IMG/VR virus record: IMGVR_UViG_3300042154_003013 | Span: 1 to 38,470 of that record | DNA: 38,470 nucleotides | Strand: one strand, 5' to 3' | Source of the DNA: a virus | Shown: positions 1 through 38,470 of the stretch, piece after piece | Position numbering within the stretch: position 1 is the stretch's first letter | How the letters are laid out: every line of letters begins with the position of its first letter | Made by a program: the position numbers and the translations under genes | The notes under the pieces: generated by a model | Told to the model about the DNA's origin: nothing | The model's database searches: none | The model's input: only the letters and a program-made list of their open reading frames with translations

Positions 1-258
1 ACCAATAATTATAGTCGAATCGCCAGTAAAGCCAGACCCAGTGATTTTTATGTATCCTCCTGCGGTACTAACTGCGGTATCGTCTAGCACTGTACCACTG
101 CTGTCGGTCACTTGCACAGCAGAGATCTTAGGGCCACCACTGCCCACAGCGGCTGCGCCTGAACTGCCCACAAATCCCAGCAATCCTTGGCTACCGGTGT
201 AGCCGCCGGGCTGTAACCCATAATTGGTTACTAGTAATTGTTGAAAACTTTGTGTCAT
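1..258 (-). CDS. Tail-fibre-like protein with GYTGSQG stretch, 3' end outside the window
   Basis: Partial: 86 codons are visible from the ATG at 258 and the frame is open to the window edge. The protein starts MTQSFQQLLVTNYGLQP, followed by a short collagen-like run (GYTGSQGLLGFVGSSG, about residues 19-34). A beta-rich part containing KISAVQVTDSSG and YIKITGSGFTG follows; it looks like the start of an IPT/TIG-type immunoglobulin-like domain, although the end is missing. The first 34 residues nearly match the start of the 85-aa protein at 2893-3150, so the N-terminal module is duplicated. The gene lies 9 bp after the 78-aa gene upstream. A virion fibre or adhesin component is the likely role, inferred from the module and the locus. 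Being cut, its full length and C-terminal domain are unknown. Confidence 0.75.
   Translation of the reverse strand, partial: MTQSFQQLLVTNYGLQPGGYTGSQGLLGFVGSSGAAAVGSGGPKISAVQVTDSSGTVLDDTAVSTAGGYIKITGSGFTGDSTIIIG
157..258 (-). repeat. Direct repeat copy A: shared N-terminal module of two fibre genes
   Basis: These 102 bp closely match 3055-3150. Both encode M-T-(V)-QSFQQLLVTNYGLQP-x-GYTGSQG followed by FVGSSG. Copy A carries six extra bases around the second glycine run, and copy B has one extra codon after the start. The match stops near the ATG, so the surrounding intergenic DNA is not duplicated. Confidence 0.8.
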
Positions 259-267
259 TGGTTTCTC

Positions 268-504
268 TTATATTGTTTGTATTACTGTCAGCAACTGGTC
301 ACTGTCCTGTGCTGAATCTATTGTGGTCTGAACGACTGCATAACGATCACGAATGGCCTGACGTTGGGCTTCTACTGCTTGAATATCGGTGCCGGGAATC
401 TGTCGCATGATCACCTGATCCAGTGGTTCAAATTCTTCACTACGTTTTTGTCTACGAATTGCGTGACTGATTGTTTTTGCTCGGTCTAGGTTGATTGTTA
501 TCAT
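268..504 (-). CDS. Small helical protein, possible fibre chaperone or assembly factor
   Basis: 78 aa, predicted mostly helical and highly charged at the N-terminus (RAKTISHAIRRQKRSEEFEPLD), with the pattern MITINLDRAK... QAIRDRYAVVQTTIDSAQDSDQLLTVI. The layout of an MI-I-D-KA start, an xxxQRQAIRDxxA core and a terminal ATTPEEL-like turn resembles small proteins commonly encoded next to phage tail-fibre genes (XkdW-like or fibre-assembly type). That assignment is from memory and tentative. It lies between a 55-aa gene (3 bp upstream) and the partial fibre gene (9 bp downstream), so it is translated in the same run. No catalytic motif, signal peptide or membrane segment is visible. Confidence 0.7.
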   Translation of the reverse strand: MITINLDRAKTISHAIRRQKRSEEFEPLDQVIMRQIPGTDIQAVEAQRQAIRDRYAVVQTTIDSAQDSDQLLTVIQTI

Positions 505-507
505 GGT

Positions 508-675
508 TTATGCCTGTTGTGGTTCGTCTGCAGGATCAGGAGTGTTGCCATCAGCAACCCACCGTAGATATTCCTGGTAGTCAGTATTCATCGTATCCAT
601 TGGCACTATAGCGTTGTCCGCTATGCGTAATACTGCACTGATTTTTTGATTAGCGTCTAAATAAAGTTTGTACAT
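508..675 (-). CDS. Small 55-aa tail-locus protein
   Basis: A short reading frame of 55 codons. It starts with ATG at 675, one base after the TAA of the 295-aa gene, and ends with TAA at 508, three bases before the next ATG. The protein begins MYKLYLDANQKISAVLR and ends with YQEYLRWVADGNTPDPAD followed by EPQQA. The YxxYLxWxAxGNTPxPAD pattern recurs in many phage tail-fibre loci, usually at the end of small proteins of 50-100 aa. The tight fit between two genes and the recognisable motif support real coding. The function is unknown; a fibre-assembly or accessory role is inferred from position only. Confidence 0.72.
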   Translation of the reverse strand: MYKLYLDANQKISAVLRIADNAIVPMDTMNTDYQEYLRWVADGNTPDPADEPQQA

Positions 676-676
676 T

Positions 677-1564
677 TTATAACTCCGAAACTACGTATAA
701 TATTTGGGCACCGGCGTTGGTAGCCAGTACAGTAGTATAGCCAAAACGGTCATGACTCCAACTGCCCCCGGAGGTAACCAAGGTTGGGGTTGCTCTAAAC
801 GGCACAACCCACCATCCAGCAAAACGGACATAGGCACTTCCTGTTCCATATGAGAATGCCGAGCCAAATGTTTGATAATATCTGCAACACAAAAAGTATT
901 CTTGTTGATAAAATCGACGTTCAAGTGGTGTAGCGACTGTGCCTGCTTCAAATTGCACATTTCCAATCGTCCAAGTACCAGATGTTTGAGCTCCAACTGA
1001 GAATACAATTTCTATGCCGGTACTGGCAGCAACTGGTATACTGATCTGTGTAGTGTAATTGGCAACAGCGGAATTTACTGTAAATGTGCCACTGGCTATT
1101 TGTGTTCTTGTAGGGCTTGCCAGAGTGCCAAATGTGTCAGTTGTATTTGCATAAAATGCAGTCCATGTCACAGTGGTCAATACTGAATTAGCCAAATCTA
1201 CTGATAATGTTGCAACGGTTCCTGCTAAATCTGCACAATGAATTGCTTCAATACGTTGACCAAATCCTATGGCAGTGACACCAGCTGCTCCAGTGAATCG
1301 ATAACGATATACGTTTGCATTAGCACCTGCTACTTGTTGTCCGGTCACATTGGCACCGGTTGAATAAGCATACCAACGATCTACAGTGTATGCCAAAGCA
1401 GCAGCCGCAGTAATTGTCTGAGCGGCTCCATTATTTCGTTGATCTATTAACATTGACCCGTTGATCAACCGATTACGCATTCCTAACGAATTTGTATCTA
1501 AAAAGTCAGGTGTGGCCACTGCAGGACTAGTAATCCCCGTTGTTCCATCTAATACTATTGGCAT
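677..1564 (-). CDS. Tail fibre/adhesin with carbohydrate-binding-like fold (295 aa)
   Basis: The N-terminus (MPIVLDGTTGITSPAVATPD) is a pattern frequent in short phage fibre proteins. GMRNRLINGSMLIDQRNNGA (about residues 28-47) then leads into YTVDRWYAYS, a signature of a widespread phage family whose beta-sandwich body is thought to bind glycans. The middle is Thr/Ala/Val-rich beta structure, and the segment TWTIGNVQFEAGTVATPLER (about 197-216) is the conserved end of this domain. The last 70 residues contain paired cysteines (FLCCRYY) and aromatic clusters, perhaps a receptor-contacting tip. It starts 4 bp after the 68-aa gene. A role in host surface recognition is inferred from family resemblance, with no enzymatic motif seen. 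Confidence 0.8.
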   Translation of the reverse strand: MPIVLDGTTGITSPAVATPDFLDTNSLGMRNRLINGSMLIDQRNNGAAQTITAAAALAYTVDRWYAYSTGANVTGQQVAGANANVYRYRFTGAAGVTAIGFGQRIEAIHCADLAGTVATLSVDLANSVLTTVTWTAFYANTTDTFGTLASPTRTQIASGTFTVNSAVANYTTQISIPVAASTGIEIVFSVGAQTSGTWTIGNVQFEAGTVATPLERRFYQQEYFLCCRYYQTFGSAFSYGTGSAYVRFAGWWVVPFRATPTLVTSGGSWSHDRFGYTTVLATNAGAQILYVVSEL

Positions 1565-1568
1565 GAGT

Positions 1569-1775
1569 TTATTCCTTTACGGGTGCCGCAGCAAAATCTG
1601 CCGTCCACGCATCTCTAAATGTTCGGTCTGCAGGTATATCTGCTGCATCCACTATCAAGTAGGGCCGACCGGCGGGCACTGCCTGTAATGCTTGTTCTTG
1701 TTCTATGCCAGGTGCAGGTACTACAACGGATATACCGTCATCATCGTTTGGGTAAATTATTCTATAGTCTGTCAT
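1569..1775 (-). CDS. Small conserved tail-locus protein with IPADRTFRDAW motif
   Basis: 68 aa: MTDYRIIYPNDDDGISVVVPAPG at the start, then VPAGRPYLIVDAADIPADRTFRDAW and a short charged tail. The combination of RIIYxNDDGGxxVVxPAP, VPAGxPYxIVD and IPxDRTFRxAWxxDF is a common small phage family found beside fibre genes; its function is not known to me. The gene sits 11 bp after the 155-aa fibre protein and 4 bp before the 295-aa one, consistent with one polycistronic message. No membrane segment or signal peptide. Confidence 0.78.
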   Translation of the reverse strand: MTDYRIIYPNDDDGISVVVPAPGIEQEQALQAVPAGRPYLIVDAADIPADRTFRDAWTADFAAAPVKE

Positions 1776-1786
1776 TTTATTTTTCC

Positions 1787-2254
1787 TTATCTGAATACTG
1801 CAAATAGTCCCAAAAGTACATCTACAGTTGATGAACCGTTGGTTATCTGAGAATTGAGAACTGAAAAACCGCTAGTAGTATAGGTTCCCAATGTAATTAC
1901 ACAGAATGTGCCTCCGGCAACCGTTTGATCTTTTCCATTAGTTACTGCATAATTTGCGTCTGGCATAGGTGTGGCAAAATTTACTGTATATTGGCCAACC
2001 CCATTGTCAGTAATAGTACTCACATTAAATGCCGCACGAATTGCCACCGTGCCTTGACCATTGAAGTTGACCCAAGCTCTGCATAGTGTACCAATTTGTG
2101 CACCTGCACTGTCTTGAAAAACAGGGGCTGTTGCTGCGGCTGTGCCACGCACGGCACCGGGTTGAATTGCAGTAAGAGCATTGTCGACATCACGTACTGC
2201 CAATACACCAGCTGGCGTGTTTGTTTCAATTGTGTTTACTTGTAGTGTACTCAT
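1787..2254 (-). CDS. Fibre-like structural protein (155 aa)
   Basis: I choose the ATG at 2254 rather than 2260. It forms an ATGA overlap with the preceding stop and has AGGA at a proper 8-base spacing, while for 2260 the spacing is only about 2 bases. The start MSTLQVNTIETNTPAG is the attachment-like N-terminus seen in many phage fibre proteins (STLxVNTIxT). The core RAWVNFNGQGTVAIRAAFNV, followed by TITDNGVGQYTVNFATPMPD (about residues 60-100), is the characteristic middle of a small beta-sandwich phage family. The end STVDVLLGLFAVFR is hydrophobic. Probably a virion protein of the fibre/adhesin complex; the receptor and exact location cannot be read. Confidence 0.8.
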   Translation of the reverse strand: MSTLQVNTIETNTPAGVLAVRDVDNALTAIQPGAVRGTAAATAPVFQDSAGAQIGTLCRAWVNFNGQGTVAIRAAFNVSTITDNGVGQYTVNFATPMPDANYAVTNGKDQTVAGGTFCVITLGTYTTSGFSVLNSQITNGSSTVDVLLGLFAVFR

Positions 2255-2883
2255 GCCCATGTTCCTACGCTAGTGTTACTACCCGATGCGCCAATTGGAT
2301 ATATTGAAAACCAACTACCAATTTGAGTAGTATATGCGCCACCCGGAGCCGCAGATAAATTATATTGCGGTATAAATGTACCACCTGCGCCAATTGATAT
2401 CGTACCACTAGTCCACTGTAAAAAAGTAATTCCAGCAGTGGTAATACTGAGACTACTTGTGTTAAGGTTGGTAGAAGAGTTAGAACTTGCAATTGCATGT
2501 GTAGCAGTACCAAGATTAGGATTTGTTACTGCAACCCCGCCATTGGTATAGTGACCGTAAGATAACATGTTGGTAATTGTCGCAGTTCCACCAAACAAAT
2601 AAGTCAAATTGTGTGAAGTTGTTCCTGCCGTTTTAATAATAATGTTAAACGATTCAAATGCGTACACTGTATTGCTTGATAAAGTAACACCAACTCCAAA
2701 TAATGGTTGATTACCTGATGCATTAGATCCTACTACCGCAGTATTCAATCTATAATACTGCATGCCAGGAACTACTCCACGTTGTGTACCCTGTGGTGTA
2801 AAGTACGGAACTCGACCGTCGTACTCAAGCGAACCTATCTCCGGTGTAGTCAATGTGCTGGGTTGTAATACTAATTTTGACAT
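2251..2883 (-). CDS. Tail fibre/structural protein (210 aa)
   Basis: Begins MSKLVLQPSTLTTPEIGSLE, continues with YDGRVPYFTPQGTQRGVVPG (about residues 21-40), then a beta-rich body (GNQPLFGVGVTLSSNTVYAF, about 57-76) and a Ser/Thr/Gly-rich end. The pattern xPGxLEYDGxxxYFTPQGTQRGxVP is one I know from many uncultured aquatic phage genomes, annotated only as structural or hypothetical. It is preceded by 9 bp after the 85-aa gene and overlaps the next gene by ATGA. No enzyme motif. Likely a domain of a fibre or adhesin, inferred from composition and neighbours. Confidence 0.78.
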   Translation of the reverse strand: MSKLVLQPSTLTTPEIGSLEYDGRVPYFTPQGTQRGVVPGMQYYRLNTAVVGSNASGNQPLFGVGVTLSSNTVYAFESFNIIIKTAGTTSHNLTYLFGGTATITNMLSYGHYTNGGVAVTNPNLGTATHAIASSNSSTNLNTSSLSITTAGITFLQWTSGTISIGAGGTFIPQYNLSAAPGGAYTTQIGSWFSIYPIGASGSNTSVGTWA

Positions 2884-2892
2884 TTCATTCCT

Positions 2893-3150
2893 TTATACAA
2901 TAACCCAGCGTGAGCCAGTAGGCACAGTCACTATGATGTTAGTGTCAATAGTGATTGGGCCTGCGCTCATTGCAGATTTTCCTGTTGTGATTGTGTAATT
3001 GGCACTCACAGTCTGACTGTTTTCTACCAAAAATCCGCTGCCGCCTGAACTGCCGCCTGAACTGCCCACAAATCCCTGGCTACCTGTATATCCGCTGGGT
3101 TGTAACCCGTAATTGGTTACTAATAGTTGTTGAAAACTTTGTACTGTCAT
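2893..3150 (-). CDS. Short fibre-like protein with GYTGSQG module (85 aa)
   Basis: Complete 85-aa protein with AGAGG just upstream of its ATG. Residues 1-40 (MTVQSFQQLLVTNYGLQPSG then YTGSQGFVGSSGGSSGGSG) are a near copy of the partial gene at 1-258. The second half, LVENSQTVSANYTITTGKSA then MSAGPITIDTNIIVTVPTGS and RWVIV, is a compact beta module often seen at the C-terminus of phage fibre proteins. The result is a minimal two-part protein: an attachment/trimerisation module plus one terminal domain. It follows the helical 125-aa gene, just as the other copy follows a helical 78-aa gene, which suggests a repeated fibre-plus-helper arrangement. Confidence 0.78.
   Translation of the reverse strand: MTVQSFQQLLVTNYGLQPSGYTGSQGFVGSSGGSSGGSGFLVENSQTVSANYTITTGKSAMSAGPITIDTNIIVTVPTGSRWVIV
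3055..3150 (-). repeat. Direct repeat copy B of the SFQQLLVTNYGLQP module
   Basis: Second copy of the near-identical segment at 157-258 on the same strand. Differences are mostly at third codon positions plus small in-frame length changes, so the duplication is not brand new but has been conserved as protein. Confidence 0.8.
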
Positions 3151-3169
3151 TTATACCTCTAATGTTTAA

Positions 3170-3547
3170 TTAAGACTGTGCAGCAATACGAGCTTGTGCT
3201 GCTGCAATTGCTGCTGCACGATCCGCTTCGGGAATTCTAGATAACAATGCTTCGTAAATTCTAAAAGCCTTGTTACGCTCTAGTCGTTCAGTCTTTAGCA
3301 AGCTGCGAATACGGTCGCGGTACTGATAGTCACTGACCGTTTGATCCAATTCATCGGGTACTTGATCTAGTGTGCTGTGCTGGTACTGCACCAAGTTTTC
3401 TGGCCACGAATCTTGAGGCAAACTGGCCAGCATGATCTCGTAATTGGTGATGTTCATGTCGTATGAAAACACTTCCATTTCTCTGACCACAATTGCGTCT
3501 GCAACTGCGTCTATTGTTTGTGATGGATTGATTGTGTAAAATGTCAT
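3170..3547 (-). CDS. Helical protein of unknown function, possible fibre helper (125 aa)
   Basis: Begins MTFYTINPSQTIDAVADAIV and is predicted mostly alpha-helical, unlike its beta-rich neighbours. There is an acidic middle (DQVPDELDQTVSDYQYRDRI) and an amphipathic helical end (RSLLKTERLERNKAFRIYEA, then an Ala/Arg-rich tail AAAIAAAQARIAAQS). No family is recognised with certainty. Short helical proteins in phage fibre loci are often chaperones or assembly factors, and its place directly upstream (19 bp) of a fibre-like gene fits that, but nothing in the sequence proves it. No membrane segment or signal peptide. Confidence 0.7.
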   Translation of the reverse strand: MTFYTINPSQTIDAVADAIVVREMEVFSYDMNITNYEIMLASLPQDSWPENLVQYQHSTLDQVPDELDQTVSDYQYRDRIRSLLKTERLERNKAFRIYEALLSRIPEADRAAAIAAAQARIAAQS

Positions 3548-3616
3548 TTTGTTTTTCCTCTTGTTAAGTTGATGCAGAAATATCTGCTTTTTAATGTCAT
3601 GTATAGTTTTCGTTTG

Positions 3617-4678
3617 TTAAAAAAATGCAATCGGGCCAGTGCCAGAATCTGGTAATGTAGCAGGATTTGCATATCGAGTACTGAACCCAGACACAGACGA
3701 CCAGTTGTAAACACTTAGGAATGGGGTGTTGCTCGGGTGGGATATTGCAATAGCATCACTGCCTCGACTGAACGCAACATTATTAGGCTGATTGTTTCCT
3801 AAAGAAAGCGCCGGCGATGGATCGGCATATTTGGTACCAAACCCACTGACAGACGACCAAGGGTATGCAGTAACAAAAGGAGCAGTTGGGTGTACTACTG
3901 CAATTGAATTGCTATTTGGACTAAAAGCAACTTCATTACCGGTATTGGGAGGCATGATAGCAGGGTTGGTGTATCTAGTTCCAAATCCCGACGCAGACCA
4001 CGCATACACGCCCAAAGGGTTATTATTGGCCGCCAAACCCACCGCAACAGCATTACCAGTTGAATTAAAGGTCACAGCCATTCCTTGCGAAGTAGGTAAG
4101 GTGGCCGGATTGGCATATTTGGTGCCAAACCCACTAGCGGACCAAGGATATGCAGTAACAAAAGGAGTAGTTGCATGTGCTACTGCGATAGAACTGTCAA
4201 CTGGATTAAAACTTATACCTAGCCCTCTACCAGCGGGCAGGGTAGCTGGGTTGGCATACTTGGTGCCAAAACCACTGGCGGACCAAGGGTATGCAGTAAC
4301 AAAAGGAGTAGTTGAATTTGCCACTGCTATGCAGGAATTATCTGGACTAAATGCAACCTCGGCACCGCCTCCAAAGTTAGTGCCATTTGGCAAGGTACTG
4401 GGATTAGAGTATATAGCTCCAAACCCAGAATTTGACCATGGATATGCTCTGACAAATGGTGTTTCTTCATGCGTTGATGCAATGAAATTGCCATTTGGAC
4501 TAAAAGCAACATCATTGACACCATTTTGCGAGGTTGCAGGATTTGTATATCGAGTGCCAAATCCAGTACTCGATGACCATCGTATTGCACGAATTGGATT
4601 CGTTCCTCCCATTGCTATTACCTCTTGCGCAAGAGACACAGATCTGTTGGTAAACAGCATATGTTGGAAACCGGCCAT
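3617..4678 (-). CDS. Seven-blade WD40-like beta-propeller protein (353 aa)
   Basis: After a short N-terminal part (MAGFQHMLFTNRSVSLAQEV) the whole protein is seven repeats of about 45-50 aa. Each has a variant of WS(x)SGFGTKYANPATLP, a variable loop, then VAFSPNxNxIAVxHxTTPFVTAYP. The blade marker (GFGTRYTNPAT, GFGAIYSNPST, GFGTKYANPAT twice, GFGTRYTNPAI, GFGTKYADPSP, GFSTRYANPAT) can be counted directly. The VAFSPxGxxIA line is the WD40/TolB-type strand pattern. Seven repeats match a closed seven-blade propeller. The ATG overlaps the previous stop (TAATG). I infer a virion-exposed binding head. Repeats 3 and 4 are almost identical, so recombination could change blade number. Confidence 0.85.
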   Translation of the reverse strand: MAGFQHMLFTNRSVSLAQEVIAMGGTNPIRAIRWSSSTGFGTRYTNPATSQNGVNDVAFSPNGNFIASTHEETPFVRAYPWSNSGFGAIYSNPSTLPNGTNFGGGAEVAFSPDNSCIAVANSTTPFVTAYPWSASGFGTKYANPATLPAGRGLGISFNPVDSSIAVAHATTPFVTAYPWSASGFGTKYANPATLPTSQGMAVTFNSTGNAVAVGLAANNNPLGVYAWSASGFGTRYTNPAIMPPNTGNEVAFSPNSNSIAVVHPTAPFVTAYPWSSVSGFGTKYADPSPALSLGNNQPNNVAFSRGSDAIAISHPSNTPFLSVYNWSSVSGFSTRYANPATLPDSGTGPIAFF

Positions 4679-5286
4679 TAGGTCAGCCCCCCGCCAGATA
4701 TTACAAATTCATTTGTGCCCACACACAACAGTGTAGCAAGGCCTCGTTGCGCCAGGGTTCGATTACCAGTTGTAGCAGTTCCCACAAGATAACAAGTTAC
4801 TGCTGTGGTAGTAATGGTTTGACTTGATGCAGAATTGTTGTATATTGAAACCACATCGCCTGAAACAAACACACCCGAAGGCACTGTCACTCCACCAGTA
4901 GTAATGTTGACATAATCACCAATGTCGGCTGCGGTCAGGGTGTATGCACCGGTTTGAGTGTTCACAGGCAGATTCAACGGTGCTGCTGATCCAGTAAAGC
5001 CTGTTGTTCCTGAGCTACCTGCAGATCCAGTGAATCCAGGCACGCCTTGACTGCCCACATAACCGTTGCTGCCCGACAGGCCTTGAGTCGACACGTTGCT
5101 CAAGAAACTGACTGTATTAGAGTCTAAGTTTACATTACCAGTAGATGTAATAAAACTAATGCCCCCCTCAGCAGTTGACTGTATTACCGCATTGCCAACT
5201 GCAATGTTCCCTGATGTAGAAATGTCACCAAAGCTAAATCTAGCATTGGTGTTTATTGCACTGGGTTCAACTTTTAAAATGCTCAT
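4678..5286 (-). CDS. Fibre protein with short collagen-like segment (202 aa)
   Basis: Three parts are visible. An N-terminal shaft-like segment comes first (MSILKVEPSAINTNARFSFG ... STGNVNLDSNTVSFLSNVS, about 1-66). A collagen-like run rich in GxxGYVGSQGVPGFTGSAGS and TTGFTGSA follows (about 69-101). The C-terminal beta domain (about 107-202) starts NTQTGAYTLTAADIGDYVNI and ends ATLLCVGTNEFVISGGGLT, a terminal domain I recognise from many phage fibre proteins. The shaft and collagen parts resemble the end of the 459-aa protein (ITANTVNFLSTIATTSVAPG). Probably trimeric and on the virion surface. Its last base is shared with the next start codon. Confidence 0.8.
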   Translation of the reverse strand: MSILKVEPSAINTNARFSFGDISTSGNIAVGNAVIQSTAEGGISFITSTGNVNLDSNTVSFLSNVSTQGLSGSNGYVGSQGVPGFTGSAGSSGTTGFTGSAAPLNLPVNTQTGAYTLTAADIGDYVNITTGGVTVPSGVFVSGDVVSIYNNSASSQTITTTAVTCYLVGTATTGNRTLAQRGLATLLCVGTNEFVISGGGLT

Positions 5287-5338
5287 TGTTTACTCTTTAT
5301 TTGGTTGGTACTTCTAGTTCTACTACTGCTGTGCATTA

Positions 5339-6298
5339 TTAAAAAGTAACTGTTCCGCTACTCTTGAACTTGTAATAATGGTAAACACCGTCGGTGTAAT
5401 AAGAAGGATTTCCGGTGGCTGTTAGTTGTGCAACACTTATTGGGTAGTAAATTATCACAAACCCAGAAGATCCAGTTCCTCCTGGATTGCCGCCACCGCC
5501 ACCGGATCCTGTAAATGCTGCGGCATTTCCGCCAATTTGCATAACGCTATTAATAACACCAGCACCTGTACCAGCACCGTACTGATTGGTCCCGCCGGGA
5601 AAAGTTCCCCCAGTGCCGTTAGTATAGCTGTTTCCCGTGGTGTTACTAGAATCGCCTCCAGTACCCACGTATCTATTAGCGCCAACCACACGCCCCTCTC
5701 CTACCAGAGCCAGTAGACTAGTATATGCAGCAGTACCAAGACCTCCTGCAACACCAGCAGAGCCAGCGGCAGGATTGTATGTACCGACAGCGGCAATGCC
5801 ACCTCCGCCGCCGGCGGTATTTCGTGAATTGTGCTGCACAGTGGCAGCGCCGCCACCGTTCCTACCTTGGTTTAGTACAGCAAGCCCCCCAAAAGTGGTA
5901 TTGTTGCCGGTGGCGTACCCACCAGCACCGCACCCCCCACCTTTATTGGATCCTCCTCCACCACCATAAGAAACCAGTCTAGAGACTAAATTTTCAACAC
6001 CTTGTACTTCAAATATGCTGTTATTGCCATTAGTCGAAGCGACGCCGCCGGCACCCACGGTTACTACATATGTCTTTCCTGTTGCAACTGTAAACGTTGA
6101 ATCTACTAGGCCGCCAGCGCCGCCGCCAGCGCCACCGTGAATCACGGTGGTTGTTCCTCCGCCACCGCCGGCCAATAGCCATACGTTGAGTTCTATAGCG
6201 CCCGACGACGCAGGAGCCACAGGAACCCGAGCCAACAGACTTCTAAACGTCCATAATCCTGCAGTTGAATTTGTGCCTGGCCCAATGATTCTAGACAT
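5339..6298 (-). CDS. Glycine-rich fibre/adhesin protein (319 aa)
   Basis: Begins MSRIIGPGTNSTAGLWTFRS. From about residue 37 it has ELNVWLLAGGGGGTTTVIHG, the V-x-V-W-L-x-AGGGGG entry of the glycine-rich domain found in many phage and bacterial surface proteins. Long GGGGG, GGAGGG and GGxGG stretches continue to about residue 285. The last 30 residues (SYYTDGVYHYYKFKSSGTVTF) are a conserved beta end of this family. Phage adhesins with stacked glycine helices (for example gp38 of S16-like phages) carry binding loops between glycine runs, so variable loops here could be receptor contacts. That is analogy, not proof. Its stop is followed by a 52-bp gap. Confidence 0.8.
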   Translation of the reverse strand: MSRIIGPGTNSTAGLWTFRSLLARVPVAPASSGAIELNVWLLAGGGGGTTTVIHGGAGGGAGGLVDSTFTVATGKTYVVTVGAGGVASTNGNNSIFEVQGVENLVSRLVSYGGGGGSNKGGGCGAGGYATGNNTTFGGLAVLNQGRNGGGAATVQHNSRNTAGGGGGIAAVGTYNPAAGSAGVAGGLGTAAYTSLLALVGEGRVVGANRYVGTGGDSSNTTGNSYTNGTGGTFPGGTNQYGAGTGAGVINSVMQIGGNAAAFTGSGGGGGNPGGTGSSGFVIIYYPISVAQLTATGNPSYYTDGVYHYYKFKSSGTVTF

Positions 6299-6299
6299 T

Positions 6300-6653
6300 T
6301 TAGATTATATCCTCATATGAGCACACTGCTTGCAGTCGCGAGTTGGCGCCAGCGGTCAGTCTCAATGAGTCACCTTCTTCTAGGTAAATTGATTTACTAA
6401 TCATGTCTATGGTCGAGTCAGCAGGAACCAGGATTGTTTTTGCAATATGATATGCAATATCGCCTCTAAAAAGGTCTACAGTAACCGATTCATCGTTGAC
6501 CCCATCAATATTGCTCACGTACAATGAGCCAATTTTTAAAACTTTGTTGCTGGCACTGCTGTTGGTAACAATAGCAGTTGCAGCAGTTGTCACTGATTGA
6601 ACTGCGGTTTTTGGTGTGATTGTTGTTAAATTTAATAAATTTGGTGTTGTCAT
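6300..6653 (-). CDS. Jelly-roll-like small structural protein, family member 1 (117 aa)
   Basis: The ATG at 6653 is chosen because GGAGG ends 6 bases before it; an in-frame ATG at 6665 lies inside the end of the previous gene. The protein is MTTPNLLNLTTITPKTAVQS ... KIGSLYVSNIDGVNDESVTV, DLFRGDIAYHIAKTILVPAD, then [20 protein letters not shown] and a short VCSYEDII end. It is clearly related to the 118-aa protein at 14692-15048 (shared xVLYxxN, xDLxRxxIxYxIAxxxxVP, [14 protein letters not shown], SYE). The 110-aa protein at 8036-8368 and the start of the 441-aa protein are more distant relatives. Strand pattern suggests a small beta-sandwich, perhaps a virion accessory protein. Function unknown. 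Confidence 0.8.
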   Translation of the reverse strand: MTTPNLLNLTTITPKTAVQSVTTAATAIVTNSSASNKVLKIGSLYVSNIDGVNDESVTVDLFRGDIAYHIAKTILVPADSTIDMISKSIYLEEGDSLRLTAGANSRLQAVCSYEDII

Positions 6654-6654
6654 G

Positions 6655-8034
6655 TTATCCTCCAAAACTAAACACTGTGCCTAGCCCATAAACTTGTGAA
6701 GCGGTTAGTCCGCCGCTGGCTGCTGCTCCAGCACTGCCGGTATAACCAATTGCGCCTGTTGCTCCGGCTGCGCCTGCCGATCCAGTATAACCCACTGGTC
6801 CTAATTCCCCAGGTGCAACCGAGGTGGTAGCAATGGTACTCAAAAAGTTCACTGTGTTAGCAGTGATGTCAATTGAGCCACTAGCAGTAACAAAAGCCAA
6901 ATCACCTGACTCAGTAGTTGAAATTGTTGCACCACCCAAGTCGATGGTATTGGCTGCAAGATATAGAGTACCAAATCGATTGGTAGCACTACCTATGTTT
7001 ACTGTGTTGTTGCTGGTAGGAATAATATCACCAGTGACAAATGTTGTACCCGACACTGACAAATTGCCAGTGACGTTACCAGCAAATGTTCCAGCACTGC
7101 CTGTATAACCGATTGCACCTGCCGAACCAGCACTGCCTGTATAACCAGTTATTGTGGTTGTAACAAATGTAGTAAACTGAACTGGTACATTCAAGTCAGG
7201 TGCTGCTGTGAAAGTCAGCACAGATCCAGACACTGTGTATACCGACTTGGGCTGCACAATACCAGCAACCACTGCAATCACTTGATCTTCGTCTGCAGGT
7301 GTTGCACTCAAAGTGTAGTTGACTTGTGCGCCTGTTCCGGTGAACGTGTCAACTACACAGGTAGTTGCTGTGCCAGAACCTACAACGTTTTGAATATAGC
7401 CAGCACCTGAAATATAACCAGGGACTGTTCCTGTACCCAGTGTAGTACGCTGATAGGTCACTGTTACTTCAGCACTTTCGCCCAAAGCATACAAGTTGAT
7501 GCTGCCAGCAGTGATATTGCTGGTAAAAACTGCAACTTCGTAATCATTGTCACTGAGTACTACACCGTATTCGTTATAGTAAACAGCAGAACCATTGTTG
7601 ACACTGTCGATAGTAGATGCTCGTAGTGTACTGTTGACCACATCTCTTGCTGTCACGGTCCACTTGACACTACTGACACCAGCAGCTGATACAGTATCAA
7701 CCAGTGTAACACTGTTTCCTACTGTGATGTTGCCGTTGTATATGTTGGTCTGTGTTGCATCAGATGTGTAAGGATCGCCATTGGCAAAAAACAAGTTGTC
7801 AGTATAGACTCTGTCAGCAACCAGATTAGTAGAAACTGTAACGTTGTCTAAAACCAGATTGCTGGTCCACAATCGTTGACCTGTTGTAGTAGTGGTCAGG
7901 ACCCGACCGTTGGCTGCTGTTCCCAAGTTGGGTTCAGCACTGGCCAGATCCAGCAGTTGGTATCTATCTTCAGCGACTTCGTCAGGGCTCTTGACTACTA
8001 CCCTGCCGCTGGACAATCGGCTAATAGATTTCAT
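6655..8034 (-). CDS. Tail fibre protein with collagen-like GYTGSAG segments (459 aa)
   Basis: Starts MKSISRLSSGRVVVKSPDEV with an early NGRVLTTTTTGQRLW segment, typical of fibre proteins whose N-terminus attaches to the tail. A beta-rich middle includes VKWTVTARDVVNSTLRASTI and INLYALGESAEVTVTYQRTT. A terminal-domain-like block VNYTLSATPADEDQVIAVVA follows, then two collagen-like stretches (GYTGSAGSAGAIGYTGSAG, about 294-312, and GPVGYTGSAGAAGATGAIGY near 418-443). Between them lies a shaft-like block (VNIGSATNRFGTLYLAANTI). It ends GTVFSFGG and its stop codon forms part of the next ribosome-binding site. Most likely a trimeric fibre component. Confidence 0.82.
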   Translation of the reverse strand: MKSISRLSSGRVVVKSPDEVAEDRYQLLDLASAEPNLGTAANGRVLTTTTTGQRLWTSNLVLDNVTVSTNLVADRVYTDNLFFANGDPYTSDATQTNIYNGNITVGNSVTLVDTVSAAGVSSVKWTVTARDVVNSTLRASTIDSVNNGSAVYYNEYGVVLSDNDYEVAVFTSNITAGSINLYALGESAEVTVTYQRTTLGTGTVPGYISGAGYIQNVVGSGTATTCVVDTFTGTGAQVNYTLSATPADEDQVIAVVAGIVQPKSVYTVSGSVLTFTAAPDLNVPVQFTTFVTTTITGYTGSAGSAGAIGYTGSAGTFAGNVTGNLSVSGTTFVTGDIIPTSNNTVNIGSATNRFGTLYLAANTIDLGGATISTTESGDLAFVTASGSIDITANTVNFLSTIATTSVAPGELGPVGYTGSAGAAGATGAIGYTGSAGAAASGGLTASQVYGLGTVFSFGG

Positions 8035-8035
8035 A

Positions 8036-8368
8036 TTATGGGTTAGCCGTTTCTAGTATGCTCAACAACATCTGTGCTGAATTGTTGGCACTGGCTGCTA
8101 CAGTTATACTGTCTCCGGTCTGCAAGATCAACTTGCCCGATATCAAATTTATTGCATCTGCTGTAGGTAATGGTGCAGCAGTAATGATGTTGGTAGCTGC
8201 ACCAGATCTTACATGATCGGAGGTGACTGTCAACAAGGCGTTGCCAGTATTACTGACCTGTGCCAATAGTATTACTGTGGTGTAACCTGCAGGTGCTGTG
8301 TACACTGTACTACCGCCGGTGGTCACATTGGCTGTGACCGTTTTGAATATGTTAATTGCGACTGCCAT
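8036..8368 (-). CDS. Jelly-roll-like small structural protein, family member 2 (110 aa)
   Basis: MAVAINIFKTVTANVTTGGS, TVYTAPAGYTTVILLAQVSN, a Ser/Thr-rich middle, then ISGKLILQTGDSITVAASAN and a terminal LLSILETANP. The order (N-terminal xVYTxPAGxTxVILxxQVSN, later L-x-x-G-D-S-I-x-V-x-A, then a final LxxSxxE) matches the 117- and 118-aa proteins at 6300 and 14692, although identity is lower. It starts 6 bp after the 508-aa gene. Likely a compact beta-sandwich virion protein; no known biochemical role can be claimed. Confidence 0.75.
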   Translation of the reverse strand: MAVAINIFKTVTANVTTGGSTVYTAPAGYTTVILLAQVSNTGNALLTVTSDHVRSGAATNIITAAPLPTADAINLISGKLILQTGDSITVAASANNSAQMLLSILETANP

Positions 8369-8374
8369 GAGTGG

Positions 8375-9901
8375 TTAACCTTCTAATGCTAATATGTATG
8401 GAGTCATCAGGGCAAACATGCTTCGGTTAAAGCTGTCACCATTGATAATTCCTGTTGCTTGATTGATGACCAAGTTGGCACCAATTTTGAAATTGCCCTT
8501 GTGATCTGTGCTGGTAAATGTTACTCTACCACCGTCGGCCTGCGTAACTTCGTTGGCTTCAATCGGTATACCACCGTATTGAGGCAGGGCCGTTGCTGGA
8601 TTGGTTCCTGCACCCACATATTCAAATGTGTGTGCGCTGGCAATGATAGCACTACGTTGGTAAAACCTGACTGTGGTATTGCCAGCCAAAGTGCCTGCAT
8701 ACACTTCTTGTACTGTAACTTGCCAGGTCAAGCTGTCAATTTCAACCACTGTGTCAATGCCGTAGTAGTTGGCATCGCCGTCAATGGTCATGGTCTGATT
8801 GACTTTGGGCTGGCTGGCCAGATCTCTAATTAGAAATACTCCAGCTATACTGGTTCCAAAAGTAGTACCCGATAACGCTTCAGGGCCTTTGCCAATGGCT
8901 TTTAATCCGTAGTTGCCAATGCTGTTGTCGCTGCCGTTTAAGGTAATAAACGAACCACTTTCAGCCAAGACGCCCACATCAGTAGCAATGGTGTAGATAT
9001 TGACAGCTTGACTATAGGCCCGATTGACCAGGTGCACACCTTTGCCGCTTCGATTAATGATAGTAAAGAAGCCCAGGATCATGGCCTTGGTACTGATTGA
9101 GCTGACTGCGCTTCCGTCAATTTTGACTGCGGTAGCAGTGTTTGCAGTGGTTGTGCTGGTCACGTTTTGAATATATGGACTCACAAACACGTTTTGAGTG
9201 GTGGTAGCTGGATCATATGCAAATCCATTGGCGGCGTAATCTTTGATTGTGATACCCCAAACATAACTGGCATTTTTTACATAAAACAAGTCGCTAGCAG
9301 GAGTTTGAGGAATAATAGTAACAGCTCTCAAGTCGTCGCCTTTGAGACTGACTCCAGCTGGTATAGTCACTGGGTTATTTTCAGTATATGTACCAGGTGC
9401 AACAAATACCGAACTGCCCTGAGTTGCTGCTGTTAAAGCTGATTTGATTGTTAATTTGGGTGCGTTTATTGTACCGCTGTTGCTGTCGTTGCCATTTTTA
9501 GCAACATACAGTATGTTGGCAACTCCGCTTACACTGGGAACAAACGGTGTTCCATCAATACGATACAGTCCGTCGGTGTATACTGTGGAGGCTACCACAT
9601 TTCCCGTTACACCAACCCCGCCTGCTACTACCAGTGCACCTGTGGTTGTACTGGTACTAGCAGTGTTGCTGGTGATGCTGATTGCTCTGCTGGTTGTATT
9701 TCCTTGCTGTACCACAGTGTCCAAGCTGACGTTGCTGATAAAAGCACTGACGTTAGAAACTGTTCTAATTGTGTTGTCAGAGTGTTTGGTGTACAACACT
9801 CCATCGGCAGTGTTGACTGCCAATTCACCTACTTCAAGGTCGTTGGCATCAGGTACCCGTCCAGGAACCGAACTGCGCTTTAATTTAATCGTATTTGCCA
9901 T
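8375..9901 (-). CDS. Tail fibre/spike with Mtd-N-like start and beta-helix (508 aa)
   Basis: Residues 1-50 (MANTIKLKRSSVPGRVPDAN ... LEVGELAVNTADGVLYTK) form the IxLKRSSxxGxxPxxxxLxxGELAxNxxDGxLY domain seen at the start of many phage fibres and of the Mtd family. Residues 82-102 carry the [19 protein letters not shown] shaft module. From about 130 (LYVAKNGNDSNSGTINAPKL, then VFVAPGTYTENNPVTIPAGV) a right-handed parallel beta-helix of the pectate-lyase-like superfamily continues to about 360. The end (GGRVTFTSTDHKGNFKIGAN, then FALMTPYILALEG) resembles cyanophage T4-type structural proteins. Beta-helix spikes often bind or cut polysaccharides, but no catalytic residues can be assigned. A hairpin lies between its start and the gene upstream. 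Confidence 0.85.
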   Translation of the reverse strand: MANTIKLKRSSVPGRVPDANDLEVGELAVNTADGVLYTKHSDNTIRTVSNVSAFISNVSLDTVVQQGNTTSRAISITSNTASTSTTTGALVVAGGVGVTGNVVASTVYTDGLYRIDGTPFVPSVSGVANILYVAKNGNDSNSGTINAPKLTIKSALTAATQGSSVFVAPGTYTENNPVTIPAGVSLKGDDLRAVTIIPQTPASDLFYVKNASYVWGITIKDYAANGFAYDPATTTQNVFVSPYIQNVTSTTTANTATAVKIDGSAVSSISTKAMILGFFTIINRSGKGVHLVNRAYSQAVNIYTIATDVGVLAESGSFITLNGSDNSIGNYGLKAIGKGPEALSGTTFGTSIAGVFLIRDLASQPKVNQTMTIDGDANYYGIDTVVEIDSLTWQVTVQEVYAGTLAGNTTVRFYQRSAIIASAHTFEYVGAGTNPATALPQYGGIPIEANEVTQADGGRVTFTSTDHKGNFKIGANLVINQATGIINGDSFNRSMFALMTPYILALEG

Positions 9902-9949
9902 AGTAATGGGTGTCTCTCAAAAAGCTATATAGCCAGACTATAAAACGAA

Positions 9950-9976
9950 ACTAGGAGAACACAAAGTTCTCCTAGT
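9950..9976 (-). terminator. Rho-independent terminator-like hairpin
   Basis: An 11-bp perfect stem, ACTAGGAGAAC (9950-9960) pairing with GTTCTCCTAGT (9966-9976), around a 5-base loop. Read on the minus strand it is followed by TTCGTTTTATAG, a moderately T-rich tail. It lies 35 bp after the end of the 385-aa gene and about 50 bp before the 508-aa gene, so it could end or weaken transcription between two fibre genes. A processing or stability hairpin is the alternative. Confidence 0.6.
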
Positions 9977-10011
9977 CGTTAGATATGAACTTCAATACTA
10001 TTATTTAGTCT

Positions 10012-11169
10012 TTAATAAGTACCGCCGTCGATTGTGTCAACCGTGTTTAAAACTTCGTTGTTATTTTTAAAAATTGTTCCAGCTACACGTATGTTTGTTT
10101 GAACTTGTAAGTTGGCTGCAAAACTAACATCACCGGCAACATGTAAAGCACCGGTATTGTATGTGCCTTGTGTATATGCTGTTGTACCTGCCAACGCAAC
10201 AGTTTGACCCGAAATATTATCTACCGACAATGTGTTAGTAGATTCGTTGTAGGTCAGGGCAGCTTCACCTTTGAACGTGCCACCTGTGCCACCATAGACC
10301 AACTGTGTTGCACTGACGCTAGAGCTAGTTACTCCAGATAGGCTGGTAGTTCCGTCAATTGTTAGATTACCAACCGTTACATTGCCACCAAAGTTTAAAT
10401 CTGTACCTTTTAATGTCTTGTTGACGTTCCAGCTGTCGTCGGCACTGGCATAGCTAAATGTAGCACTGGTAGTAGGACCTTTGACCGTTATACCTGCGCC
10501 GTTGGCTTGAGCAGCACTAGCAGCGTCTTTGGCCAATTCAATATTCAAATCACCAACTGAAACAGTTGTACTGTTGACTGTGGTAGTTGACCCTTGAACT
10601 GTCAAATTACCAGAAATTACTGCATCACCAGATACAGTAACACTGGCAGAAGTAATGTCATTGCTGAATAATGTGCCCTGTACATTAACGTTGCCCGATG
10701 TGTCAACGTCGGTAAAATTACCCGCTGCTCTTGAACTGGCTCCAATGGCGGTACCGTCTATAGAACCACCTGTGATTGCCACTGCATTGGCATTCTGGCT
10801 TGCCATTGTGCCCAAGTTTGCCGCAGCCGAAAATGCCTCTGTTGTAACACTGGTTACTCGACCTTTGCTGTCAACAGTGACTCTGGGAACATTGACAACA
10901 CCGGATGCCACACCACCATATGTACCTGCACTGACTGCGGTATTGGCCAGTGTTACAGTAATACTGGTTTTACCAGATCCGGTTGCATCACCACTTAGCG
11001 ATACAGTATCGTTTTCTGTCAAGTCAACGATACTAGCAGATCCGTCGTTTTTCTTGGCATATAATCTACCACCGTATGTGTTTATTGCCAATTCGCCCAG
11101 ATCCAGATCACCAGTTACTGGAACTCTGTCCTGAACGCTGGTCCTTTTGATTATAATTTTATTTGCCAT
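10012..11169 (-). CDS. Tail fibre protein with Mtd-N-like start and shaft repeats (385 aa)
   Basis: The start (MANKIIIKRTSVQDRVPVTG, DLDLGELAINTYGGRLYAKK) is the same Mtd-N-like domain as in the 508-aa protein. Residues about 58-110 contain LSGDATGSGKTSITVTLANT and PRVTVDSKGRVTSVTTEAF, a repeat widespread in phage fibres. A shaft follows, with NLTVQGSTTTVNSTTVSVGD, GAGITVKGPTTSATFSYASA and TYNTGALHVAGDVSFAANLQ. The C-terminus is VDTIDGGTY, a short DGG tag shared with neighbours. SD sequence AGGAG precedes the start. Expected to form a trimeric fibre; receptor unknown. Confidence 0.85.
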   Translation of the reverse strand: MANKIIIKRTSVQDRVPVTGDLDLGELAINTYGGRLYAKKNDGSASIVDLTENDTVSLSGDATGSGKTSITVTLANTAVSAGTYGGVASGVVNVPRVTVDSKGRVTSVTTEAFSAAANLGTMASQNANAVAITGGSIDGTAIGASSRAAGNFTDVDTSGNVNVQGTLFSNDITSASVTVSGDAVISGNLTVQGSTTTVNSTTVSVGDLNIELAKDAASAAQANGAGITVKGPTTSATFSYASADDSWNVNKTLKGTDLNFGGNVTVGNLTIDGTTSLSGVTSSSVSATQLVYGGTGGTFKGEAALTYNESTNTLSVDNISGQTVALAGTTAYTQGTYNTGALHVAGDVSFAANLQVQTNIRVAGTIFKNNNEVLNTVDTIDGGTY

Positions 11170-11192
11170 TTTAAGAAAAACTCCTGTTTATA

Positions 11193-11200
11193 TATTTAAC
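11193..11200 (-). promoter_or_regulatory. Weak late-promoter-like box (GTTAAATA)
   Basis: In the 38-bp gap upstream of the 385-aa gene the minus strand reads GTTAAATATATAAACAGGAG. It matches TATAAATA at six of eight positions and is followed by the SD sequence. Weaker than the GATAAATA sites; listed because it fits the same location rule. Confidence 0.3.
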
Positions 11201-11207
11201 TTATTTT

Positions 11208-11657
11208 TTAAAAAGTACCACCATCTAAAAATCCACCTTCGCCCAAGGTCTTGTTCCATTCAGACCAGTTGCCTAAAGTTAACTTGGTCCTGATGTATTC
11301 TGAGCCGTATGTGCTGCCTACATCATAGGGTTGATATTTTTGCACTATAATATCGCCACTGGTAAACACAGTTAATAACCCAATTGTTGATGTTTCTGTA
11401 GGGGTACCCGAGGTACCAGACCAACTTTGCCTATTTACAAAATACAATCCCAGGCGGTTGTTTTGATCCCAGTTACTGGGATCGGTGCCTTGACTGGTAA
11501 ATCCTGAATAAGGTAAATCATTCCAGCGACCAATGCCATTGCCTATTTTCAGGCGACCAGTATCCAGCTCCAGCAGAAGTTCGCCCTGTGCTAGAACAGG
11601 GTTAACCGAAGACCATTCTGCTGCTGTTCCGCGTCTTAACTGTATCTGAATCGCCAT
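11208..11657 (-). CDS. Small fibre-tip-like protein with Mtd-N-like domain (149 aa)
   Basis: MAIQIQLRRGTAAEWSSVNP, VLAQGELLLELDTGRLKIGN and GIGRWNDLPYSG form the IQLRRGTxxxWxxxNPxLxxGExxxExDTGxxKxGDGxxxWxxLPY domain very common at the N-terminus of phage fibres and hyaluronidase-like proteins. Residues 60-149 (NNRLGLYFVNRQSWSGTSGT, VFTSGDIIVQKYQPYDVGST, YIRTKLTLGNWSEWNKTLGE) resemble the 'pyocin knob' type repeat found in fibres. It ends GGFLDGGTF, the DGG tag. A GATAAATA box lies 18 bases upstream, suggesting its own late promoter. Confidence 0.82.
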   Translation of the reverse strand: MAIQIQLRRGTAAEWSSVNPVLAQGELLLELDTGRLKIGNGIGRWNDLPYSGFTSQGTDPSNWDQNNRLGLYFVNRQSWSGTSGTPTETSTIGLLTVFTSGDIIVQKYQPYDVGSTYGSEYIRTKLTLGNWSEWNKTLGEGGFLDGGTF

Positions 11658-11675
11658 AATTATTCCGTTATTCTC

Positions 11676-11683
11676 TATTTATC
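11676..11683 (-). promoter_or_regulatory. Late-promoter-like box GATAAATA
   Basis: Exact GATAAATA on the coding strand in the 30-bp gap between the 1000-aa collagen-like gene and the 149-aa gene, 18 bases before the ATG at 11657. The T4 late promoter is TATAAATA at -10 with no -35 requirement, so one mismatch. The same octamer recurs in three other gaps. Confidence 0.6.
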
Positions 11684-11687
11684 CTAT

Positions 11688-14600
11688 TTAAATCATCACT
11701 ACTCCGCCGCCATCAATAGACGGTACTCCGCCAAATACTGATGTAGGCGATCCACCGTCCAAGTTTATGTACGGGTCTGCGGTGATTGTTAATGCTTTAG
11801 GAACAGAGTTTGCATTTGTTTCTAGTATTATTCCTCTACCAGCAACTATCTGAATAGTGTCCAAGCCGCTGGCAATCAGTGTTTCTTGTCCTTCGACTTC
11901 CCAAAATTTGAATGTGCTGTTCATACCAATCTTGGCAATACCATTGCCCAAATTGGTCACATCAAATCCGCTGTCTTCATCGAATCTCAATGTGGAAACA
12001 CTGGATACGGTGTTGGCTACGTTTCCGCCTATCTTCAACAGATCAACAGTGAGTGCTGTTATTGCGTTGCCACTCAGGTCAAAATATCCATTGGCATAAA
12101 TGCTGTCAGCAGTAACACTGGTGTTGACTGTTAAACTAGATAAATTACCAACTTTGGTAATGTTTGGTTGAGTACTTCCAGTTACTATATTTGCAAAATT
12201 TGCATTTAGGTTGACAACTTCTGTGCGAGATGCAACTTGTAAAGGAGCAAAACCGTTGATTTCGGTTGAAATAAACTTACGAGCACGTATATCACCGTAG
12301 TCGCCAACAAAAGTGCCGTTTACTTCATACCCTTCTTCGTAAAAAGTAAAAGTGCCGGTTTCGTTACTCCAACCAAAAAATGCTGTTCTAGGCTGGCCTT
12401 TGTAGTAAGCTATCTTTACACCAATGTCTCGTCCGTCATCGGTGATCAGCGGTTCGCCATCTTCACTGGTGTGTAATTCTAATATGCTGTCAGCGTAGGT
12501 TACTTCTCTGCTGTTGACTACAAAGGTGTTGCCCTGCACTGTCAGATTGCCAAATACGCCCAAGTTACCACGAACTGTGGACTCGGTTCCTGCAACATTT
12601 AAATTACCGCCAATGCCAACACCGCCTGCTACTATAAATGCACCAGTAGTAGAATTGAAAGAAGGATCAGTGTTTGCAAAGTTGACAGTATGATAAACAA
12701 TATCCTGTATTGTACCAGTTGCGCCTATACTTCCTGTATATCCGCGACTGCCAGTAAAACCTTGAATTCCTTGATCGCCTGTTAACCCTCTGGGACCAGT
12801 GGCGCCTTCTACACCGGTTGCACCCTGCAAGCCAGTGGGGCCCCGGGATCCGGTTGCACCAGTTGCACCACCTGGATCACCAGCATCACCTTTGAGTCCG
12901 GTTGCACCTCGGCTACCAACAAAACCAATTGGACCTGTTGAGCCTTCAAGGCCAGATATACCACGTGGCCCTGTTGCGCCAGTTGACCCGTCAACTCCGT
13001 CGGTGCCTGTGAAACCACGCGGGCCTGTGGCACCCTGAATACCTGCTGCGCCTGTTATACCACGTGGACCTGTTGCTCCAGTTGATCCGTCAACACCATC
13101 TGTACCAGTAAAACCTCTTGGGCCTGTGGCACCTGTGCTACCTGCTTCACCTGTTGTACCACGAGCGCCAGTTGCGCCGTCTGCGCCGTCTGCTCCATCT
13201 GAGCCAGCTGATCCACGAATTCCAGTGGCACCCGGTGGGCCTGCTTCGCCTGTTGTACCACGTGGACCTGTTGCTCCAGTTGACCCATCAGCTCCGTCGG
13301 TACCTGCATTTCCTTGACTACCGGTTGCACCCTGTGGGCCTGCTTCACCTGTTATACCACGTGGACCTGTTGCTCCAGTTGACCCATCAGCTCCGTCGGT
13401 ACCAGTAAATCCACGAATTCCAGTAGCACCCTGGGGGCCCGCTTCACCAACTGTACCACGTGGACCTGTTGCTCCAGTTGACCCATCGGCTCCGTTGGTA
13501 CCTGCATTTCCCTGACTACCAGTGGCCCCCTGCGGTCCTGCTTCACCTGTTATACCACGTGGTCCTGTTGCACCGGCTGCGCCGTCAACACCGTCTGTAC
13601 CAGTAAAACCACGCGGACCTGTGGCACCTTGGGACCCTGCTTCACCTGTTATACCTCTTGGTCCTGTTGCACCGGCTGCGCCGTCAACACCATCTGTACC
13701 AGTAAAACCACGCGGACCTGTTGCGCCCGGTGGACCTGCTTCGCCTGTTGTACCACGTGGACCAGTAGCACCAGATGCGCCATCTGAGCCTGCAGTTCCT
13801 GGCAATCCTTGGCTACCACGACTTCCTGTGTAACCCAACGGACCCAGGCCGCCTGTTAATCCTATGCTACCTGTAAATCCACGAACTCCTGGTGCGCCAG
13901 TTGCGCCATCGTTACCAGTTTCTCCGCTTGGTCCTGTTGCTCCTGTAGGACCTTGTGCACCTGTTGCACCCATTGCACCATATGGTGCTCCGTTGGCATA
14001 AAAAATAGTATCAGTGTAAACGCTTTCAAGATGTGCAGCACCGGAAACACCAATGCCTCCTGCAACAACCAAAGCGCCAGTTGTGGTACTGACCGCATTT
14101 ACATTGCCAGAAACAATCAATCCACCTGTTTCTATGTCCCCAAGGTTGCCGCTGACAACACCACCGTTGCTTACAGTAGCGTCGGAATAATATGTTAATC
14201 TTCCGGTAGAGTTGTCCCAAATCAAAAATGCAGTTTGGGCTCCAGTACTGCTTTTGTAATAATTAAACGCTACACCAATGTCTCTGCCGTCGTCAACGGT
14301 GAGTATGTTTCCATTGGTATGCAACTGTATCAGCGAATCATCAACTGTTGAATCCTGTGCATTTACTGTGTTTAGTGTGCCAGACAGAACCAAATTACCA
14401 GTTACTGTCAGGTCTATAGCAGTTAGTGCATTCTGAATACCAACTTGAGTAATATTTGGCTGCGACGAAGTCTGTATTGTTCCAGTAATACTGGATCCAA
14501 TGATGTTGTCAACATGTAAATTACCTGCTATGCCAACACCACCCGAGACCTTTAATGCTCCTGTTGTAGTTGACGTGCTAGTACCAGCATTGGTAATACT

Positions 14601-14690
14601 TAGAGTCGTGCCTAGAACAGTAGCAGTAACATTGCTACCATTTGCAAAGTTTTGTAGAACTGGCGGTTGTCGTAAGTATCTGATAGTCAT
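11688..14690 (-). CDS. Collagen-like tail fibre protein (1000 aa)
   Basis: Layout: N-terminal shaft region (1-240) with two TTGALxVxGGxGxxGxx modules and a domain around [20 protein letters not shown] (133-152). The collagen-like region (241-659) has about 139 Gly-X-Y triplets with a single one-residue break at Gly607, mostly GATGPRG, GITGEAG and GFTGTDG. A C-terminal shaft (680-1000) contains a second copy of the DDGRDIGV domain (near 767), then [20 protein letters not shown] and a tail [17 protein letters not shown]. Collagen-like phage fibres form extended trimeric stalks. The few prolines in the Y position and high Thr fit bacterial/phage collagen. Eight tandem 99-bp repeats lie inside. 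Its start is one base after the previous stop (coupled translation). Confidence 0.9.
12981..13772 (-). repeat. Eight tandem 99-bp (33-aa) collagen repeats
   Basis: Residues 307-570 of the collagen-like protein divide into eight consecutive 33-residue units, each starting GATGPRG (or GATGARG), then GxxGEAG and ending near GTDGxDGxx. DNA identity between units is high, with whole phrases repeated. The units alternate between two endings, [10 protein letters not shown] and GNAGTxGADG, which suggests duplication of larger blocks as well. Such arrays can change copy number by recombination, altering stalk length in 10-nm-scale steps (inference). Confidence 0.9.
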
Positions 14691-14691
14691 G

Positions 14692-15048
14692 TTAACTCAT
14701 GATCTCATATGAAATAACATACTGCAATACTCCTGCTGCGGATGCAGATACTCGTATTGAGTCACCTTCTTCAAGATAAATGCTGGTATCTTTGGCAATT
14801 GCAACCAATGAATTACCAATTGGTACTGGAACTCCACTGGCTATTTTGTAACTGATAGAATTTCTATACAGGTCAATTGTGGCCACGCTGTCCGACACTC
14901 CCAAATTGGTAATGTACAGCACATTGACCCTATAGGCCTGAGAACTGTTTATAGGATTTGTCAAAATTGCCGACATTGACGCAGACACCCATTCGGCTTT
15001 GGTTTTTCCTATAATAGAAGTTGTAGTTATTAAATTGGGTGCTGCCAT
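14692..15048 (-). CDS. Jelly-roll-like small structural protein, family member 3 (118 aa)
   Basis: [60 protein letters not shown], then [20 protein letters not shown] and the end YVISYEIMS. It shares the whole plan of the 117-aa protein at 6300-6653, including [11 protein letters not shown] and the SYE ending. It lies just before the collagen-like fibre gene, as the relative at 6300 lies just before the Gly-rich protein, so the family may be a connector or cap for the adjoining fibre. That role is inference. A CATAAATA box is 49 bases upstream. Confidence 0.8.
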
Positions 15049-15097
15049 CTTGTATCCAGTATTTTATGCAAAGTCAAGCAATATTTGCTCGTTTATA

Positions 15098-15105
15098 TAT
15101 TTATG
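15098..15105 (-). promoter_or_regulatory. Late-promoter-like box CATAAATA
   Basis: Minus strand CATAAATATATAAAC in the 98-bp gap between the 1768-aa gene and the 118-aa gene. Seven of eight bases match TATAAATA. It would start a transcript for the 118-aa protein and the collagen-like fibre. A short inverted repeat (AGCAA/TTGCT at 15078-15090) lies in the presumed leader. Confidence 0.5.
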
Positions 15106-15146
15106 TGTTGTGTATCTTGTATCATAATGCCCCAGGGATTGTAAAT

Positions 15147-18100
15147 CTAAATTACACCATAGTTTACCCAAGAACTTTCTTGGCCGGTTACTCCAGTGGC
15201 GCCAGGTTGTGATCCCACTTGTAATGTGTAATACATCGTTGTTGGGATAGAAATAACTGGTTTTAATTGTACTTGAAAAGTTCCTCTTGTTCCAATTGAA
15301 GTTGTTGTTGAAATTGTAAAAGATCCAGAAGTGGCAACAAAGTCACTGAGTGGAGTTTCAGGAGACGTGCCGCCACCAATATTGGGAGCACCTGACAAAA
15401 TTTTCCAATACAAAAGTTGCCCAATTGGGCCATCAGTAACAACAGTATATTGCTTAGATTCACCAGCAATATGATCGCCACTTGCAGCACCAATTAAAAT
15501 AGAAGTCAACACCGGTGGTGGAGGTGGTGGAGGTGGTGGAGAAGCTGGAGTTTGACTTGTATCATTGATAATGATTGTAGAGCTTGTTGCCAATGTTGTA
15601 CCGGTGGTACTGGTACTATGCAGTGTTACAGTAAATGGTTCCGGACCTTCAGTGGTGGTGTCAGCAGTTGGCGTAACGCTAAATGATCCAGAATTACCAG
15701 TAATTGTCAATGAGCCGCTGGTTGTACCAAAATCTCCAGAGTTTGTTGCAGCAATACTCCAATAATACGTGCCGTCGATAATATTTGTGCCGCCCACATT
15801 AATTGTTAAGCTGCTTCCTTCATTGACGCTAATTGCTGCCGGAGTCAGAGTATAAGTTGGTGGTGGTGGTGGTGCATCTATTAGACCAACAGTTGCCTTT
15901 GTGACTACTCTGGTATCAGTTTCTAAAACTTTAAGGGTTAAGAATTCTTCGCTTTCAATGATAGTGTCGTTGATAATTGGGCCCACTCTAACCACATAAA
16001 CAAGCTCTGTCATCATAACAGGAGTTCGTTCTGAAATAACTGTAAACGAAGACACAGCCGCGTTGGCCAAACTAGCATATGACAACACATCAATATAATC
16101 CTGCCCGGCACTTACTGTTCCTTCAGTACTGAATACAACTTTAATGTTGGCTGTTGTTGTGCTAACTACCCATTCAAAATATGGTGCCAATTCATTTACT
16201 CTCAGGTTTCTGGGTACAATTGTTATGCGACTTGTTGGTGGTGGTGGTTTGGTACCACCAATCACCTCAACATATATACCTTTTGTCATACCAGCCTGTC
16301 CATGTTGGCTTAACAATGTGTAACTGAAACTGTCAAGTCCTGCATAATCAGGAAACGGAACATACACAATAGATGTACGGTCATTGCTTATTTTGGCATA
16401 CCCGTGCTGAGGTTGTGATATCACCACAGGCTCTGCAAAATGGCTTGCGCCAACTCTTTTGTTTAAACCAGAATTAAATACATTTGCAGAAGCAAGAACC
16501 TGTGTGGTCATTGTAACACTGTTGGCTTGCTTTGGTGCATTGTTTCCAGTGGCTGCTACACCAAACGTGGTATTTAAATCAGAAGCAAAGTCGTAGCCTG
16601 CTGCATATCGTGCCGGATTGAATCGTTGTCGATAATACTCAATGCTTTGCAGATTGGTAAAATCAACCCGAACTGAATTTCTAGGCATGAGATAAGTGTT
16701 ATCACTGACCACAGTGACTACTCCACTGAGGGGCCTGGTAAATATCAATCTGTTGTCATGAGTAATTTTAAATGTATCAGGTGCTGCGGCAAAGTCCAGT
16801 TTGTTGTATCGAGCATTGACCATCCTGGTTCCATTGACTGGTGGAACATTTGATACAATATCATAACTAGCACTAGGGCGCATCAGCTGTATTTCATTTA
16901 ACTCATCTAAGTATTCTGGACGTGGAGGGTGTATATCCACAGGGAACGGCATACCATTGGGTGCCAATTCAAATTCTATTTCGCTATAGGTGTCTGTTGG
17001 ATCCAGTATTCGTCGTCGGTTGAATTCAGTTGTCTCTCTTTCATTGTATGCATTTCTAGTATGCCATACCAATCGTCCGCTCATTGTACTAATCGATGCT
17101 GCAACACTTTTCTTGTCAAGGGATCTAGGGTTTCGTGGGGATCTGGTTGACCAAACTACTATTCCAGAACTGGTTTTTATTCTAGCAGCTACTCCTGGGC
17201 GGAATACCAAGGGTAGATCACTGTCAAAACCGGACTTGACGCTAATAATATACCATCCTTGGGACAACGATCTGAAACCACTGAATGATGTTAATGCATT
17301 TGCCTCTCTTGTATTTGTGTCTGTTGTATCATATGGGTTAGTTGATACCAAATTGGTAAACTGTGTTTCTGACAGACTTGTATCAGAATTATCTTGATTT
17401 GTATACGATGAATCCAGTTTAAAAAATCTAACAGAAGCTTCCGTGGATACTGAAACTTCGGTGGTATATATGTCGTTGTTGGGCAGGTACACTTCCCATT
17501 GCTGATTTGTGTCTCCTTCAATACAGTAGTTTTGGATCAATGAACTCCAATTTGAAATTGGCCTAAGTATTTGTAAATTAATGGCATCATAATATATAGG
17601 TGCTAGGATTCGATCTCTTTCATTTTCAGCATATATCCTTACATTGTACCAACCGCATCTGAGAATCAAATATACTGCTTCAGCAACGGTTCCGTACCCT
17701 TTGCACTTTTCTTCTGCAGAAACAATTCTTTCATATGGAATTGTTGTACGGTCTATTGTTAAATCAAGGTACGCAGTGTTGTCTGCACTCAATTCAAATT
17801 TGTAATTGCCGCCAGCTGGAATAAAAACTTGCCAAGTATAGTAGTTGCCCGACCATGTAACTTGATTACCAATTCCTTTTAGTTCCAAGAATACATTTTG
17901 TAAACCAGTCGGTGGTGCTGGATCCCAGTCTCCGACTCCTAACACTATGATAGATTTATCAGTGAAAGTCTGATCCAGCACAAGAGACCCACTTGCTGTA
18001 GCTGTTGTACGGCTTGCAAATTGACGTTCGTACAGTACGTTAGGGGCAGTAACTGTTGGATATCTTCTTATATCCCATTGCCAGTAACCAATCTTGATAT

Positions 18101-20453
18101 TTTTTTCTGCTGTAAATCTAGACCTCCAATTGATTTCTGTACCTGGTGCTCCCCTAAACAAGTCTGCCATGGTTGAATAAATTCCATAAGTCAACAACTC
18201 GTTCTGCGTTACAGCACTTCCAATGATAACTATATCAGCGTCTGGCTTGGTGCCGTAATCAGGGACAAAATTTTCTAGCATGGGTGCCACACCCACATAA
18301 AACGGAATATCAGTTAACTCAAGATAGTTTTTGGTTATATTGAAATCAATTGCACCAAATCCCACATCCCATAACCTGACATCAATTATGTAACCTGTGA
18401 ATTGTTGACCCTCACCTGGCCTATTGCCAATGACTACAGGATTATTACTTGGCGAATTTACTCGGTCAAGCCCGGTTTCGATGTGCATCAATAAACCGTT
18501 TACATAAAGATAAAATGTATCTTTGTCTACTACCCATGCAATATGCGATCGAGTGTTCCATGGTATATTTACATTGGTATAATACCAGCCGCCGCCTGGG
18601 AGACTTGTGTCTGTACCCGCTCCCCAATCCAGCGCAACCATTATGTTTCCATCAGTATTCAATGCCATCTCGTATTCAGAATCTTTGTTGATGATCATTC
18701 CGCCATTGCCGCCTTCCAAAGGCCAGACAACTGCTTCAATTGTAAATGGTTGTGCTACATCGGTTGTTAATTGCAATTTTGGTACACTGGATGTAGACAC
18801 ATAACTTATTCCTTGAATTCCAAATTGCATACTTGTGTCTGCACAGTCTGGTGTTTCTACTACCAGTGTGTTGACATAAGTTATATCTGCTGCAATTGGT
18901 TCAATGATTTCTTTGATTTCTCCTGACTGCATAACAAACCATCTGGCAATAGGTTTAACTCCTCCGGTGTTTAGCATTCCGTCTGACTTGATAGTATTGG
19001 TATCTGCATCTCCCAAAAACTCCACATCTGCAGTTCTCAGTACATCAACTACATCAGCTGATAATTCTTCTTCCCATATGCTGTAAGTGTTTAACAGTGT
19101 TGACCAATTTGGATTGGTTCCGCCGTGTTTGTAATATTTTCGGTCAGGAAATTCAACTTGAGTAGTATCAACAATCAGATTTGCAACTGTGTCAGGATAC
19201 CCATCAACTATTCCATTGTATGCTTCAAGACCATTGCCAGGCCCTTGCCCTGGAACTCCAACCAATATATACGACGATCTGTATTTAAAATTGACAGAAC
19301 TGTAAATATCAACGCTTGCTCCACAACGATACATTGCATCCAACAATCGTTGGGTCAATCTGTTGGCTTGAGGTTCGTCATAGGTTGTGATTACAACTAT
19401 GTAATCACTATTGGTTTCATTGAGATCGTTGGCCAGCTGATTTGCTTGTTCTACGTCACCGAACACATCGTAATTTTTGTTGTATACAATTCTGCCACTA
19501 TCTCTTTTTATTTTTGTAAGATTGTAACTGCGACCAGTATCGACTAATTTTTCACTTGTGTCACCATTCCATATTCCAGCTGTCAGGATTCCCTTGGTGT
19601 CAAGCAGCCCGCGAGACACTGCTCGGTAAGATACATTATCTCTATGATATACTTCTACCCAGCTGTGTGACTTGGGTTTAAAATCTAGTTGTACCCAATT
19701 TTGTTCTTCCATCACATGTTTTTCTTGATAATCTTTTCTTAAAAACTTATGATGAATTTCAGACTCTACTCCCAAGTGTTTTATTATGGCTTTATTGATG
19801 GCACTGGCCAAACACAAGTCAACCAGTTCCACGTAACCAAGTTGTCTAGGATGTACGCCGTCGGGCAATTCGCCTAACCATCTGCTTATTTTGTGAGCAT
19901 CTGCAATTATATCTTGGTAATCGGTGGCCACACGGCGCATGGCCTCTGCATACTCAGTTGTGTTGATGCCCCTGACCACAGTTGGAGTTTGCCACACCAT
20001 GACTGTGCCTGCCGGCAACTTTTCTCTAAGTTCACGCAAGTTGGATTCGTACTCTGCTACAGGCACATCATAACGAGCATCGTTCATGCCATGATTGATT
20101 ACTACAACGTTTGCTTCTTGATAATCGGGCCACGGTCCGTTTACTCCGTCGTTGCCATCTAATAGCTCACCGGAAGTACTAAAACCCGACGACCGAGAGG
20201 TAACAACAAGTTTATACTGTGGTAAAAACGTTTCGATCAGTCGAGCCGGAGGTTGCGGAACTCGACCTTTTATATTTTTTGAGCTGCAACCGCAGGGATC
20301 GTCTTCTAGGTCTGGATCACTGCCGCACATGATACTGTCGCCATACAATTCAACATAAACAAGATCAGACAGCTGATGTGCTACGCCGGTTACTTCTATA
20401 GCAAGATCGGTTGTAGTCGGGACAATGACACGATGATTGGGTACCAGTAACAC
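15147..20453 (-). CDS. Giant multidomain tail protein: SGNH esterase, FAM3/ILEI-like, LamG-like, Calx-beta-like domains (1768 aa)
   Basis: GTG start at 20453, supported by GGAGG 8 bases upstream and a 3-base gap after the previous stop. Domains in order: SGNH/GDSL hydrolase (about 30-225) with block I YGDSIM (Ser40), block III NHGMND (Asn124) and block V DGVHP (Asp198, His201). FAM3/ILEI-like domain (about 312-405), with FGDVEQANQLANDLNETNSD, YIVVITTYDE and YRSSYILVGVPGQG. LamG/concanavalin-like domain (about 541-700). Beta-rich middle; cadherin-like segment ISQPQHGYAKISNDRTSIVY. Then three beta-sandwiches (about 1407-1527, 1533-1638, 1648-1768) separated by runs of four, five and nine prolines. 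SGNH esterases on phage fibres deacetylate host surface sugars (for example G7C gp63.1). A virion-borne enzyme is likely. Confidence 0.85.
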   Translation of the reverse strand: MLLVPNHRVIVPTTTDLAIEVTGVAHQLSDLVYVELYGDSIMCGSDPDLEDDPCGCSSKNIKGRVPQPPARLIETFLPQYKLVVTSRSSGFSTSGELLDGNDGVNGPWPDYQEANVVVINHGMNDARYDVPVAEYESNLRELREKLPAGTVMVWQTPTVVRGINTTEYAEAMRRVATDYQDIIADAHKISRWLGELPDGVHPRQLGYVELVDLCLASAINKAIIKHLGVESEIHHKFLRKDYQEKHVMEEQNWVQLDFKPKSHSWVEVYHRDNVSYRAVSRGLLDTKGILTAGIWNGDTSEKLVDTGRSYNLTKIKRDSGRIVYNKNYDVFGDVEQANQLANDLNETNSDYIVVITTYDEPQANRLTQRLLDAMYRCGASVDIYSSVNFKYRSSYILVGVPGQGPGNGLEAYNGIVDGYPDTVANLIVDTTQVEFPDRKYYKHGGTNPNWSTLLNTYSIWEEELSADVVDVLRTADVEFLGDADTNTIKSDGMLNTGGVKPIARWFVMQSGEIKEIIEPIAADITYVNTLVVETPDCADTSMQFGIQGISYVSTSSVPKLQLTTDVAQPFTIEAVVWPLEGGNGGMIINKDSEYEMALNTDGNIMVALDWGAGTDTSLPGGGWYYTNVNIPWNTRSHIAWVVDKDTFYLYVNGLLMHIETGLDRVNSPSNNPVVIGNRPGEGQQFTGYIIDVRLWDVGFGAIDFNITKNYLELTDIPFYVGVAPMLENFVPDYGTKPDADIVIIGSAVTQNELLTYGIYSTMADLFRGAPGTEINWRSRFTAEKNIKIGYWQWDIRRYPTVTAPNVLYERQFASRTTATASGSLVLDQTFTDKSIIVLGVGDWDPAPPTGLQNVFLELKGIGNQVTWSGNYYTWQVFIPAGGNYKFELSADNTAYLDLTIDRTTIPYERIVSAEEKCKGYGTVAEAVYLILRCGWYNVRIYAENERDRILAPIYYDAINLQILRPISNWSSLIQNYCIEGDTNQQWEVYLPNNDIYTTEVSVSTEASVRFFKLDSSYTNQDNSDTSLSETQFTNLVSTNPYDTTDTNTREANALTSFSGFRSLSQGWYIISVKSGFDSDLPLVFRPGVAARIKTSSGIVVWSTRSPRNPRSLDKKSVAASISTMSGRLVWHTRNAYNERETTEFNRRRILDPTDTYSEIEFELAPNGMPFPVDIHPPRPEYLDELNEIQLMRPSASYDIVSNVPPVNGTRMVNARYNKLDFAAAPDTFKITHDNRLIFTRPLSGVVTVVSDNTYLMPRNSVRVDFTNLQSIEYYRQRFNPARYAAGYDFASDLNTTFGVAATGNNAPKQANSVTMTTQVLASANVFNSGLNKRVGASHFAEPVVISQPQHGYAKISNDRTSIVYVPFPDYAGLDSFSYTLLSQHGQAGMTKGIYVEVIGGTKPPPPTSRITIVPRNLRVNELAPYFEWVVSTTTANIKVVFSTEGTVSAGQDYIDVLSYASLANAAVSSFTVISERTPVMMTELVYVVRVGPIINDTIIESEEFLTLKVLETDTRVVTKATVGLIDAPPPPPTYTLTPAAISVNEGSSLTINVGGTNIIDGTYYWSIAATNSGDFGTTSGSLTITGNSGSFSVTPTADTTTEGPEPFTVTLHSTSTTGTTLATSSTIIINDTSQTPASPPPPPPPPPVLTSILIGAASGDHIAGESKQYTVVTDGPIGQLLYWKILSGAPNIGGGTSPETPLSDFVATSGSFTISTTTSIGTRGTFQVQLKPVISIPTTMYYTLQVGSQPGATGVTGQESSWVNYGVI

Positions 20454-20456
20454 TAA

Positions 20457-23400
20457 TTAGCCTCCGCGTATATACCATGTGACAGGGAATATTCTTCCTT
20501 TCCTAGGAACACAAAAGTGGCGATCTTTGAAATAAATTCTGTAATTCCAGAAATCAGTTCCTGGAATTTGTAATATCCCTGCATTGTAGTATTTAACCTT
20601 CTCATCCTCGGCGTCATTGTCGTTGTAAAAGCCGCCAGGCTGGTATATGTATTCTTTGGTATACAACACCAACGGCGTGTATGCTCGAGTATAATTGTTG
20701 GCATTGAAATCTCTCAAATTCCATTTGTCATTAAACTGCCCTTGATCTGCCCAGTAATGTATATAAGTACTAACTGCGCCCACGCTAGGAATAGAGTCTT
20801 CCATGGTCCAAATAATATCTTGGAACAACACAGGATCAAAAGGAATAAGTTGGTCTGGTACTATATCCAACATCACAGTCAACGGAATCAGTATTTGTAA
20901 CGGCTGATTCAATAGCGGATCAAAAGGAATAAAGTACACTGGTGGAAGATCTCTCAGCGGGATAAACGGAATATTCAGAACTGTAAATGCTTTTACCAAT
21001 GGTAACATAACTGCCATTAATTCAGTAAACATTGCTGTTGTTGTCGTTACCGGTATCAGTGACTCAGTTGAACGTTCCGGTAACTCTGCTCTATCGGCTG
21101 ATGATATAATCAAATTGATGTAATCTTTTTCTGCATCAATAGGATTAAAGTGTTCAACTTGAGGAAAGATTTTATCAAATTCAAATTGCGGCACATCTGT
21201 CCAACTTTGTTTTAATTCCCCGGACCCTATTGTAAACACCAATTCAGTTTTCGACAGGTCCATCAACAGAGTATTGCTAAAATTAAAAAATGTATAGTCA
21301 GCTTCGTGCAAACTTTGAACATTTGATCGAAATTCGCTAACAAGTTTTTCCCGTAATGATCTTATACGATTAGTTATTTCTTGTATTTTTGCAAAGGTAG
21401 ATAACTCATGTCGGCTTTTAAAACTTGTAGCAATTTGTTCATGCAGACTATTATTAATCGACGAAAATTCCGAATGCCTGTCAAGTATTAGAAACTCAAG
21501 TTTGCTGCTAAAAATTTGAATCAACTTTTCAAGGTCTGCTTGTGTTGCTGTAGACAAATAATTAAAAGACTCCTCCCAGCTGGCAATTTGCGAAGCCAGC
21601 ACACCATAATTTCCAACAATGCCGGACATTGCCTCAGGTGGATCAATCAAATTAAAAGTGTAAAGATTCTCTATGTCTTCTTCAAGACTTGATTCAACAA
21701 ATGATACAATTTCTTCAAGAATAAAAATAAATTTAGTATCAATGTAACTAAACAACTCAATTAGTCGAGCAGCAGTTTCAACTGTCAATATTGAATAATT
21801 GGCCAGCAAGTCCGAATCAATTGAAGTCAATGAAAAAGTAGAACCGTACCCCACTATTCCATTAATCTCAGAAATGTATAATTCCGTATGATTGGAGGAA
21901 ACGCTGTCCTGAATTTTGCCAGTAGAAAATGTCGCCGAATCAATTGAGTCTTCGCGTATGCTATCTATCAAATTATAAGCACCAGCATCAACATATTGGT
22001 GAGTAATTGAACTTATTTTGATATAGTTAGGTTCTAAGAAATTTTGATATATCCGATCTATTAGTAATACTGATAGATCGCTGCCAGCAACTCGCGACGA
22101 TATTGCAAAAAGATTGTATGTGCCAACTCTTACAAACTCTTCAAGAATTCTGTCAGACGCAAAAGTAGTAGGTCGACTTGCCAATGGCAGAATTTCACCT
22201 AGCTCAAACATGGTAGGCAGAGTATTGTTAGGTGTTAATGCAAAATCAAAACTGTTAAATGTACTAGCAAACTGTGCGTCTAACTTGGCTGTTGATATAT
22301 TATTTTGTAGAAGGTCCCCGCCAGATATTATTTTGTTGTCAACATTCCATTGACCGACTGGAAGATATATATTGCTATCAGCTGCTGAATCAAATTCAAC
22401 TTGATAAATTACAACATTGCTTTGAAAGTAGTCAATAAAACTTCTGCGTATTGAGATATTTGACCCAATTGGAACATTGGCAACATAATTACCAAGTCGA
22501 GTTCCATTGATCACAAAATCAGTCTGTACATCCCCAATATAAAGATTTGCTGTTGTGATACCAGACGCCGCAGTTAATACAATATTGGCTGTTTCATAGC
22601 CTGTTAGTTCTTCAACATACGGTGCAGCAACATTACTAAAAATATAATAATAATTGTCAGTGTAAGGATGTATCAATGTATCAAATGTCAATTGATCAAC
22701 CAACTGCGGACCTGAAGTTTTGGCTGTTGCAATGATGGCATTGTTTTGTCCAATCAATACAATGTCCCTGGTGTCTGCTGCCACTGCAGATGTCAGAATA
22801 CCAGTGATAGTCAATTGGTCGCCTACAAATAAATCGTAAGTATTTCCAGATTGAAGAGTAATATTGTTGCCTGCCCTGGTAACAATATATTCAAACTCCG
22901 GAAATAACGAAAGTCCATATCTATACAGATCGGGAACATAATAGTTGTCACTTGCCGGAACTGTTAGTGTTACAGACACTAGAACATTTGTAATAAGATT
23001 GTCAAATAGAAAATTGTGACGAGTTAGTGTGTTGATTGCAGCACTGGCCATCATCGGGATAGGAAATTGACTGGTACCAAGACTCAATATAGGAGCAATT
23101 GCTCTCAATGCTCGATTAAACGGAGTTGTCAATTGAATCAGATCGTTTTTCTTGATAGGTTTATCAATGGTATATTTGCTACCATTCAAGTGCAACTGCC
23201 CGTACGATGCTGCCAGGTACACATTGGATTGTGGTGTCAAGTCTTGGTCAACATAAAATTCAACTGTGTAATCGTAGTCGCTTTTGATTACACCTTTTGC
23301 GATCTTGGGCGCAACAATGCCCAACGACAAATAGAAGTCAAAACTTCCTAAGCCCAGTGGTTTAAATATTCCTGTACCTATTTCACTATAATACACAATA

Positions 23401-26400
23401 CTGCTGCCAGCAGGTGCAGTATTTAATAGAATTTTTTTACCCAGTGGTCTTGCTGCTGTGGACATTCCAATATTCGACGTGGCAGAATGTGAGGTATTGT
23501 CGTAAAAATATTCAATAAATTGGTATTTGTTATTTTGATAAAATCCAACTTCGTACATGAACTCGTCTGGTGGGGTTCCGCTTTTAAATGTTATTGTTGT
23601 ACCCGATGCTACCGACACCGGGGTATCAACGGTAATGAATGCGCCTTGAACTGTTATGTTGGTTAATGCAAGTCCAAAAATTGTACTCAATGTCAGAGTA
23701 GAAAATTCAAACGACACCGGTTTATTCAGTTCAACTCCATCATTTGCCAGAGTTGGCATATTGCTTACTGTGGTGACAGTGGTTGTTTCAATAGTAAATG
23801 TATCACCAGAAGATAATAGATGTACAATACTTGATCCAATAACATAACTATTTCCAATAATTTGTTTGTTTGTTACAAACGTAGCACCTGTGGGTATGCC
23901 TATCAAATATTGATTAACATAGAGCAAATCAAAATCCGAAGAAGAAACAAACATCCTTTGAGGATCTACCAATGATATATTTCCGTTGCCGTCAAACTCA
24001 GTGTATATGCCAAGGCAGGTTATTGTATCAGTTGTTTCTGTAATAGAAGCTATACCAGTTTGGTATACAAAATTGGGTTGTGCCCCAAACGTGGGAATAC
24101 GAATTGACCAATCATTGGTCACCCTGGAATCAATTTTTCCATCAATTATTGCAGTTTTATCAAAAATAGCAAGCAAATGATTGGTCTGAGTGGTTACAGG
24201 TCTAGTTGGTGCAACACTCAAAGTACGAGATTTTGATGTCACATATGACACAGCGCCATCAACTGCACTGTATCTTGCCACAGACAAAACATTAGAATTA
24301 TAGGAGGTAACTGCTACACGACTACCTGATAAAAATTTGTATATTAAAAATTCAAATATTGGAGTCAAATAGTTGCCAACTACTCTAGTTGGCAACACAA
24401 TACCTGCACCAGATACATAATCACCAGTTGATGCTTTGCTGAATTCTGGTACTGCACTTGGTATATCAACAGAACTAGACAATGATGTTCTTGCTGTGAT
24501 TGTATTACCAGCGGGATCTGGATTTCCTTTTATTCCGGCCCATCGAATCCTGGCATAACCAACTCCCAAATTGGACCCAGATTCATAGCTCACTGCCGGA
24601 AGTTCTCCAGTGGTCAGCGGAAAGAATGTAATATTATTAGGGTCAGTGTTGTTTAATGCCAATCCTTGATACAGGTCAGTGAGCTCCACATACAGTGCAT
24701 CAATGTTTAATCCACCAACAGTAGTAAACAGCCCTGTTGGAATACTGCTGCCAAACGATATAAATCCATTGGTGCTTACATTGACTTGTGTATAAGCATT
24801 ACCAAAAAAGTTCCAGGTCAACCCCAAATTCAGCAGTGTTGTTCCAGTTTGAGCATTACCTGTTGTTGGTAATAGCAAAGACGTTACATTTGACAATGTT
24901 GATAATCTATTGATTCCAACCGCACCAGCTTTGTAAGAATTTAAATATTCTCCATCCCCGACCGCTTCAATGTCTATGTCATATGCTTGGTCACCAAGTA
25001 TATATGATACTCTATGCAACCCCGAGCCACCTGCTTTATAACTTATACTAAAATTGTCTCCAGTGTTTGCTGGTTCGTCTTTGATTCCGTTTACCCAGCA
25101 GGTAACTCCTGGTCCGCCATGCAAAATTATACTTTCCTGCCCCAGCATTATTAACTTGACAGGTTCAGTTCCTATGTGTGTCACTGGCCCTTTGACGGGT
25201 CTAATGTTTATAGGAATAACTTTTTCTATTCCTGCTAAATCTAATGTTACATAATCTTTAAGATAATGCACAGCCAACAATGTGTGATTTACCCAAGATG
25301 CTATTGTGACTTTTTCACTAAAATCGTAAACAGTTTGATCGCTCCAACTTGTGTATTTTAACACTTTATTGTTGTCGTATGATGTGATCAACAGATTGTC
25401 ATCAAAAACTCTTGCATAGGCCGGTGCATAACCTGGTGTTGCAACAGAATTTGCCAACACCGGTGGAACCGGACCAACTATTTTCAACAGTCGTTGATGA
25501 TGCGGATCAGGTACTACAATGACCGGAGTGGGCCCAAATGTGTCAACTCTTGCAGGAACGCCCAGTGGCCTGGCTGCATTGTAAAACATAGTAAAGCTGC
25601 CTGCAGCAGTTACTTGATATATTTTTCCTTCTCGAGTAATTGCATATGCAGTAGTTTCTGTTAAACACGATATAGACACAATGCTTTCTGTGCCTATTCG
25701 TACAGTTGCTAGAGTTTGAAAATTCTTATTGAGTACATACACAGTATCGTACCCAGCTACCCATATCAACCCGCCAAACACATCAAGTGCAGTCATTGGC
25801 GGGTTGATTTTTGATCTCAGTGAATTTCGTCTGTTGTCAATATAAGATTCGCCAGTTGGCAAGTCTGCTTCGTACCATATCAGTTCCAACGATCGTATAA
25901 AAGTTATAGTAGGAAAAAACTCAGACGATTCACTGAATTGATTGTCAAATCTGATTCTATATAATTTTTTATCGTTACATATAACAAACAGTTCAACTCT
26001 AGATATGTTGTTTGAATCAACATATCCAGATTTTTTGTACTCAACTGGTCCTGACGGCAAGTAAACACTTGTGACTAATTCTCTATTGGGAGAATAAAAA
26101 TTCACCTGTTCTTTTGTGTGATCCAACACCACATGAGTTGCATCAATGTTGACAAAATTTATGCCGCGGCCCAGGGGTCTGGTTATATCACTATTGGCAT
26201 CATAAAAACTTGTACGTATTTCTCTAGGAAAATAATTAAACCATTTCCTAGGAGCGTCATTGGGTTTAAGTGTTGGACGATAGTCGTTTTGGTTAACTAC
26301 AGCAAATGAATGTTGAATATCATTGAGTGTATACTCGTAAAACTTATATCCCAAATAACCTGGTGGTGTGTCGAGTTCTATCTCAACAATGTCACCAACG

Positions 26401-26549
26401 GCCAATGGTACAGGACGAGTAATTACCTGAGCAATACCAACATAGACTATTACGTCTGTTGCTGAGATACCCAGATCTTGATTGATTAATGAAACAAAAC
26501 TTAGCCTGATTCGACTATTAGGGACGCAGCCCGATACACTGCTGAACAT
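20457..26549 (-). CDS. Giant virion protein with propeller-like, nidogen-like and helical regions (2030 aa)
   Basis: I know no named homologue. The start MFSSVSGCVPNSRIRLSFVS leads to a beta region. Around residues 120-480 strands such as ARPLGVPARVDTFGPTPVIV and NSVATPGYAPAYARVFDDNL suggest an NHL/PQQ-type beta-propeller. Near 560-680 (LTWNFFGNAYTQVNVSTNGF, then ISFGSS) the pattern matches nidogen-like extracellular domains. A long run of beta modules reaches about 1480. About 1540-1780 is strongly helical (HELSTFAKIQEITNRIRSLR), likely coiled coil. A proline-rich segment (FIPLRDLPPVYFIPFDPLLN) and an aromatic C-terminus (GRIFPVTWYIRGG) follow. No transmembrane helix. Size and place suggest a large adhesin or baseplate-attached fibre; the role is inferred. 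Confidence 0.78.
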   Translation of the reverse strand: MFSSVSGCVPNSRIRLSFVSLINQDLGISATDVIVYVGIAQVITRPVPLAVGDIVEIELDTPPGYLGYKFYEYTLNDIQHSFAVVNQNDYRPTLKPNDAPRKWFNYFPREIRTSFYDANSDITRPLGRGINFVNIDATHVVLDHTKEQVNFYSPNRELVTSVYLPSGPVEYKKSGYVDSNNISRVELFVICNDKKLYRIRFDNQFSESSEFFPTITFIRSLELIWYEADLPTGESYIDNRRNSLRSKINPPMTALDVFGGLIWVAGYDTVYVLNKNFQTLATVRIGTESIVSISCLTETTAYAITREGKIYQVTAAGSFTMFYNAARPLGVPARVDTFGPTPVIVVPDPHHQRLLKIVGPVPPVLANSVATPGYAPAYARVFDDNLLITSYDNNKVLKYTSWSDQTVYDFSEKVTIASWVNHTLLAVHYLKDYVTLDLAGIEKVIPINIRPVKGPVTHIGTEPVKLIMLGQESIILHGGPGVTCWVNGIKDEPANTGDNFSISYKAGGSGLHRVSYILGDQAYDIDIEAVGDGEYLNSYKAGAVGINRLSTLSNVTSLLLPTTGNAQTGTTLLNLGLTWNFFGNAYTQVNVSTNGFISFGSSIPTGLFTTVGGLNIDALYVELTDLYQGLALNNTDPNNITFFPLTTGELPAVSYESGSNLGVGYARIRWAGIKGNPDPAGNTITARTSLSSSVDIPSAVPEFSKASTGDYVSGAGIVLPTRVVGNYLTPIFEFLIYKFLSGSRVAVTSYNSNVLSVARYSAVDGAVSYVTSKSRTLSVAPTRPVTTQTNHLLAIFDKTAIIDGKIDSRVTNDWSIRIPTFGAQPNFVYQTGIASITETTDTITCLGIYTEFDGNGNISLVDPQRMFVSSSDFDLLYVNQYLIGIPTGATFVTNKQIIGNSYVIGSSIVHLLSSGDTFTIETTTVTTVSNMPTLANDGVELNKPVSFEFSTLTLSTIFGLALTNITVQGAFITVDTPVSVASGTTITFKSGTPPDEFMYEVGFYQNNKYQFIEYFYDNTSHSATSNIGMSTAARPLGKKILLNTAPAGSSIVYYSEIGTGIFKPLGLGSFDFYLSLGIVAPKIAKGVIKSDYDYTVEFYVDQDLTPQSNVYLAASYGQLHLNGSKYTIDKPIKKNDLIQLTTPFNRALRAIAPILSLGTSQFPIPMMASAAINTLTRHNFLFDNLITNVLVSVTLTVPASDNYYVPDLYRYGLSLFPEFEYIVTRAGNNITLQSGNTYDLFVGDQLTITGILTSAVAADTRDIVLIGQNNAIIATAKTSGPQLVDQLTFDTLIHPYTDNYYYIFSNVAAPYVEELTGYETANIVLTAASGITTANLYIGDVQTDFVINGTRLGNYVANVPIGSNISIRRSFIDYFQSNVVIYQVEFDSAADSNIYLPVGQWNVDNKIISGGDLLQNNISTAKLDAQFASTFNSFDFALTPNNTLPTMFELGEILPLASRPTTFASDRILEEFVRVGTYNLFAISSRVAGSDLSVLLIDRIYQNFLEPNYIKISSITHQYVDAGAYNLIDSIREDSIDSATFSTGKIQDSVSSNHTELYISEINGIVGYGSTFSLTSIDSDLLANYSILTVETAARLIELFSYIDTKFIFILEEIVSFVESSLEEDIENLYTFNLIDPPEAMSGIVGNYGVLASQIASWEESFNYLSTATQADLEKLIQIFSSKLEFLILDRHSEFSSINNSLHEQIATSFKSRHELSTFAKIQEITNRIRSLREKLVSEFRSNVQSLHEADYTFFNFSNTLLMDLSKTELVFTIGSGELKQSWTDVPQFEFDKIFPQVEHFNPIDAEKDYINLIISSADRAELPERSTESLIPVTTTTAMFTELMAVMLPLVKAFTVLNIPFIPLRDLPPVYFIPFDPLLNQPLQILIPLTVMLDIVPDQLIPFDPVLFQDIIWTMEDSIPSVGAVSTYIHYWADQGQFNDKWNLRDFNANNYTRAYTPLVLYTKEYIYQPGGFYNDNDAEDEKVKYYNAGILQIPGTDFWNYRIYFKDRHFCVPRKGRIFPVTWYIRGG

Positions 26550-26596
26550 GTTGCGGTCCCATTAGTTTAATATAGTCAACGCTGATTCTGCCTTGA

Positions 26597-27904
26597 TCAA
26601 GGATAGTTGACGTGGCTGTTTTCAATTTGAATATTTTGAAGTAGGTTTTGTTGATCTGTTGCATTTGGGTCATAACCCATTCTGGTTAAAACCATCAATC
26701 GCATACCAGTACCAAATCGTTCTGTTGAATACAAGGCTGTGTATTCTCTTTTGTAGGTTTCTTCATATACATTGACTAAAACAGCAGTACCTGCACCTAT
26801 TACTTCAGCTCCAACTGTGCCCAACATGTCAAGTTCATCAGCGTAACGATAACGTGGAGTACTAAGATTGTTCAAAAATGTAACAACAAACTCTCCGCTT
26901 TCTGTCAATGATTGTTGTGGGAACGGATTCAACAACGCTGGACTGTCCTCAGTGTCAAAAGCTGCTGGTCTTTTGGTACTTGGTGTAAGAATGTCAACTT
27001 CTCGAACAACAAATTTTTGAAACTGCTGTGGCGATGAAGTACCACTTACACAAAACACAGGACATCTGCTGGTTTCTGCACGAGGGTTACTGTCTTCTCT
27101 AAGCTTTGAACCGCCTCTTACGTGTCCGGTCGTGCGCTCAACTGACCGCTGAATTAAGAACCATCGCAAGGGTGAATTTCCTTGTGTTCCGTCAGGATTG
27201 GGAATGGTGCTGTCAAATGTTCGTTGCGGAACTTCTTCCTGGCTACCTTCCCAAATAGATAAAAATATTCCTCTGTTTGTCAGAGTCATTTGATACGACA
27301 TTGGATATGCCGATTCAGAACTTTTACTAGAATACCTGTTTAACCAAATCCTATTAAATTCAGCTGTTGCAGGCGAAACCCCAATTCCACCAGAAATAAT
27401 AGTAGTTCCAGATGTGGATAGATTACCAATGTTTGCAGTGGCCACCACTGTTGCATTGCCCCAATCGCTACCTATGTTACCTGCTGGCTCTCGTAACGTC
27501 ACGTTACCGTTGGATGATCGGTTATTTAGTTGCGCAATAACTCCGTTATCGTCTAATTGCAACGACGACGCTGCATGCACTGCCAGACGGTAATCGTCAA
27601 TTTGATGGAAACACAATCTCCAACCTGGTTCAGCCAATGAGGTATTTGCACCAACTACTGCTGCATTTGCCAATGGGTCAACGTTGGTTGTTGTTTTTAA
27701 TATATGAACAAATTTTGCCGTTGCACCACCGTTGCTGGTTTTTGCCGATCCAGCAGTGGGCAGTCCCATTACTGCAGAATCGTATGCTGTTTGAAAATAT
27801 TGTGTTGAATTACCAGTGCTGGTGCCGGTAATTTCGGACAAAATATCAGCCAGGATGGCATCAACGGTTGTAAAGCCAAATTTTGTAACTGAATAACAAG
27901 CCAT
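26597..27904 (-). CDS. Virion structural protein, paralogue of the 739-aa protein (435 aa)
   Basis: Begins MACYSVTKFGFTTVDAILAD with a strong SD (AGGAG). From about residue 94 it runs parallel to the gene upstream: GWRLCFHQIDDYRLAVHAAS / LQLDDNGVIAQLN, AYPMSYQMTLTNRGIFLSIW, WFLIQR, PVFCVSG, FVVREVDIL, FLNNLSTPRYRYADELDMLG and the end GTGMRLMVLTRMGYDPNATD. The conserved block FxxNLSTPRxRYxxELDMxG is the clearest marker. I do not recognise a named T4 homologue. The position between the fibre genes and the giants suggests a baseplate- or tail-associated protein. A 47-bp gap follows, holding a perfect 12-bp palindrome (CCTTGATCAAGG) at the stop codon. Confidence 0.8.
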   Translation of the reverse strand: MACYSVTKFGFTTVDAILADILSEITGTSTGNSTQYFQTAYDSAVMGLPTAGSAKTSNGGATAKFVHILKTTTNVDPLANAAVVGANTSLAEPGWRLCFHQIDDYRLAVHAASSLQLDDNGVIAQLNNRSSNGNVTLREPAGNIGSDWGNATVVATANIGNLSTSGTTIISGGIGVSPATAEFNRIWLNRYSSKSSESAYPMSYQMTLTNRGIFLSIWEGSQEEVPQRTFDSTIPNPDGTQGNSPLRWFLIQRSVERTTGHVRGGSKLREDSNPRAETSRCPVFCVSGTSSPQQFQKFVVREVDILTPSTKRPAAFDTEDSPALLNPFPQQSLTESGEFVVTFLNNLSTPRYRYADELDMLGTVGAEVIGAGTAVLVNVYEETYKREYTALYSTERFGTGMRLMVLTRMGYDPNATDQQNLLQNIQIENSHVNYP

Positions 27905-27918
27905 TTAAAAACTCCTAA

Positions 27919-30138
27919 TTATGGTTCTACTTGCGGAATATCTTTAAGAACAGATATTCTTAATCCTGTGTTGTAAGGATTGTTAGCCGGCAATGCTCTA
28001 TATGTCCTAGCGCCTGCTTCGTTGTATGCAGTAATAGATATATCTGTACCAGCCATGCAAACGTCTGCAGATGTTTGGCCAATCATATCCAATTCTTCAG
28101 AATATCTGAATCTAGGTGTAGACAAATTGTGCAAGAATGAAACCAAATACTTACTGTCTTCTGTTAGTGCAACCTGATTGGTTGTATTCAATATTGCAAA
28201 ACTATCTTGTGTGTTGGCATCAGCTGGAACACGATGCGGCACCGACTGCGATATAATCGTAGAGTTTGAAAACACCCATGACAACTTTGTATTTTGAGGA
28301 TCACCTGTGGTTGGATGCAATACATCTTCTTCTCTGAGAATAAATTTCCAATATTGGTATCCAACGGAATTAATACAAAATACAGGAGCACGACCTTTGG
28401 TTAGAACTTTTCCAGTATTTCTATTGGCCGGACGTTGGATCAAAACCCAATTAAAAAAGCTATCGCCGCCGGCACCTATACGCTTGGTTTTTTGCATGGT
28501 ACTCCATGTGCCTTCCCATACACCCCAGAAAACACCGCGGTCAGTCATGGTCAATGCATAATTAAACGGATACGCTTCGGGATCAGTTTGCACTCTGGCT
28601 TCACGATTTATAAAACCTTGTGTTGGATCTGCTACGTTTGGCGAAGCTGCTGTTCCTGTTGGCAACGAACCTAAAATGCCCGAACGGTCTGTCAACGTAA
28701 AAGCTGTACCAGTAGAGGCTGCAAGATATATATTAGCAATGTTTCCATTGTCTTGAAGTTGTAATTCAGTTGCAGCATATACCACCACTGACTGTGGACC
28801 AGCTTCGGGTTTGGTTTTATTTTCTTTAATATCAAATGCCATTCGCCATGGTTGCAATTGATCAAATTTAAATTGCAATGTTTCGCCAGCAGTAAAACTA
28901 CTCAACGGTCTGCTCATTTCAATATTCGCAATAGTTCCAGTGTTGTCCATGGTGATTGCTGAAACATAAACAGAATCGCCCGGACCAATACTGCCGTTTT
29001 GCACTGTGCTTGTTATTGACTGCCCTTCATGTATGCGCGGGCGATAACGCACGCCGTTACCAGCATTGCTGATGCTAGTTATCTCTATATATTTAGAATT
29101 TGTACCCGACACTCGTATATCGCCAACTACACCCAATGGATCATTGAGAGGATCAACTGCCCCATTGGCTTCAACTGTCACTTGCCATGCTTTTGGTGAT
29201 TGAGTTTTGTTGTTTGTAAAGGATGCACCGGTGCCTTTAAATATTACATTGTCCCCTCTTTTCAGAGTAACAGCATTACTTAAGATTATATAAGTGCCAT
29301 CACCTAGAGCTTCTCTGTAACTACCGGGACTGAACGGTACTCCTTCGGTCCCCTTAATGAATTTCATTGGAACTACACTAACCACAGTGGTGCCAGCGGG
29401 TATAACACTATTAGCACTGTTGATTTTTTCTACATCCAATTCTACCAATTGGCCGTTGAATATTCTTTGTGTAAATGCTCCAGTGACAATATTTGCTTGA
29501 AACCATATACCGGTAGCTGGCCACCTGGTACCTAGGGCACCGCCCGATCCTCCAGTACCATAGTCCATGTTCCATTGAGTAGGGTCAACACCGCTAGCTG
29601 GGCTCGGAATAGGAGTAGGAGTACCTACACTGTTTGTAACGTTGCCTAGTATTATATGGCCTGTAGTCGACGACGGTACAGTGTTGGCAACAATTACGTT
29701 TTTATTAACAGGTGTATAATCTATTGCATATGATGCTATCCTATTAGCAGAATTGCTAGTAATAACATTGGCTTCGTAGTTACCTGGCCAGGTAACTGCA
29801 ACATTACTTATAGCACCTGTTCGTGTTACCACATTAGAAACAGTTAATTTAATATTTGAGCCAATTGGTAATTTCAATTCCAATACATTACCAATCCTGT
29901 AACCAATACCAGGGTCAAGTATTTCTATCATTCTTTCCACTATTGGCCACTCTGGAGTAGTCAATACAAAGTTGTTGACATCTGTTAATTTTGCTGATTT
30001 GAATGAAAATTCACCCTGGGTTGTCATGTCGGTAACTGTATCCGTAACCAACGTACCTACATTTGTGTATCCCGATCTTTCAACAGAGTAAAATTGATAT
30101 GTGGGTTTTGAAACCTCATAAATTGTACTGATTGCCAT
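27919..30138 (-). CDS. Virion structural protein, longer paralogue (739 aa)
   Basis: Start MAISTIYEVSKPTYQFYSVE with GGAGAA upstream. The first ~80 and last ~290 residues correspond to the 435-aa protein next to it (LQLQDNGNIANIY, AYPFNYALTMTDRGVFWGVW, NWVLIQRPANRNTGK, PVFCIN, FILREEDVLHPTTG, FLHNLSTPRFRYSEELDMIG, NTGLRISVL). The middle (about 90-440) is an insertion of Gly/Asn/Thr-rich beta modules such as IEILDPGIGYRIGNVLELKL and SNAGNGVRYRPRIHEGQSIT, a repeat style also present in the 410-aa protein. This gives a duplication in which one copy gained, or the other lost, about 300 residues. A GATAAATA box 54 bases upstream suggests it heads a transcription unit with the giants. Confidence 0.82.
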   Translation of the reverse strand: MAISTIYEVSKPTYQFYSVERSGYTNVGTLVTDTVTDMTTQGEFSFKSAKLTDVNNFVLTTPEWPIVERMIEILDPGIGYRIGNVLELKLPIGSNIKLTVSNVVTRTGAISNVAVTWPGNYEANVITSNSANRIASYAIDYTPVNKNVIVANTVPSSTTGHIILGNVTNSVGTPTPIPSPASGVDPTQWNMDYGTGGSGGALGTRWPATGIWFQANIVTGAFTQRIFNGQLVELDVEKINSANSVIPAGTTVVSVVPMKFIKGTEGVPFSPGSYREALGDGTYIILSNAVTLKRGDNVIFKGTGASFTNNKTQSPKAWQVTVEANGAVDPLNDPLGVVGDIRVSGTNSKYIEITSISNAGNGVRYRPRIHEGQSITSTVQNGSIGPGDSVYVSAITMDNTGTIANIEMSRPLSSFTAGETLQFKFDQLQPWRMAFDIKENKTKPEAGPQSVVVYAATELQLQDNGNIANIYLAASTGTAFTLTDRSGILGSLPTGTAASPNVADPTQGFINREARVQTDPEAYPFNYALTMTDRGVFWGVWEGTWSTMQKTKRIGAGGDSFFNWVLIQRPANRNTGKVLTKGRAPVFCINSVGYQYWKFILREEDVLHPTTGDPQNTKLSWVFSNSTIISQSVPHRVPADANTQDSFAILNTTNQVALTEDSKYLVSFLHNLSTPRFRYSEELDMIGQTSADVCMAGTDISITAYNEAGARTYRALPANNPYNTGLRISVLKDIPQVEP

Positions 30139-30192
30139 TTTATTTTTCTCCTGCCCCAGACGCTATGTCCAAGTGTTGTTTAAATATAAAGT

Positions 30193-30200
30193 TATTTATC
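30193..30200 (-). promoter_or_regulatory. Late-promoter-like box GATAAATA
   Basis: In the 92-bp gap between the 280-aa and 739-aa genes the coding strand reads TTGATAAATAACTTTATATT. The exact octamer lies 54 bases before the ATG at 30138, leaving a leader that contains a good SD. Confidence 0.6.
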
Positions 30201-30230
30201 AATTTGTTTCCTATTAGTTTATGCGTAATT

Positions 30231-31073
30231 TTATATAGAGACCCAACTTCCCTGAGAGAATATATACAATCTGTTAGTTGTGCTAAGAAACACTGTTTTG
30301 CCTTCGTATGCCACAGATGGCAGGTATTCCAACATTTCCATTCCAGGACGACTGTCTGTCACACCAGGATAATAATAAAGAGTCAATGTAACAGGTGTTG
30401 CTGCCAAATACGAACTAAGACTGCTCATTCTGACATACACATTGGGTTTGGGTGGTTCTTCCAAATTGGCAAATATGCTGTACTGCCTGCTTTGGAAACT
30501 GCTGCCGTCATTCAATACTACTGTACCGTCGTCGTGCAAATGATCAGGTGTTGCAATAAATGTGTAAGGGTTGGGTTCTCCTCTGTCAGGAGTTCCAAAT
30601 ACTTCAATCTTGACTGGCCTACTGACTGTTATCCCGTACACTATCACGCTGATACCTAAATTCAATTCAAAATCAAGATAGCCGTAGCCCAGCAAACCGT
30701 CATATGACTTTTCAAATTTTCTTCTACGAATTGCCCCTTCAGGGTCTCCTGGTCCCCACACAGTTTCCAAACTGTCAAGACCAATTGAATAGATTGTTTG
30801 CCCAGGACCAGCTGGTGCAGTGGTTGGCAAGCTGTACAATGATCCAACTGTCACGTTGCCGCCGCCTACATATAAATTACCACCCAAGTTGGCATGTAAA
30901 CTTATATTGGCAGACCCAACAACATCCAATTCAACGGTGGGTGTAGAAGTGTTGATACCAACACGCCGTTGTGTTACATCTAAATAAACAAGATTTCCAT
31001 CAAACGATAAATTAATGCCTTGGCGTTCCAGATTTGGAACCAGCATTGGTCCAGATATGCGTCCTATTGTCAT
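30231..31073 (-). CDS. Fibre-type structural protein with VGINT motif (280 aa)
   Basis: MTIGRISGPMLVPNLERQGI, NLSFDGNLVYLDVTQRRVGI and NTSTPTVELDVVGSANISLH form the phage fibre signature xxVGINTxTPxxxLDVxGxxNI (residues about 36-60), followed by NLGGNLYVGGGNVTVG. The remainder is a different beta-rich domain (residues about 110-250), including GLDSLETVWGPGDPEGAIRR and PVKIEVFGTPDRGEPNPYTF, ending LYIFSQGSWVSI, a typical closing strand of tail-associated proteins. It follows the 137-aa gene by 4 bp. Probably a tail-surface protein bridging a shaft-like N-terminus to a second domain, but no precise role can be given. Confidence 0.8.
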   Translation of the reverse strand: MTIGRISGPMLVPNLERQGINLSFDGNLVYLDVTQRRVGINTSTPTVELDVVGSANISLHANLGGNLYVGGGNVTVGSLYSLPTTAPAGPGQTIYSIGLDSLETVWGPGDPEGAIRRRKFEKSYDGLLGYGYLDFELNLGISVIVYGITVSRPVKIEVFGTPDRGEPNPYTFIATPDHLHDDGTVVLNDGSSFQSRQYSIFANLEEPPKPNVYVRMSSLSSYLAATPVTLTLYYYPGVTDSRPGMEMLEYLPSVAYEGKTVFLSTTNRLYIFSQGSWVSI

Positions 31074-31077
31074 GTGC

Positions 31078-31491
31078 TTATCCTGCGAATCCGTGTAATA
31101 TTACAATTGTTTGGCCATCTGGCGGAGCACTAGAAAACAGTATACTGTCATCGTCAACAATATATGCAACTCCGGGATTTTGAAAAACGTTTCCCACAAA
31201 TACCAAAATCTTAATTTCTTGTCCTGTTGGATATACAAATCTAAGAGGACCAAAATTTCTTGTAGTACCATCGCCGTAGAATGTATCCTTGGCTGTTGCT
31301 TTTTCTGATTCAAGGACAACTTTAACTGTTTTCCAGCGTCGACTTGAATACAATTCCATTTCATTACGATCAATGTTGAATCGTATCAACCCATCGACTG
31401 GTGCATTTGGCCCAACTGCATTGCTGCCCATTGGCAATCGAGTGCTGTAACTGCCAGACTTTAATTCTTTGTTTTTTACAAGTCTGCCCAT
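31078..31491 (-). CDS. Small conserved structural protein (137 aa)
   Basis: MGRLVKNKELKSGSYSTRLP, MGSNAVGPNAPVDGLIRFNI, DRNEMELYSSRRWKTVKVV, then a C-terminal beta domain with FYGDGTTRNFGPLRFVYPTG, ILVFVGNVFQNPGVAYIVDD and PPDGQTIVILHGFAG. Both halves are frequent in T4-like phages of marine and freshwater bacteria: the first as a fibre attachment part (GPNAPVxGLIRFNxxxxxxExYxxxxWK), the second as a VFVGNVxQxPGxxYxxxxxxIxFxxAPPxGxxI module. It is separated by 2 bp from the 441-aa gene. Probable virion component; the exact location is not visible. Confidence 0.82.
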   Translation of the reverse strand: MGRLVKNKELKSGSYSTRLPMGSNAVGPNAPVDGLIRFNIDRNEMELYSSRRWKTVKVVLESEKATAKDTFYGDGTTRNFGPLRFVYPTGQEIKILVFVGNVFQNPGVAYIVDDDSILFSSAPPDGQTIVILHGFAG

Positions 31492-31493
31492 GA

Positions 31494-32819
31494 TTATATA
31501 CCAATGCTGGATACTGTAACAACCACATTAGGTAGAGCAAGATTTGAAGAAATATAATCTGTTCTGTATGTCCACTGGTCTACATCCCTACTGGTTGCCA
31601 GTCTTGAATTAACACCAGCAACCAAGAATTCGGCTCTGAATGGGTTCCACAGTATATCTGTTCCAGCTATACCGTTCCAAGGCGGTGTAGACAACGAAAT
31701 ATTTTTGTACCATGTTCTGCCAGCATCGTAGTTGTAAATTTCTGAGTTCAATCCGATTGCATAAAATCCATATCCAGGTTGATACGTAACTCCGCTGATA
31801 CCCGGAGATGTGTTACTCCCTAGTGCTGCCAAGGTTGCGTCATATGCCCAGGTGGTGCCGTTGAGACTCCAGGCCGATTTGTTGTTGTCAATTGACAAGG
31901 CCAGATACCCAACGTCAGGATATCCAGAATATATCAATGATGTCAGTCTGGTATTTGCTCCCCAGGCCAAATTATTTCTCAAACTATTTTTATAAACAAA
32001 CAAGGTACCATCGATGGTAAATGCAATCCTACCACCCTCGCCACCAAGCGCAAACTGTACACCATCCCAGATAACAGAATACACATGAGCTGTTCCCCAG
32101 GCCAAGCCAGTTAATCCAGGATGCACTGTCCAATTTATACCATCTATACTTGATGCAACCAATGAATCGTCGCCCACCATCATGTATATAGATCCATTGT
32201 TGGTAATGTCATTGATGTTAGACAGTCCCCATGACGTCAACGCAATTGCGTTTAAATTGGCCCAAACAACACCGTTGTCCGAAATGGCCATGTGTCCACT
32301 GTTACCGACTGCAATATATTTTCCTCCAGGGATTCGAGTAATTGCATTAACAGCAATGTTAGCAGCCCATCCTATGTCTGTCAGACCTGATTGATAAGTC
32401 CAACTTTCTGCTGTTGGACTAGTGGCCAACTTTCCATTTTCGCCACCAATCATGTATTGTGACAAATCTGACGACCAATGCAATGTTGTAATTGTTCCAG
32501 GATTGGATTGCCATGCTGTTTCCATCAACGCCACAGTACGCACTGAAAACGGATCTAAAACATCTGCATACAATGCATCGCCATGTTCCAGTATCAATTT
32601 TTCTGTGTCTATTACGTATGTGTCATGTGATGTCAATGGTACTTTGTAATAAATTGCTCGGTCGCTGGTTGAAGTTTGACCATTAGGAACTGCATATATA
32701 CTAAATTGAACTTCTATGTCGCCAGTGTTGCAGATATACATAGTCGTGATTGCAGTGTTACCATTGCTGGTAAAAACGCTTGTAGGTGCAACATCAAGTA
32801 TTGTGCTAGTGAATGCCAT
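31494..32819 (-). CDS. Jelly-roll-like domain fused to a BNR/YCF48-like propeller (441 aa)
   Basis: Residues 1-105 (MAFTSTILDVAPTSVFTSNG, ITTMYICNTGDIEVQFSIYA, KLILEHGDALYADVLDPFSV) follow the plan of the three small jelly-roll-like proteins. Residues about 108-430 carry six or seven repeats such as IAVGNSGHMAISDNGVVWAN, MVGDDSLVASSIDGINWTVH and ALGGEGGRIAFTIDGTLFVY. Each has an Asp/Asn-Gly turn and a Trp or Phe, the pattern of BNR or YCF48-like propellers. The strand order suggests one closed propeller on a small connector domain. No sialidase catalytic arginines can be assigned, so binding is more likely than cleavage. SD AGGACAA precedes the start. Confidence 0.8.
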   Translation of the reverse strand: MAFTSTILDVAPTSVFTSNGNTAITTMYICNTGDIEVQFSIYAVPNGQTSTSDRAIYYKVPLTSHDTYVIDTEKLILEHGDALYADVLDPFSVRTVALMETAWQSNPGTITTLHWSSDLSQYMIGGENGKLATSPTAESWTYQSGLTDIGWAANIAVNAITRIPGGKYIAVGNSGHMAISDNGVVWANLNAIALTSWGLSNINDITNNGSIYMMVGDDSLVASSIDGINWTVHPGLTGLAWGTAHVYSVIWDGVQFALGGEGGRIAFTIDGTLFVYKNSLRNNLAWGANTRLTSLIYSGYPDVGYLALSIDNNKSAWSLNGTTWAYDATLAALGSNTSPGISGVTYQPGYGFYAIGLNSEIYNYDAGRTWYKNISLSTPPWNGIAGTDILWNPFRAEFLVAGVNSRLATSRDVDQWTYRTDYISSNLALPNVVVTVSSIGI

Positions 32820-32829
32820 TTTTGTCCTA

Positions 32830-33462
32830 TTATAAAACCAAAGAATATACCACTGCTTTGTGCTTGGTGATCAACTCTTGGTTGTTTGATTTTGTATTTG
32901 TAACATATAATCCAGCGTGCCCGTTGCCAGGCGAGCGTGCTGATAACACTGTTGCACCGCTAACTGGTACTAGATTATTGTTGATTTGCTTTATCTCAAT
33001 TCCTGCATTGGGAGTTGAGTTGGCCGAGAATCCAGGATGAAACACAATGTTGACATTGGCATCAGATCTAATTTCGTACCCATCAACATATAAATTTCCG
33101 CCCAGGTGTGGATCAGGATCATCTTTGACCCGAACCATTAGATTGCCCCAAAATGAACCATCTGTGGTTATTTGCCACCTATCTACTTCTTCGTTCCATC
33201 GTACACCGACGGTGGGTTGATTGCCACGTCTGACTTCAATACCAGCATTGAGCACTGGATCGCCCGATGTAACATTGGCCGACAGCGTGATGATATTATC
33301 ACTGATCAGTGTTTCAATTGATCCAATATTTGTTTGTCTACCTATGACAACAAGATTACCAAAAATGCTGGTTGTGCCGGTTCCGCCTGCTGCATCAATA
33401 TAAATATTTCCGCCAAGGCTTCTTAAAAACCAATCACCAGATACACGGTCAACCGTTGCCAT
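32830..33462 (-). CDS. Fibre shaft-type protein (210 aa)
   Basis: The ATG at 33462 is preferred over an in-frame TTG at 33468, because AGGA lies 7 bases upstream of the ATG. MATVDRVSGDWFLRSLGGNI is followed by TSIFGNLVVIGRQTNIGSIE, TLISDNIITLSANVTSGDPV, LNAGIEVRRGNQPTVGVRWN and EEVDRWQITTDGSFWGNLMV. This is the same shaft repeat as in the 385- and 1000-aa proteins (an [D/N]NIIxL line, an AGI-x-V line, then an RW-x-T line). The C-terminal part (NIVFHPGFSANSTPNAGIEI, LYVTNTKSNNQELITKHKAV) is a further beta module. Small stand-alone shaft; probably assembles with other fibre proteins. A late-promoter box lies 20 bases upstream. Confidence 0.78.
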   Translation of the reverse strand: MATVDRVSGDWFLRSLGGNIYIDAAGGTGTTSIFGNLVVIGRQTNIGSIETLISDNIITLSANVTSGDPVLNAGIEVRRGNQPTVGVRWNEEVDRWQITTDGSFWGNLMVRVKDDPDPHLGGNLYVDGYEIRSDANVNIVFHPGFSANSTPNAGIEIKQINNNLVPVSGATVLSARSPGNGHAGLYVTNTKSNNQELITKHKAVVYSLVL

Positions 33463-33482
33463 ATACAAATCCTATTATTAGA

Positions 33483-33490
33483 TATTTATC
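33483..33490 (-). promoter_or_regulatory. Late-promoter-like box GATAAATA
   Basis: Exact octamer on the coding strand directly after a terminator (33495-33521) and 20 bases before the ATG at 33462. The order terminator, then box, then gene argues that the box is a real start of transcription. Confidence 0.65.
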
Positions 33491-33494
33491 ATCT

Positions 33495-33521
33495 AAAAAA
33501 ATAGCACCCGAAGGTGCTATT
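33495..33521 (-). terminator. Rho-independent terminator after the 410-aa gene
   Basis: Perfect 10-bp stem AAATAGCACC (33498-33507) with GGTGCTATTT (33512-33521), loop TTCG on the minus strand (a stable UUCG tetraloop). It is followed on the minus strand by a run of seven T (complement of 33495-33501). It lies about 60 bp after the stop of the 410-aa gene, a good position for its 3' end. Confidence 0.9.
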
Positions 33522-33579
33522 TGCTATCGAAGTAAAAATTACTCTGTGTTGGTATTGATACCAAAGTTTCTTTTGTTAA

Positions 33580-34812
33580 TTAAGCATTGCTTAACTTGAC
33601 AGAATAACCTTGTTGTGCTGAACCAAGTACCCACTTTACGCTTGCGCCATCAGCAAACTGAGTTCCGGTGTCTTGTGCAATAGTTGCTTTTCCGTTACCA
33701 ATTTTAGTAACAAAATATGTGCCACCATCACTGTCAGTTGCTGTGATAGTCATTTCGCCTTGTGCAGAAACTGCACTAGCTTTTAGCGCACAAACTGCTG
33801 TTCCATCTGCTGTTCTGACCTGGAAGCGAGTAGCACTAGCTTGGCGAATAATATCTGCCACTTTACTTGTACCACCTGAAGTAGTTTTTGCGTAAGGAAC
33901 AATAGCATTCTCTTGATTACCTGCACTGTATAGAGTGCCGTTTTCAGTTGTTAATACCGGAGTAGCGGCAGCGCCGCCGTCGGCAACAGTACCGAATGTA
34001 ATAGCCGCATCAGACACTGATATATAACCAGAACCTTTTTCTGTAATTTCAATACCACTAACACCAAAATTGATAGTTGCGGCAGCGCCTGTACCAGTAC
34101 CACCAGTAAAGCTAACTGGGTTAGTTGCCGCTACAGTATAATCACCTTGAACTGCAACTGTACCAAATGAGTATAAGCCCCAGTTTGAACCGGTGAAGCT
34201 TAATATTAGACCATTACCGTTATCATCGCCACCGCTTCTTGCTGTTGTTGTAGCAGTGAAACCGTTGACACCGTCGGCCATGCTTGTTGGAAATGCTCCT
34301 GTACCTGTCCAAATACCCTGCTGTTCAACTGCAATGGCAGTAGCAGTGCTACCAGTAACTGCGGTAATACGAACTATTAATGGAGTTACTGGAAAATTAG
34401 CGTGAGTAAATGTAACTAGGTCGCCAACGTTTACATCTGTTACATCGTATAATGTACCACCGTCAGTGATACCAGGTGTACCAAGACCTACAATTCTGGC
34501 AACTGGAAAAGTTGCGGCTGAAGTTCTTGTGCCACCTACTACAGTTAATACATCGCCTACTTGATATCCTGTACCGTTAGTTGTAGTAGCGGCTGATAAT
34601 CCATTACCATGAACAATACCAGTAGCACGTACACCACCGACACCACCTAAGTCTGGTACACTGAATGTTGCTGTTGGTAATCCAGATGTGTAGCCACCCG
34701 ATGCATCGATTGTTACACTACCTACACCTTCTCCACCCAGGTTATCATCGCCGGTGCCTGTGGTACCGATATTACGGTTACCAAAATATTTTTTGTTTAG
34801 AGGTCTTCCCAT
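33580..34812 (-). CDS. Gly-rich structural protein next to the capsid gene, possible virion decoration (410 aa)
   Basis: Start MGRPLNKKYFGNRNIGTTGT with strong SD AAGGAG. Residues 25-340 are loose Gly/Thr-rich repeats with GSGYxS or G-x-GYQVGDVLTV elements (for example VRATGIVHGNGLSAATTTNG, then TNGTGYQVGDVLTVVGGTRT). The last 100 residues form a compact beta domain (VADIIRQASATRFQVRTADG, MTITATDSDGGTYFVTKIGN) that I recall from T4-like cyanophage structural proteins with the same MGRPLNKKYFG start. It is single-gene flanked: a terminator plus GATAAATA upstream and a terminator downstream, so it is transcribed alone. That is typical for an abundant virion protein. Head or tail location cannot be decided. 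Confidence 0.82.
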   Translation of the reverse strand: MGRPLNKKYFGNRNIGTTGTGDDNLGGEGVGSVTIDASGGYTSGLPTATFSVPDLGGVGGVRATGIVHGNGLSAATTTNGTGYQVGDVLTVVGGTRTSAATFPVARIVGLGTPGITDGGTLYDVTDVNVGDLVTFTHANFPVTPLIVRITAVTGSTATAIAVEQQGIWTGTGAFPTSMADGVNGFTATTTARSGGDDNGNGLILSFTGSNWGLYSFGTVAVQGDYTVAATNPVSFTGGTGTGAAATINFGVSGIEITEKGSGYISVSDAAITFGTVADGGAAATPVLTTENGTLYSAGNQENAIVPYAKTTSGGTSKVADIIRQASATRFQVRTADGTAVCALKASAVSAQGEMTITATDSDGGTYFVTKIGNGKATIAQDTGTQFADGASVKWVLGSAQQGYSVKLSNA

Positions 34813-34886
34813 TTGTTTTCTCCTTATGTTGGCGTTCTAGGCCTACGCGGCGGGGACCGCATAAACTCTCTTTCGAGCGAACAATA

Positions 34887-34894
34887 TATTTATC
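34887..34894 (-). promoter_or_regulatory. Late-promoter-like box GATAAATA
   Basis: Exact octamer (coding strand AAAGATAAATATATTG) 12 bp after the capsid-gene terminator and 74 bases before the ATG at 34812. The second terminator-then-box pair in the window. Confidence 0.65.
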
Positions 34895-34906
34895 TTTGTA
34901 TCCAAC

Positions 34907-34932
34907 AAAAAAGCGCCTTTCGGCGCTTTTTT
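34907..34932 (-). terminator. Rho-independent terminator after the major capsid gene
   Basis: Perfect hairpin: GCGCC/GGCGC core extended by six A/T pairs, loop GAAA on the minus strand (a stable GNRA tetraloop), followed by TTTTTTG. It lies 17 bp after the stop of gene 23. A strong stop here matches T4 practice, where gene 23 messages are abundant and end separately. Confidence 0.92.
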
Positions 34933-34949
34933 ATTCTTGTGTTCCAATA

Positions 34950-36125
34950 TTATTGGAAGCTCAAGTTTTGCATTGCAATTTCACCAACATAGTCACCAGC
35001 ATTACCTAGAGACGATGCAGTGTTTGTCAATTCAACATAACCGTAACGAGTCATAAAGCCTACGACTGGTTCGAATGTTGCTGGGTCTAGTACAACGCCA
35101 GAGCTCATCAACGGAACATATGGGCAATAGAACGCTGCGGCATCGGCCTCAGACGAACCTTTGTAACCAACTAGAACAGCTTGTGTGTCGCTGGCATAGC
35201 TGTCAACGTACACTTTCATAGCACCGTTCAATGTACCAACAAACTTGGTGTTTGTAGGAGCTTCGAATGTACCTTCTGTTGTACGAGCAAATGCGCTTGT
35301 AGTAGCAGATTGCAATACTGTCAATGCTGTTGGGCTTACAACGGCCCAGTTAGCAGCACCACGACGGGTACGCTGAGCGATCAAGTTAGCAACACGGTTG
35401 ATCTGAACAGCTAGAGCAGCGTGTTCGTCACCAACGAATGTAGCAGTACCAGATACAGCAGCTTGGTTGTATGTTGCTTCTGTTGCAGATAGAGCACGTA
35501 AAGAAGCTAGAACTTCTTGGTCGATTTCAACTGTGATTTCTTGTGCCAAAGCAGCCATGATTTCTGCTTCAACGTCCAAACCGTGCATGGCTTGTGCGTC
35601 TTGAGCAGCTTCAAATGTCCAACGTGCGCTTAGTTTACGAGTTTTAGCTTCGACAACTTGCTTCAAGATTTGGACGTTGATACGACGACCTGGTACACCT
35701 TCTAGTGTAGAAGTGGAATCAGCGCGGCTGGTTCCTAAATTACCAGAGTATGCAGTAGCAATACGGAATGGGCTCAATGCTTCATCGCCAGCGGTTGCGC
35801 CGTCAGCAGCAGTAGTTGCAACAGCATTGTCAGCATAACGAACACGTAGAGTGTGGATCTGTGCAACAGGTCCTGTCATTGGCTGAACACCAACGATTTC
35901 GTTAGCAATAACTGTAGGCATAACGCGACGAATAACTGGCAGAATAACACGGTTAAGTGTTGCCATGTTACCAGAAGTGGTAGCACCAGCAGTTGCTGTT
36001 TCCATCAAGTTTTTGCGAGTGTTTTCAAGGATCACGCTCATCGAAGTGCGCTTGGTACCTTGTAGGCCTTCAAGCAGGGCATCTTTAGTCTCGCCCCAAC
36101 GGCTTTCTAATAGTTCTTGTGTCAT
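34950..36125 (-). CDS. 23: Major capsid protein, T4 gp23-type
   Basis: 391 aa, short compared with T4 gp23 (521 aa). The core TVIANEIVGVQPMTGPVAQI is the gp23 signature. Also diagnostic are AKTRKLSARWTFEAAQDAQA with MHGLDVEAEIMAALAQEITV and EIDQEVLASL, and the end SSEADAAAFYCPYVPLMSSG with PVVGFMTRYGYV. These make the HK97-fold shell protein. The N-terminal 42 residues carry sites fitting the T4 protease rule (I/L)-x-E: ALLE (Glu19), VILE (Glu34) and NLME (Glu42, the likeliest, since a Thr/Ala/Gly linker follows). SD AAGGAAAG. It follows the scaffold gene by 27 bp and is ended by a terminator. The short length suggests a deeply branching (far-T4) lineage. Confidence 0.97.
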   Translation of the reverse strand: MTQELLESRWGETKDALLEGLQGTKRTSMSVILENTRKNLMETATAGATTSGNMATLNRVILPVIRRVMPTVIANEIVGVQPMTGPVAQIHTLRVRYADNAVATTAADGATAGDEALSPFRIATAYSGNLGTSRADSTSTLEGVPGRRINVQILKQVVEAKTRKLSARWTFEAAQDAQAMHGLDVEAEIMAALAQEITVEIDQEVLASLRALSATEATYNQAAVSGTATFVGDEHAALAVQINRVANLIAQRTRRGAANWAVVSPTALTVLQSATTSAFARTTEGTFEAPTNTKFVGTLNGAMKVYVDSYASDTQAVLVGYKGSSEADAAAFYCPYVPLMSSGVVLDPATFEPVVGFMTRYGYVELTNTASSLGNAGDYVGEIAMQNLSFQ

Positions 36126-36152
36126 TTTCTTTCCTTTAAGGTTTAACTATAA

Positions 36153-37250
36153 TTATCTCAACCCTGCTAGACGGCGAAGTTCAATAACGTTGGTATCAAC
36201 ATTATGTCCTGTGCCTTTTGCAGCAGCTTTATCTCCAGTAACTTCACTACGACTTTCTGCTAAGACTGGTTTGTCTTTTGCAGCTGAACCATTAGTCAGC
36301 ACTGCTGGTAGATATTTATCGAACGCAGACTTTAATTTTTCAGTCTGAACATTCTCGAGCAGCTCACGCATAACCGCTTGCTTTTCTTTGTTTAGAGTAT
36401 TCAACAAGCCGTTTACCACGTCCTTGCGGTCGATACTCTCTTTGATCACACGAATCTCGCGGTCCTTTGACTCTGCAAGTTGTTTAGCTTCTACTTTGGC
36501 TTTTGTGGCCTCAATTAGTTTAGCTTGTTGTTGATCAATTACTTGTTTTAATTTGTGTAGCTCGCGGTTTTCATTGAGGTGAGTCAACGAAAATTCACCA
36601 GCAAACGCTTCGAATATACGACGACCAAACATGTTCTCTCGAGCAATTTGGATGTCTTCTTTGAGTTGTGTTAATTCAGCACCTAGTTTGGTGGAAACTG
36701 ATTCTTTAACTAGTCGTGCGCTGTTGGCAATAAAGCGAGTTTGTAATTCGTTTAATTTCTTTTTGGCTTCGGCAACCAAACGAACTTTAGTTTCAACTAC
36801 AGCTTGCTTATCTTGTGCAAATTCTTTGATTTCTTCTGCCAACGCACGAACGATAAAACGCTCAAGACGCTGATAATTTTCTTTCTGAATTTGACGATCC
36901 TTGTGCAATTCTCTAACTTCTTCGGCTAATTTATTAACCATGAAATTGTCAAATCGCCCAGCACTTTCCATCATGTGCTCTTTTACTCGCACACGATCTT
37001 CCACGACAGCTTTTTTCTCAACGACGAATTCTTCAATTTCGGCAGTGAGACTTTCAGTGACCATTTTGTCTAGGGCCTCGACCATTAGCTTTTTATCGTG
37101 CTCATAACGACTAGACATTTCTTCGCGCAATTCTGCACGAATTTGATCGCGAGCTTCACTTAGCTTGGTTTCCCAGGCTTCATTAATAGCATTGCGAGTG
37201 TCCTCGTTTATGATACCGTTGTCTAGCAATGGTTTGATAGCATCAAACAT
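36153..37250 (-). CDS. 22: Prohead scaffold/core protein, T4 gp22-type
   Basis: 365 aa, start MFDAIKPLLDNGIINEDTRN. The body from about 25 to 310 is highly charged and helical, with long heptad-like stretches (LHKDRQIQKENYQRLERFIV, LAESKDREIRVIKESIDRKD). The C-terminus NVIELRRLAGLR resembles the conserved end of gp22 proteins. Gp22 is the main internal scaffold of the T4-type prohead and is destroyed by gp21 during maturation; many [IL]-x-E sites are available. Order protease-scaffold-capsid (21-22-23) is exact T4 synteny and supports the call, since coiled-coil sequence alone would not. Confidence 0.92.
   Translation of the reverse strand: MFDAIKPLLDNGIINEDTRNAINEAWETKLSEARDQIRAELREEMSSRYEHDKKLMVEALDKMVTESLTAEIEEFVVEKKAVVEDRVRVKEHMMESAGRFDNFMVNKLAEEVRELHKDRQIQKENYQRLERFIVRALAEEIKEFAQDKQAVVETKVRLVAEAKKKLNELQTRFIANSARLVKESVSTKLGAELTQLKEDIQIARENMFGRRIFEAFAGEFSLTHLNENRELHKLKQVIDQQQAKLIEATKAKVEAKQLAESKDREIRVIKESIDRKDVVNGLLNTLNKEKQAVMRELLENVQTEKLKSAFDKYLPAVLTNGSAAKDKPVLAESRSEVTGDKAAAKGTGHNVDTNVIELRRLAGLR
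36313..36320 (-). promoter_or_regulatory. GATAAATA inside gene 22, possible promoter for the capsid gene
   Basis: The exact octamer lies on the coding strand inside the end of gene 22 (codons for Asp-Lys-Tyr), 187 bases before the capsid ATG. The 27-bp gap itself has no box. It may be coincidence because the codons are ordinary, so confidence is low. Confidence 0.35.
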
Positions 37251-37261
37251 AGCTGTTCCCC

Positions 37262-37900
37262 TTATAATTTTAAGTCTTTGATCAAGCGAGTTACCTGCTC
37301 TTTCAAATACTTTTGCACTTTTTGATCGCCTTGAACATCACGAGCCATATCCAACGCCCTGTGCCCGTGTCGCATATTCATCAGCCCTTCGTAAATGGCT
37401 GTTGGGTATGCATGCGGTGCGCTAGGTTGCGCTACAATGTCAACCGTGACTATCTCGAAGTCGCTGACGTGCCCAGATCCTTCGTTAACGTTACCGCTAC
37501 CGCGGCTTGAAACACCCAACTTGACACCACTTTCTAACATGGTGCGGACAATTTGTCCCATTGGTGTTGGTAGAACTTTTAGCTTGCCGTGGCCACAAGG
37601 GCCGTCCATCCACATTTGTTCAATCATGTGAGTAACACGGTCAAGATTAATCTTTAAATCGTCGGGGTGGTCGAGTTCCCCAAGGACACTGTGGCCCTCT
37701 TTGATCTGTTTATTGATTGTAGAAACGGCACGTCCTATCTCTTGAACAGGGTAGACTCTCTTGTTGTGATTTTCTACCCCGCCCTCAATGAATATACCCT
37801 TCATGTAAAGATCTTTACCAGAGCCAGACTTGTTGTCCTCAAAGAGGACTTCCATCTTGGCATGATCAAAGGTAATACTTTCTTTTAGGTATGTTGCCAT
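37262..37900 (-). CDS. 21: Prohead maturation protease, T4 gp21-type
   Basis: 212 aa, matching the T4 gp21 size. Characteristic lines: YMKGIFIEGGVENHNKRVYP (residues 32-51), VLGELDHPDDLKINLDRVTH (72-91, catalytic His78) and VKLGVSSRGSGNVNE (126-140, nucleophile Ser131 or Ser132, aligned with the GxSSRG block). Then FEIVTVDIVAQPSAPHAYP (148-166). This is the serine protease of the herpesvirus-assemblin-like fold that processes scaffold and capsid protein after (I/L)-x-E. It precedes gp22 by 11 bp and follows the acidic core-like gene by 11 bp. The C-terminal helix KYLKEQVTRLIKDLKL is probably cut on activation (inference). Confidence 0.96.
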   Translation of the reverse strand: MATYLKESITFDHAKMEVLFEDNKSGSGKDLYMKGIFIEGGVENHNKRVYPVQEIGRAVSTINKQIKEGHSVLGELDHPDDLKINLDRVTHMIEQMWMDGPCGHGKLKVLPTPMGQIVRTMLESGVKLGVSSRGSGNVNEGSGHVSDFEIVTVDIVAQPSAPHAYPTAIYEGLMNMRHGHRALDMARDVQGDQKVQKYLKEQVTRLIKDLKL

Positions 37901-37911
37901 TACAGTCTCAA

Positions 37912-38470
37912 TTAACGAACTTTACCGCCAGATAAACTCTTAGGGTTTACTGGTAGCTTGCCGTCAGTGGTTTGACCTTCTGCGCCTTTGGCTTTTTCAT
38001 AAGATGTTTCTTTCTTACTGAAATAGTTTTGTGCGCCTTTGTTGCCACCTGGCTTGTTTACATTGCGCTTGGCAACATCAATCTCTTGTGGGTTCTTCAA
38101 GAAACCACCTGCTTTGCCTGTTGGACGCTGTCCATCTGGTGCAGACTCTGTACCACCTTTGACGATGTTACTAGCTGTTCCGCCCATTTTGTTTGGCTTG
38201 GCTACAATGCTTTGCTTGTTAACTGGTGCGCTGCCGCCTTTACCAATTTCATGACCTTCGCCTGCGCCTTTTTTCTCAACGCCGTGACCGTCGGATACTT
38301 TTTCAACATATTCACGAACCATAGCATCGTTGCCCATGTCATCACCGCCCATGTCGTCCATGCCCATGTCATCGCCGCCCATGTCGTCCATGCCCATGTC
38401 GTCCATGCCCATGTCATCGCCGCCTTCGTCAGACATCAACGCATCAAATTCTGCTTTAAGATCGTCTAGA
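37912..38470 (-). CDS. Acidic low-complexity prohead-core-like protein (gp67/gp68 position), 5' end outside the window
   Basis: The frame is open to the right edge: codons before the first visible ATG (38436) read LDDLKAEFDALMSDEGG, an amphipathic helix, so the true start is probably outside and the gene is partial. The visible part begins with a GDDMG/MDDMG repeat block, followed by MVREYVEKVSDGHGVEKKGA and a Gly/Lys-rich tail (GKGGSAPVNKQSIVAKPNKM, IVKGGTESAPDGQRPTGK) ending NPKSLSGGKVR. In T4 the small acidic core proteins gp67 and gp68 lie between the portal (20) and protease (21). Same place, same character, but no sequence identity that I can show. Disordered, probably an internal head protein. 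Confidence 0.75.
   Translation of the reverse strand, partial: LDDLKAEFDALMSDEGGDDMGMDDMGMDDMGGDDMGMDDMGGDDMGNDAMVREYVEKVSDGHGVEKKGAGEGHEIGKGGSAPVNKQSIVAKPNKMGGTASNIVKGGTESAPDGQRPTGKAGGFLKNPQEIDVAKRNVNKPGGNKGAQNYFSKKETSYEKAKGAEGQTTDGKLPVNPKSLSGGKVR
38332..38424 (-). repeat. Tandem GDDMG/MDDMG coding repeat
   Basis: A 15-bp unit (five codons, Gly/Met-Gly/Asp-Asp-Met-Gly) repeated about six times with variations GGDDM and GMDDM. Codon choice is nearly constant (GAC, ATG, GGC), so the DNA itself is repetitive and may slip. It encodes the acidic Met-rich segment of the core-like protein. Confidence 0.85.

Follow-up and report, generated by a model that had tools for sequence, protein, structure and literature searches.

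An SGNH–ILEI–LamG protein in the tail module of an environmental jumbo phage and the family to which it belongs

We describe a 1768-residue protein, encoded in the tail module of a virus, that joins an SGNH hydrolase domain, an ILEI (FAM3- or GG-type) domain and a LamG domain in this order. The window, the whole stretch of DNA that was analysed, is the 38,470-base virus record IMG/VR IMGVR_UViG_3300042154_003013. The SGNH–ILEI union is a recurrent and apparently undescribed architecture: phage fibres were known to carry each part by itself, the combination looks new, and no description of the two domains in one polypeptide was found in the literature. On balance, the protein probably serves a T4-like jumbo phage as an adhesin associated with its tail, and would bind a host surface glycan and O-deacetylate it.

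The gene, its domains and the tail module

The gene lies on the minus strand and opens with GTG. The stop-to-stop frame adds only one codon before this GTG, and the N-terminus of the protein is thus fixed. The gene and the parts of its product are the following.

15147..20453, minus strand: SGNH–ILEI–LamG tail-module protein, 1768 aa, GTG start (open reading frame and Pfam)
19764..20366, minus strand: SGNH hydrolase domain, residues ~30-230 (Pfam PF13472, AlphaFold, Foldseek)
20334..20336, minus strand: Ser40, block I nucleophile (GDS; motif position)
20082..20084, minus strand: Asn124, block III (GMND; motif position)
19851..19862, minus strand: Asp198-Gly-Val-His201, block V (motif position)
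19194..19667, minus strand: ILEI/FAM3/GG-type domain, modelled fold, residues ~263-420 (Pfam and AlphaFold)
19245-19532, minus strand: ILEI Pfam core, residues 308-403 (Pfam)
19530..19532, minus strand: Arg308, putative sugar contact corresponding to POMGnT1 Arg129 (FAM3B alignment; PMC9802357)
19377..19379, minus strand: Asp359, equivalent of POMGnT1 Asp179 (FAM3B alignment)
19278..19280, minus strand: Arg392, equivalent of POMGnT1 Arg207 (FAM3B alignment)
18366..18761, minus strand: LamG (Laminin_G_3) domain, residues 565-696 (Pfam)
16299..16544, minus strand: Big_9-like segment, residues 1304-1385 (Pfam, just below the cut-off)
15150..16247, minus strand: three C-terminal segments split by proline runs, residues 1403-1768 (sequence)

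A Pfam search of the whole protein placed Lipase_GDSL_2 (PF13472) at residues 37-207 (43.8 bits against a cut-off of 32.9), ILEI (PF15711) at residues 308-403, over profile positions 1-90 of 90 (44.2 bits, cut-off 27; 49.7 bits in a further Pfam search of the window), and Laminin_G_3 (PF13385) at residues 565-696 (58.7 bits, cut-off 27.6). The three domains that an earlier note had called from the sequence, SGNH, FAM3/ILEI and LamG-like, are thus all recovered with scores above the cut-offs. The limits of 312-405 and 541-700 given there for the second and third nearly coincide with those of the profiles; the fold modelled for ILEI begins earlier, at about residue 263. The SGNH set is complete in the window, with Ser40, Gly90, Asn124 and Asp198/His201 representing blocks I, II, III and V, and the intact motifs claimed earlier at Ser40, Asn124, Asp198 and His201 stand at exactly those positions. 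Proline runs at 1403-1406, 1528-1532 and 1639-1647 divide the final 366 residues. The three Pro-linked beta-sandwiches proposed for this region survive as three segments, but their beta-sandwich nature draws no profile support beyond the Big_9 match just before them (1304-1385; 22.3 bits, slightly short of the cut-off of 23.6).

The surroundings of the gene are those of a tail module.

11688..14690, minus strand: repetitive tail fibre, 1000 aa, same module (phrog tail-fibre matches and synteny)
14692..15048, minus strand: 118-aa gene directly downstream (70-84% identical in loci L024-L027 and L039)
20457..26549, minus strand: upstream partner, 2030 aa (synteny; neighbours the SGNH–ILEI gene in L024-L027 and L039)
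26597..27904, minus strand: tail sheath-like protein, 435 aa (phrog_12249 and synteny)
27919..30138, minus strand: second tail sheath-like protein, 739 aa (phrog_12249 and synteny)

The order sheath, sheath, 2030-residue partner, SGNH–ILEI gene, 118-residue gene, fibre is kept in IMG/VR loci L024-L027 and L039 within each locus's reach, the L027 locus stopping before the sheath genes; some relatives have extra sequence between the last two steps. The SGNH–ILEI gene thus sits between sheath and fibre genes, with neighbours conserved in five relatives, and from this neighbourhood we infer that its product is present in the virion. The 2030-residue partner has no family match and no relative among 50,697 phage records. 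Jumbo phages such as PA5oct, Paride, GAP32 and Phosso have major capsid proteins that are 65-69% identical to that of this virus.

Several further features of the region were observed. An adjacent pair of sheath-like genes is seen also in L026 and L039, and sheaths similar to the window's pair occur in Alexandra-type jumbo phages. The 118-residue gene (14692-15048, minus strand) and a 121-residue gene (6300-6665, minus strand) match the same place in the relatives and therefore look like paralogues, each standing before a fibre-type gene. In blastn against an overlapping contig, the DNA of the fibre gene (11688-14690, minus strand) aligns in multiple registers, each shifted by about 99 bases (33 codons), and so repeats itself. 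Between the capsid and protease genes, a 365-residue protein of phrog_10922 (36153-37250, minus strand) reaches 21.4 versus 22 bits for Globin, which is probably a chance match.

Predicted folds and known relatives

Residues 1-440 were modelled with AlphaFold from a 44-sequence alignment of the window and IMG/VR locus proteins only. The SGNH part (about 30-230) and the ILEI part (about 263-420) of this first model were well modelled, with low confidence elsewhere. In Foldseek searches of the PDB, the SGNH part matched the acetyl-xylan esterase Axe2 and the acetyl-mannan esterase CEX (probability 1.00), and the second domain matched FAM3B, FAM3C, FAM3A, the POMGnT1 stem in complex and TMEM2 (probability 1.00). 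A structural match of the ILEI stretch to the FAM3 fold had been set beforehand as the test of that domain call, and these proteins provide it. Residues 196-202 were poorly modelled, probably as a consequence of the trimming of the relatives there in the first alignment; they form a confident loop in a second model, built from a second alignment. This second model, of residues 1-235 (pLDDT 83, pTM 0.80), is confident through blocks I and V, the loops of which reach a pLDDT of about 90 or more per 10-residue block. As far as loop confidence bears on the second test set beforehand, a close approach of Ser40, Asp198 and His201, this model does not speak against the SGNH call. It gave 55 PDB matches at E <= 0.001, and SGNH/GDSL proteins dominate among the matches listed. 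The best match of this SGNH-only model was the phage tail fibre SFP21A gp09, followed narrowly by the proteins from Shigella phage B2 and Moo19, and the catalytic domain of the peptidoglycan O-acetyltransferase OatA was matched as well (E 2.3e-4). In the viral structure library BFVD, the ILEI model matched gp35 hinge connectors and ILEI proteins. By these models, the two domains of the window protein are predicted to have an SGNH (flavodoxin-like) fold and a FAM3-type fold, respectively. The ILEI family has no match in the 14 control genomes (0/14, Pfam profile), so the match in the window is not a promiscuous one; taken with the above-cut-off score and the fold match, this rules out chance.

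The earlier note held that, elsewhere, ILEI occurs in cytokine-like proteins of animals and in some sugar-binding proteins of bacteria. This proved wrong, as the domain has long been known in phage fibres as the "GG domain". The literature groups phage gp35 with FAM3, POMGnT1 and TMEM2 as carriers of the GG domain (PMC10276149), and an ILEI domain has been described in the tail fibres of Basilisk-like Bacillus phages (PMC6145125). Relatives of the window's ILEI region were found in 81 of the 50,697 phage records, among them phage G gp431 and Dickeya and Erwinia phage proteins that carry an ILEI annotation. T4-type gp35, the Basilisk-like fibres, phage G gp431 and the Alexandra/AD1-type ILEI proteins all have the same domain by Pfam, by sequence (about 30-40%) or by fold. 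Unlike the window, the ten named ILEI-bearing phage genomes that were searched have no SGNH domain anywhere. Human FAM3B/FAM3C, the POMGnT1 stem and TMEM2 have the fold in common with the window ILEI domain, and FAM3B the aligned Arg/Asp/Arg as well; these are animal proteins, without an SGNH domain. A recent capture of ILEI from animals is not supported, the domain being widespread and diverse in phages.

For the SGNH domain, the known parallels are adsorption proteins. Possum gp66 and G7C gp63.1 deacetylate O-antigen (PMC9569702), and among the SGNH RBPs of Klebsiella prophages two have esterase activity (PMC13123978). All of these carry SGNH on an adsorption protein, O-deacetylation of a surface glycan having been proposed or shown; they differ from the window protein in the placement of SGNH, and ILEI is not reported in them. 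The earlier note knew of no described phage protein with its domain order. The window protein is not alone in it: SGNH followed by ILEI is found in 16 other IMG/VR contigs and in the UniProt phage protein A0A6J5T0B2, from an uncultured Caudovirales phage (BFVD/UniProt; SGNH and ILEI, 56% identity over 420 alignment columns). The name of the latter, "SGNH hydrolase-type esterase domain containing protein", records SGNH only, and we know of no functional work on it.

The SGNH–ILEI family and its lost residues

A scan of IMG/VR with the ILEI alignment gave 60 loci, among which 17 contigs have the same SGNH subfamily and ILEI in one open reading frame, SGNH always coming first; the 17 include L022, the window's own virus on another contig. 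Among the 16 other contigs, 15 pass the cut-off of the Pfam SGNH model, the exception being L039, whose motifs are degenerate. Two groups, types A and B, separate with full support on the SGNH-domain tree. Type A comprises the window, L024-L027 and L039, with proteins of 1254-1768 residues, an N-terminal SGNH domain and ILEI at about 310. LamG follows ILEI in four of the six and is absent in L026 and L039; because the middle of the protein, LamG included, is missing in these two, we regard LamG as exchangeable, and it may add specificity. Type B (L023, L041, L044 and others) comprises open reading frames of 3782-5094 residues, in which SGNH and ILEI lie about 1000-1400 residues apart. Their SGNH domains are of the window's subfamily (30-44%) and are likewise followed by ILEI, but most members, unlike the window, have an insert of about 100-200 residues between SGNH blocks I and II. 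L044 has LamG after ILEI, as in the window. The one type B gene that was scanned stands downstream of a gene for a baseplate wedge, and its product has a phrog_10938 virion structural stretch in the N-terminal half. Considering that the lengths match, an origin of the type B giants by fusion of the window's 2030-residue neighbour with the SGNH–ILEI gene was entertained. It was rejected, as the N-termini of the giants have no significant similarity to the 2030-residue protein, and the membership of the scanned giant in phrog_10938 contradicts it further.

Other arrangements were seen in the scans. The L045 contig has SGNH and ILEI in two separate open reading frames. Two ILEI domains occur in the open reading frames or records of L036, L037 and L038 and in the record of L008, which suggests duplication of ILEI within phage fibres. 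In L020, the open reading frame at 1253-7756 encodes a gpJ-like tail-tip protein that has CBM_4_9 and, towards its far end, ILEI, a third kind of carrier. A genome scan found only one relative, SGNH-only, in a Rhizobacter MAG contig, too little to assign a host.

The full SGNH set is kept in six of the 17 proteins (the window, L024-L027 and L044). The nucleophile has been lost in five. In L039 the Ser is replaced by Asp, the block III Asn by His and the block V His by Tyr, and in L023, L048, L066 and L077 the GDS motif has become GDG (Ser to Gly). The SGNH tree requires four independent losses of the nucleophile. In six more members the Ser and the His are kept but the Asn of block III is missing. 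Elsewhere in the domain, many residues are invariant despite the loss of the nucleophile. To judge by these sequences, the enzyme has died several times in the family with its fold kept. The plausibility of enzyme activity, as put forward in the earlier note, therefore holds for the window copy, which is predicted to be active and has its motifs intact, and fails as a general rule across the family.

In the ILEI domain, Arg308, Asp359 and Arg392 align with an Arg/Asp/Arg set of FAM3B. In FAM3B the three are 50 and 28 residues apart, just as Arg129, Asp179 and Arg207 are in POMGnT1, the equivalence to the POMGnT1 residues being drawn by way of this alignment and not residue by residue. The three POMGnT1 residues are reported as GlcNAc contacts (PMC9802357), and the window's ILEI domain may bind a GlcNAc-like sugar. 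The putative sugar-binding set is complete in the window and in eight of the 17 SGNH–ILEI proteins overall, and incomplete in nine, a count that rests mainly on the Asp and the second Arg because some gaps at the first Arg reflect the ends of local alignments. A linked loss of catalysis and of the ILEI pocket was considered and no pattern was seen, the pocket being complete in 2/5 of the proteins that have lost the Ser and in 6/12 of those that have kept it.

Function of the protein and of the family

In the adhesin that we propose, the N-terminal SGNH domain would be of the carbohydrate O-acetylesterase type and active as an acetylesterase, and the FAM3/POMGnT1-type (ILEI, GG) domain after it would probably hold a sugar. 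An exchangeable LamG domain of lectin type would come next, and then an Ig-like region at the C-terminus. As the SGNH tail fibres of G7C and Possum have been shown to do, the protein would most likely recognise a host surface polysaccharide and remove its O-acetyl groups during adsorption. Against this reading stand the five of 17 proteins without the nucleophile, the six more without the block III Asn, and the ILEI set complete in only 8/17. The SGNH domain of the window is also N-terminal, and phage fibres often have their anchor at that end; the GG domain of gp35 sits in a hinge connector, not in a receptor-binding tip.

The main rival takes up these points. It holds that SGNH and ILEI are glycan-binding or hinge/scaffold modules, comparable to the GG hinge of gp35, and that catalysis is incidental. 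We judge this possible, if on the unlikely side. The retention of so many domain residues in L039, L023, L048, L066 and L077, after four independent losses of the nucleophile, favours it, as do the incomplete ILEI pockets in 9/17 and the match of the ILEI model to the gp35 connectors. As the nucleophile has been lost repeatedly, the rival is serious for the family. It is less so for the window copy: the window and L024-L027 are only 52-59% identical and yet keep the whole catalytic set, which would not be expected unless it were selected for, and the closest solved phage SGNH domains belong to enzyme-type tail-fibre proteins. It is very improbable that the SGNH domain deacetylates peptidoglycan, and not capsule or O-antigen, as an aid to wall penetration. 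SGNH folds do act on peptidoglycan in other proteins, and the match to OatA points the same way, but carbohydrate esterases and phage fibres match better, the ILEI and LamG companions suit surface glycans, and neither the gene nor its scanned neighbours have a lysin domain. Scarcely credible is a non-virion protein that alters the surface glycan of the infected host to keep other phages out, an idea put forward in the annotation of the PBR31 deacetylase. In Xanthomonas phage PBR31, a stand-alone SGNH gene beside the integrase carries an annotation that gives O-antigen modification as a possible role. The window protein, in contrast, is a giant multidomain protein inside a sheath-to-fibre block whose order is kept across relatives, and one member of type B extends a family of virion structural proteins.

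An adhesin with esterase activity could go further and work as a coupled read-and-erase module, in which the FAM3-type lectin holds the glycan while the esterase deacetylates it, and the family passes repeatedly from one state to another (enzyme plus lectin, lectin alone, enzyme alone) as the surface acetylation of hosts changes. We consider this elaboration doubtful. If it is true, the sugar pocket of POMGnT1 and FAM3 would be an old phage receptor-binding device. The view of ILEI as chiefly an animal domain is corrected. The SGNH–ILEI family offers a natural series, from putatively active enzyme to dead nucleophile and with the sugar pocket intact or lost. With this series it can be tested how phages give up catalysis in favour of simple binding to acetylated glycans, and whether the sugar pocket of human POMGnT1 also works in phage adhesins.
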